A stretch of DNA of 64,000 nucleotides from positions 434,001 through 498,000 of the forward strand of contig JAMWFC010000053.1 of the NCBI GenBank assembly GCA_027475525.1. The letters run 5' to 3'. This DNA comes from Macrolepiota albuminosa (lineage: Eukaryota > Basidiomycota > Agaricomycetes > Agaricales > Agaricaceae). How positions within the stretch are numbered: the first letter of the stretch is position 1; each line of letters opens with the position of its first letter. A model generated the notes under the pieces. The model saw only the letters and a list, made by a program, of their open reading frames with translations. It did not search any database and was not told where the DNA came from. This document shows positions 1 through 64,000 of this stretch, piece by piece. The translations under genes were made by a program, and so were the position numbers.

Positions 1-1104
1 GGGGAGGTCGTTTCCCGGGTGCCGTTGTTGAAAGTCCCGGAGTTTGTCGAGGGCGCCCTCGAGGTTCCGACGTGGTTCCCAAGTGTCATCTTCTGGGCCA
101 TACCCCTTCCACCGTACGAGGAAGTGGGGTCGTCCACGAATGTTCCGGGAGTCGAGGATGTCTTCAACTTCGTAGTGGTACTCGTCCTCGACCTCGACCG
201 GGGGAGGGGGCTCGGGGCGCCGTTCGGGGAAAGGATCCGGGGGGTGTCGTTCCAGGAGGCGGACGTGGAATACCGGGTGCAGACCTTTTAGTCCCGGGGG
301 GAGCTCGATCTTGTAGGCATGAGATGAGACCTTCTTCAATATTTTGAACGGGCCGAGACGCTTGTGATCGAGTTTTGGGGAGGGCCGGCGGGTGCGGAGG
401 TGTCGTCGATCTAACCATACCTTTGTCCCGGGGGCCCAGTCGGGGGTGTCTTCCTGTTTCCAGTCGGCGTGTTTCACGTAGGCCCGGTTCGCGATGTCGA
501 TCTCTTCCCGGAGAAACTCGTGAAGGGATTGGAGATCCCGGGCGACCTTGTGGGCGGCGTGCGACGGGATGTCCCGGAGTGAGAGTGTCAGTCGAGGGTG
601 GTATCTCTTGTTGGCAAAGAAAGGGGATACTCCAGTGGCAGAGTGCGGCGTGTTGTTGTAGGTGAACTCGGCCAGGGGGAGCTCGGCGTGCCAGTCGTCC
701 TGCAAGTAGTTGACGTACAGTCGGAGGTACTGCTCGAGGGACTGGTTGACCCTTTCGGTTTGGCCGTCGGTTTCGGGGTGGTAGGCGGTAGAGAGGTTAG
801 TCTTTACTTCAAGTGCCTTACACAGGGAAGTCCAAAACTTGGATACGAAGAGGGGGCCACGGTCGGAGACGATATTGTCCGGGAGACCGTGTTTGGCAAA
901 GACGTGCTCGAGGAACAGTTGGACGAAGTCCGGGACGGTGTCCATGGTGTGGCAGGATAGGAAGATGCCCTGTTTGGTTAGCCTGCACACAACGACGAGA
1001 ATGGCATCGAACCCTTCAGACTCCGGGAGTTTGACGATGTGGTCCAGGGATATGGAGGACCAGGGGCGTCGTCCGACTGGCAGGGGTTTCAGGAGTCCGT
1101 ATGG
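1..1104 (-). pseudogene. Element C integrase core and chromodomain (3' part of pol, after a stop codon)
   Basis: This is the continuation of the pol frame after the TGA at 1105-1107. Read on the minus strand it gives the integrase core, then a tail with a [15 protein letters not shown] stretch. From about 190 down to 1 comes a chromodomain with the core [20 protein letters not shown]. That core has the aromatic and WKGY/TWEP residues of methyl-lysine-binding chromodomains, which in chromoviruses target integration to heterochromatin. The stop sits in a CAC-TGA-CCA context where a CGA arginine codon would fit, so it is probably a CpG transition. The frame continues past the left edge. Confidence 0.75.
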
Positions 1105-3430
1105 TCAGTGTTGGGGGACCTTGGCCCGGAGGCTGGGTTCACATGATCGAATGTAGCGGGTCACGTCCTTCTTCAACCCTGGCCAAAAGTAAGTCCGGGA
1201 GATCAGCTGGAGAGTCTTACGTATCCCAGGGTGTCCCCGGAGCTTATGATCGTGGTGTTGACGGAGGACATCGTAGCGGAGTCGGGCGTGATCCGGGACG
1301 TAGATGCGGCCGTCCCGGAGGAGGAGTTTTTCGTCGGGGGACAAGGAGAAGGCGGGGTCCCGGTCGGTTTTGTTGGAAGAGTTTCGGGGGTCATGATCGG
1401 TGAAGTACTTGTCTCGGGGAGCACGGCGGATCTGGTTCAGGGTTCCTTCGTCGTTTAAGATCAGTACGGCATTCAGATGTTCAGGAGGGATCACCACGCA
1501 ATGATTGAACGCATTGCGTTCCACTTCGAATGACTTCTTGGGGTAGACGTCCGGTCGACGGGTGAGGGCATCGGGCTTGGTGCCAAGTCGTCCCGGGCGG
1601 TACTGGATCGTGAAGTTGTATTCCAAGAGGATCTCGGACCATCGGGCCTGCCGTCGACTGAGTTGCTTGGTCGTGGTGAAGTACTGCAGGTTATTATGAT
1701 CCGAATAGACCTGGATCCGGTGCCGGGCTCCCTCGAGGTAGGCCCGCCATTGCTTGAAGGCTTCGATGATGGCGAGGAGTTCCTTGTCGTAAATGTCGTA
1801 GTTGAGCTCGGCGTCGATCATGGACCGGGTGTAGAAAGCGACTGGCCGGGGCTCCCCACCGTCAGGCTCCATCTGTGAGAGGATCCCGGCGATGGCGTAG
1901 TCGGACGCGTCACATTCCAGGATGATCAGGAGGGCCGGGTCGTAGTGCCGGAGTACCGGGGCGACTGTGAAAGCCTCCTTGAGCAAGTTAAAGACGCTCT
2001 GGCACTTACTGTCCCAGTTCCAGGCGATCTCCTTGCACGTGAGCCGGTTGAGGGGTTTCGTGATCCCGGAGTAGTTGTCTATAAACCTCCGGTAGAAGTT
2101 AGCGAAACCCAGGAAGGACTGTACTTCCTTCACGTTCCGGGGTTGCGGCCAGTTGACGATGGCCTCGACCTTGTGGGGATCCATGCGGACGCCATTCGGG
2201 GATACTATGACGCCAAGATACTCAACCTCTTCAGTATGGAATGAACACTTCTCGGGCTTGGCGTGGAGGTTGTGTTCCCGGAGGCGCTCGAGGACTTGCC
2301 AGACATGCTTCTGGTGATCCTCTGGTGAGTCGGAATAAATGAGAATGTCGTCCAGGTAGACGATCACGAAGACGTCGCTCATGTCGTGGAAGATGTCGTT
2401 CATGAAGTATTGGAACGTGGCGGGGGAGTTAGTCATTCCGAAAGGCATTACAAGGTACTCAAACAGACTATACCGCGTGCGGAACGCGGTTTTCCACTCA
2501 TGTCCCGGGGCGATGCGGACGTTGTTGTAACCAGAGCGGAGGTCGATCTTCGTATAAACCTTGGCACTGCGGAGTTGATCGACCAGATCGCCAATGAGCG
2601 GGAGCGGGTAGCGGTTCTTCTTGGTGATCTTATTGAGTCCCTGGTAGTTGACACAGAGTCGGAGTGAGCCGTCCTTCTTCTTGGCGAATAGAACCGGGGC
2701 TCCGGCGGCGGAGGCGGAGGGTCGGATGAATCCCTTACCGAGCATTTCGTCGAGGTAGTCCTTGAGAGCCCGGAGTTCGACCTCTGACATGTTGTAGACC
2801 TTGCCAAAAGGGGGGGTGGCTCCTTCCTCGAGGTCGATGGTGTGATCATAGGGGCGGTGAGGGGAGATCTCCTTGGCGTCTCCTTCGGAGAATACGTCAG
2901 CGAACTCGTGATACTCCGGGGGAACTACTTCTCGGAGGATTTGCTCCTCGGTTTTCTGTTCCGGGGGAATAGCGTCCCCTTGTAGGTGTTCTTCCGGGAG
3001 AGAAGGCGAGGTGTGCAGCTGAAACGTGGGAGTTCCCTCCCTCATGAGGCGGGCGAAGGGGGCGGCCCCAATGATCCTAATGTCGAGTGCGCTCGGGTCG
3101 ATCGGGGTTGCGGAAGCATCGGCCGGAGCGGGTGTGACGCGTGTCTGAGACCGGCAGGGGTAGTTCGGCCCTTTGTACTTGTTCCGAGGAATGTTCAGGG
3201 GTCGATCGGGGGCCTTGCGGTCTCGGACGGGCGTGGGGGGCGCGGCAGTCGTCCCGGGGGTGTCGGGCGTTGGGTTGTTTCCTAGGGCCCGGAGGTGCAC
3301 GGCGGTTGAGGGGTGGTCTTCGGGTCCCGGGAAGGTCATGGTGAGCGTTCTCCAATTGATGTCGGGGTTCGTGTCGCGTAGCCAGGGTAGTCCCAGCACC
3401 ATCAGGGTCGATTTGTGAAGTCGTTGAAGA
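1105..3430 (-). pseudogene. Element C pol: protease end, reverse transcriptase, RNase H, integrase zinc domain
   Basis: The frame starts in the C-terminal end of a retropepsin (LGLPWLRDTNPDINW) with no active-site DSG ahead of it. The reverse transcriptase follows, with FAKKKDGSLRLCVNYQGLN, LPLIGDLVDQL, DLRSGYNNVRI, MPFGMTNSPATF and the catalytic VIVYLDDILIYS. RNase H follows, with ILECDASDYAIAGIL and a YSDHNNLQYF segment. The integrase N-terminal zinc domain comes next (GHPGIRKTLQLI, then RSCEPSLRAK). There the second cysteine of the CxxC pair appears replaced by serine. The frame ends at the TGA at 1105. Family identity is certain; activity is very unlikely. Confidence 0.85.
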
Positions 3431-3897
3431 GGTTGTCCTCGGCCTCGGCCACGGTGTCGTATATCCCAAATTTCCCGGAGAACTCGTCGACGAAGGCTTG
3501 CCAGCGAGCAAGTGCTGGGTTGTTGGGGTCGAACTGGATGAGGGCCGTGTAGTGATCGAAGGCGATCCCCTGGAGGTACGACGTGGCAAAGGCCACCCGG
3601 GAGCTGTCAACCTGAAACGTGAGCGGCTTTGCCTGAAATGTAATGTACGCCATTTTTGGGGGTCCCGGCCCGTGAAAGCGTCGGGCTTCTGAATGTCCAA
3701 TCGTCCTTTGCAGACGAGGGCGTCGCGAGCGTCGTCCGGTCCGGCAGCGTTGCGGGGGGGAGGGCCAGCATTGTAATAGTAGTAGTAATGATTACCCCCC
3801 CCCTCCTTGAGGAGGAAAAGCACCAAGGGCGGGACCCCACCCGCCGGGAGGTCCTCCTCCGGGTGGCTCATCTGGGGGTCCACGCCCGGGAGGCCCA

Positions 3898-4051
3898 TTG
3901 TCTCAAGGGGGTTCGTTCCTGCCAGGAGGGGGCCCGGGTCTCCACGCAGGGAGTGGCGGGGGTGGAGGGCCTGGTTGTCTCAAGGGGGTTCGTTCCTGCC
4001 AGGAGGGGGCCCGGGTCTCCACGCAGGGAGTGGCGGGGGTGGAGGGCCTGG
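3898..4051. repeat. 77-bp tandem duplication 1 (3898-3974 / 3975-4051)
   Basis: The two copies are identical and abut with no spacer. It lies in element C gag. Probable assembly artefact, see findings. Confidence 0.95.
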
Positions 4052-4931
4052 GGGTCATCTTCGAGGTTCGGCTGGGGGTGGCGGAGGTGGTCAGGGAGGG
4101 TTCGGCGGTGTCGGGTCGGGCGGAGGGGGGTTGGGTGCTGGGTCGGGTACTGGGTTGCGCGGGGGACGTTCAACCCGGGAGGGTCGTGGGGGGTTTCGTA
4201 GGTCGAAGTGGGGTGGCGGATCGCGGCGGAAGTTGCGTTCCGGAGGGACCGGGGCTGACGTAGGAGGCGGTACCGGGACGGGCGCGGGCGTGGGACGTGG
4301 TTCGTTGTTGCCACACGTAAGCTCGTTGATGTAGCACAGCGTGTCGTCTGTGCTAGGGGTATCTGCGCGGGGTCTGCCGGGGTTCGCCGGGGCCGGGGGT
4401 CGGGCGTTGTCTGTTTGCGGGAGGGGTTCCAGGGGTCTTTGGGGCTGTCCCCAGGTCTCGAAGGTACTAGGGACGGAGTTAGCCCTGCGGCGAGTTGACA
4501 AGCCTACCGTGCGGGCCGCGGGTTGATCGAAGAGGCCTCCAGCCAGGTTGAGGGACCGTAATATGGCTGAGGCGTTCTGCCGTTCTTCCTGTTGTCGTTG
4601 CTCCAGAGTGGGGACCGTGGGGGCTGCCGGGACTGCTGGGGCCGGTTCCGGGGGTTCCCGTCGAATGTGAATCGAGCAACCTGGGTCCGCGGGGTCGTTG
4701 ATGGGCTGAGGGGAGGGGGACGCGTGGACTTTGTCGAGCAGTTGCTGTAATTCTTCCCGGAGGATCGTATTGCGCCTATACTTTACCATGGTTTGCTCCG
4801 GGAGTTCTCCTCGCGTGAGGCGATCCCCGAATTTGACCAGGCAGTGAGCCCATTCCTCCGGAGTGCCTTCGAAGTCGTCGTGTCCGAATTCCACGAGCAG
4901 CGTCCTGGTCCGTTGCGCGAAGTCCTCTGGT

Positions 4932-5085
4932 GAGATCCTGAGGGAGCGGAGTACCTCGTCCCGTTGCCGTTCGTACTCCTCGAGGTGTCGTCGTCCCATT
5001 GGCGAGGGGAGATCCTGAGGGAGCGGAGTACCTCGTCCCGTTGCCGTTCGTACTCCTCGAGGTGTCGTCGTCCCATTGGCGAGGG
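4932..5085. repeat. 77-bp tandem duplication 2 (4932-5008 / 5009-5085)
   Basis: The copies are identical and abutting in element C gag. The MGRRHLEEYERQRDEV coding stretch is repeated in a shifted frame. Confidence 0.95.
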
Positions 5086-5444
5086 AGGGGTTCGAGCGGG
5101 TGGAGCAGCGGCCGGGTAATGACGGGGGGAATAGTCGGGGTAGGGGGGTCCTCAGGGTTCTCGGGGTTGGGGGACGGGGCGCTGATAACCGTAGTAGGGG
5201 GTGGGTGCGAAGGGGCCCTCGCTGGGGGGAATCGGACGAGGTCCACTGGGTACAGGTGGGGTCTCCGGCAGGCCCCCGGGAATGCTCCGGTACGATGGGA
5301 CCTCCACGGGTTGTGCCATGGCTAAGTTGGGCGGAGGGGCCCAGCTGGCTGAGGGGCCCAGTGGCAGTGGAGGTAGGGAGGTTCGTACGGGAGGGGTGGA
5401 TAGACGGGGTGGGGGGTCTGCGTGGAGTAGTGATCGGGTACCGG

Positions 5445-6378
5445 TGATGACGCCCAAAGTTTGGTCAGTAACAAATATATCTATAGTGTTACCGTACCAA
5501 TGGCTTGCGTTGGGCGCGCTATAAGTGTTGGGGGAGTTCCGGGCAGGTCCCAGAGAACGCGCCTGTGAAAAAGGTGTAAAGTCGGTAACGGGTGTCGGCA
5601 AGTGTAAGGCGCCAAGGCGAAGCGCCTAGGAAGAAGCGGTAAGTAAACACGGTAAGGTAAGCGGTAAGGACACAGTAAGCTTAGCGCAGTCTAAGCGTCG
5701 CTGATGCCTGCCGTAGCTGCAAGGCGCGAATAGGTCGAAGATTGGCGAGAGTCTGCAACTGCCAATGAATTCGACGTTGCCAACCGTAAATGAGATTTTG
5801 AGCGTAAGGGAGACTAAAGAAGTGGGAGCAGGAAACTCTGGTCGATTCTTGTTGTTATGGTACAAGTCGGTAAGTACTTTTATACTACAAAGAGTTCGCC
5901 GTCGCCAGTAGCCAAAGAGCGGTAAACTAGAAAATTTCATGAGGGGTAGCTCCAACTGTTTCAGATCCTGCCATCCATTCAAGACCCTTAGCGCCACCCG
6001 GCGGCAGATCGCGACGCTAAGCCATCAATCCATCCTTCTTCTGTCTATCAACATACCTAAGCGGTGTCAGACGCCAAATCGGTGGCGCTAAGCGATGTCA
6101 GCCGCCAAGGTCAAACGCCAAGCTGTCTGTCGGTGTTTGACAGATCATCAATCTTCTCGCTAAGCGCTGTCGTCAGTGACTGATGCCATCTGTCAGTTGT
6201 CATTCCTGCTGCCGTCGGCGCTATCATTGATCGGATCTGCTTCTTGCCGTGTCCGGCCGTCGGGAATGGCTTAAAATGGGTAAAACGCGTGCGCCAAGTT
6301 CGGAACGAGTGCGGCAAGGTTCCCGGAGCCGGTGCCGAGCCTGCCGTTGATGCGCCTAACCTGTATAGGGTCCTATCA
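5445..6378 (-). repeat. Element B 3' LTR
   Basis: This 934-bp copy has the same length as 32529-33462 and differs from it by five transitions, four of them at CpG. It is flanked on the left by CCGG and on the right by the polypurine tract. Confidence 0.93.
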
Positions 6379-6387
6379 TCTCCCCCC
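6379..6387 (-). other. Element B polypurine tract
   Basis: The minus strand reads GGGGGGAGA directly upstream of the 3' LTR, the expected plus-strand primer site. Element A has the same tract and the same flanking 30 or so bases at 10805-10840, so the two elements share this end. Confidence 0.8.
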
Positions 6388-6547
6388 AACTGAAAAATTG
6401 ACTGTCCTCAGTCACCAAATAAGGCTACCGTTACCGTTTTTGTGACATTTGGCCCGTGCGTTCTTGAGATTTGGTTTATAGTCCAGGCGCATGAGTGTGG
6501 ACTTCGTTTCTTCTCCCATCTCTACCTGGCGCTCAATTAAAATTAAT

Positions 6548-9500
6548 ATGTCTTTCCGCATTCCAACTCCGCCCCCAGTACCGTCTCGTGTGGCTCAAGA
6601 TGCTGCCTCCGCTTACATTGAAAAGGCCAACAAGTTTATTAGGTGCATCGAGGGTGTGGGCGCAGAGGCGCCTCCAAACTTGATCGTTGCCGTGATGAAG
6701 CTGTTGCAATGCTGGTATGAAGTTCGCGTTGATGACGCCAACTGTGGTTTGATGCGCTGGACGTATACGCAATACAACGCCGTCTCCAGCGCTTGGCGTG
6801 CGTAGGTGTGAGGAGTCCTGACAGGGTCCCGGTGTGCTCAAGTGGAGGTAGTAAATGATGCGCTAGATTATAGCGCTTCGGGGGCTACCTGGCAGACGGT
6901 AAGCGTCGTAGTTTAGGCAAAGATATTGGAGAAAAGACAAATAGCGCCGTGTATTGTGCCCGTAGGTGGCACCGTAAACGATGAAGACAAGACAGACAAA
7001 GCTAGCGCCCGACTTAGTGACGAAGTCAAAGGAGGCTACAGTTGCGGACAAGCAAACTCAACAAACTCGGTATCTCGGCAACCGATTGGTTCCTTGACTG
7101 GCCGATTTTTTGGTGAACTCCGGTAGTTGAAAAGAGTCCAAAAACAGTGTTCCGAAGTTTTTCCCGTGGATTTTGGCTCACACCAAATTTTTGGGACAAA
7201 GTGACACAATCTCAGGAGGGTAAATTTATGACATATGTACGACAAAATGTACCAAATTAGTTAATAACAGCCTCAATGCTCATCAAAGCACGGGCCGAGA
7301 TGGTGCGATGCTGCCTGTGCTTACGGACAGCCCACTCGGCAGCCTTCCCAGTGAGCCCACGGCGATAAGCATCCATAAAGCGCCATGAACGGTTAATGAA
7401 GCGCCGGATGACATCAACAGGACAAGCGTTGAGCCATTTGAGCGCTTCAGCCTTCGCATCCTCGAAACGGCTCTTGTCTGCCTCCCTGTAGCGGTACTTG
7501 CACCATCCCCAGTACTAATTGTTGTTGTTAGTAATTATTTGACCCTAATATAATGAAATTAGCGTACCATCTCAATCGGATTGAGCTCACAGTGAAATTT
7601 AGGAAGGAAGATACATAAATGGCCGGATTTCGTGATGAAATCTTCGAGCTGAGAGATTTGATTCTTGAAATCATCTTGCTGGCTCATCAGCCGGGCCATG
7701 CAGCAGCCCTGATTCTCGAATGGGCAGACAGGTGAGCATTTAGCGTGCAGGCAACTGACATCAAACCCTCGTTCCTTCAGAACAGACTCCAACCCTCGGG
7801 GACGGCCGTCCTTGTCTGTCATCTTCTGCACCTTCCCTCGTTTGTCGATAGCGGGGCTGTCATTGGGTATGATTGTGTTGTGTTGGTGGCGTTGTTTACC
7901 TCCATCCGACTTGTTCATTTCCCAAGCCCTGAGTGCATCAGGAGCCAGCGATGCATGGGCAGACGACTGATCGAAGATGAACAGCGCAACCTTACCTGGA
8001 TGTGCCGCCTCAAATATTGCAATAGCTTCCTTCATTTGCTCCAAGAGTTGAGCACAATCCCACCATCCATCCCCGTTTATGCCCGGAAAGATAATCTTTC
8101 TCGCGTCACGAACAATCTCCCCTTCCTCATTCATAAGGACCAATCGACCTGATGCAGGGTTGATGAAGTCCGACACATGAATTGCACGGCCACGACCTTT
8201 GCCCCGTAGTGGTCGTTCACCATCTCGAAACCTATTTACAATGTAAATAATGTATACACAGAAAATCATAAACAGTTACTCACCAGCCTTTGGCGCTGTA
8301 ATCATTATGATGGAAAATACTTTCATCGTGAAAGCAGGGAATGATCTCCTTTTCTCCCTCGGCCAAATTGGGTTTGGTTTTGTCAAGATCAGGACCATCT
8401 AAATGGGTCATCAATCTCTCGTACTCCTTCATTTGAGGAAGGAAAACCTCCTTCCGGTATTTCTTGACATCGTCGCATTCATGCCCGTCCATATACACTC
8501 CCTTCCTAATCTGGGTATGACGCCAGCCCAACCTGATCAACCATCGACGAGCCGTTTGGACGGAAATTGGCTGCTTTGGCTTGATACCGAGCTCGGAGAA
8601 GATGATCTCGTTGATTGCCTTTTGCAGACCCTTGGGCGTCACCTTCCCTGTCGGCAGATCTGCAAGGTACTCTCTTGCTCGCCTCTGGACTGCTTCATCA
8701 AAATGCGACAGAGCATTCTTGTGGCCGCCTCGGTGATCAACCGGTAGACGCTCGAATGTCTGGTAATGTCTTGCCAGAGCCCGGATCCGCCGTGCAAACC
8801 AAACCCCTTCGCTATCCCTCCACTGACGCGCAACTTTGAGACTTGCTTGAATATGAGAGACTCCCTTAATTCGAAGGGTTGTGAAGTTTGTGAGAATCAT
8901 AAATTTGTTGACATTGGTAATCGAATAGAGTTTATGGCGTTTCTTCAATTCATCCTTGATCTTGGCTCGTAACTCCTCCCAGGGCTTTACTCTTGCAGCT
9001 GGAAGGCTAAACGCTAGGTCAAGCTCTTCCTCCCATGCTTCAAGACGCATCTCCGGGCCTGTTTCCTCCAATCCTCGGCCTCCATCAGTTCCAACATCTC
9101 GGTTTCTTCGGGTGTTCTCTCCACTGCCGGCAACTCTTCCTCGATGGCATCAGGTTCTGGACTGCTGTCATCGCTGCTCCCTAATTCATTTTGGCTGGTG
9201 CGGTCTTCCTCAGCGTCAGATGTGACTGACATTTCTGATGCTGTCCGACTCGCTGGAGTGATTTCATTGCTCTCGGGAAGGTACAAACTTGGCTCTCTGA
9301 CAACGAAATTATCGAGGCGAGTCTGATCTTTGAACGCGTGTGCATAACGTTGCCTCGATCTGAGGGACTTGCTCATAACATCTGGACCTTTCGCGTAACT
9401 GGTTGGACGCGCTGCATTAATATATCTCAGGGTCCCGTCTGCTAATGAGCGTGTCATGTTACGTACGTTTGCATTCGCGACGAAGGGCTGGAGGGACCCA

Positions 9501-12500
9501 ATCATCATCTTTGGGATCATCCTCTAGCGCCATCTGTGCCATCCTGAGACCACACTCTCTATTATCCTAGTCAATCCATTCATCCTCGTCAATATCCGAT
9601 TCCTCTTCAAGTTCATCATCCAGCTCGCCATCAGGTCCTCGGGGTGCTTCTTCATCATCACATCCATCAATTTCCACGCTGTCAGTGCCGTAAATTGCAC
9701 CTGCCGCAAAGAAGTCACGGATTGACGCTTGTTTGAGTTCATCTTCGGGCAAGATTTTGGGTTTTTTAAATGGCCGTCCACGTCCCATTGCGTTCTGAGG
9801 TTGGACTCTGAGTGATGAGATAGTACGAAAAATGAATTTTCCAGAATTTTAGCTATTTTTTTCGAATGCGCCAAAATTTCGGGGTAAAAAAATCAAGATT
9901 ACGATTTATGGTAAGTGGTCGGTACCATTCGACTCTGCGTCCCAAAAGGAGTCGATTCCGATGGTTTTCGGGAAATTCCCACACCTTCCATGGCCTCCGG
10001 AAATGGCGACGAAAGTTTGATGAGTTTGCTTGTCCACAACTGTAGCGCGAGTTGAATGCTGAGTGTAACTGTTTGCTCGAGGGGTTACGATTCGTTGTTA
10101 TATATATGAAAAGTAGCTATTTTATATACAGTGCGCTACCATGTTTGCCAAGATACAAGTCCATCTGCGGCGCTACCTCCTAGCGCCTCTCCTCGTGGTT
10201 TACTCTAACGGCGACCTGTCAACGGCGACCTTGTGCACATGGCTGACGGCGACCAACAGCGTTATGACCCACGGCGACCTGCGGTGACTCTATATTGACT
10301 TAGAGTTGTACGAGTCTGCTCACTTTTCTATAACTCCGATTGGCCAGGCTGTTCCGGGGTATGGTCGGAAAATCCTCGACAGACGCCGTGAGCGCTAATG
10401 TCAGCGCTACTCATTGTATTAGTTCCTGTCAGGTCCAGATGTCGGATTTAAGTATATCCGGTGCCGCCGTCATTGATCCCTTTAGACTTCTGATTGAAGT
10501 GCCTCGTCTAATGGCAGCGCCTGCTGCTGGCTCCTTCTGGAAGTGATCGGGGTTTAGTTATAGTCCTCTCCCGCCGTTGTGTTAGCGCTATACGTTATGA
10601 GCCTCCTTCGTCCTTGGGCTAGGTGAAAGGAGAGTGCTGAAGGCTTGGTAGCTAGGGGTTAGGATAAATTTCTAAATCCTGTAGTAGTTTGCCAGAGCTA
10701 GAGCTGCTCTATACTCCCAACTGGTCGCCAGAGTCCTGCGTACGTCAAGTGTCGGTTGGCCTATAATGTCCCTTGATGCGCTCAGTCCGAGTAGAAGCCT
10801 ATCATCTCCCCCCAACTGAAAAATTGACTGTCCTCAGTCAAACGCCGTCATTAATTTGACTGCGCTACGGTCCGTAGAATGCCGCCGGCGCCTTATAAAA
10901 ATCGTTTTTTAGCCCTTCACCTTCTCGTGTTTTCCTTCCCATCTTTCCAACATGTCCACTCCTTTCGATGCCTCTGCTCTTCGCAATTTCCTGGCTAAAG
11001 CCTCTTATTTATTCGATCGCGCTAAGTCTGTCGGTCCCGCTGATGCGCCACAAACCGTCCCTGGCATTATGCAACTATATCGGCGCTGGCTCGTGGTCCG
11101 CGGCTCCGACAGTTCCTGGGCGCGGGGCGTCGAGGTTCGTGAATGGTGCATGGCTCAGTACCGTGAATATGAGGGTGCCGATTGGTTGCTACCGTTCGCA
11201 GACTTGTTCGTAAGTTTTTAGGTTTGATTTTAAGTTCGTGGCGCTAAGGTTCAGCGCCCATACTAGGCTCCTTCTCTATCCGACGAGATCGACGCCCTGC
11301 TGGCTAGTACCGAGGTTGGCGAGGTGAGTTCCCTCCTTTTCTTCCTCACATTTTCCGTGTTAACCCTGAGTAGTCGGTTGCTACGTCGCCCACCGTTGCA
11401 AGTCTTCCTAGTGCCCCGTCGGCCTCTACCGTTCCTTCCGTTCCGGCCGCTCCTGCTGCTCCTGTTTCCGTTCTGCCTCCTCCCATTCTTGGTAGTCCCT
11501 TTCGTGGCGATGCTTCTCCCGCTCGCCCTGCGCCCATCGTCGCTTCTCCCACTCGTACTGCGCCTCCTCACTCGGCCATCAAACGGATTGCCGTTACCGC
11601 CAGTGAGCCCCGGCCCGGACCTACCCATACTATTTCTCACCTTCCCCCCCGTAACTTCACCGTCGTTATTAATCGCGTGCCCCCTACTCTCGCTAGTCCT
11701 CCCAAACGTACCGTGCGTCCTTGTCTTCTTGCCTCTAGTTCTTCTACTCACTCTGCTTCTTAGGTCAATCTCCCTGCTCGTGTTGCCCCTTTGTATGTCA
11801 TAAGTGTTTCCTTTTAAGATCGCTTGTCTCTAGCGCCTGATCGAGCCCTCCTTAGGTGCCCAACCAAACTATGTTTACCGACGCGGAGCTTCGTGATTTG
11901 CTGCGTCTTCGTCGTGATACTACCGTCATTGATACTGGCCTCCCGGCTGGTGTCCAGGTGCTCGGCGCTAAGAAGAAGGTTACGGTGGCACCCGTGGAGC
12001 GCCGCGCCTTTAGGGCGAAGATTGGTGCGGTAAGTGCATGTTTGTCCCTGAAAGGTTGATGACGTCGCTAACTTCTTTCCCAGTGCGATAAATGCTGGTC
12101 TGAAAACGATCCTGAAGGTTGCTGGTTTCCTACCGCCTCTCTTCCCTGCTACCGTTGCAATGCGTTGAAACGGGGCTGTGCCTTCAATGGGATTCGTACT
12201 CGCGAACGTGGTAGGGACGCTATCATGCAGCGCAATTACGAGCACGCAGTCTTAGTTCGTAACGCCCGGGCCTTTGTGCTGCAGCAACGCGATTTGGCCG
12301 CTACTCGTCAGCCCACTGTGATTAGCGCTGCAAGTCTAGCGCTTCCCATCACCCAAGATGGTACTACCGTGACTGCCCCCTTTGCCCGTTCTCCCCGTCG
12401 TCCCGTCCCTTCGAAGCGTAAGCCTATTGTCGCCTCTCCTAGCAAGAGTCCCGGTAAGCGCCGGGAGCTAGCGCCTGCTACTCCTGTCGTCTTGTCTTCT

Positions 12501-15500
12501 ACCGAGTCGTCTACTGATGAAGGCGAGGATACCGAGAGGGACGCCGAGGGCGAGGATGATGATGAGGCTGGGCCTGTAGTCGACACCGATGCGCTGTTGG
12601 CGGTACGCGCTCTTCTGCTTCGCATTACTCCCCCTTTCGCCGCTAACCCTTATCAGAGTGGCCCCAGTGGTAACCGGTGCGTAGTCTTCGGGTTTTCTTC
12701 GCCAGGTAGTGCTAACCTCTTCGTCGCTAGTTCCCCTACTCCCTCGCTTCCGGTTGTCGTGAATATCCCTCCCGCCGAAGATGTCGTAATGTCTGTTGCC
12801 GGTGCTACCCCTGCTCCCGAGCCTGTCGCGGCTAGCGCCTCCCCCGTTGCCCTTCCTATTACACCATCTCTTACCCCTCCTCGTAGCCTCTCTTCTTTCC
12901 CCAGTACTCGCGAGTCCTCTACCGCGCCTGAGTCCGAAGAGACCCTAGTAGCTCAGGGCGAGCGCCGCCGCCGCTGGAGGTACTTGCCTTCCTATGGCAT
13001 CCACCTTTCTTCCGCTAGGGCCATGTCCCCAGGCGATGAGCGCCATGAATGGACCCCCCGTGCTCCCGTAACCGTTCGAGTAAGTCTGCATTTCCTAGTT
13101 AGTTCGCCTCTCCGCTGACCTCCTCTAAGTTCGATCCTTTTTGGACTCCTCCCCCTGCCATGCGCGTTTCCGGCGACGCCTATCCCTGGCTTGGGGATGA
13201 GTTCTCTTATCCTGTCACTCCCCTACGTCCTGCCGCCAATCTCCATCAACAACTTCGCCAGATCGAGGATGCGACTGACGTCGTTGGTAGCGAACTCGCC
13301 CTCCTCCGTCCTCGTGTCTCCACCTTAGCGTGCCGTGAGCTCCTCCTGCTTGAGCTCCATGACGACATCACTGATGCGCTTGAGTGGCAAGCGAGTAACG
13401 CCATTCAAGACGGGGACTTGCTTCCATTGGGTGATCCCGCTCCCTCCGCGTCTGATGCGTAGTCGCCGCGAGTAACGCCATTCAAGACGGGGACTTGCTT
13501 CCATTGGGTGATCCCGCTCCCTCCGCGTCTGATGCGTAGTTGCCAGCCCGTAGCGCTTCGAATTTCTGTGGACTTTGAAAATTTTGATACGTAGTTTGTG
13601 ATAGCCATACTAAAATAAACGCTCCCCTCCCCTTGTTTCGAAATCGTCAGTTTGTAAGTAATCAAAATACAAAGTAAGAAAAAGGGGAAACGCTCAGTAA
13701 ATCATCATGGCGTAAAAACCCCTATTACCAGCGCGACCCAATAGCCAATATCGCGCCAGCCTAGGAAGAAATAGGTATCGTCTGTAGAAAAATAAGTCGA
13801 TTCATGCAAGAAGTTTTAATGTATAAGAAAAGAGTGCCACTGATCGCTTGTGGTTATTCGGTGATGGTGGGTATAAGCGCTAGATCTCGAAGGTTAATAC
13901 CCTCTTTGTGCGACCTAAAATGGACTCCAGCGCATCCTATTGGCTCGTGTCTGCGTCAGGGTCCAAGCCCCTTGAGAAGTGCCCTCCCACGCTGTCGCTA
14001 GTTGAAACACCGTCCGAGCCCTATAAATTGCCCATGCCCCGACAGCATCTCATCAGTCTTCGCGATGGAAAGCCCAACCGGCATCGTGTGGACTGCCCGT
14101 TGTGATCGTGCTCATATCGTAATGGATCCCCCCACTTTCCTGGAATGCGCTACCTCGTTCTTCCACCACTACCCAGCGGTCGGCGTGCCCGGGCTGACCG
14201 ACGGAGTTGTTGAGTTAGGTCGTCGCTGCCAGCTACTTTGTGTGGCCTGTGAGATCTGGAACGATGACCTGCCGTTGACCCGTTTCGGTATGGAGAAAAA
14301 CTGGAGTCGGATTTTTCAGGTGCGCTATTGCCTTTTTCGCCCTCCTTCTCTTCTGATAGTCGCCCAATAAAGCAAATCGCGACCAAGGAAACGAAGGAGC
14401 ATCTTGAGTTGCTGCTGGAGGAGAGTCACTACCTGGTCCGTTACCTTATTACCTTGTTTTCTTCCTTCTAACGCATTGCCCCGCTAGGCGCCCCGCTCGT
14501 CTACTGGTGGCCGGCTTTTTTGCGGTCCAACTGAAGGCTGGCGGCCTTCCAGGCCTCTCCTTTTGCCCGGTCCTTGATACTCGTCCGTCTCCCATGTCGT
14601 TTATGTAAGTCGGCTTCTTCTTTTTCGTGGCGCCACCGGGCTGACAGATTTTGGCTAGTTGATTTCTTTTGTCATAGTTATATGAAATGCATCATTGTCT
14701 TCTCCCCCCCCCTCATGATTGTTTGCGCATGTAAGAGTTCCCAAGTATCCGCGACCCTGCAATCAGCATCATTGTCTTCTCCCCCCCCCTCATGATTGTT
14801 TGCGCATGTAAGAGTTCCCAAGTATCCGCGACCCTGCAACCAGCTGGAGGTATTTTATGGATTCTGGCGCAGTTAACCCAGTTAGTATCATATCATGCCA
14901 GAACCTTCCCTCCTTCTTGATGACCCCGTACTCATTCACCGGCCTCTCATCCTAGATCGCCTCGAGCGCTTCCTCGCGTTAATGCCTGACGGCGGCTTTC
15001 CGCAGGAGAATAGTAACATATTGACCCTTGTGCGCCGATACCGGATCCTTCTAGCGGCCTCCGCCGAATGGGAGATAGACACAGACCCGGCCCTAGTCAC
15101 CGTAAACCCTTTATTAGCGCATGTTTTAGGTAATACTTATGCGCGCCGTAGGAGCAGACCATTGCTGGTACCGCGTTGAGCCTTCATAGTCTTCTCCGCA
15201 AGACCGGGGGTTTGGTTAGTACCTGTACCCCTTTTTCGCCTGGCTTTGGTTAGCTAACTCCCTGCCCTTTTCTAGAGCCTTTCCTGGCTCCCTCTTCCGG
15301 TTCTTGTCAACCCTACCGCTAGTAGAGCCGTGCTCGACCGCGTGATCGTTCCTTTCACAGCTTTAGAGCGTCGCTTGGACGAGGCCGGGTGGTACTTGTC
15401 CCCTACTCGTCCCGCCGCTCCCCCGGGTCCTTCCCGCGCTCCACCTACAATCGCCCTTCCCGTGCCTCCTCGCGCTCCCGTACTTCCTTCTCCAGTCGCT

Positions 15501-18500
15501 CCCGCACCTCCTCCTCCAGTCGCTCCTCCCGCGCCGCCTAACGCTGCCATTCGTCCCCCTTCCGGTGCTCCTCCCGCCTATAGGCGACACAAGGAGCGAG
15601 TCAAGGGTCCTCGTCGGCGGTCGTCATCGTTGTCCTAAGCTTTTTGTAGTCAAGTATAGTTTGGTAATGCCGCATGTATTAGTATCGCCAAGTTATGCAC
15701 CCTTTTCATGATTACTAGCGCATGCTTTAAGTCCGTAGCAGGGGGCGCTAACCGCTGGCGCCTCGTTTTCCGTGGTCTTTTATTGTTCCTCTTCGTCATC
15801 AGGAGTGATCTCGTCATCGTCCACCAACTCAGTCTCTTCAAGCTCTCGCAGTTTGGCCGTGTCAATGTCTAGCGCCGGCAAAGGTAGTGGAATGTGTTCA
15901 CGCGCTAAGTAGGGAATGAGTCGAAACGCCGCTACCGGTCGATGCAAAACCGAGCCGTCCAGCTCGCAGAGTACGTAGGCTCCTCCCCTATTGCGGGAAA
16001 CGACTATGAGGGGCCCTAGGTATCGAGGTCGCATCTTTTTGTTATGGGTTACTTCGATTTTCGAGTTGCACATTAGCACCAAGGCGCCAGCTGTAAAGTT
16101 GTAGTCTCGGATAGTAGCGCTATGCTCGCTTTCAAATCGTAATGCGGCTTGTCGTCTAGCTTGAAATACCACCTCGTGTAGGCGCTCTAGATCCTCCATG
16201 CGTCGTTGTAAGTCAATGGCGCGCCTAGCGATAAGGTCGGTAGAGGACAGGATTGAGTTAGGTGGGGGTTGTAGGTATGTTGCCTCCACGATGTCTGCTG
16301 GAAGCAGGGGATGGGTGCCAGTCGCCGCGTAGTAGGGAGAGCAGCCCATCCTCTTCCGTACGGTAACTCGTTCGGACCAAAAAATCGAATAAGTCGCTTC
16401 GCTCCAGCGACTTTTGTCGCCGTCTACCGCCTTAAATAGCGCCTGTCATACGTCAAAATGTGGTCTCTCCACTATACCGTTAGCACGTTTATTGTATCCT
16501 GAGACTCAGATATGCTGTATGTTGTATTTCTTAGCGAGGTAGGTAAGCGCCTTAACTATTGGCGCTCCGTTGTCTGTAACAATCTCGTGAAGGGCTCCCC
16601 ATCTGCAAATAACATCTTTGAAGAGCCACTTAGCTATAGCGTCGGTATTTTCCCGCTGGAGCATACGGAACTCCGGCCAATGTACCAAAGAACACCTTCC
16701 CTGGATAATGTACTTGTAGCGTCCCGACTTGGGCATGTGCATAGTGTCGATATATATTTTTCCGAACAAGGGTGCTGGAGTCGCTACGGTTGGGGGTATA
16801 AGGACTTGGCGCGTCTGTTGGATTTGGCAGAGATGGCAAGTACGAATATACCATGCGATATCGGCGCTAACTTGAGGCCACCAAAAACGTTCCAATAAAT
16901 TCGCCCGCGTAGCGTAGAGTCCTCGATGTCCCAAGTCATCATGCATAGCGCGCAAGATCCTGACGCGGCCCTCTGGCTTGATTACTAATTTGTGAGCGCC
17001 AGACCTATTTCTTCGCCAAAGCCGATTTTCAACCACAAAGAAAGTCGTTGCATATCGAATGAAGGTGGCGTATTCCGTGTCCGTAAGGTCTGATGGTCGG
17101 CACAAATCCTCTTCTGACTTAGCCTTGGCGCTACGAGGTACCGCCGAATATGGAAGGTTGCGACTATCTTCCCGCAAGGGTCTTGGGTCCTCGACTATCT
17201 TTAGGTCGTTATATGGCTTAGCGACGTTATAGATACTGGCCGTGTAAAAGGTCGATGGAGCTTGATACAGTTTAGGTTGATACGGGATGATAGGGTGTAG
17301 CCAAGTCGAGACAGGTTGGTCTTCGCGAAGGGCCGAGCTTGATACAGTTTAGGTTGATACGGGATGATAGGGTGTAGCCAAGTCGAGACAGGTTGGTCTT
17401 CGCGAAGGGCCGAAATAGGCAATTGAATAATATGTATGAAACCGTGCAATCGGTCAATCCAGTCGTCAAATACGTCCTTATCGCTTTCGAAATAGGCAAT
17501 TGAATAATATGTATGAAACCGTGCAATCGGTCAATCCAGTCGTCAAATACGTCCTTATCGCTTTCATCTAGCGTTTCGTCCTCCGGCTGCCTAGGTCGCC
17601 TAGATAGTCCATCAGGTCCGTGAAACGCACTCTTAACATGCACGAGCTCGAAGTGGAACATTAGTATCGCTACTACCCAGCAATTCATGCTAGCCGAGGG
17701 TTGAATGTCTGGGTTCTGAAGCATCCCTTTGATGTAGCGTGCATCAACTTCGACGATCAGGTTTCGAACCCCAATAAGATACATGTGTAACGCCTGAAAC
17801 GCTTGAAATAATCCGTATAATTCCAGTTTGGGCTGACTATAGCGCAACTCTCTGTCGTTAAGGGTAATTGATCCGAAGCGATTGTAGCGTCTGATTTTTC
17901 GATTCGCGCTATCACATTGACATAAAAAGAAGCCGACCGCAATGTAAGAGGTGTCGACGGCAAGTATAACTGGATCGGATGTAGTATAATCGATGGGTAC
18001 CAATGGCTTCGCTTCCTGCAGCGCCTTCACTAAGTCTTTTTGGGCGTTAATTTGGTCGGGTCCGAATTCGAAGGGGACCCCTGAACGAGTTAAGCGATTT
18101 AGCGCGTGCGCTCGATGTGAAAAATGGTGTATGAACATGCGCAGCACGCCTACCGTGCCTAGAAACGCGCGAACTTCTGAGAGGTTATGGCAGATCCCCC
18201 ACTTCTCCAGAAGCGCTAATCGGCTCTCCTCAGGGATCCTGCCTTCTGGCGTGCAAACGTGCCTCAAAATTTTAAATTGTGGTGCGCAAAGAACCAACTT
18301 GTGTCCTGAGAACGTTCCACCACAATATTTCATGCGCTGAAGCACCCGGTTGACCAATTGGAAGAAGTCCCATAGCGCCATGCGGATATTAGGATTTTCC
18401 GGGTGCACTTCGGGCTTGCCATCTACAAGGCGCCAATCTTTTGGGCCCTTAACGCCAACATCGTCGATAAAACTAAGCACATGGTGGGGTATTTCGGGTT

Positions 18501-21500
18501 GTAGAATAAACGTAATGTCGTCGTGGAATATGGGTACCGAATTCGTCCACCCCATGGGAAGTGTAACCAGTCGTAGTGCTCCGAATGGCGTTTGAAATGT
18601 CGTTAAGTCGCGAGAGGAAGGGTGAATCAAGCGCTCGTCATAGCCAACGTACAGATCCAGGGTAGCGCCACATATTCTTCCCGCGAACGATTCAGCGACG
18701 TGATCGGGGAAGGGCGGTACCCCTGAATGACGAATCGTGACTTTGTTCAGCGGCTCCAGACTGTGAACTATACGTAGCTTGCCATTTTTCTTCAGTACAC
18801 AAAACCATCGCGACCGGTATGCCGAATTGGAAGGCTCGTAAACTCCCGCCGCTATTTTGGAACGAATAATTTGGCAAACCTCCGCTTCAATACCCGGCGG
18901 TATCGGTCGGTTATGCTCGGTCCAAGGTACATGAGGTATTGTTGGTATAACCACTGGTGGAAAGAAGTCAGTTCTCAGTTTACCGCGTTCAGAATCCTCC
19001 CAAGCAAATGCTTTGTTTTGTTTTCGCATAATGTCGGTCAATACATCTAGTTCCGCCGTCAATAGAAAGCCTGTATTGTGGGCGCTAAGGAATAGCGCCC
19101 GTCGTTCTTCCGTAAATTGTCCGGTAGGCTCGAAGGGTGGCGGGTTCGGATTAAGCTCGGGAAGGGTCACTAACGGGTCTCCAATGATTTTTCTCTCGAT
19201 GCGAAATTCTTCGGGTACGCCACTTGCTACCGGTTTCGTTTTAAGCGCTACTGGCTTGTATTTCTTTTTAACCTGAACCCCTTTGCGCTTAGGGGTACTG
19301 TTGTTAGCAAACGTATTATAAATGGAACTCTGGTTTCTAGCGAAACCGGATATCAAAGGTTCTTTAGAATCAGGGGAAGAAACGAAATAAGTGTCTGTCG
19401 AAAGATTTTCAGTAATATCGGATGCAGTGAGGTATAAGTAGGATAAAGCTTCGCTAGTAAGCGACGTAGAAGTGTTCAAGATTTCAGGGGCTAAAGGGGT
19501 ATATGATATAAAGGTTACTTGCCCAGTCCAATGATTATAGTCCAAAATAAGCGCTTCATCTCCATGATCCTCATCACTCATCTCCTCGATGGTGCCGGAA
19601 AACACTCGCAAGGGTCGTCGCTAACGTAAGGTCGCTTTCTTGGTCCAGGCTTCTGGAACCTCCCTCGGGGAAATGTCGGTACTGTTCTCCTAACTCCAGA
19701 ATTGGGGTCACTAATAGTTAGCGTCGTTTCCTCCTCGGACGTTGTTTTGACCACTGATCGTGCTAGCACATCGAAGGGCCTTCCTAATAATAAATCGTAG
19801 GCAGGCGATCTAAGTATGTGAATTTGTAGATAGAATGTAAGATCGCCTATAGCACATGGCACGTTCCGAGCCATCCCCAAGAATCGATCAATCGTGCCGT
19901 TAGCGCTCTGCATGTTAAGAATGATCGTTGGATCGTAAATGATACCCAGCTCGTTAGCGACGTCGGCAGCCATTGAAATAATTTGTGATCCGCTATCCAC
20001 GATAGACTCTATTTCGCTTTTCCCATCAACTGTCAGCATAATTGAGCGAATCGCGTGAGAGTCTTGGGCTACAGTCAAGATGGCGGGATCGTCGCTAGAT
20101 CTTAGCGATTTGAGGTAGGTTTCGACCGGGTCGACGGACGTGGCTTCTTTAGGTGGTGCGACCTCTTCCTTGGTTTCCGGAGCTACCGTCTCGGTTATAT
20201 ATGCGAAACCCGGCAGCGCGTCGTTGCATTCGTCCACCGTTGCTACATTGTTAGCTATGTTTCGTCGAGGGGTAACCACGGTATGCATCTGGTTCCTGAC
20301 GTCTGGCGCCACGCTGCATAACTCTCCTACCGATAGCATAACCTGACTTTGCATGATGCGATCAAAAACTAACTTCGACTTTTCCAGATCATATATAGGC
20401 GCTGTGGGTCGATATCCCCCCGTAGGTTTATCTGGCGCTCCGAAGTTACGATTTAGGGGCGGGGCGTAGTTGCCCCCTAGGCCAGCGTAAGGATGTAGCG
20501 GTGGTTCCGGAACGACCGGCGCCTTGGTGGCTTCTGGTACTTCGTCGTTAGTGCTAGAGGTTGAGGCTGGTGTTGGGGTGGGGCCTGTCGTCGTGCCCGA
20601 CGGCCTGTAATCCTTTAAAGGCTGCTTGCCCTTTTTGATCTCCACTCCATCGAAGACCTGATTCTTTAGCGACCTCAGTTCCTTTTCTAGCGTCTCAATC
20701 CTTTCCTCGCGGGACAGTGTGGGTCGGTCACTGATAGCGTTTAGCTGGAGTACCTCGTGAATTAGTGCTTGTTGAGGAGTCGCCTCCGCTTCTGTTGTCG
20801 TCGTGCTATTCAGGTTGCCTGTCGCTAAGTTCCCGGGGTTCCGACGGTGCCACTCGTCAATGCGTCCCTGGAACGTCTTATGCTCGGGATATAGGGGAAT
20901 GATAGCGCCCGAGGGTAAGACTAGTTTCCCGTCCATTCCCCGGCGCGCCTTCCCTTGTCGCAGATATTGTTCAAGGATAGCGCACCTACCCCTGGTCATG
21001 GTATGTCCTGCCTCGCCGCAAAAATGGCAAAGTCCCATTGGTACGTTGTTTCTAGGCGCCGAAAGACTAGTCGAGATCAAGGTTTCCAGTTTATTCATGA
21101 CGTTAGCGACTGCATTGTTAACGGCATTCTCCAAATCCTCCTTCTTGACGTACCCATTACGGTCATTGGCGGCGCTAGGTGCTGGCGACTCTGTCTTGGG
21201 TGCCATTCCTCCATGGTCCGCCCCAGGTCGCTGTAATGGTATACCCGTATCCGTGCCCTTTAATACCCACTTTCCTGCCTCAAAGACCTTTTCTATGTCG
21301 TATGGTTCCTCGGGGGTATACCCGTATCCGTGCCCTTTAATACCCACTTTCCTGCCTCAAAGACCTTTTCTATGTCGTATGGTTCCTCGGGTGATGGTCA
21401 TGCATAATGATCTCCAAGCGTCGCGCAATCTTAGTCCATAACGAAGTCGGGAATCCTTGTTGAAACAAACGGCGCTCCTCGTTCCCATATAACTTCCCAT

Positions 21501-24500
21501 TTTGGACCAGCCATCTCGCTATCCGCTGGAAATCACGATAATAAGTCGATAGCGCTCCTAAAGTATAGATACCAGCCGCGAAGGTGTCCTGTACTAGCTT
21601 CTGGATTTCCATTACCGTATAACGCGTAGCTTCTTCGGCGCCAGGATATAAATGAATGATAGCCTTTTTCCATTCATCATAGGTAAAAGGCCTAGGTGGT
21701 GCGTCACTAGTAAGTCCTTGGAACTCCTTCAGCCCTGTCCATGATTCGGCTGTGTCGTATGAGACGTATCTGGCGGCGTATTCTTTCATTTGTGTATCGT
21801 CGGTCACCCGGCAATCGCGTAGCAGATACTCCAACTCTTTGAAGTACTGCGTTAGTTCGCGAGGCTTCGTTTCGTCCCATTTTGGCGACGAGAAGTGGTT
21901 TCGGGGTGGCATGCGCTGATTGTTCGGCTGCTCCATACCAATAGGTGTGTTTGTCGAGGTAGGAAGAGTGGTGGTGCTCGTGTTACTTGGCGTCGATGTC
22001 GTAGGTACCGGCTCAGTTAGCTCCGAGTCGCTAGGTTCTGGCGATAATAACCTAGATAACTCTTCTAGAGGAGTAAGCGGCGTATGGTTTTCGCCTGCTA
22101 AGTACTCAAATGGTCGGGAAAAAGGGAAAAAGCTTTCGGCTAAGCTGTCTGGGGCGGCCTCAAGCTCCTGATCCAAAGTCTGTCTCGGTAGCGCGCCTGG
22201 TAAGTGTGGTGAGTCGGTGGTACTTGGTTCAAACGCACTCTCCAACAGGAGGCGGCGCTGTCGCGAGTTTCCGGCGGAATTCTGTCTCAGAAGAACCCCT
22301 CGTGGTGGGCTCCAAAATGATGACGCCAACTGTGGTTTGATGCGCTGGACGTATACGCAGTACAACGCCGTCTCCAGCGCTTGGCGTGCATAGGTGTGAG
22401 GAGTCCTGACAGGGTCCCGGTGTGCTCGAGTGGAGGTAGTAAACGATGCGCTAGATTATAGCGCTTCGGGGGCTACCTGGCAGACGGTAAGCGTCGTAGT
22501 TTAGGCAAAGATATTGGAGAAAAGACAAATAGCGCCGTGTATTGTGCCCGTAGGTGGCACCGTAAACGATGAAGACGAGACAGACGAAGCTAGCGTCCGA
22601 CTTAGTGACGAAGTCAAAGGAGGCTAGCGCGAGTTGAACGCTGAGTGTAACTGTTTGCTCGAGGGGTTACAATTCGTTGTTATATACATGAAAAGTAGCT
22701 ATTTTATATACAGTGTGCTACCGTGTTTGCCAAGATACAAGTCCATCTGCGGCGCTACCTCCTAGCGCCTCTCCTTGTGGTTTACTCTAACGGTGACCTG
22801 TCAACAGCGACCTTGTGCACATGGCTGACGGCGACCAACGGCGTTATGACCCACGGCGACCTGCGGTGACTCTATATTGACTTAGAGTTGTACGAGTCTG
22901 CTCACTTTTCTATAACTCCGATTGGCCAGGCTGTTCCGGGGTATGGTCGGAAAATCCTCGACAGACGCCGTGAGCGCTAATGTCAGCGCTACTCATTGTA
23001 TTAGTTCCTGTCAGGTCCAGATGTCGGATTTAAGTATATCCGGTGCCGCCGTCATTGATCCCTTTAGACTTCTGATTGAAGTGCCTCGTCTAATGGCAGC
23101 GCCTGCTGCTGGCTCCTTCTGGAAGTGATCGGGGTTTAGTTATAGTCCTCTCCCGCCGTTGTGTTAGCGCTATACGTTATGAGCCTCCTTCGTCCTTGGG
23201 CTAGGTGAAAGGAGAGTGCTGAAGGCTTGGTAGCTAGGGGTTAGGATAAATTTCTAAATCCTGTAGTAGTTTGCCAGAGCTAGAGCTGCTCTATACTCCC
23301 AACTGGTCGCCAGAGTCCTGCGTACGTCAAGTGTCGGTTGGCCTATAATGTCCCTTGATGCGCTCAGTCCGAGTAGAAGCCTATCAGCGTACTTGGCGTA
23401 GGGTGGGATAGGGAGATCGAGGTGCGGGAGTGGTGCCGAGCCCGCTATGTTGATAATCGTGGCGCCGACTGGTTAGCACCCTTCTCTCGTTTCGTAAGTT
23501 GCTCTTGTTGCCTGCCGTGTCGCTTAGCTGATTGCTCTCTAGGCGCCTCCTCCCGTCCCTACAATCGAGGACGAGTTGGAGGATATCTTGTCGGGTGCCT
23601 TGCCGATGACGGTAAGCGCGCCTGCACCTGAGTAAGTATCTCTAACCCCTTCTTTTAACTTAGCTTTGGTCTGACTTGTCGCCCCATAGTAAGCAGGAGG
23701 TACTTGCGCCATTAGCGCACCTGCAGGTGGAGGAGGAGCTCGCGGCTAGGCAGGAAGAGGTTTCCCAAGATGTCCACGAGATTACCAGGGCGCTAGAGGA
23801 GCGAGAGAGAGTTGCCACGTTGGCCGCAGAGATGGAGGAGGTTGCCGCAGGGAAGGCGCCTGCTGCTGAGAGGCAGGCGGTAGCAGAGGGATCCGGCAAG
23901 AGTGGTCACGTCGGCAGTGCACAGAGCCCAGCACTGCTGACTAGCAGGAAGGGCTCCCCAATAAAGCCGGGTAAGGCTTTGAAGAAGGTGAGTTTTGGGC
24001 CTATTCTTGCCGCTGCCGTGCCACGCTAACCACTGTTTCCAAGTCTCACAAGAGAAAGGCTCCCCAGTATGTGGTAAGCGGTCTTTTGGAAGTCTGACTA
24101 CTTTATTTACCGTGATTTCTCTAGGCGCCCACACAGTCCAGCTTTGATGACAAGGAGCTGAAGGGGCTGCTGTTGCCGCGTCGCGAGGAGGCCGTCCTTG
24201 ACGAGGGGCAGGAGGCCGGGGTTGTAATGGAGGAGATGAAGGGGAAGAAGACTGTTTCCTTGGCGACCCGGCAGGCGTTCAAGGAGACAAGGGGAGCGGT
24301 AAGTGACTTTTCTGTCTTTATTCTTTTTCTGACTTTTTGCGCTAGTGCGACAAGTGCTGGGCCGATAACGACCCGGAAGGCTGTTGGTTCCCGACTGGGG
24401 CCCAGCCGTGTTATCGTTGCGGCGCCTTGAAACGCGCTTGCACTATCGACGGGGCGAAGAGTCGCGAGCGTGGCGGCGCGCCAGACGCTCTCGTCGAGAA

Positions 24501-25617
24501 GACGTTTTCCCGCGCGGTGTTGGTAAGGAGGGCGAGGGAGTTTGTGGAGGGGCAGAGGAAGAAGGTGGCTGCCGGTGGCATGGCAGCAATTGGACGAGCC
24601 TCCTTGGCGTTGCCGACGCGCCAAGGAGATGGATCAGAATCTGTCGGTAATCGAGGCGCCGGCGAGCGCCAAGGGACTTCAGTCCCAGAAAAACGTCAAG
24701 CCCCTTCCCCAAGCAAGGGGAAGGGCAAAGCCAAGCGACCTCGGGTGGTCTCTTCGCCTTCTCCCTCGCCAGCCCCTCGTGACACCGAGATGGAAGACCT
24801 GGAGAAGGCGCTAGCGGCGAGTTGCCTGCCCCCTCAAGATCCCAAGGCAGGCCCAAGTGGCCTCTTGTCGCCCATCCATTTGGCAGCGAGGTCTCTTGGC
24901 GGGGAGGAGGAGGTGGGAGAGCGGGAAGAAGTCGGTGACTTGGCGCCACAAAAAGAGCGGGAAGAGGCCCCCGCAGACATGGAGATGGAGGACAAGGAGA
25001 AGGCAGAGGGAGCCGTAGCGGGAGGGGATGAGGATGCCGAAGGTGAAGAAGAGACTTTGGCGACTCAACGGGACGGTGGCGAGGAGGTGGCAGGCGAAGG
25101 GGAGGGAGCGGCAGGAGTTGCTAGGGAGGAGCCTGAGTGGCGATGGCTGCCGCCTTATGGCAACGTCGCCCCTTGGGAAGTGTCAGATCCTGAGGACGTT
25201 GCAGGACTAGCACTAAGGCGCCCCGTAGTCGCCAGGGTCAATCCTGATTGGACTCCCCAGCCACAGCCAACAGTAACCGGCGACGCCTTTAACTGGCTGG
25301 GGCAAGACCTCGTTTATCCGGTGGTGGCCCTTAACCCGCGGGAGATGCTGGAGCGGTTTGCCAGGAGGGTGGCAACGATGGAGGCGGCAATGGAGCGAGA
25401 ACGGGAGCGAGTCCGTGGGCAGCTTATGGTGCTCCGCCTTCGCTACTCTAACTTGGGTCGCAGTCTCCACGTTCTTCGCGACTACCAGGGCGATTGCCAG
25501 GCCGCCATGGATTGGCAAACCGCCAACGACATCCAGCCCGGCGACTTGCTTCCCCTTCGCGACTCCTCGTTGCCGGTTTCGGACGATTCTCTGTCCATGG
25601 ACGATAACAGTGATTAA
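6548..25617 (+). CDS. Antisense zinc-cluster-like gene of element B (717 codons, split by element A)
   Basis: With element A removed, the coding exons read 6548-6729 plus 23391-23493, then 23543-23611, 23664-23987, 24044-24073, 24125-24298 and 24346-25617. All introns are GT-AG and all joins are in frame, giving 717 codons plus a stop. The product begins MSFRIPTPPPVPSR. It has a Glu/Ala-rich probable coiled coil (exon 3) and a CX2CX8CX8CX2CX6C motif starting CDKCWADNDPEGCW, then a basic stretch and an acidic Ser/Pro/Glu-rich middle. The C-terminal domain carries GDAFNWLGQDLVYPV and DIQPGDLLPL. Exon order and the 174-nt exon match the antisense gene of element A. The cysteine spacing is near the fungal Zn2Cys6 type but not identical, so DNA binding is inference. 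Element A now separates the promoter from most of the gene, so this copy is disrupted. It is tail-to-tail with pol. Confidence 0.7.
7039..7067 (+). repeat. Left terminal inverted repeat of the DDE transposon
   Basis: It matches the reverse complement of 10014-10042 over 29 bases with two mismatches. Confidence 0.88.
7257..9788 (-). pseudogene. DDE transposase of the Tc1/mariner-like element, with stop and frameshift
   Basis: The minus-strand product starts MGRGRPFKKPK at 9788 and has an acidic linker. It continues with an exon containing TSYAKGPDVMSKSLRSRQRY and then the catalytic part. The three catalytic blocks are visible: HDESIFHHNDYSAKGW, then FIFDQSSAHASLAPDALRAW, then FHCELNPIEM continuing as YWGWCKYRYRE. 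Introns at 8232-8283 and 7515-7567 are GT-AG and restore the conserved GWFRDGERP and NPIEMYWGWCKY joins. The C-terminal exon ends at the TAA at 7257-7259. An in-frame TAG at 9567-9569 and a frame change near 9060 (EAEDW to EETGPEMRLEAWEEEL) break the protein, so I call it a pseudogene. Transposases of this kind are common in mushroom-forming fungi. Confidence 0.78.
10014..10042 (-). repeat. Right terminal inverted repeat of the DDE transposon
   Basis: It is the inverted partner of 7039-7067, followed by the duplicated TA. Confidence 0.88.
10805..10813 (-). other. Element A polypurine tract
   Basis: The minus strand reads GGGGGGAGA directly upstream of the 3' LTR. The adjoining plus-strand bases AACTGAAAAATTGACTGTCC are identical to those beside the LTR of element B at 6388. 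Confidence 0.8.
10894..10900 (+). promoter_or_regulatory. TATA box of the element A antisense gene
   Basis: TATAAAA lies 52 bases before the ATG at 10952, followed by a pyrimidine-rich stretch (CTTCACCTTCTCG), a typical fungal core promoter layout. It lies inside the element and outside the LTR, so the antisense gene seems to have its own promoter. Confidence 0.55.
10952..13462 (+). CDS. Antisense zinc-cluster-like gene of element A (729 codons, seven exons)
   Basis: The exons are 10952-11209, 11267-11323, 11374-11712, 11764-11796, 11856-12029, 12084-13079 and 13130-13462, all in frame. The second splice-site set of exon 4 is weak. The product begins MSTPFDASALRNFLAKASYL and shares EVREWC and GADWL with the element B copy. 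It has a Pro/Ser-rich stretch and the motif CX2CX8CX8CX2CX6C starting CDKCWSENDPEGCW. RERGRDAI, SAASLALP, an acidic segment and the C-terminal GDAYPWLGDEFSYPV and DLLPLGDPAPS follow. Exon 5 is 174 nt in both elements. There is one extra intron (13080-13129) relative to B. No homologue of known function is recognised, and a nucleic-acid-binding regulator is the simplest inference. The 3' end overlaps a 77-bp duplication, but the first stop (13460-13462) is unaffected. Confidence 0.72.
13391..13544. repeat. 77-bp tandem duplication 3 (13391-13467 / 13468-13544)
   Basis: The copies abut and differ at one base near the end (C at 13464, T at 13541). The last codons of the antisense gene are repeated. 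Confidence 0.93.
13545..14064. other. Spacer between antisense genes in element A
   Basis: No gene is supported here. The stretch GGGAAACGCTCAGTAAATCA near 13687 recurs after the antisense gene of element B near 25858, so it may be a conserved 3' end or terminator region of that gene. A TATAAATT sequence near 14020 could serve the next ORF. Confidence 0.4.
14065..14577 (+). CDS. Small antisense ORF set 2 in element A (about 135 aa, hypothetical)
   Basis: The first exon, 14065-14319, begins MESPTGIVWTARCDRAH and ends at a GTGCGC donor, giving 85 codons in phase 0. Plausible further exons are 14373-14435 (QIATKETKEHLELLLEES) and 14488-14577 (stop TGA). The first exon has nearly the same length as exon 1 of the main antisense gene (86 codons) and a similar helical layout with a late Trp. 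It may therefore be a shortened, diverged copy of that gene. A TATAAATT lies about 45 bases upstream of the ATG. No function is recognised and the exon joins are tentative. Confidence 0.4.
14689..14842. repeat. 77-bp tandem duplication 4 (14689-14765 / 14766-14842)
   Basis: The copies abut and differ by one T/C near the end (14763 versus 14840). It lies just upstream of antisense ORF set 3. Confidence 0.93.
14895..15638 (+). CDS. Small antisense ORF set 3 in element A (about 211 aa, hypothetical)
   Basis: Exon 1, 14895-15167, begins MPEPSLLLDDPVLIHRPL and includes RYRILLAASAEWEID. Exon 2, 15276-15638, includes VIVPFTALERRLDEAGWYLS, a long Pro/Ala-rich run and a basic end (RRHKERVKGPRRR). Donor GTACCG and an acceptor ending TTCTAG keep the frame. 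The order (N-terminal helical domain, Pro-rich linker, basic tail) resembles a reduced version of the main antisense gene. It ends 141 bp from the end of pol, tail-to-tail. Function unknown, intron choice tentative. Confidence 0.4.
17258..17411. repeat. 77-bp tandem duplication 5 (17258-17334 / 17335-17411)
   Basis: The copies are identical and abutting in element A pol, between RNase H and integrase. Confidence 0.95.
17411..17564. repeat. 77-bp tandem duplication 6 (17411-17487 / 17488-17564)
   Basis: The copies are identical and abutting, immediately next to duplication 5. Confidence 0.95.
19578..22290 (-). CDS. Element A gag-protease (frame split by a 77-bp duplication)
   Basis: The minus-strand product has a gag capsid-like part (WDETKPRELTQYFKELEYLL, IHLYPGAEEATRYTV, FQRIARWLVQNGKLYGNEER). 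An unusual zinc knuckle CX2CX4HX6C (CHFCGEAGHTMTRGRC) follows, and then a retropepsin with the active site AIVDSGSQ-type triplet (ESIVDSGSQIISMAADVANE) and LLLGRPFDVLARSVVKT. It overlaps pol by 34 bp. The duplication at 21238-21391 cuts the frame between DHHP and EEPYDIEKVFEAGKWVLKG. Deleting one copy gives the same join as in element B. The ATG at 21936 (MEQPNNQRMPPRN) is a possible start, but the frame is open and conserved with B well upstream of it, up to the primer-binding site. Confidence 0.8.
19598..19604 (-). promoter_or_regulatory. Candidate -1 ribosomal frameshift site, element A
   Basis: TGTTTTC on the minus strand lies in the 34-bp overlap of gag-protease and pol. A tRNA on TTT can re-pair with TTT one base back, which moves reading from the gag-protease frame into the pol frame. 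The same heptamer is in the overlap of element B. Confidence 0.5.
21238..21391. repeat. 77-bp tandem duplication 7 (21238-21314 / 21315-21391)
   Basis: The copies are identical and abutting. They split element A gag, and removal of one copy restores the frame seen in element B. Confidence 0.95.
22297..22314 (-). other. Element A primer-binding site (putative)
   Basis: The minus strand reads TGGAGCCCACCACGAGG three bases after the 5' LTR end. A TGG start is expected for pairing with the CCA end of a tRNA. Element B has TGGAGCCCACCGCGAGG in the same place. I could not assign the tRNA. Confidence 0.6.
22318..23386 (-). repeat. Element A 5' LTR (intact, 1069 bp)
   Basis: It is the intact partner of 6730-10804. 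It ends CCTATCA followed by GCGT, the same four bases that precede the left LTR. Confidence 0.93.
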
Positions 25618-26054
25618 ACGAACCTTAGTGTAGATAGGTCGTTTATTGTATAGCTTTTTGATACCGTCTTTTTCCTCTTTAAATATATCTTGCCGCCTCC
25701 TTGCCGAGTGAACGGATGGGTCTCATATTCTAAGTTAGCACAACAGCAGAGAGCAACCAAAGCAAAGCTTAGAGAAAGCAAGCGGCAAGTATTCTAAGAT
25801 ATGATTTTTTAGCGATAGGAGTAGTATGAGAGGGACTTAGACAAATTTTGAGGAAAAGGGAAACGCTCAGTAAATCATCATAGCGAAAAACCCTTGGCGA
25901 GAGTTGCGCAACGCGCTAAGCATTGGCGACACGCTAGCAGCGCTGCGACTTGACTATGTAAGGGAATGTCTGTTGAATATGGTATAGTAAGTGTCGGCAA
26001 GAAGAATAAGTAAGATAAGTAATAGAAAGAGGGAGCTTATCAATATAGTCTTTT
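25618..26054. other. Spacer between antisense gene and pol of element B
   Basis: This is a 437-bp AT-richer stretch between two convergent genes. It contains the GGGAAACGCTCAGTAAATCA block also found in element A. No gene is seen. Confidence 0.5.
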
Positions 26055-27248
26055 CTAATCGTTTTCTTCTTCTTCTACTAGAGTCGGCAAGTCATCATCG
26101 TCCAATAATTCTGTTTCTTCAAGTTCTCTTAACTTGGCGGTGTCGATATCTAGCGCTTCAAGCGGCAAGTCAATGTGTTCTCTGGCGAGATACGGCAATA
26201 GGCGAAAAGCGGCAACAGGTCGATGTAGTACTGAACCATCTAATTCACAGAGCACGTAAGCGCCTCCACGGTTACGAGAGATAACTACCAAAGGTCCTAG
26301 ATAGCGCGGGCGCATTTTCTTGTTGTAGGAGGTCTCGATTTTGGAGTTGCGCATAAGCACTAGCGCGCCCCTCGGGAAGTTGTAATCCTTGATGGTAGCG
26401 CCATGCTCGGTTTCGAATCGCAGGGCTGCTTGGCGACGGGCGCTAAAGACTACCTCATGAAGTCTCTCCAAATCCTCTTTCCGTCGTTGGAGATCAATTG
26501 CTCGTCTGGCGATTAGGGCGGTAGTCGCTAAGATACTGTTAGGTGCTGGCTGAAGGTAGGTCGCTTCTATAATGTCGGCAGGGAGTAAAGGATGGGTGCC
26601 AGTAGCCGCGTAATAAGGAGAACAACCCATGCGCTTACGAATGGTAACTCTTTCCGACCAGAATACTGAATATGTCGCCTCACTCCAACGAGACTCGTCG
26701 CCATCGACCGCTTTGAAGAGCGCTTGCCGAACGTCAAAGTGTGGTCTCTCCACCAGGCCATTGGCGCGTTTGTTGTAGCCCGATATGCGGATATGATGGA
26801 TATTGTACTTCTTGGCGAGATAGGTTAGCGCTTTGATAATTGGCGCACCGTTATCCGTGACAATTTCCCTTAGCGCTCCCCAACGGCAAATGACGTCCTC
26901 AAATAGCCACTTGGCGACCGCCTCGGTATTTTCTCTCTGAAGTATTCGAAATTCAGGCCAATGGATTAGCGAGCAACGACCTTGAATGATGTACTTGTAG
27001 CGACCAGACTTGGGCATATGCATGGTGTCGACGTAAATTTTGCTGAAGAGGGGAGCTGGCGTTGCCACGGTTGGCGGTATGAGCACTTGGCGCGTTTGTT
27101 GAATTTGGCAGAGATGGCAAGTCCTGATGTACCAGGCGATGTCGGCACTAGCGTGGGGCCACCAGAACCGTTCTAGCAGAGAAGCTCGGGTAGCGTACAG
27201 ACCTCTATGCCCTAGCTCATCATGCATGGCGTGAAGAACCCGTAAGCG

Positions 27249-27402
27249 ACTTTCTGGCTTGATGATCAGTTTGTGAGCGCCATCCCGATTCCGTCACCAA
27301 AGTCGGTTGTCGGTAAAGAAGAAACACTTTCTGGCTTGATGATCAGTTTGTGAGCGCCATCCCGATTCCGTCACCAAAGTCGGTTGTCGGTAAAGAAGAA
27401 AC
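27249..27402. repeat. 77-bp tandem duplication 8 (27249-27325 / 27326-27402)
   Basis: The copies are identical and abutting in element B pol, upstream of the integrase zinc domain. Confidence 0.95.
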
Positions 27403-29844
27403 AGTAGCGTATCGGATAAAAGTCGCGAACTGTTCGTCGGTAAGGCCTGCTGGGCGCTTGAGATCTTGTATCCATTGTTCAACCATTAACAAACGACTGT
27501 CTTCTGCCTTTGCCTTGACGGATCGGGGAACGGCATCGTAGGTCAGGTTTTTGCTGTCTTCTCTTAGCGGATGGAGTTCTTGTACGATTTTTACTGGTGG
27601 CGAGTCTTGACTGAAAATGCTTGCCGTATAGAAGGTAAGGGGTGCGCTAAAGGTCTCGGGGCGGTAAGGGACAATGGGATGTAAAAATATGCTAGTAGGC
27701 TGTTGCTGTCGTAGTAGGGAGATGGGCTGTTGTATGAGGTGTACGAATCCATGTAAGCGGTCGATCCAGTCCTCGAAATCGCTATCAGCCTGTGGGTCCA
27801 CTGCCGGGTCGCCAGGCTGCCGTGGTCGCCTAGAAAGTCCATCTGGTCCGTGGAAAGAGCTCTTGACGTGTACCAACTCAAAGTGAAACATGAGGATAGC
27901 GACCTACCCACCGGTTCATACTAGCGGATGGCTGGATGTCGGGATTCTGCAGCATGCCTTTGATGTACCTAGCGTCGACCTCAACAATCAGGTTCCGCAT
28001 GCCAATTAGATACATCTTTAGCGCTCGGAAGGCTTTGAACAATCCATAGAGCTCTAGCTTAGGCTGACTGTAGCGAGACTCTCTGTTGTTTAGCGTGATC
28101 AACCCAAAGCGGTTGTAGCGTCGCTGTTTCCGATTGTCGCTAAGGCACTGGCACAAGAAGTAGCCAACAGCAATGTATGAGGTATCCACCGCCAAGATGA
28201 CAGGATCGGCAGAGCTATAGTCGATGGGAACTAGGGGCTTGGCGTCCTGCAGAGCTTTTACCAAGTCTCGTTGAGCGGTAACCTGGTCTGGCCCAAATTC
28301 GAAGGGCTCGTTGGCGCGGGTGAGTCGGTTAAGGGCGTGTGCGCGATGGGCAAAGTTTTTGACGAATATCCTGAGAACGCCAACGGTGCCAAGAAATGCG
28401 CGAACTTCTGATAAGTCGCGGCAAGGACCCCAGCGCTCCAAGAGTGCTAAGCGAGATTCGTCGGGAACACGACCGTCGGGAGTGCAGATGTGACCAAGTA
28501 TTTTGAACCTTGGCGCGCAAAGGAGGAGTTTGTGACCGCTAAAGGTTCCGCCGCTATACTTCATACGTTGGAGGACTCGGTTGAGGAGCTGGAAAAACTC
28601 CCATAGCGCTAAGCGAATGTTGGAGTTTTCGGGATGAGTCGCCGGTAAGCCATGAACGAGTCGCCAGTCTTTGGGGCCTTTGACACCAACGTCATCAATG
28701 AAGCTAAGGACATTGTGCGGTATCTCAGGTTGGAGGATGAAGGTGATATTGTCGTGGAATATGGGGACTGAGTTTGTCCAGCCCATCGGTAAGGTGACTA
28801 GGCGCAGTGCGCCAAACGGAGTTTGAAACGTAGTGAGGTCGCGGGAAGAAGGGTGGATTAAGCGTTCATCGTAGCCAACGTAAAGGTCAAGGGTGGCGCC
28901 ACAAATGCGCCCGGCAAAGGACTCGGCAACGTGGTCAGGGAAAGGCGGTATGCCAGAGTGTCGTATTGTAACCCTATTCAGCGGTTCGAGGCTGTGGACT
29001 ATGCGCAGATTGCCGTTCTTCTTAAGGACGCAGAACCAGCGGGAGCGGTAAGAACTATTGGAGGGCTCGTAGACGCCAGCCTTTATCTTGGTCCTAATGA
29101 TTTGGCAGACCTCAGCTTCGATCCCAGGCGGTAACGGTCGGTTGTGCTCAGTCCACGGTACGTGAGGAATGGTCAGGATTACGATAGGCGGGAAGAAGTC
29201 GGTACGTAGACTGCCGCGTTCTGAGTCCTCCCAGGCGAAGGCTTTGTCCTGTTTAGCGACGAGATCGGTAAGGACATTTAACTCATCTTTGGTCAAAAAT
29301 CCTGTGTCGTGCTCCTTGGCGAACTGCTGTTGGCGTTCCGCGGTAAAACGTCCCGTGGGCTGAAAGGGTGGCGGGTTTGGCAATAAAATAGGTAGGTCGG
29401 CAAGAGGGTCGCCAATAATCTGGCGCTCGATCCTAAACGTCTCGAAAGAGTGCGTAGCGACCGGTTTTGTTTTAAGCGCAACTGGCTTATATTTCTTTTT
29501 GACTTGTACCCCTTTCCTTCTGGGAGCGTTAGCTTGATTATATACAGAGGTGGAAAGGGGAACTGTAGCGGCAAGTCCGAGAACGGCAGGAGACGATGCT
29601 CTGGGAAGAGTGGTAAGATACGTATTTGTAGACGCAAAATTTTGAAACGATTCAGAGGCGGTAAGGTATAAGTACGCTAGAGCTGAGTCGGTAATATCTG
29701 GGTTTTTCTGAGAAAGCTCAGCGTCGGTAACGGTCGAGGAAAGTAAAACTTCTTCGTCAAGATAAGCGGTAGATAAAATATTTACAAGACCAGTCAAATG
29801 GTCATATTCCAGCGTTAGCGCCACATCTCCGTGATCGTCGCCAA

Positions 29845-32495
29845 TCACCTCCTCGATGGTCTGTGAAAACACCGGTGTGGAGGCTCGTTGGCGTGTTGGT
29901 CGGTAAACTCCGGGGGCTTAGCGCGGGCGCCTTTTCGTTGTCCCCTAAGGAACGTCGGCACCGTTCGTCGGATTCCGGAATTAGGGTCGCTAATCGTCAA
30001 AGTCGTCTCGTTGTCAGTAACGGTCTTGACGACTGATCGCGCCAAGACGTCAAAGGGTCTGCCGAGTAGTAAATCATATGCGGGGGAGCGTAAAATGTGG
30101 ATCTGTAAGTAGAAAGTGATGTCGCCAAGGGTGCAGGGCACGTTCTTGGCGAGGCCCAAGGATCTGTCAACTGTACCGTTAGCGCTCTGCATGTTTAGAA
30201 TGACGGTAGGGTCATAAATGAGACCCAAATCGTTAGCGACGTCGGCTGCCATAGAGATAATTTGGGAGCCGCTATCCACTATAGCCTCTACCTCGTGCTT
30301 GTTGTCGACGGTTAGCGCTACGGAACGGATAGCGTGCGATTCTTGAGCGACGGTAAGGATGGCGGGGTCTTCACCGTGGTCGACTGACCTAAGATAGGTC
30401 TCCACTGGGTCCACAGAGGTGGCGTTAGCGATAGTGTCGGCAGGAATGTCATTATTGTCCAGAGAGTCGATGGTAACGGAAAAACCTGGTAGGGCGTCGT
30501 CGAGGTCCCCGACCTCGGCAACGGTTGTCGCCAAGGGACGTCGAGGAGTAACAGCGGTCTTGACTTGGTTGCGGACGTCGGGAGCGATACTACAAAGTTC
30601 TTCTACCGACAAGGTAACGGCGGTTTTCATAATGCGGCTGAAGACGTGGTTTGATTTTTCGATGTCGAAAATTGGCGCGGTAGGTCGGTAACCGCCTTCA
30701 GGACGCTTCTCGAGAGCGGCAAAATTTCGTTGTGTGAGTGCGTGATAGCGGTCAGGAATCCCTGAATAGGGATGGAGGGGCGGCAAAGGCGGTTCGGGAG
30801 CGGCAGCGGACGACGATGGTTCTGGTGTAGTGGCTGGCGGGGCGGCTGGAGCAGAAGTCGGTAGTTTGTTAGCGGCAGACATTGGCTTGTATCCTTTCAG
30901 AGGTTGCTTAGGCTGCTTAACTTCAACACCATCAAAGACCTGATTCTTAAGCGAATCCAGCTCCTGTTGTAGCTTGGCGATACGCTCTTCCCACGAGAAA
31001 GTGGGACGGTCGCCAACGCTGTCGAAGTGTAAGACCTCGTGGATCAGCTGCTGTTGCGCTGCCTGTTCAGGGTCGGGGTTGGCGTTGCCAGAAAGCGTGC
31101 CGGTAACGATTTGTCCTGGGTTGCGCCTGTGCCATTCATCAACTCGCTCCTGGAAGGACTTCTTGTCCGGGTAGTTGGGAATGGTGGCGCCAGAGGTAAG
31201 AACGATCTTGCTGTCGATAGCCCTTCTAATTCTTCCTTGCCGAATATAGTTTTCGAGGGTAGCGCAGCGTCCTCGAGTCATGGTGTGGCCAATTTCCCCA
31301 CAAAAGTGGCAGGGGCCTGGCGCAGGTACGTTAGCGGGTCGGTTAGAAGCGAGGTTGGTGGTAATCATCGTTTCGATACGAGTCATAGCGGAGGCGACGG
31401 CAGCAGTAACGGCAGCGTTGAGGTCTTCCTTCTTGACGAAGTCGGCAGTGGGAGGCGGGATGGGAAGGATACCGTTAGGGCGCTCAGGGGGTGGGCTTGT
31501 CCTAGCGCGTTGCAGTCCAACACCAGTGTCCGTCCCCTTGAGAACCCACTTACCGGCTTCAAAGACGTCGGCAACGTTGTATGGCTCGTCTGGGTGGTGG
31601 TCCTGATGGACTATTTCTAAGCGACGGGCGATGCGAGTCCAAAGCGAGGTCAGAATGCCTTGTTGGAATAGGCGACGTTCTTCGTTGATATAGAGCTTGC
31701 CGTTGTGCACCAACCACTTAGCGATCTTTTGGAATTCGCGGTAATACATGGAGAAGGCGCCAAGAGACGATGTGCCGTTGTCGAAAGATTCATGCACAAG
31801 CTTCTGCAGCTCGTTTACCGAGTAGCGGGTAGCTTCCTCAGCGCCAGGATACAACTGAATCACTGCCGTTTTCCAATCCTCGTATGAAGCGCCTCAGGCG
31901 GGAGCTGTCGGTGTGGCGGGAACGAGTGCTGCAAACTCGGAAAGACCTGTCCAAGTTTCTGCCGTGTCGTAGGACACGTACCTTGCCGCATATTCTTTCA
32001 TCTGGGTGTGGTCGGTAACGTTACAGTCTCTGAATAAATACTCTAATTCCTTGAAGTACTGGGAGAGCTCCCGTGGCTTGCACTCGTCCCATTTCGGTGC
32101 CGAGAAATGGTTACATGGCGGCATGCGCTGAACTGGTTGCTCCATGGCGACTCTAGTGTTGAGTTCGGTTAGCGGTGGTGGGGAAGGGGTTCTGGATGTT
32201 GGCGATGGGGTAAGCGAAATTACTAGTTGCGAAAGAGGCGTTAATGGCGTAGTCGGGGTAACTGGCTGTGGTACGGCAAGCGGTGACGCTAAGAGGTCGT
32301 CCGCGCTAAAATCCAAAGAGTGCGGGTAGAGGTCAGGGAATTCGTCTACAGTGGCGTTCTGTAGTTCCTGTGCTAGCGATAGATCCGGTAAGGCCCCAGG
32401 TGGTTGTGGAGTAGATGGGTGGGAAGGAGCAAAGCCTTCTGCCGACTGCTCTAGCAGACGGCGCCTACGCTGGAGACGGGTTTCTGGCGGAATTC
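29845..32495 (-). pseudogene. Element B gag-protease (one in-frame TGA)
   Basis: The minus-strand gag has KWDECKPRELSQYFKELEYL, IQLYPGAEEATRYSV and FQKIAKWLVHNGKLYINEER. The zinc knuckle CHFCGEIGHTMTRGRC (CX2CX4HX6C) follows, then a retropepsin with EAIVDSGSQIISMAADVAND and LLLGRPFDVLARSVVKT. A TGA at 31894-31896 interrupts gag at a position that fits an original CGA. The frame is conserved with element A upstream of the methionine at 32145 (MEQPVQRMPP) and even of that at 32316, as far as about 32490, without an ATG. Start by splicing from the LTR or at a non-ATG codon is possible. It overlaps pol at TGTTTTC (29875-29881). Confidence 0.8.
29875..29881 (-). promoter_or_regulatory. Candidate -1 ribosomal frameshift site, element B
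   Basis: TGTTTTC on the minus strand is at the same relative position as in element A, followed in both by ACCATCGAGGAG. Confidence 0.5.
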
Positions 32496-32507
32496 TGCCC
32501 TAAAGTT

Positions 32508-32525
32508 CCCTCGCGGTGGGCTCCA
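32508..32525 (-). other. Element B primer-binding site (putative)
   Basis: The minus strand reads TGGAGCCCACCGCGAGG three bases after the 5' LTR. It differs from the element A site by a single G/A in this span. Confidence 0.6.
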
Positions 32526-32528
32526 ATT

Positions 32529-33462
32529 TGATGACGCCCAAAGTTTGGTCAGTAACAAATATATCTATAGTGTTACCGTACCAATGGCTTGCGTTGGGCG
32601 CGCTATAAGTGTTGGGGGAGTTCCGGGCAGGTCCCAGAGAACGCGCCTGTGAAAAAGGTGTAAAGTCGGTAACGGGTGTCGGCAAGTGTAAGGCGCCAAG
32701 GCGAAGCGCCTAGGAAGAAGCGGTAAGTAAACACGGTAAGGTAAGCGGTAAGGACACAGTAAGCTTAGCGCAGTCTAAGCGTCGCTGATGCCTGCCGTAG
32801 CTGCAAGGCGCGAATAGGTCGAAGATTGGCGAGAGTCTGCAACTGCCAATGAATTCGACGTTGCCAACCGTAAATGAGATTTTGAGCGTAAGGGAGACTA
32901 AAGAAGTGGGAGCAGGAAACTCTGGTCGATTCTTGTTGTTATGGTACAAGTCGGTAAGTACTTTTATACTACAAAGAGTTCGCCGTCGCCAGTAGCCAAA
33001 GAGCGGTAAACTAGAAAATTTCATGAGGGGTAGCTCCAACTGTTTCAGATCCTGCCGTCCATTCAAGACCCTTAGCGCCACCCGGCGGCAGATCGCGACG
33101 CTAAGCCATCAATCCATCCTTCTTCTGTCTATCAACATACCTAAGCGGTGTCAGACGCCAAATCGGTGGCGCTAAGCGATGTCAGCCGCCAAGGTCAAAC
33201 GCCAAGCTGTCTGTCGGTGTTTGACAGATCATCAATCTTCTCGCTAAGTGCTGTCGTCAGTGACTGATGCCATCTGTCAGTTGTCATTCCTGCTGCTGTC
33301 GGCGCTATCATTGATCGGATCTGCTTCTTGCCGTGTCCGGCCATCGGGAATGGCTTAAAATGGGTAGAACGCGTGCGCCAAGTTCGGAACGAGTGCGGCA
33401 AGGTTCCCGGAGCCGGTGCCGAGCCTGCCGTTGATGCGCCTAACCTGTATAGGGTCCTATCA
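32529..33462 (-). repeat. Element B 5' LTR
   Basis: This 934-bp LTR is followed by the CCGG target duplication. It is 99.5 percent identical to 5445-6378 by direct reading. Confidence 0.93.
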
Positions 33463-33466
33463 CCGG

Positions 33467-33626
33467 GCGACCGTAAGAGTCGGTCTGGTACCCCGTGGGG
33501 TAGTAAGTGTGAGTATACGTAGCCATCAAGAACGGTGTAAGGAGGGAGTCTTGATATTATGTCAGGTTCCGCTGAGTCGGGGGCTTTCCGGGAAAGCAAC
33601 GCCCTTACGGTGCGGACTTGACCCAC
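33467..33626 (-). pseudogene. Element C gag N-terminus, separated by the insertion of element B
   Basis: This is a minus-strand reading frame starting MGQVRTVRALLSRKAP and running to ...DRLLRSP at the CCGG duplicated by element B. Across the insertion, with one CCGG removed, the frame continues directly as GTRSLLHADPPPRL at 5444 and below. This in-frame continuity is the evidence that the segment belongs to C and not to B. The start methionine at 33626 is the first in the frame, and the 5' untranslated leader and LTR lie to its right. Confidence 0.65.
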
Positions 33627-33779
33627 GAATACTCGGGTGTCTGGAACTCCGGGGCTAGGACTCTGCGGTTCAAGACGAGGACAGGGGTAATCCCGGGAGA
33701 GGGGACTAGAGTCCGGGGGTTTTGGGTGGAGGTAACTGAGAATTAGGGGGGGTCGAGTCGTGAACCGGAGGTTCTAAGA

Positions 33780-34302
33780 CGGGACCAAGTTAGTAAATCA
33801 AGAGTCGCAAAGTACGTACCAAAACTTAAAGCACGTGAATACTTAGGCGTGCCAGTCGAAGCATACCAATCAAGGCATACCAGTCAAGCAAAAGGGCACG
33901 CAATAACCAAAGTAAGCAAAGTATGTAATATCAAGACTGGCGAATACAACAGGGAACTATGCTATAAGTACTACAGGGCCGGGTCTCGGGGTTCCGGGAT
34001 GTCTGGGATGGGTTCCGGGGGTTATTGAGTAGCGGCAGGGGCTGCATACCGGGATCGCGCGTGTGGGGCGCACGATCAATTGGCGCGGATGGAGCCGTGA
34101 TGCGTGATGCGCGATGGCCGAAACGAGTCACGTGATCCAATCGTTGATCGGGGCTGGTGGCGGCTGATGGCGGTCCTTGATGCGCGTGATGGCAGTGTCG
34201 GCGGTCGTGATGGCGGGGCGTGTCCTGTAGGGTCGGAGGGAGGGTCCCAGAGGGTGTTCCGGGGGTGTCCCGGGGTGCGCCCAGAGGGGAGGGGTCGTGA
34301 CA
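33780..34302 (-). repeat. Element C 5' LTR, inner boundary uncertain
   Basis: The minus strand begins TGTCACGACC at 34302, a common start of fungal Ty3/gypsy LTRs, and sequence character changes sharply outside it. The inner boundary cannot be set, because the partner LTR is outside the window and no clear primer-binding site was recognised between 33630 and 33800. The start given is an estimate. Confidence 0.45.
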
Positions 34303-36741
34303 ATTGCGAGGAATCTTTTCGTCCTGCTTTGGCAGAGGTTGGTATGCTGATGCAGATTGCGTCTTCACAGCTTGAAGCACAGGTAAGTCACCTGCGTCTG
34401 CAGCTGGGAACGGAGGATCCGGATCAAGAGAGCCAGTCATGGAAGCACGTTTTCAATGTGATGCCAACAGAGAATCGAGAGGTTTTGATGATAGTTGCCT
34501 AGTCGGTAACAAGCCTAGAGTCAAAAGCCGATAGCAGAAGATTTAAAAAAATGTAACTAGAGTTACGGGTTAGAACTATCTTGTGTGAATCACACAAGTG
34601 CTAAATCAGACCGCAGTATCGGATTGACTAGTACTTAGAGTGAAAACAAGATGTTGTCTTACGTAATACTCTATTAAACGATTATAGTGTCGTTGACGCT
34701 TGGAACACGGATGACTCCGTTACAGTATAGGTCCTCACAAATCATTCAATTACCACGATTTTTTCTATTTATTGATGTTTTCTTTCAAAGCTATTTGTCC
34801 TTCTACTTGACGGGACCTGTCAAGGTCTTTTGGTCCAATTGTTTTAATGGGATCGACTTAGACCAATCGACCCTCCACTCCATTTAGCACGATCCCATTC
34901 ATAGATCCTTCTTTCCCCCTTTAGCACTTCCCTGCATTCCATGCTTCTTTTGACATCCCTCCATGCTTCTTTTCCTTTCCCCTTTCAGTCATGTCAAATT
35001 GGGCATTGTCAGATCTGATCTTGATCTAGATCATTACAAATTGATCCCATTTCGTCACTTCTGCCAGCTTCTATGCTTCCTCTCCCTATTACAGTGGTTG
35101 GACTATTGTTGAGTGGATAGCTTGAGCTGGTCCCTGCCCTTTGTTCTGTACTGTCTGTGTATTTGTTGGGGTGTTTTTGGAGATATAATTTGTTGAGACT
35201 GCTACTAGGAGGCTTACAGTTTTCAGCCTTGTGATTAAATGTTTATTTTGACTTCTGGTGCATGTTGTGTTCCTGACTGCTGGTACAGCATCATATCAAT
35301 GTTGCAGTTCATACATTGAATTCAAGTGCAATTCAAATTTGAATCAGCAGAATTTAGATTGTTCAAGTTTTCATTTGAAGTCAGTTGTGTAGGAGAGATA
35401 TTGAAGGTTAAATTAGAAGTGAGTATATGCAGACAATTTGCCATGCTAACACAACATTGATCAGCTGCAATATTAAGGACACAAATAGCTAATAAGTCAA
35501 AGTTGTAAAGACTATCAGGTCTGGCCATCTCCCATGAATAATACACTTCCTCTTTAAGTATGCCCCCAAGCATCACCCTGGGTTGAAAGTCTGTCAACAA
35601 ATTTTTGAATATGCTGTCAAGGAGTAAAATTCCAAAAAGTTCCTGCAAGCTGATGGACCATGGTGCACTATTGCTGTATATATGTGGTAACAGAGTTGGG
35701 AGCTGCTCTAAGATCAAAGACTTTTGCTTTTGTAAATTTCACAGCAGATGCACTTCCTATGCCAAAATGCTCCCAAAAAAAAATAAGAGATCATGTGCTG
35801 TGCAAATAGGAAGATCATTCAAACCCTTACATTTGAGTATCAAGGAGTCCTGAATCTTCAAAAATAGATGTCCTACTAAGCAGTGTTTTGCTATGTCATC
35901 ATTGTGAAAATATAGTAAGCTTCAGCTTCTTCTGGAGTAGAGTCAAAATCATAGCAAGAAGAAAGAGCAACACAGCATGTCAAGTCATGAAGATCACCAA
36001 CTCTGGGAATTTTACAAATATGTCCTTGAAGTCTGATGCTTGTAATAATACAACTGACCGCAGATTACCATGACACCCACTCTATAGCTGAGCAAAGAAT
36101 TGGTATGGTAGCTAAAGAAGAAAGTTTTGCATCACCAAGAGAAATCTCAGTATGTCAAGAAGTAGGAGGAGAATAATTTCAGGATCAGATAAAAAATAAT
36201 GTAAGTTCGAATCACGGTGCGTGCCAGCAGCAGTGTGGGATCGTATCTAAAAATGGACAACCTGACTATGTAATAACCTAATTTAGAGTTTACGACCAAG
36301 CCAGGATTTTAACGTTTGACCCTTGCACTCAGATGCCCCAGATCTAACTTGATATATCCAGGCCCGTTCTCACTGGCATGAATGGTTGTATCTCGGCAGG
36401 CACGGCAGAAGCTGGATTATCAGCCATACAACTAGTCAAGAGAAACACGAAGGGCTTATCGTTTATCAAACTCGCTGTATCGCAAAGCGACAGTGACTTG
36501 TACTGACAAGGTGTAATGTATTAAACTGACTGTATAGCCTGACCCAAGGGCGTTTCGACCTTGAAGTTTTGCGCTTTGCCTCTAAATCATTGTTTGTCAG
36601 CTCTCATCTGGTTTCGAACTTTCTTTTAATGATCCACATCCAGCGCGGTTACCGTGACCCACGCCTCGTGTCATTTAGCGCCCAAATGATACTTAAGATT
36701 TAATAACAAGCTTGTGTTCGGTCTCATAGCTCTTCCTGACA
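34303..36741. other. AT-rich intergenic region, no supported gene
   Basis: The right flank of element C holds a short open stretch (34303-34502) ending ...PTENREVLMIVA, which might be the tail of a gene cut by C. From about 34500 to 36700 the sequence is AT-rich, with stops in all frames every few dozen codons and no recognisable domain, tRNA or rRNA. Confidence 0.5.
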
Positions 36742-39665
36742 ATGGACCAAACAGGAATTGTGTATACTTCCCTGTCACAACAACCGACATGGCTGCCTTT
36801 GGAGAAAGTCAGAGTCAGAGTCCTCATTGTAGATGGTAAATCCTCTTGTCATCGCCTTGTGCAGGTAAACTGACAGATAAATGCTATAGTAAACTGCAAG
36901 GTTACTTTGATTCAAACGTATAGTAATCCTCTTGGCACTCTTACCGGACGATGCAAATACATGTTTCCTGTTCCGGCGACCGCTGCAGTATGTGCTTTTC
37001 ACATGGAGACATCAGATGGCCGTATTGTCGAAGGGGTGGCTAAGGATAGGGAAGTCGCACAAAGAGAATACGAAAGCGCTGTCCGTGCAAACCAGTTAGC
37101 TGGGTTAATCAATTATGCAACAAACGATAGTCGGTCTCCTTGGTCGTTGTTCGTTGTTGACAACTCTCACCATGTGTTCTTAGTTTTCACGATTTCTATT
37201 GGTTCAATACCCGCACGCACAACTGTTAAGGTCTATGTGGAGGTATGTTTTGCACGGACGATATAATGGAAATCAGTCGAGTTAATTGAATCGATAAACA
37301 GTATGTGATGAATCTAGCAAACGATGATAATGCAGATGAGATTCGATTCCAGCTTTCCAGTGGTGTCGGCCAGCGTTACGGCACACAACCCGACGAATTG
37401 ACATCAGCTTTCAGGCCGACAGAACAGACAAAGATCAAGATATCATGCGAAGTACAGATGGCTGGGCGTATCCAGGAAATTGTCAGTCCAAGCCATGGTC
37501 GTGAAATTTTCGAGACCCGGTATCAAACGAGGGACCGCCCATCAAGACGTCGAACAAAGATTGATTATCGGTCACGTTCGTTTCTTGACCGCGACTTTGT
37601 GCTGATCATCAGCTCAAATGATCTTGATTCTCCTCGATGTTTTGCAGAATTTCAGTGTGTGGGAAATCAGACATCACTTGCTCTACAGATGAGCCTAGTT
37701 CCAAAGAAGTTTCACGAAATTGACGCTCAGGAATATATCTTTGTGGTTGATCGAAGTGGTAGCATGTCTACTGGGTCCCCTCGGAGTCGCATTGATATTG
37801 CGAAGGACACGCTGACGCTTCTACTTCGTATGCTCCCTGTTTCCGGTACGACATTCAATGTGTACATTTTCGACAACCATGTCGAGAGTTTGTCCCCATC
37901 TGGCCTCGAGTACGATGAAGGGAGCTTGAGAAAAGCAGTAAGTCTTCAGTTTCAATGGCAATCACGTACTAACTTGGCAGAGTGCCTATGTTGACGGTAT
38001 CTCTTCAAGAGGTGGGACAGAGTTGCCCGAAGCTGTTCGACGTGTACTTCAAGCTCGCAATCTGAGAATGCCGACTGCCATTTTTCTTTTGACTGATGGC
38101 GAAGTAAGTAACTGTTTACCTCACATATCTACACTATTTCTATAGTCTCCCTTAAGGTTTCTGCAGACTATGCAGACAATGCCATTCAAGCTGTGAGAAA
38201 CGCAATGAAGCAAGCTCCAAAATCTGCCCCCCTTCGTGTTTTCACGTTGGGTATTGGTGACATGATCTCAACTGCGACCTGTGAGGGGATTGCTACCGCA
38301 GGAAATGGTGTTTGCCTCTATGCCACTCAGGCTGAAAGTATCATTGGAAAGTGTGCCCGCTTATTTCGAGCCGGAAGAACACGCATTCTTAGAGATGTTA
38401 TTATTGACTGGGGTATTCCAGACGAATGCTTCAGGACACAGAGCGTTACGTCCTCAGGCCAGATATTGTCCCAAGGCAATATCGCCGATTGGTCTCCTGC
38501 TATTCAACAAGCACCGACAGAGATCAATAATGTACATTCAGGGACTCAAACCATTGTGTCTGCCATCGTTCAGCTACGAGATATCAGTGTTCCGCAAACC
38601 GTATACTTACGTGGAAGACTCGATAATAACGGCAGTCCATTCGAGCCTGTACCAATACCTGTGAGGATTGTTCACCTTGACGGTGCTAAGAAAGGACTGC
38701 CTATGATACACACGCTCACGGCATGGCGATTAATCCAGGAGCATGAAATGAAACGGGGGAAGTTACCAGCTACAATCTCAGGTTCTGAGGACGACATCCG
38801 AAAGGCTGTAATCATCGGTCTCGGCGAGAGGTATCAACTTGTTAGTCGATATACATCTTTCATTGCCATCTACTCTGGACAAGATAATAGACGAAATTTT
38901 CATCGCCAAGGAGCGTCGAGAGACAATCCCGGGTACCGTTCACCCGATGAGGCATCAAACCATGACCAGGGAATAAACAATCTCTCCTTACTGGAAACGA
39001 CATTATATTTGCTTTTGGGATTCTTTGGACTGCCAAGAAATCTGCCTGTCATAGATTCTACGACACTTCCAGGGTCTTGGTCGACCTCATCATCCCCTGA
39101 AAATGATGAGACTGAGGACGACGATGGCGCAGAGAGCGACATCAGCGCCGGGAGTTACAAAACATTTTCAACCTTAAGCTCTCTAAATTCTTGCGATTGT
39201 AGCGACTGCAGTGTGCTATCTAGCCCCGAGCTTCAACCACGATTATCTCCAGAGGATGAAGAGATACAACGTCAGCCTTCACCGAGGATTGAGGCTCAAA
39301 ACCCGCATTTTGACCATACTCCTCAAAGGGCACGATTAGCAGAGCCTCCGACTCAAGTGTCTCCGAGTGTCATGAGGCTCGTACATTTGCAAGAGTTCAA
39401 TGGTTCGTTTTCGCTCGATTGTCTCCGGAGCATTTCAGGGATAGGAAGTGCAGTTGATGAAGTGAATAAGCTTCATGTTGACGACAAGGTTTGGGCAACA
39501 GCCCTTGCCATCGCATTTATGCAAAAAGAGATGGTCGACCAAAGAGCTCTTCAGAACGATTTGGTAGCAAAAGCGCGGGAATTCCTTGACGCTAACGTAG
39601 GTGGAGGCTCAAATGAACTCTTGCGATATGCTACTCAGGTTTTGGCAAATTTGGCAAGTGGATAG
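36742..39665 (+). CDS. VIT domain / von Willebrand factor A domain protein
   Basis: The exons 36742-36835, 36890-37242, 37302-37937, 37981-38103 and 38157-39665 join in frame to 904 codons plus stop. Residues 15-150 or so are a VIT domain (QTYSNPLGTLTGRCKYMFPV, GVAKDREVAQREYESAV). A VWA domain follows with the MIDAS motif DRSGSMS and later RGGTELPEAV and FLLTDGE. A low-complexity acidic/Ser stretch comes next, and then a C-terminal domain with LQEFNGSFSLDCLRSI and WATALAIAFM, typical of this family. The architecture matches the inter-alpha-trypsin heavy chain/PARP4-like VIT-VWA proteins. These are intracellular in fungi as far as the lack of a signal peptide here shows. Role unknown; MIDAS suggests metal-dependent protein binding. 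Confidence 0.88.
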
Positions 39666-39878
39666 TATGGACAGACGTATATTCATTGCTAGTTTTGTTT
39701 TGAAAGTCGAGAAAGAATTGGTCCGTGCGGGGGGCAGTGTTGTTCCTATTTGTTTGGTTTCACCTTGAGGAGGAGTCACGTCGCTCTTTGGCTTTCCATT
39801 CAACCTCCACAACTCCTTGACACGTCTCTATATCCTTTGCTCCATTCCCTAGCTTTGCTTGTTTTTTGTTGATCTAAA

Positions 39879-41936
39879 ATGAGCGGCAACGACAACGAGG
39901 ACCTCATTGACTACGAGGATGAGCACGAAATGATTCCCAATGGTTCTTCAGCTCCCTCTGCGGCCAGTGGTGCTGCAGCATCAGGACCAGGTGAAGGTGA
40001 AGATAAGGACAAGAAGAACTTCTCGGGCATTCATTCGACGGGTTTCAGGTTCGTGGTGATGCTCAGTGTTTTCAGATTTTTTTTTTACTCGAAGTTGTCA
40101 CACAGGGATTTCTTATTGAAGCCTGAACTCCGACGGGCAATCAGTGACTTGGGTTTTGAACATCCTTCCGAGGGTAAGTTTCTTGTTTTCTGTATTGATC
40201 GTGTTCATACCTTTTTTCCGTAGTTCAACAAGAATGTATCCCTCAAGCTGTACTCGGAATGGATGTTCTTTGCCAAGCCAAATCTGGTCACGGAAAAACT
40301 GCTGTCTTTGTTCTGGCGACACTTCAGCAACTTGAACCCGTGAACGGCGAAGTTTCTGTCATTGTCCTCTGTCATACCAGGGAATTGGCTTTCCAGATCA
40401 AGAATGAATACACGCGTTTTGCCAAGTACATGCCTGACGTCCGCGTCAGCACTTTCTTCGGTGGGACGCCTGTCACAAAAGATGCCGAGCTCCTTCGGGA
40501 CAAGAACAAATGTCCTCATATCGTGGTCGCCACCCCCGGTCGTTTGAATGCTCTCGCCCGCGACAAAGTATTGGATGCAAAAAATGTGAAACATTTCGTT
40601 TTGGACGAGTGCGACAAAATGCTAGAACAGCTTGGTTAGTCTTGCGAAATTTACGGCCACATCCCACCTTTATATTCGTCCATGCATCGGGCATCGAAGC
40701 CCTTGGCTTTCCTTGGCTTTCCTTCATTTCCTAACTATGCCCTATGAGCGTTGGCATTCCATCGCGATCTGGATAGCAGTTGGTAGAAGTGGGTCAGTCT
40801 AACGCGAAGGCTAGGGGAGATCGACGACTGAAGAATCACTACTCGGAGACGCGAACCTTGGGAGCGATCAGCGAGGATCTCCGTTTCTCTGTCTAACGTT
40901 TCTTTTTTTTCTACACTTTTCGCATTTTTCTTCTCTCCCTTTTCTTCGTTTCGCTTTTTCAACGCCACAAATATCTAATCCCGACACTGCCTACCTTAGA
41001 CATGCGCCGTGATGTTCAAGAAATTTTTCGAACGACACCTCATCACAAACAGGTGATGATGTTCAGTGCAACATTGGCGAAGGAAATTAGGGCTACATGC
41101 AAGAAGTTTATGGCTAACGTCTGTCTTTTGTTTTTCTTGTCTGGCTGAGACGCATTGTAATGTATTTTCTCTCGTCGTAGCCCCTCGAAATCTTTGTAGA
41201 TGATGAGACGAAACTCACGCTTCACGGTCTCCAGCAACACTACGTGAAGCTCGAGGAAAAGGAAAAGAATCGGAAGCTCAATGATCTCCTTGACAACTTG
41301 GAGTTCAACCAAGTAAGTGTGAACGTTATGTTATGTGTCGTCTACTAAGATACTTCAGGTTGTCATCTTCGTGAAGTCTGTTGCACGTGCCATCGAGCTC
41401 GACAAACTTCTCGTCTCGTGCAACTTCCCGAGTATCAGTATTCATTCGGGTCTGCAACAGGAAGAGCGGTTTGTTTATATCTTCACATCGGCCGAAAAAT
41501 CGACAAGTGACTTATATTCTGGTTTAGAATCAACCGATATACGGCATTCAAGGCATTCGAGAAACGTATTCTTGTTGCTACGGATATTTTCGGCCGCGGA
41601 ATTGATGTTGAACGTGTTAACATCGTCGTTAATTATGATTGCCCTCCTGATGCCGACAGTTACCTGCATCGTGTAGGGTAGGTACTGCTCGCCTGCCTCT
41701 CTAATTTGTCATGTTACTGACTTTGTTTTAAGTCGTGCTGGTCGTTTCGGTACAAAGGGCCTTGCAATCACCTTTGTATCCTCCGAGAGTGACCAGCAAG
41801 TCATGGCTGCTATTCAATCGAGGTTCGAAGTGGCAGTCCCCGAACTTCCTGATCACATCGACCCGGCTAGCTACAGTACGTTTTATCTCAACTTGCCTAG
41901 ACATTCCTGCTTACACAGTGTGTAGTGACCTCGTAA
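39879..41936 (+). CDS. SUB2: DEAD-box RNA helicase SUB2/UAP56 (mRNA splicing and export)
   Basis: Nine exons (39879-40048, 40106-40173, 40224-40634, 41000-41118, 41181-41312, 41359-41468, 41528-41677, 41733-41875, 41926-41936) give 437 aa, against 428-446 in human and yeast orthologues. The motifs in order are the Q-motif region [12 protein letters not shown], motif [30 protein letters not shown], the diagnostic DECD box [31 protein letters not shown] and [13 protein letters not shown]. The last exon is 11 nt and gives the ending SYMTS. The protein acts in spliceosome assembly and in the TREX export complex in the nucleus. One intron (40635-40999, 365 bp) is far longer than the others. Confidence 0.95.
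40635..40999 (+). other. Long intron of SUB2
   Basis: 365 bp, GTTAGT to CTTAG, against 46-62 bp for the other introns of the gene. It contains a hairpin-like CGGAGA...TCTCCG near 40854-40893 and a run of nine T near 40909. It may hold a non-coding RNA, but no C/D or H/ACA boxes were identified. Confidence 0.5.
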
Positions 41937-42232
41937 TTACTTGTTTTTTCTCGTTTGTTTTCTGATTCTATTATCTTGCTCTCATGATGTATTCGTACCG
42001 GTAAATGATGCTTTATTGTGTCGTTATCAAGCAAATATTTGTGGGGTATTCTAAGTATTTGCGTCGAGCTTGAGACTTCAAGCTTCAAGCTTCACGAATT
42101 GTGTGATGTGGCCTGAGTGACGTTAAAAAACTAAACAAAGTTTGGGATCCAGGCCTGGGTCGGCCGCGCGGCGCGGCTGGATTTGCAATTGATATCGTGC
42201 TCTCGAGTTTGGCCTCTAAGCTTGCAAACCTC

Positions 42233-45200
42233 ATGCGGCGCAAACTTGGCCAGCCCACCTTTCCAACTCTATATTTTAGAGATGGAATCCTTTCTGTCCC
42301 AGGCTACACTTTCGAATTGGTGAATTCTTATTCTTCCCATCTATCACTATCCTATTGAAATACTATACAAGGCCCACCGCTGGCATGACACGGGCAGCTT
42401 GACGCTGCTGGCAGAAGGGAACAGCCTCAAGGATGGCTCCAACGTCCTAGCGAAAATTGCCCCAGTGGCCACCAATGGCTCCCAGTGTCTCGAAAGAGAG
42501 GCACATGTGTGAGCCTTTCTTTTACCCTTCACGTAACTCGTTTCTGACACGCTTTACAGTCTTGGACGCATAGCCAAGTCCAATAGCCATGGTACCACCC
42601 TCGCCTTGCTGGAAAATTTGAAGATTCCACGAGAGCATGGAGACTGTGTGGTTTTAATTCTCGCGCACCCTGGACCCAATCTTCTCGGTCGATATTTGCC
42701 ACCATACAAAATCAATGATCTTCTCCTGGCTGAGCCATCACGCATTCGTTCCGGTACATCTATGGATGGTACGATACGAGGTGAAGACGAAATGTCGATG
42801 GGTGAAGGAATGGAAATCGCAGAGGAAGAGGAGACGCCTATCATGGATTTGGCGTCTTTTTTGGAGTGAGTTCATCCTTCCATAACGATTGTTATATCAA
42901 ACGTATCTAGGTTTGCTATACACGCGACGCGATGTCTGGAAAATCTTCATAGGTATCTCCAACAGTCTCTCAATTCTTTGAGACCCGCTCATAAGTGTGT
43001 GATAGAGTTGGAACTATACATCGGGAAGGTGCTTGTGCCTATATTTAGATTACTTGATTCTCAACGATGAACTAGTCCGCGCAAACGCCTTCCACTTGAA
43101 CCCACACTCCGGTCTGGTGCGCCTCATTCACTTCGGCAATCGTGCAATCTCCCTTGAAAAATATGGGTCCCCTTCTTCGCTCGTGCTGCGTGCACCGGAA
43201 AATGATAAGCTCAAAGTCAAGGAAGCTTTATGTTACCTTGCGCCTGAGCAAACTGGGAGTATAGGAACAATGACACAAGATCATAGGACTGACCTATATT
43301 CCCTCGGTGTACTCTTCTGGACTCTTCTTGTTGGACGTGGACGGATGCCCTTCGAGGGCCAGCCGTTGGAGTTACTCCATGCAATCGTACAGAAACGGCC
43401 TATGCCAGTGCATGAGGTCCGCAGGGATGTCCCACAAGTATTGGCCATGATCATTGAAAAGGCATGCTGAATTCATTTAATATGTGACATTGACCGACTA
43501 ATGCCGAGAAATCTCTGTGTTTAGCTTCTCTCCAAAAGTCCTGATACTCGCTATCAAAGTGCGCATGGTCTTCAAAAAGACCTTTTGGAATGCCAGAGAC
43601 GGTTACTTGTAGCCATCTCTTCGACTGCTAAAGACTCTGGGGAGGTAGGAAGATTTCAATGATTCTTTCGCAGATTCATATCATCTATGTGCATTCCAGC
43701 TTATAACGCAGTTTGAGATTGCCAACGAAGATTGTTTTATGGTGAGGCTATGGCTAGAAGTTGTCATGTCACCACTCAATCGTTTCCTTCTGTAGGAATT
43801 CACTCTGCCCCTTGCTATGGTATGTCCATTAAGATTGATCTTTCTCGTAGTCATTAGCCTCATAGCAATTAGTTTGGAAGAGAGAAAGAGCTAGAAACCA
43901 TTGGCAACGTCAGTGAGTATTTCGTGCTATATTTCCCTGCTGCAACATACAAGAAACATCATTCTCAAGTCGCCAAAACATCGAAAAGTTTCTCAGAATA
44001 CTTCTCTGACCGTCAAGGCGTTGTAGTCTCTTCAAACACCACCTATAATGGGGTCGGGTCCGCTTCCACTGACGATCACCACGATACACTTTCTACTAAC
44101 AGCGATTCCCCTTATATAACTACAGGTGATGTCCTTACAACGACACCAGAGCCTACGACGAGTCCTCCGGGGATAAGCATCAGTCCGTTATCAGGTTCAA
44201 GCACTTTGCGGAGGCTTGCTTTCCGTTCAGACACAAGGACGCCAAGAACACAGACAATTTTAGTTGTTGGTCCACCTGGGTAGAGATTACTCTCGCTTCT
44301 AGCGCCGTACTTCTCTTATCATCTATTGACTGTAGGATCGGGAAGAGCTCATTGATCCTTGTCAACCAAGCTAAATGGCGCTGTATGTTAATCCCTTCTT
44401 AAAATGTCAACAATAGCTTACTCCTCGCTCTCAGCTCACGGACTCTGGGGCCAAGCTAAATTCCAGGCTGAAGACTCTTCCCCATTCGCTGCACTGGTAA
44501 GCTCTGTTTTGGAAGGGTGCAGGATCTGATGTGACATACCCTACACTCTAGCTCAGCTGCCTTTCCTCTGTCTTACGTCAACTCATGGTCTTTCCCACAG
44601 ACCTTCAACGTTTCGTCACTAGACTTCGGGAGAAACTAGGACCTCAGTTGCAGAGTGTACCATTACTCTATCAAGGTACACCCGAGCTTCAGGAGGTGCT
44701 AGCGAGCTTTGGCATCTCTTTGGAAGTGCCGATAGAACATCTTGACCCGAGTGAGCTCAGAGCACGTTTCAAGTCGCTCGTAGAGAGCGTATTTTGCGTG
44801 ATCGCCGATACCAGGTTATTCGCGTTATTTCTAGACGATCTTCATGATGCAGATGAATCGTGAGTGCATAAATATCAACTTAGAAACTGAACTGTGTTTG
44901 GTGATCCACTGTTTTTCAGGTCTTTGGATCTTGTTTCAACTTTGGTAAACTCAATGAGCCGAATGGTATTACCACTTGCTATTGAACTCTCTTATGTCGT
45001 GTTTCACACCAGATATTCTTTAGTTGGTCTTTGGGACGATCAGATCCGGCCATAAGATGTGTGTACATGTGAACGCTAACAAGTCATATGAGATTGAGCA
45101 CAAGTTATCGTTGTTTTAGCCTTACTCTCGAAAGGGTCCGTACTGTGTTTGCAAGCCGTTCTGAGCCGACATGGATCTTCTTGGAACCGCTTCCTTACCC

Positions 45201-48200
45201 TGCTATATCATCTCTTGTGTCCCAAACCCTTCACCGACTTCCAGATGATGTCGCTCCTTTGACACAGTATGTATATAAGGCCTCTTCAGGCAATGCCTTC
45301 TCTGCAAGGAGTGTCCTCACTACTCTCCAACGACAACATCATGTGAATATGCTTCTTTTGGTATTTCCAGTTTCATGCTGAGAAAGTGAACAGATCGTAT
45401 TCGATTGGGGCAACAATTTTTGGACGTATGTCATCCATAAATCTTTCTTACATCGTTGCTTCTTTTAACATCTGTGGTAGGTACGACATGTCAGCTATCG
45501 AAGGGGACGCATATGAACACAATGGTCTAGATCCCACTGACCCAAAATATTTAACTTCTCACATGAGGGAACTTCCTGAAGAAGCAAGAAAGTATCTGAC
45601 CTGGGCAGCCTTCTTTGGAGAAACGTAAGTGTATCTCCTTTTTCCTACATGGCCATTAAACTGGGTTTGGCGGTACAAGTTTTAAAGTCACAGAAGTTGC
45701 TCTCATGATGGATTGGGAAGATTCTAGTGATGATGAGACCGACGACTTGTGGAACCTTCACAAAGCAAAGAATCTCTCTAATACGTCAAACTCCCGCGCT
45801 TCCATGAGGGGATTACAGCTTGCGATTCAAGAGGGCTGGCTCGTGCAGCGTGCGCGAGAGATGTGTACTTGGACACATGACCGTTATCGTCAGGCTGCTC
45901 AAGCAGAAGCTGATTCTCTATCACCGGTGACCATATCCAAAATGTCGCTTAGGGTATACCTTTGCTGTGGTCTAAGATACTCTTATTGGACTGACTTTTT
46001 ATAGATTGTGTTAATGATGCTTCTTGAAAAACCCATCGATGTATTCCGTGTGGCGGAGCATGCGAAGAGGTGTGACAGTTGTTTCCACCCTTCTAACAGT
46101 GTTTTCGATGTTTGTGTCCTAGATGTCTCCCGTTACTGCAAGATAATCAAAAGCGAGAAGAGTTGTTAAAAGTCCTGGTGGACGCTGGTGAATCTGCTTG
46201 GGCAAGGGGCGCTCATGAGGTTTCTTCCCCATATTATTACCCCTAAATCACAGCTCCATCTGATTTCTTTTTACATGATAGTTGGCTATCCGCTCGTTTC
46301 TGAATGCAGGGAGGGTCGTTACTACGAAGTGACCGTTGGACAAATGACTCGGCTAGTACACTTTCCTTGCTTTCCAGACTGTCCGAGTGAGTCTTAATAC
46401 AACGTGTAATGATCCATTTTGATTGAAGATCATTGGCTAGACTTTTCACTTGGAAAGGCACGTTCTTTGTGGTATTGAACCTAGCAAATAATTTTGACGC
46501 TATCCTTAGGCGATTACACCACGTCTAATTCTATACTTGACGAATGCGAAACACACGCCAAGGCACCCGAAGACATAGCCAACATTATCCGCCTGAGGTC
46601 GCGAAATTATCTGTTCTGTAACAGTTATGCGGAGGCGCTAAACCAAACTCTTTATGCACTCAAGCATCTAGGTGTTGAGCTGAAAACAGCGCCTTCGGAA
46701 CATGAGGCGGATGCCATGTTTGATCTAGTCAAGAACGAAATCCTTGCGGTCGGATTTGACGAGATAATGAGGGATACCAAGGGCCATTGATAAGAGGACA
46801 GAACTTGCGATTACTCTTCTAAACGATGCCGGTTTGTATCGTCTTGAGCTCAAGCTTTCACTATATTTTCAATATACGTAAAGGTCTCAATTCGTATTGG
46901 ATGCCTTCATCTTCGACCTTTGCTAATGTTGTCGGTTTAACTGTATGTGAACTTCGATTTCTTTCCCAAATCCTCAATGATTTGGTTTGACAGACGATAC
47001 AACTTGCTCTACGGTATGTAATTACCAGGCCTTTTCATCGTCATTATTACTATTTCTAGGTGTGGCATGGCTCCGGGCACGGCCCTTGGCTTCTTTTGGG
47101 CTTTAGGAGGCGAGCTCAACATCACTGAACGTAGTTCACTGTTCTTGACATTATTCACTTATCAGCCGTAGCCGAGAAAAGGGAATTGTACCGATTCTCT
47201 GTTGATCTTGGCAAGCTCGCTCTGACGATCGCTGACAAGCACGGGAGTGGTGGAGAAATATGGTGAGTATTACTAAAAACCCTTGAATCTACGCCAAGAG
47301 CGTTCACCTGGTGGTAGCCGTGCTCAAGTATTGTTCTGTGCAATGGTATCTGGCTATGACAATATACACGTTCGTGTCAACATAGCTAGACTGGAAAAAG
47401 CTATCAAGTACGGTAATGGAGCGGGGGACCGGTAAAGTTCGATTGTGTCTAATAATAATAATCACTGACAACAGTGACTGATAGTATGTATACTAGCATC
47501 GCTAGTGCGCACGCAATAGTTGCACGTTTATATGTCTGCCAACATTGTGGGTTTCGACTTGATTATGTTATCAGTCATCATCAACACCTTTTCCAGTGAA
47601 CGAACTGGTTGAAGTTGCTGAGGAGGTGCAATGTAATGATGTAATTATGTACTCATAAGCTCATCCTTATCGTGCTCTAGTGCTTCAGTGACGCGAAGAT
47701 ATGAGGCGAAAGCGGAGACCCAGCTATCCTGGCTATTGGTATGTTCTGACCTCAGTTTGTCTCTTTGTGTTAATGCTAGTAAGGCGTGTTGAATTGTATT
47801 CGGGTTCTTGGCGGATATACCATCGCGCAGTCTGCGGATACTTTGTTTGACACTCAGTCTTTCAAAGAGATCACGTTTTTGGAACAAATCGGCAGTACAT
47901 CAGGCAGTTCTGTTATGTTATTTAGCTGGTGCGCTTGAGTGTATTTCTGTCTTATTATCCTTTGACACGCGTTCATAGGTATAACGCCTTCAAGGTAGCC
48001 TTTCTGTATTCTTGTGTCTCGGCGGCTCACTCGTAGTATAGGTTGTCAGTTACTTTTGTGCTGGTTATATCAATGAAGCAGCAGAAATTGGGTTTTCTGT
48101 CTTTGCTTCACGACATGGACAGCCAAAGTAGGCCCATTATTCCAACTTTTTCCGGATAGACCCCATGAAAAGCATTAAAGTCATAGGCACATCCGTTATT

Positions 48201-51200
48201 CTCTTTTCTTTCACAGTTTGGCCATGATTGCTTGTATTCGAAGAGGAAGGCTGTCAGAAGCTGACCGACAGCGATACCTTCGTCAAATAGCTGAAAACCA
48301 GGCATATATTAGAAAGCAAGTCTACTGAGCTTTGGAACTCTTTGGTTCTGATCTGTTCTCAGATGGCTTTCACCAAGCCCTGTGAATACAAGCACATGGG
48401 CTGCTTTGGTGGTATGTTTCAGTTTTAATCCCTTTACTATCCCTCCTGATGCGTGTCAAATAGGAAGCGGAGCTGGCATCATTAAAGAGGAGTCCTGATG
48501 CCTGTCGCCTGTATGATGTAGCTGTCAGGTGAGGCACCTTCTCCTGAAATCAGGATCTCGCACGCATCATACTGTTAATAACAGATTTGCTGTCGAAAAT
48601 GATTGGGTTATGGAAGAGGGCTGGGCCCTTTATCTCGTACGCATGCTCCTTGGGAGAGAAAGTGTGAAACTAAGCGTCCTTTTTCCATTAGCAAGGAAGC
48701 CATTTTGTGAGATGTAGCGTTGAAGGTTTAGGAAGCGAGCTTCAGCGGCGAGCCATAGCTCGCCATTCCCAATGGGGTGCACGAGGAATCGTGTTGGTGA
48801 CTTTTGGTTGATTTCGTCGTCTCCTTAAATTAACTCTTCTTTAGCGCTCATCTCAATTCTTCCCCCGACACTCGATCCCAGCGTTCTCTCAGACGCCCTG
48901 TTCTCTATAAAGAAGTAGGAATCCAGACTTCCATAGACCTTCAGACTTCAATCATGCCAACTCAAGTCAATCAAGTTCCAAAGACGGATGCGAAAGATCA
49001 TGAGGACACACTTAACGCTGATGATCTCGCAGCAATTCTCAGGTGGAGTAAAGATATATCGAGCGACATCAATCTCTCCTCTGGTTCGTGAGGAGTCCGC
49101 TGCTATAATTTCATGTTCATATTGTCCTTAGCACTTCAAAGGCTAACTGAAATTGTCACCGGTGTGTTGAAATATGCTTGTGTATTCGTCCTAATTCACG
49201 TCAATCCTTCAGAAACCTCTGGATCATTGAATACATGCGGTATGCCGCACGGAGAATTTACAGACCTATAAGATTTAGTTAATCATTCGTCAGTCGTTAT
49301 TGCACGAGAAGCTGGGGATTACACTGTGGCAACTAGTATGATCCCTCCGGGGTTGTGCAAGGTCCATGAGTATGTGGAATTCCAGGCTCGATATCAATGT
49401 ATTCATGCCCTTACACGATGTAGAAATCCCAAACCAATACGCGACATTGGTGACCCGCTTCAGAAGGCAATTATACTTCATGGTCAGTACATCGGTCGGT
49501 CAAACCTCATGGATTATCTAACGTTGCTTTCGAAGTTCTGAACATCAAGGAGGCCGTACACTTCGACAACGCATCAATCGATTCTCGGTTCTCTACCGAG
49601 GCTGGTCAAACGAGCCTTCGTTCAGTGTTCTGCATGCCTATGTTTAGTAACCGCGGTCAGACTTTTGCCGCCGTTTTTATCTCCTCTAACTGTCCGTTCT
49701 CACCAAATGCTATCATCAAACTTACGCTCCTGTGTCAACAAGCAAGCATCAGTATCTCGAACGCTTTGCTATTCCGGTCAGTTCAGTCTGGTACAAAGGA
49801 TAACTTAAAGATGATTGCGACACAACGGGAAGCTCTCGAAGCGGCACGGAAAAGTCGCGAAGACGCTCTAAAAGCTACCAAGGTAAGTACATCGGAAGAC
49901 TCCGCCGGAAACAACATTAATCGCTACGATCGTAGACCAAAAGTAACTTTTTAGCCTCTATGAGCCACGAATTACGAACTCCGTTCAGGTTCTTGTCCTC
50001 ATAATTTTCTATCTTCTCTGTCCTTAGTCTGCATCTATAGCTCTTTTTATGGCTTACTTGATCTCCTCAGTGGCACTGAGCTCAATCCAGGGCAGAGTGA
50101 GATAGGTACGTTGCTGTATATCTTGAATTTTTCGTTTAACCTGACCTCCTTTTAGTCCAAACAGCAAAACAATCCTGCGAGCTTCTGTTGAAAGTGAGGA
50201 TTGCCTTTAAAAACTATGTTCAGCTCAAGATAAAACAACTCCTCACACATAGATAATCGATTCAATCCTGGATTACAGCAAGCTTGAGGCATCAGGTTCG
50301 TTCGTAGGATATCGAATCTGCGCACTCTTTGAATGTTCTTGCAGCGGTAAAATTGGAGCCTAGCGGTTTCTTAGTCGAAGTGAGTGCATGAATATCGGTT
50401 CTTCTACAACCTTTCTGACGAACGATATGTAGGATATAATTGCGGTTTGTTCCTTACTCCTTGTCAAACACGTCCTGACAGTTGTGGTCCAGGATTGCAT
50501 GGAACTTTTGCTCCCGATGGCAGCAAAAAAGCTCGATCTTTCGTTCAATATCAACGCCGACGTTCCTGCTTGTGGGTTGTTGATTTTGTCAGTATATATC
50601 CCAGTAATTGACGATGCTACAGGGGTTTTGGCTGACTATGCAAAGATACGTCAAGGTTAGTGTTTGCAGGATTCCAACTTGCATTCATAATTTACTCTCG
50701 TAGTATTGATGAACCTCATCGGCAATGCCGTCAAATTCACCGCGAAAGGCTTTGTTTGCGTCACCTGCAGTGTAGCAGAACGTCACAATACAGAGGAAGC
50801 CGTGCTCCGTTTCGACATACAGTACGATCCATATCTCTTGTCCCCCACCTCTGCCTCATATGGCCAACAGGGACACGGGTATTGGCATGTCAGCGAGGGA
50901 TGTGGATCTCTTATTCGTGCCCTTTCAGCAAGCAGATGTAAGAAAGATATTTGTGACCTCAGTTCCCCAAGATTTTTTCTTATATATGGGTCAGAATTCC
51001 TCGACACGGCGGTTCGGTGGAACCGGCTTAGGCCTCTCAATATCCCGCCAACTTGTCAAACTCATGGGGGGCGTAATTGCCGTTCGATCTGAGCTCAATT
51101 CTGGGTCTACATTCTGGTTCACGTTACCAGTTAAAATATATGACACTGAAGAGACAAGAAAGGCAAGTAAGGGTTAGGTTCAATTTGTCCATCCATTGAA

Positions 51201-52316
51201 ATACATGCCAGTCCTCTCAAGAAATTGAGCACATCAAATCACGGTTGATAACACCGTCGCCACCGAAAATATTGGTGTGTTCAACATCGACTGCGACCCT
51301 CACATTTTTACACACTATGCTTCGCGATTTTCATGTGGAATGCGTATCTTCTGCGCAAGAGGCAAAATCAAAGCTAGAAAATTACCAGAACTTTTCGATC
51401 TACCTTGATTTCTTTATTCTTGATGAACAATCAGAAGACGGTCTCACTGAAATCTTGCAGTACATACACAAAATGCAGACGCGTACGTTTCAGGAGACTA
51501 AAATTATTCACTTGTATACTCCTACCACAAGCGATTCGGGCCAATTAGTCTTCGGAACGAGCTCTATTCCTGGCGTTGTCAAAATGACAAAACCACCAAG
51601 GACGGCTAGGATACTTCATACTCTTGCAGAAACAAAGCATGTTCTTAATAGTTTATCGCCAACGACTACGGCGGTCTCGAGAGCCATAGAAGATCTAGTG
51701 ACTGCTCAGCGAACGCTATATGGCAACGTTCTCATCGCTGAGGGCAAGTTGGACAATTTGAGACTTACGAGCTGATTGCTAAGTCATGTTCGATAGATAA
51801 TCCTATTTCACAGAAACTGCTGATTAAGCAGCTTGAGCGGCTGAACCTGCGTGTGACGGCCACGGGGAACGGGGAGGAAGCTATTGCAGCATGGGAAGCT
51901 CATGAACCTGGCTACTTCAGTGCTGCCCTTTTTGACCATCGTAAGCGTATGCAATAATTGTAAATTTTCCTAAAGATTGCTCTTCTAGACATGCCGGTAT
52001 GTGACGGTGTCGAGGCTACTAAGCGCCTTCGGCATCTGGAGTCGATGCGTAAATGCGAAGTGTGTTTACCAAGTAAGTTTCTTCTCTTTCGCATCCACGA
52101 TCATTATCTTACGTGTTAAAGTTGTCGCCCTGAGCGCTGATTGCCAAGAGTCTACAAAACAACTTTGCTTGAGTGCGGGTATGAATGCCTTCTTCAGCAA
52201 ACCACTGAAGAAAGGTGAGTGATCACTACCATTGACAAAAAAAACTTCAGCGCTCAATGATCATCTACGTAGGCGATCTGACAGCGTTGTTATCCATGTT
52301 TGGACAACCATCCTGA
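42233..52316 (+). CDS. Hybrid histidine kinase, class X type (pseudokinase - AAA ATPase - GAF - HisKA - HATPase - REC)
   Basis: A roughly 10-kb gene with dozens of short introns. First exons: 42233-42319, 42372-42508, 42560-42865, 42911-42952, 43006-43028, 43076-43461, 43525 onward. The last exon is 52273-52316. In order there is a protein-kinase-like domain ([31 protein letters not shown]) whose catalytic Asp residues are replaced (HRE for HRD, HFG for DFG). An AAA ATPase with [14 protein letters not shown] and [11 protein letters not shown] follows, then a long helical region (45700-48700) and a GAF domain (about 49550-49800). The H-box is [11 protein letters not shown] at 49955-49985. The N-box is [15 protein letters not shown], and the G-boxes are DTGIGMS and FGGTGLGLS. 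There is a degenerate receiver (51270-51600). The final receiver has FDHHMPVCDG as phospho-acceptor and FFSKPLKKG. This matches fission yeast Mak2/Mak3-like kinases, which sense peroxide or stress. The middle exons were not all resolved. Confidence 0.85.
51744..51796 (+). other. GC-AG intron in the histidine kinase gene
   Basis: The frame ...NVLIAE must continue with DNPISQKLL of the receiver domain. The only join that does so removes 53 bp starting GCAAGT and ending ATAG, a non-canonical GC donor with an otherwise perfect consensus. Confidence 0.75.
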
Positions 52317-52517
52317 AGGTATTTTGTCCGTCGCTGATTTTTTTTTTCGATTCACTTTCAAAGACACTTCCTTGTTATCTCTCATACGAATGTATCACCT
52401 TATGTGTTTCATTACATTTATTGGACAATTTTATGTAGTGTGCATTGTGAATGTGCGAGAACGTGAGAAATTACAGACAAAGAATGTAAGAGCCAAGGAA
52501 GATGATTACATCAAGCT

Positions 52518-53985
52518 TCAACGAGGAGCCGAATAACCATAGGCCTGCTGACTCGGATACACTGGACGGTGCTGCTGTTGCTGCTGTTGCTGTTGCTGCT
52601 GCATTCGAGGGTCCACCTGCATTGGCTGTGGTTGATTCATATGATGATACATCTGCTGAGGCGGCTGCTGAGGCATTTGAGGGGGTATGTGTTGTTGACC
52701 GTGAGCAGGATGTGGATGAGGGTAGTTGAAGGATGGAGGAGGCATTGACCCGGCATTCATGTTAAATGAAGAACCGGTCGTGGTATTCTGGAAATAAGGA
52801 TGAGCAAGGGCCTCGGCTGCAGTGATGCGCTCTGTGGGATCGAACTTGAGGAGTTTATCCAGAAGATCAATAGCTACAGTAGTTGATGTCAGTTGATTGT
52901 TCAAAGTAGACTGATAGTTGTGTTGCATACCTTCCCTTGAAGCCTTTGGGAGCACTTGTTGGAGGTTCATCTTGGGATATCGCTGGTACTGTTTAATTTG
53001 AATTTCGGGCTTTAGGGTGAGATGATTGTTCTGGTCAGAGAGTCAGCTCTTTCGGATGAGAATGATACGTACAGAATCTTTCGTCATCTTTGCGAACTGC
53101 GCATCGGTTGGAGTACCAATAATTCTCATGATGTGCAACAACTGATCTTGATTATCGCGCCCCCGGAAAAGAGGAGTCCCGGAAATCATCTCTGCAAATA
53201 TGCAACCACATGACCATAAATCGATTGAAGTATTGTAGGTCCGGGATCCAAGAAGGACATCGGGCGCGCGATACCACAAGGTCACTACCTGTGACGTGGA
53301 ATGAGAAAAGAGCCCATGAGAGAAACAAAAATCTCTTCACCTCATTGGAGAATGTATTGACAGGAACACCGAAAGCCCGCGCCAGACCGAAATCGCCGAC
53401 CTTGAGCTCGCCCTTCTTATTGATGAGGAGGTTCTGCGGCTTAAGATCTCGATGTAGAACCTGGTTCTCATGGCAAAATGCAGTACCCTTGAGGAGTTGA
53501 TACATGAAGCTGCGGACTGTCACCGGGTCCAGCGCGCCACGATCGCCCATCGTGTCCATGTATTTCTTGAGGTCTTGCTCGCAGTACTCAAAAACAAGGG
53601 TGAGCTTTGATTCAGAATGCATGACATCGTAAAGCCGGACAATATTGACGTGCTTGAGTTCCTTCATGAGTGAAACTTCGCGGATGGCGGTCGATGGCGT
53701 CCCTTCCTCGGCGTCGAGATTAATCTCCTTCAGAGCAACAAATTCATTTGTAGTCTTCGAACGTCCCTTTTATGAAGAGTTTGTACAGTAAATCTCAAAA
53801 AAGAAGGGAACCGAACCTTGTAGACGGTTGCATAGGTACCTTCGCCTGATGACTCGGTAAGAGAAATTCCGAAACGATGATTAACTTGCATTACCTAGTT
53901 TTTCAAGCTGAAAAGATGCATTGATCAGCTTGGTATCTGACAATTAGTATAACAAATAGAAGCCCCCTACAGTGATGTACTTCAT
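52518..53985 (-). CDS. PHO85: Cyclin-dependent protein kinase, PHO85 type
   Basis: Seven exons on the minus strand (53985-53971, 53907-53895, 53845-53817, 53766-53341, 53288-53073, 53009-52931, 52873-52518) give 377 aa. The start reads [20 protein letters not shown] with the Gly loop. VALKEIN supplies the lysine, [17 protein letters not shown] the catalytic loop and [20 protein letters not shown] the DFG and activation segment, then [15 protein letters not shown]. The PSTAIRE-like helix and this Pro-Val-Asn-Thr-Phe-Ser segment mark the Pho85/PhoA group, which controls phosphate response, glycogen and morphogenesis. A Pro/Gln/His-rich C-terminal tail of about 90 residues, including a ten-Gln run, extends beyond yeast Pho85. 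The first three coding exons are only 15, 13 and 29 nt. It converges on the histidine kinase. Confidence 0.92.
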
Positions 53986-54336
53986 GGAGGAATTGGAAGG
54001 CTTGAAGCTCGAGTTGGGCACGGGAAAATGGATGAGACAATGATTGTAAGCTGACTATTGTAATATCGCTACTGGTATCAAAGCAATATGAGTTGGATAC
54101 TTAAGACACGAAGGGATAACGAAAAGCGTGGTAGCAAGGTGATAAAGGCTAAGAAACTGCCAAATGCTCTCTCATCATCTCCAGAGTGATCGATCCAATC
54201 ACCAAAACACGTGACAAATTGAAGGGCACAAAAAAATCCTCAAGCGCGTTTGTAGTTGCAAGAGACGGATATTCTGGTGAGTCTGTAGTCGAACTAGTAC
54301 TTGCGAATCCTTTCCAATCTTATCCTATGTTGCAGA
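53986..54336. promoter_or_regulatory. Divergent promoter between PHO85 and UTP5
   Basis: This 351-bp gap separates two genes read outward. It contains a CCAAT (54195-54199) and the palindrome CACGTG (54208-54213), a bHLH-type E-box. Their use is not shown by sequence alone. Confidence 0.4.
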
Positions 54337-56800
54337 ATGACTTCCTCTCTCAAGTCAAGAAAACGCGCAAAGCCTCCCCAAGGCCGTCCTTCAGCTACAT
54401 CTGCCATCTCCCAACCTGTTGTTGAGGATGCATCTCACCTAACCGCCATGTCATCGTTTTCTCCGGACGGAAACTACTTTGCTTTTCTTTCTCTTGCTGT
54501 TGATAAGCACAGGCTACGCATCTACAGCACTGCTACCGGGCAGTCTGTGGCTGAATATATGGTTGACTCAGCTCGCGTTTCCGCCACTACATGGGGCAAA
54601 TTCGATCCTTCTGAGGGTCAAGATTCTTCTCAAACCACCGAAGCCTCGCCAAGCAAGAAGAAAAGAAGGAAAAGGTCTAGTCTTGCAGGAGAAGAGGGGG
54701 CCCAGAGCGTAGCAATCCAAGTGGTGATTCTTGGTTTGACAGACGGATCTATCATGTTCTTCTCACCGAATCACGACCGAGTTCTTCGAACACTTTCACA
54801 TCCCAGCAGTACCGCAGAAATACTTGCCGTGGAAATGGTCGAAAAAAATGACGGGACATTGACACTCTGGGCATCTGGAGCTGACGGTAGTGTACGTCTC
54901 TGGAACGCGAAGAAAAATGAAATTATAAGTAGCTGGAAAACCGATGACAGGATCCCGTACACATCTTTGGCCACCCTACCGACCACTGAAGAAGGTCGTA
55001 CGGATGTCCTAGCGGCTCACCACACTATTCGCCTATTATCTACCTCAACCGATACTACCGACGGTCAAAAGCCAAAAGAACTGGCCTCATTTATAGGTCA
55101 TGCTTCCTCAATACGGCAGCTGCAGTGGGACGCCTCATCCACCCGTTTCGTATCCCTTGCAGAAGCGGATCGCTTCTTGTACATTTGGGAAATCCCTAGA
55201 GGTTCTTCGACCGACATAAAAGCTTTTGCGGCTATCCCTCTAGACTCCGACTCGCGTATTTTTACGTTTTTCGTACCCAAAAAACCGTCGACTGTGACAG
55301 AGAAGGAAACTCTTCTCACCCTCTCTGCCTCTGGTAAAATATCCTTATTTACAATACCATCAGGGCTTTCCACGTCCACAAGTTCCAAGCAAAAAATACC
55401 TACATTGCTTTCACGGTCAAATGTGATCACCTCCAGTACAACGGCCTCAGCAAAAGTAATCAATGCTGCATTCGTACACGAGAACAGTGGAAGTATACGT
55501 GTTGCCCGTTTGGTAGGTGGAATGAGACCGGTTTTTGACGTTGTGGTGGGTAGGGTCTTCGTCTCTCGATAAAAAATCAACTTATCTCCACTGTCAGCGG
55601 TATTTGAATTGTTCGGGCGAGTTTATCCCCGAAGTTGTTCTTGATAATATCAAGGATTCGTTTGTCAATGACGACCAACCAGTAAGTCACATTGTAAGAA
55701 CGTTTGTGTGAAGTGCTATCTTCATGCATCTTTAGGCGATATCTACTCAACGCTATGCAGAAGGATCATCTCTGGCTGTAGGCTCTGGGATAGATTTAGG
55801 ACAGGACGAAGAAATGGATGATCTTACACTCCGTGATGTAGATGGCAATCTGGACGTGGATCTAGCAGAGCTCAGTCTCGGCCAGCGTTTAACGGCTTTG
55901 TCAGGAGAAGCAGATCAAGCGGCATCAGAAAGTGACGATGAAGCTGCGCTGAAAGCGTCCAAGTCTTCAAAAAGAAAGGCGAAAAACGATATAACAGTGG
56001 TTCCCGCGAATTCTTTGACTAGGACTCTCATACAAGCTCTACATTCTTCAGACACCCGTTTATTGGAAACGTGTCTTGCACATTCTGACCATACGCTAAT
56101 TCGTAATACGGTTCGGAGACTACCACCACAGCTCGCAGTTCCACTAATCACAGCCTGCGTTGAGCGTTTAGGACGGGGTGCGAGGGCAGGCAACATGAAA
56201 GGTGGCGGTGGCGGTGCGAGCTCGCAACGAGGCACAGGCCTTATAACGTGGGTCAAGACAACATTGACTGTCCACAGTGGCCATCTCATGACGGTTCGTT
56301 TCTTGCCGTTAATCGATCTCCCCCGTGTCTAAACTTGAACATAGATTCCTGACCTTGTTGCGCGCCTGTCTGGTCTTCATGCAACCCTGACGTCGCGATT
56401 GACACTACAAGAAAGCCTGCTTTCTTTAAATGGAAAACTGGACATGGTCATATCTCAAATTGAACTACGCTCATCAGCAGCACCTGCGCCCCTAGTACCT
56501 CGAAAAGGCAAGGAAACTTCTAATTCGCAAACCGTTGGCATACAGCGGTATGTTGAAGGCGAGAGCGATAATGAGAGTGACGATGACGCCGAACAGATGG
56601 AAGTGGACGCTGAGAGTGATGATGAGGAAGGAAGCGTGGAAGATGTTGAGTTAGGAGGCGAAAGTGATGAGGAAATAAACGAAGATGGGGATGTGGAGGA
56701 TGATGATGATGATGATGATGATTTGGAAGGTCCAACTATGAACGGCTTCATCGATGACGAAGCTGAAGAATATAGCGAAGAGGATGAGGAGAGTGACTAG
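54337..56800 (+). CDS. UTP5: UTP5/WDR43-like WD40 protein of the small-subunit processome
   Basis: Exons 54337-55545, 55598-55681, 55736-56293 and 56345-56800 give 768 aa. The N-terminal WD40 propeller includes SFSPDGNYFAFLSL, LTDGSIMFFSPNH, WASGADGSVRLWN and FIGHASSIRQLQWD. A basic KKKRRKR lies in a propeller loop. The Utp12 domain includes TRTLIQALHSSDTRLLETCL, IRNTVRRLPPQLAVPLI and LITWVKTTLTVHSGHLM. The last 90 residues are Asp/Glu-rich, common for nucleolar proteins. In yeast, Utp5 is part of the t-UTP complex that couples rDNA transcription to 18S rRNA processing. WD40 plus Utp12 would also fit other UTP proteins, but size and the acidic tail favour Utp5/WDR43. Confidence 0.85.
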
Positions 56801-57066
56801 GTTGGTTGATTACATTTAATGGGACTCTTCTGTGGTATCTTGCACTGACATCGAGCCAACTATTCACTGGCCGGTATTTGCATAAGGCCTATTACTCAGT
56901 TTTTCCAAGTATGTATTACAAATGTTTCCTAAACTATCTCTTGCTCCTGCCTCGAGATTAGTGTCACTGGCTGCATAAGCTCCTTCCAAACTCAGACTGT
57001 AGTTATGCCATATCATCAGAGTCTGGGTTGCCTGAATTAGGCTGATCAACTCACTTTTCACTTGTC
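56801..57066. other. Intergenic region after UTP5
   Basis: No gene is seen between the UTP5 stop and the repeat element at 57067. Confidence 0.5.
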
Positions 57067-57532
57067 CACCTGTAGCTACCACATACCACGCCGAATTAGG
57101 CGTGGAATTTAGTCATATTCCACGCTTAATTCGGCGTGCTTTTCCTAGTTTTCCCTTCCTGCAAATAGGTGTTGCCTTTATTGTACGATGGTCTTGTTTG
57201 GACATGTCAGTGTGGGGGAGAGCAGTTCGTTGACACATTCTGAGGGTACGTCTTGTTTTATATACATTACATACAACACTACACCGCTAACTGTGAATAC
57301 CTAGAGTAAACCTACGTGTTATCTTAGGTATTCATCAATATAGTTCGCTGACACGTTCTGAGGAGTAAACTTACGTGTTATCTTAGGTATTCATCAATAT
57401 AGTTCGCTGACACGTTCTGAGGAGTAAACTTACGTGTTATCTTAGGTGTCTTGTGTCTGCACTGCCGCTGCTGCCCGTTAGGATTCTAACAAAGCACGCC
57501 GAATTAGGCGTGGTATGTGGTAGCTACAGGTG
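57067..57532. mobile_element. MITE-like element with 38-bp terminal inverted repeats
   Basis: The ends 57067-57104 and 57495-57532 are exact inverted repeats of 38 bp, starting CACCTGTAGCTACCACATAC. Each contains the hairpin-forming palindrome CACGCCGAATTAGGCGTG, and a variant palindrome (CACGCTTAATTCGGCGTG) follows the left end. There is no coding sequence. Inside are copies of a 59-bp tandem repeat (57300-57446). A clear target duplication was not found, so the exact ends and superfamily are open. Confidence 0.65.
57313..57446. repeat. 59-bp tandem repeat, two full units plus partial copies
   Basis: TACGTGTTATCTTAGGT recurs at 57313, 57372 and 57431, with TAGTTCGCTGACACGTTCTG between. A degenerate unit (AGTTCGTTGACACATTCTG) lies near 57226. 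The period differs from the 77-bp artefacts and the copies differ slightly, so this is real. Confidence 0.85.
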
Positions 57533-57822
57533 AAAATAGAACACCATCGGAATTGCACTCGACGAAACCAGTTGGACTACCTGTCCCTTTAGAACAAAGA
57601 TCGTTACTATCCTGTGACCCGGTACTGCCAGTCATTCCATAGCGGGATCCCAAACCGCTAGATAATCAATCACATATCAATCGATACCAGCTTGATCTAT
57701 CCACTCCATATACTCGAAGCGCCTAGTACTAAAGGTGGGACTCGCCATAGCTCAGTTGGCATATCTGGTGAACAACCTCTTTCTTTAGGTTCCATTCACA
57801 TAAGCCGTACAAAAATCATCTC

Positions 57823-59948
57823 ATGTGGAGAAATGCGAACGTTCATGACGACCAAAACGGGCGACAAGCTCGTCGAGTACTCTTTGGATTGAGATGGAGG
57901 TCGTCTTATTGGTTCACAACGTTCACTGTCATGCTTGGTGAGTTTCCTGGTGGTGTTCCTGCGATAGATATTACTATTTCTTAGGAATCATCGTGGATTT
58001 ACTTACCTATACAATAATTATACCAGTAATGCCTTTCCACCTTCAACAACTTGGTTATCACCGTGTTTCTGCACTCACTGGATGGCTGCTATTTGCATAC
58101 GTAAGTATTTCATGTTATTTTCAGAGCACCATTGATTGGTCTATGATTTTGCTCACCAGGCCGCTGGCCTTGTCCTTTGTAAGTAGTCATCTTCCTAATG
58201 AAAACTCACTGATTCTGTCGTATAGCCACACCACCTATTGCCGTCTTTTCCGAAAGGTACAAAATTCGTAGGATGCCCCTGATCGTTGGCCTCCTATTCC
58301 TTGCAGGTTCGCAAGTTATGCTCATGGAAGCACCTACATACGCAGTTATGTGCATTGCTAGAGTTCTGCAAGGTATATCATCTGCAATGGTATGGACGAT
58401 TGGTCTTGCTTTGATGTAGGCCTATTCGATGCTAGTCTGATTGGCGGAACTATTGACTTGAATCAATTGCAGTTGCGATGTTGCGCCTAAACATCTAATC
58501 GGCAGTGAGTCGTTTAGGACAACATCGCATTTCTTTGTTTGCTTATTCTTCTCCTACTGTATCTCAGGACAACTGGGGATTGCTATGGGAGGATTGTCAA
58601 TTGGGTAAATCTAAATATAGTTTGATATTATCAGTCATCGACGTTTCTTGTAGATGGCTACTGGGACTGCCGGTTGGCGGCGCAATATTCGCTCGATTTG
58701 GTTATCGTGGCCCGTTTATTTTAGCCATCACATGGACTGCCATAGATCTTACTGCCCGACTGCTTATCATTGAGCGCAAGGAGGCTCTTCAGTATGGTAT
58801 AGACCCGCAGCAAGTTGATAAGTGCGAAGATAAGGGTAAACAAAACGATGGCAATCAAAATTCTATAATTCCAGATCGATCAACTGTCAAGGAACCTGTC
58901 GAGACAAATCCTACAAGAAAGTCGGATGTGCCACCTTTATCCTGTTCCGACAATGATAAGCAGCGGAAACCTTCGTACACGTATCTATTGGTCATGTTCC
59001 TCAAACTGACAAAGTCCTCTCGAGCTTTGGTTGCATGCATGCTAACGTTTGCATATGGGTATGTTTGATTCATTGGCTTATAGAGCAATTGCAACTCAAA
59101 TTTTTCTTGAGTATCATTCATACCATACGAGACCCCACTCTCCCATTACACTTGCAAGACGTATGGGGTTTGAACTCCGCAAAGGTCGGTCTTGTTTTCC
59201 TGGTTTCTGTCGTACTCGCTCTGTTCTGTGAGCTTCCGATGACTAAGAACGCTGGACCTATTTTGACGATATTACAGCTGCACCGCTTGCAGGTTGGTAC
59301 TCAGACAAGAAAGGACCTGAGTGGGCTACTTTCACGTGTCTTATCCTTGCCTTGCCCTGGTCTGTGGTACTTATCATGAGAAAATCGCTGGCGCTGTTCG
59401 TGGCTGCCTTTGGATTCGAGGGTGAGTATATTTCTGTAGTCAACCAAATCATCTAATCCATTTGCAGTATTTTTTGCATCGGGCTTGCTGTCACCTATAA
59501 CTGCAGAACTCGCACACGTCTCTCAAGGAATCGAAGGTGTTGGATGTGAGTTGTCTCTTCGTATCTGCTATGTGCTCTTGATAAAGTTATGGTCTTTAGA
59601 CGCTCATGTCTACGGTGTTTTCAACATTGTATACGGGGTGGCAGCTGCAGGTGAATTTGTTTTTGTATCTTCCGACATGGATGCAGGTTCAAAATCTGAA
59701 ATTGCTTTCGAAGTGGGTCCCCTCATTGGTGGCCAAGTGAGCCGGTTTCTCCCGCATTTTTCGAGGATGATCCATCTTGACCATTGCAGATTTATGACAG
59801 CCTGACAAATGGGTGGTTAATTGTTTGCCTTCTCAATGCTTCATTGATTGTCCTGTGCACTATCCTCGCTGCTTGGTTCGTTGGTTCCAATCCATTGGTA
59901 GAAAGATTCTGGAAGCGTCGGCCATGGCTCGAAGCAAGATCAGCATAA
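57823..59948 (+). CDS. Major facilitator superfamily transporter
   Basis: Exons separated by short GT-AG introns (57938-57984, 58101-58159 and others) encode about 500 aa with 12 predicted membrane helices. Visible motifs are FGLRWRSSYWFTTFTVMLG, VDLLTYTIIIPVMPFHLQQL (helix 1), STPPIAVFSERYKIRR (loop 2-3 motif), RVLQGISSAMVWTIGLAL, GWLLGLPVGGAIFARFGYRG, the central loop rich in Lys/Gln/Asp, APLAGWYSDKKG (second-half loop motif) and a last helix with LIVLCTILAAWFVG. It is a proton-coupled drug or amine antiporter-like protein. The substrate cannot be told from sequence. The start at 57823 is the first ATG in the frame, but an upstream exon is possible. Confidence 0.8.
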
Positions 59949-60540
59949 TGGCGCAGATGGTAATTCCTAATTCATAGCATTTATGGAGAAAATTGAAATG
60001 GTTTTATACTCGAAGTACAATCGCGCTGTGTTCACATGTCGTATTACCAGTTTCATCGAGATTTACTGTGTCATTGTACCTACTCCAGTGAGTTCTGGGC
60101 TTGCCACGAACTAGAACCCAGGAACGATCCAATCAGGCCTCTCCGCCTCCGCAGCGTCATCAGTTCTCGCCGGACCATCTTGGTATCTGGATTCACTATA
60201 GGTAAACCACCTTTGATGATGAATCTGTCGTTAATATTTTTTTTGATACTCCTTTGAGCGTTCCATCACTTAAAGTGTTGTGAGAGGCGTCACCGGTAGG
60301 GGGAGGGAAGAGTTATCTAGTTCCTATGAAAAGTCGAGTCAGATTTTAACCTGGAACATCGTCATTGGCAATTAGTAGGACTACAAGAAGCACGGACATG
60401 TGGAGTTCATGCAGAATATAATGGACCGCGGGCAAAGGTTCACACATTTCAAAAATCAGACCCAGTGTATGAGATTTACTTTGAATCCAACTTTTCCTCA
60501 TATCAACATTTCGCACTTTGATAATAATCATTAATACTCT
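59949..60540. other. Intergenic region behind the MFS gene
   Basis: No gene is recognised. The region separates the MFS gene from its decayed second copy. Confidence 0.4.
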
Positions 60541-61070
60541 CTAGTGGGCCACCAGTTGGTGGCGCATCACTCGATTTGGGTATTGCGGCCCGTTTTTGGC
60601 ATCGCAGATCTTATCACCCGACTGCATCATCGAGCACAGAGAAGTATTATGACATGAAACCACAACAAACTAAAAGTTTCAAAGACGAAGTCAAAGAATA
60701 GAGTGATAGTCAGAACTCTGTGCCACTTCATGTGAAGAATCCGGAGATAGATCCTGAAACAGTGTAGATGCACCACTTCTAACACTGATACCTTCATGTC
60801 CTACTCCTTATTTATTTCAAATTGACAAAACCTATTCGAGCTGGTTGTATTCATTCTGACTTTTTTTCAGGTTGGGTATGTATGTCTTTCTTCGAGGTAC
60901 TACACTAATGCAGGTCTTCTTGAAGTGGGTCCATTGATGGACAAATCAACTCGCTTATCTCGCTTATGAGGACGCATGTATCCTTGCAAATTATACGAAA
61001 CCCCGAAAAACGGGTGGCTCCATGTGTGTTTTTTCATTGGTTTATGGACCGTCCCTCGCTGCTGCTTAGT
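60541..61070 (+). pseudogene. Decayed second copy of the MFS transporter
   Basis: Stretches align with the gene upstream at nucleotide level: GGCCACCAGTTGGTGGCGCA with the PVGGA region at 58670, ACTGCATCATCGAGCACAGA with the RLLIIERKEA region, and ACAAAACCTATTCGAGCTGG with the LTKSSRALVA region. CGAAAAACGGGTGGCTCCAT matches the last-helix region. Blocks are in the same order and strand but contain gaps, stops and missing exons. It is a tandem duplicate that has lost function. Confidence 0.65.
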
Positions 61071-61560
61071 TCATCAACTCCACCCTCTCGGCTAAAAGAA
61101 TAGGAAGCGGAAACCAAGTTGAGTATGGATAGCATACCCCGTCCTCATGCATAGCATCTTCACTCTGTAACCAGACTTTGAGACAGTATGATCGTCCTGT
61201 AACATGAGTGACCAGTCGATGCACAGCCACGTGGAAGTAAGGCACAACAAGCCATCGGAAGATTTGTGACCCTTGCGACAATCAGTTCCCAGTCAATCCA
61301 CCACGAAACCGTCATCCTCTCTTTGTTTCACGCTTCTTTCGGCACGTAGTTTCTACAATCAGTTCCCAGTCAATCCACCACGAAACCGTCATCCTCTCTT
61401 TGTTTCACGCTTCTTTCGGCACGTAGTTTCTCTCATTGGACTGAGGGGTGCCAAGGTGAGTGCAGACAGACAATGTACCATGTGCCCCACTGATATATTC
61501 CTCTACTATAGTATCGACGCTTTATCTGTTTGTTCAGCTTGCCCCTGAGTCTCAACCAAT
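61071..61560. other. Intergenic region upstream of the unknown gene at 61561
   Basis: No gene is supported. It contains the 77-bp duplication at 61278-61431. Confidence 0.5.
61278..61431. repeat. 77-bp tandem duplication 9 (61278-61354 / 61355-61431)
   Basis: The copies are identical and abutting in host intergenic DNA. Confidence 0.95.
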
Positions 61561-63158
61561 ATGAGCGCCAATGCGTACCCATCGCCCTTATCTGCCACGA
61601 TACTACCGCAAAGCGACAGCGATGGTTTGCTTACTGGCGTTGCTCCAGAAGCTGTTTATCGCAGGATACGACAATTTCGGCGCAGTCTCCAAGAGGTTGG
61701 GGACAGTATTTCCTCAGGGGAGCGCCAGAGCCGTCCTTCTGCCGCCGATGACAACTTGACCAGCCTCGCTCCTTCTTCCGGCGTTCGAGAACCATCCTCC
61801 CTTATCATGCAGGACAATTCTTATGTTTCGGCGCCGTCCCAGATTTCAATGGTAGGACCTCCGAGGACTCGTCGTTTGAACCGGGACCTACCACGCCTCA
61901 CTACCCTTCCACCGGCATACGACATTCCAAGCAGCTCAAGTTCTCCAGCATCACAAACTCTTTATTCCCACGTCTCTCGCTCTCCGCTTGAGGGCTTGTT
62001 TCAACGCAATCGTGAATCCCCTGGGGATAATGCGGAAACAACCCTTGGGAGGCGTGTGGCAGCCCGTGAAGCAGCTCGTGCTTCAACGACAGGCTCAAGG
62101 AGGAACTCGAATTCGTTGACACGCTTTGAAGGCAATTTAATCCAGCTTGTTGTCAACATGGAACAAGAATTCGACCATCTACGACAGCGGCACTCGGAGC
62201 TCTCGAGGAGTTTTGCCCCTGATACTAGGTCCGCTCTTTCGTCGCGTCGAACCATCGAACTTCGTAGGCAGCTTGCGGCGCAAAGTCGTGAGGCGAGCTC
62301 ACCCGCGAATATTTCCCTGGTTCCACCCCCGGACTTGTTGAGACGTAGGCTGACGGGTTTCCCGTCCTCACGCTCACCAACGATGTCCTGGTCCGATCGA
62401 TTGTCACTACTGTCCAACTTTTCTTCTGTCCAAAATCTCACTACCCCTGTTTCGACTGGTTCTTCTCGGCCTCTTCTTTTTGAAGAGCCCACAAGCTATC
62501 TACAAGGTACAGAGGAATCCAACGAAAGTAGAAGTGATGCCTTCTCGAACGAGCCTGGCGTAGAATTCGATAGAAGCTACGTAGTACGAAGGAGGTTTGA
62601 CGCAGACGGCGAAGAGCATGTCCATCCCATCAATCTAGAATGGCTTGATGAGCCGCTTATCTTGGTGGGGCAAGGGCGTAGAGCTGTACAGCGTGAGCAG
62701 CCTGAAGTTGTGTCGCATCGTCGACGAGGCTGGGGTGTGTGCCTTTCAAGTTTGTTCCACGGGGGTTAGAACATGGAACTGATATTATTCATACAGCCCG
62801 GCTTGATCCTGATGGAAATGAGATATCCTCTGAACAGGAAGAAGAACTGGAGCGGGCGAGGTCCGAGTATCGTATTCAGGCACGAACAGCGGATCCTGGT
62901 GTCCACTGGACTACTTTGACATCCCTAAGCCCCGACGACGATGACGGAATACCTCGGGTGCGGCTTAATAATAATAATCTTGCCCGACGCCGTCACAAGA
63001 ACGGGGAGTCGGAAAAAATTGTTGATGCTAGTCCGGTGAAGGCATTCCATCCTTGCCCGCTGCCTATGCCTTTGGAAGATATGGATTGGACACCGCCATT
63101 GTGCAAGCCTTTACGGGTCAACAGAGTCTCGGAGCATGCGAGCTTCGCCGGCCGGTGA
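61561..63158 (+). CDS. Unknown Ser/Arg-rich protein (511 aa)
   Basis: Two exons, 61561-62734 and 62797-63158, join in frame at GW-ARLDPDGNEI to 511 codons. The product starts MSANAYPSPLSATILPQSDS. It is rich in Ser, Arg and Pro, mostly disordered, with one likely helical segment (GNLIQLVVNMEQEFDHLRQR) and an acidic helix (SSEQEEELERARSEYRIQ). No signal peptide, membrane segment or known domain is seen. The conserved-looking parts are the helix around residue 205 and the region YVVRRRFDADGEEHVHPINLEW. Function not recognised. Confidence 0.7.
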
Positions 63159-64000
63159 CTGGATCTTTTCCGACTTTAGCAAAACGCTTCGGGACTCTTT
63201 TTTTTTTCACTACTGGTTCGGCCGTAACGCTTGCTTTTTTTTCTTATTTATTGTATTTATCTACAAATAATCATAGGATCCATAGGTGCGAAGAGCGGGG
63301 TTCTGGAGCCGCGGGAATAGTCGACCTTCCATGTTGTATTACATTACTTCCAGACAATGAAAAGGATATGGATGATAGATAGATCATTGAACCTGGATCT
63401 TTGGGACGCGGAGCGGCGACTCACGAGAAAAGTTGTTTAGCTCAGGCTTCGACGCTCTGGCCCTGGTCTGCGCTCTTTGGGAAAAAAATTCCAAGAAGAG
63501 CCGCGTCGCGAAAGTCTACCTACCCCACCCTGGTGTGGGTTTTGTGTGGGGGGTCACGGTTGAACTTACGACACCACACACACCGCCGATCAAGTTGCCA
63601 CTCTCGAGAACCTACTATGTAGAACTACCCTCGATTAAACCACAAAGAAAATCCCGCCAGCCCTTGCGTCGATCGTTCTTTTGTCCTTGGCCAAGTGTGT
63701 TCTTGGCCGTTCTCTCGGGCCATAAAAATCCCGCCAGCCCTTGCGTCGATCGTTCTTTTGTCCTTGGCCAAGTGTGTTCTTGGCCGTTCTCTCGGGCCAT
63801 AACCTTCCTTGCATTTTGGATACTATACAAGGCCGACTTCCGCAGCCTCTCTCTCGATTGGATAAGGATAGGTTAGTTCTGATTTGGTTCATAGAAGACG
63901 AATGACGAATGACGAATAGAGGGCCCGCGAGGGTAGGGTGGGGAAATGTAAAATTATAAATTACTATGTATGTATGTATGCATGGCCATGGTATGTATAT
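63159..64000. other. Intergenic region at the right edge
   Basis: No supported gene. It includes the 77-bp duplication at 63648-63801, a short GAATGAC repeat near 63898 and a TATG microsatellite near 63966. Confidence 0.5.
63648..63801. repeat. 77-bp tandem duplication 10 (63648-63724 / 63725-63801)
   Basis: The copies are identical and abutting in host intergenic DNA. Confidence 0.95.

Follow-up and report, generated by a model that had tools for sequence, protein, structure and literature searches.

Several LTR retrotransposons are known to carry an antisense open reading frame between pol and the 3' LTR, among them the plant elements Retand (TRP28), Grande (gene23), RIRE2 and PvRetro13 (excerpts of PMC7264820 and PMC11963269). 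The same arrangement has been described in fungi, where Boty of Botrytis and Sclerotinia has an antisense gene in this interval (excerpts of PMC7264820, PMC11963269, PMC8365987 and PMC4227169). This gene, brtn, belongs to the Boty-like Ty3/gypsy elements of Botrytis cinerea and is credited to Zhao et al. 2011 in the citing text (excerpts of PMC7264820, PMC8365987 and PMC4227169). Antisense genes in such elements thus have precedent: Boty in fungi, and Retand and Grande in plants. The 64,000-nt stretch of Macrolepiota albuminosa DNA analysed here (the window) contains two elements, A and B, each with a multi-intron antisense gene between pol and the LTR edge. A previous sequence-only reading had reported these genes, and the coordinates, strand and exon joins are all present in the sequence.

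Element A (6730-23386) is nested within element B (5445-33462), which it interrupts in exon 1 of B's antisense gene; each has an LTR pair and pol domains, with gag-pol on the minus strand. The target duplication is GCGT in A (6726-6729 and 23387-23390) and CCGG in B. TG..CA LTR ends, a short target duplication and a polypurine tract identify both as LTR retrotransposons, and the minus-strand pol order of protease, reverse transcriptase (RT), RNase H and integrase zinc domain, in A without an RVT_1 match, marks them as Ty3/gypsy-type. In B, the protease lies at 29845-31863, RT and RNase H at 27878-29872, and the integrase zinc domain at 26055-27227. In A, the protease, RNase H and integrase zinc domain were found in that order. 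The RVT_1 profile did not match A pol, and its score against B (1.5e-4) fell below the cut-off; the sequence matches of the B RT open reading frame include Ty3 and retroviral RTs, with a PDB match to Ty3 RT at 1.3e-12. The RT open reading frames (17272-19611 in A and 27878-29872 in B, minus strand) are very divergent, so such elements may escape RT-based surveys.

The 934-nt LTRs of B (5445-6378 and 32529-33462) show 5 differences, and those of A (6730-7038 plus 10043-10804, against 22318-23386) show 16 over 1071 aligned nt. LTR divergence is therefore greater in A, yet A is the nested element; conversion, chance or assembly could explain the mismatch. The left LTR of A contains an insertion of about 3 kb (7039-10042) with minus-strand open reading frames at 7559-8269 and 8280-9071, neither of which has a Pfam match. 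Stretches of exactly 77 nt, 99-100% alike, are duplicated in tandem at eight places (3898, 4929, 13391, 14689, 17258, 17411, 21238 and 27249), and other copies show overlaps of similar length at different places. These duplications are probably an assembly fault, one that disrupts the pol frames. In the genome searched (100 Mb, 129 contigs), hit pairs at one constant spacing (G000:C126, 281,388; G000:C110, 44,048) suggest large duplications or duplicated assembly.

The antisense gene of A (10952-13462, plus strand) has exons at 10952-11209, 11267-11323, 11374-11712, 11764-11799, 11856-12029, 12084-12676, 12731-13079 and 13130-13462. Seven exons had been reported earlier, but there are probably eight: the 54 nt at 12677-12730, which are in frame, have GT..AG ends in all 21 rows of an alignment of the window copy with 20 further fetched copies, and contain an in-frame TAA in both copies examined from a subfamily (L048 and L049) in which all other exons are open. 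The product is 712 aa long with eight exons, or 730 aa if this likely intron is counted as exon. Among the 121 A-type places listed, the long exon is interrupted by one or more in-frame stops at 63, and in 52 of these 63 there is exactly one, a TAA; L048 and L049 are the two of these 52 that were fetched. The spliced frame is unbroken in 12 of the 21 rows, the remaining nine being truncated, frameshifted, stop-bearing or interrupted by an insertion of about 77 nt. Nearly all rows have GT donors and AG acceptors, the exceptions being five AT donors (one in intron 1 and four in intron 4) and a CTG acceptor in intron 3. The intron-4 donor is GTAAGT in 16 of the 20 rows having this intron and ATAAGT in the window copy, L013, L022 and L030. 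These conserved splice sites fit the earlier argument that introns would survive retrotransposition because they are recognised in the antisense transcript, the genomic sense RNA carrying them reversed.

The antisense gene of B, also on the plus strand, begins with the part of exon 1 at 6548-6729, placed by alignment with intact copies, where it is cut by the A insertion. It continues at 23391-25617, with exons to 23493 and at 23543-23611, 23664-23987, 24044-24073, 24125-24298 and 24346-25617, the lengths and splice sites having been set by comparison with other copies. The 174-nt exon and the cysteine motif CX2CX8CX8CX2CX6C that A and B were said to share are both present. Most intron positions were also said to agree; the last intron of the A gene is absent from the B gene. 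Of the 12 B copies fetched, eight can be read through without interruption after splicing; a frameshift affects L039, the upstream sequence of L043 is unrelated, and L041 and L044 contain one stop each. In five copies (L037, L038, L040, L041 and L044) exon 4 is shorter and its acceptor shifted with the frame kept there, a change difficult to account for if the intron were not in use.

A dN/dS near 1 between copies had been named as evidence that would count against a functional gene. The values are far from 1, with medians of 0.220 for A (19 rows; 170 of 171 pairs; range 0.084-0.421) and 0.10 for B (28 pairs of the eight unbroken copies; range 0.069-0.270), and a codon model on the seven-exon reading of A gave an omega of 0.29. 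Informative sites in the A gene are commonest at codon position 3 in every exon counted; as a control, the pol end read on the pol strand in 15 copies gave 58, 18 and 18, with third positions in excess. These results support maintenance of the spliced antisense gene by purifying selection in several element types. They also bear on whether the antisense RNA itself is the product, acting through double-stranded RNA control with the reading frame incidental. PMC7264820 (excerpt) considers antisense RNAs that control retroelements, but this explanation is contradicted by codon-level conservation (dN/dS of 0.10-0.29, a third-position excess in every A exon and the compensating splice shift), making it very improbable.

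Homologues of the antisense gene are numerous in the genome. The long A exon gave at least 123 matches, representing at least 121 places, and the last B exon was found at at least 99 places, showing that the gene was kept by many copies and is not a host gene captured once and then lost, as the sequence-only reading had asked. At least 150 A-type and 106 B-type pol ends were compared. Among the matches listed, A has 82 gene-pol pairs within 7 kb; in 80 of them pol follows the gene on the opposite strand, and in two it lies upstream on the same strand. All 32 B pairs within 5 kb have pol downstream on the opposite strand. A further 41 A and 67 B places are without a neighbour among the listed pol ends, which has no bearing either way. 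In the fetched A copies, pol order and orientation to the gene are as in the window in 19 of 20 (pol is not reached in L015), and the LTR end is likewise placed in 19 of 20 (not in L022). The gene is thus an aORF-3R, the class defined by a conserved coding sequence that runs antisense to gag-pol in the interval from pol to the 3' LTR and recurs in many copies. The protein relatives found are all named Termitomyces (18 and 39 in two overlapping lists) and annotated as hypothetical proteins of the fungus, as would be expected if the supposed element gene were in truth a family of host genes or had been captured once from the host. Such a mistake is hardly credible for a gene whose position relative to pol is constant across at least 220 places of two types, and a third type besides. 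An ancestral host locus with neither LTR nor pol would revive the idea, the searches covering the listed matches, but we consider it highly unlikely.

Two further antisense genes lie in A, both on the plus strand. Gene 2 (14065-14577; exons 14065-14319, 14373-14435 and, less certainly, 14488-14577) has GT/AG intron ends and a third-position excess in exons 1 and 2, though not in exon 3. It occurs at at least 150 places; at 86 of the 121 places listed for gene 1 it follows that gene downstream in the same orientation, and at none is it nearby on the opposite strand. Gene 3 (14895-15638; exons 14895-15101, 15158-15214 and 15276-15638) gave at least 152 matches and shows a third-position excess in all three exons (12-16 copies), weakly so in the small middle exon (3 against 2: 4, 0, 5). 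Both genes keep their splice ends in most copies compared.

A third type of the first antisense gene, C, is present in L045, L046 and L047, and in the first two of these pol lies on the strand opposite to it. In a comparison of B with one C copy (L046), 379 of 390 residues are identical at the pol end, with a synonymous difference of 0.27, against 241 of 381 in the long exon, with a synonymous difference of 0.74. In 60-codon windows, the synonymous difference is 0.55-0.92 throughout the long exon and 0.17-0.33 in pol. The best explanation for such divergent gene types on nearly the same pol is exchange of the antisense module between elements, the alternative being that pol was homogenised by conversion. 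The gene-3 stretch is perhaps another exchanged module: in the A copies L026-L029 there is no strong match to window positions 14762-15742, though both sides align, and in L026, L028 and L029 the stretch aligns with many differences. Divergent gene types on one pol could also mark distinct self-recognition groups, were the protein a self-limiting factor that lowers the copy number of its own element. The restriction factor p22 limits Ty1 copy number in yeast. Selection on the gene in many copies would suit such a role, but Pfam reveals no similarity to Gag, and we consider it improbable.

The N-terminal part of the antisense protein is predicted to be helical (pLDDT 84), and fold comparison of this part gave no telling match. 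A long C-terminal helix is also predicted, in a model otherwise of low confidence (pLDDT 57), including over the cysteine motif. Besides the six-cysteine motif, which is present in 16 of 18 Termitomyces homologues, there are acidic and serine/proline-rich stretches. Whole proteins matched no Pfam family at E<=1, nor did the motif regions at E<=10, the HMMER filters dropping most weak matches, and NCBIfam and PDB-sequence searches with the antisense protein found no match. The Zn(2)-C6 fungal zinc cluster (PF00172) is not supported as the identity of the motif, having no profile match and a canonical spacing, CX2CX6C...CX2CX6-8C, different from that found here. The term 'zinc cluster' in the sequence-only reading came from the cysteine spacing, with no Pfam family behind it, and may be regarded as a fair guess.

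In A, the LTR end, polypurine tract and a dyad, TGACTG-TCCT-CAGTCA, lie together at 10800-10840 (dyad 10825-10840), corresponding to 6374-6414 in B (dyad 6399-6414). With the two preceding nucleotides, this block forms a 43-nt run identical in A and B, which starts at the LTR end, stops with the final base of the dyad and is followed by immediate divergence; the identity stands against the saturated synonymous sites of the A and B genes. No change to the dyad is seen in any of the 20 A rows reaching it or in 10 of 12 B copies; of the other two, L037 begins beyond it and L043 has unrelated sequence at this place. A TATA-like box, TTATAAAA (10893-10900, plus strand), 52 nt before the ATG of the A gene, is also unchanged in the 20 of 20 rows reaching it. 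The dyad pattern occurs at 767 sites in the genome and the reversed pattern at 36. Fifty of the 767 sites were checked: 23 lie beside a listed gene or pol and 27 beside none, and one has pol on the unexpected strand. At the L047 dyad, where pol is present with no listed gene, the fetched DNA has an open C-type long exon. The LTRs show no enrichment of dyad half-sites. Sites of zinc-cluster proteins are usually of the CGG type, a class to which the dyad does not belong.

We tentatively propose that the antisense gene encodes a nuclear DNA-binding regulator of the element, the likeliest of the functions considered. The element would be ambisense, with gag-pol read from one LTR and a second transcript, in the opposite direction, starting at the TATA-like box just inside the other LTR and then being spliced. 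Its product of about 710 aa, with a helical N-terminal part, the six-cysteine motif and a long C-terminal helix, would enter the nucleus, bind DNA via the cysteine motif and pair via the long helix. It may act on the element's own control DNA beside the LTR, where the invariant dyad by the polypurine tract is a candidate target, and binding would adjust element transcription or escape from silencing. In support of this are the fixed antisense position, purifying selection, the conserved splice sites and the frame-keeping splice shift, together with the TATA-like box, the 43-nt block, the cysteine motif of the Termitomyces homologues and the predicted C-terminal helix. Counting against it are the lack of a Pfam, NCBIfam or PDB-sequence match, the low model confidence over the cysteine motif, a dyad that is not CGG-type, could form a hairpin in the sense RNA and has half-sites unenriched in LTRs, the 27 of 50 dyads beside no listed gene or pol, the one pol on the unexpected strand, the changed intron-4 donor in the window A copy and the interruption of the window B copy.

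The possible hairpin also allows a role in priming. The protein might act after transcription, binding new cDNA, genomic RNA or the integrase complex near the polypurine tract and aiding plus-strand priming, nuclear import or target choice. That the conserved block joins LTR end, polypurine tract and dyad, and that the sense dyad is able to fold as a 6-bp hairpin, would agree with this. To our knowledge, however, Ty3/gypsy elements elsewhere manage these steps with Gag and Pol alone, and a separate antisense promoter-like region suggests expression uncoupled from genomic RNA; we therefore think a post-transcriptional role rather unlikely. Returning to the nuclear regulator, a broader and more doubtful, if possible, extension is that these are ambisense elements combining sense gag-pol with an intron-rich unit on the antisense strand that holds up to three genes and its own promoters, that this unit is exchanged as a module between lineages, and that the protein recognises the invariant dyad beside the polypurine tract, so that each element would carry a switch of its own for transcription or anti-silencing.

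If the protein is made, the elements would carry a second, spliced gene unit that survives reverse transcription since the genomic RNA carries it in reverse, giving a retroelement a natural means of keeping introns. Several antisense genes per element, divergent types on nearly one pol and a dyad at hundreds of sites make a specific binding test possible. If the Termitomyces homologues are also element genes, fungal gene sets contain such genes unrecognised.

The antisense genes of A and B can be compared with several known systems. HBZ of HTLV-1 is likewise an antisense gene for a nuclear regulator in an LTR retroelement (excerpt of PMC11963269). HBZ differs in belonging to a retrovirus. We take it to be a different protein from the antisense product of A and B. 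The VANC anti-silencing proteins of Arabidopsis VANDAL elements are element-encoded and thought to act on short motifs in their own element; VANDALs are DNA transposons and VANC is an unrelated protein, offering a lead only. Grande gene23 of maize is antisense, has a promoter of its own upstream and encodes a nuclear protein, though one reported without similarity to other proteins (excerpt of PMC7264820), and is set beside A and B by description alone. Retand has conserved antisense TRP28 open reading frames between pol and the 3' LTR, with proposed DNA binding and regulation of transposition (excerpt of PMC11963269). In contrast, the TRP28 domain (PF04195) has no Pfam match in the A and B proteins scanned, and the word 'intron' is absent from the main text of PMC11963269. 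Boty is the nearest fungal likeness, a Ty3/gypsy element with an antisense gene at the same position as in A and B (excerpt of PMC7264820). The lack of precedent in fungi that the sequence-only reading implied therefore fails for the antisense gene as such but stands for a zinc-cluster gene, and we found no description of intron-rich antisense genes or of a cysteine-motif protein in fungal Ty3/gypsy elements in the excerpts of open-licence PMC text consulted. Boty Gag-Pol has a chromodomain (excerpt of PMC4227169), whereas Pfam finds none at the pol ends of A and B (no family, and the integrase zinc domain only), brtn being known here by description alone. Set against these systems, what is new here is the probable eight-exon gene of A, the additional antisense genes at 14065-15638, the 43-nt identity between A and B ending in the dyad, and the presence of a third gene type beside a pol that is 97% identical.
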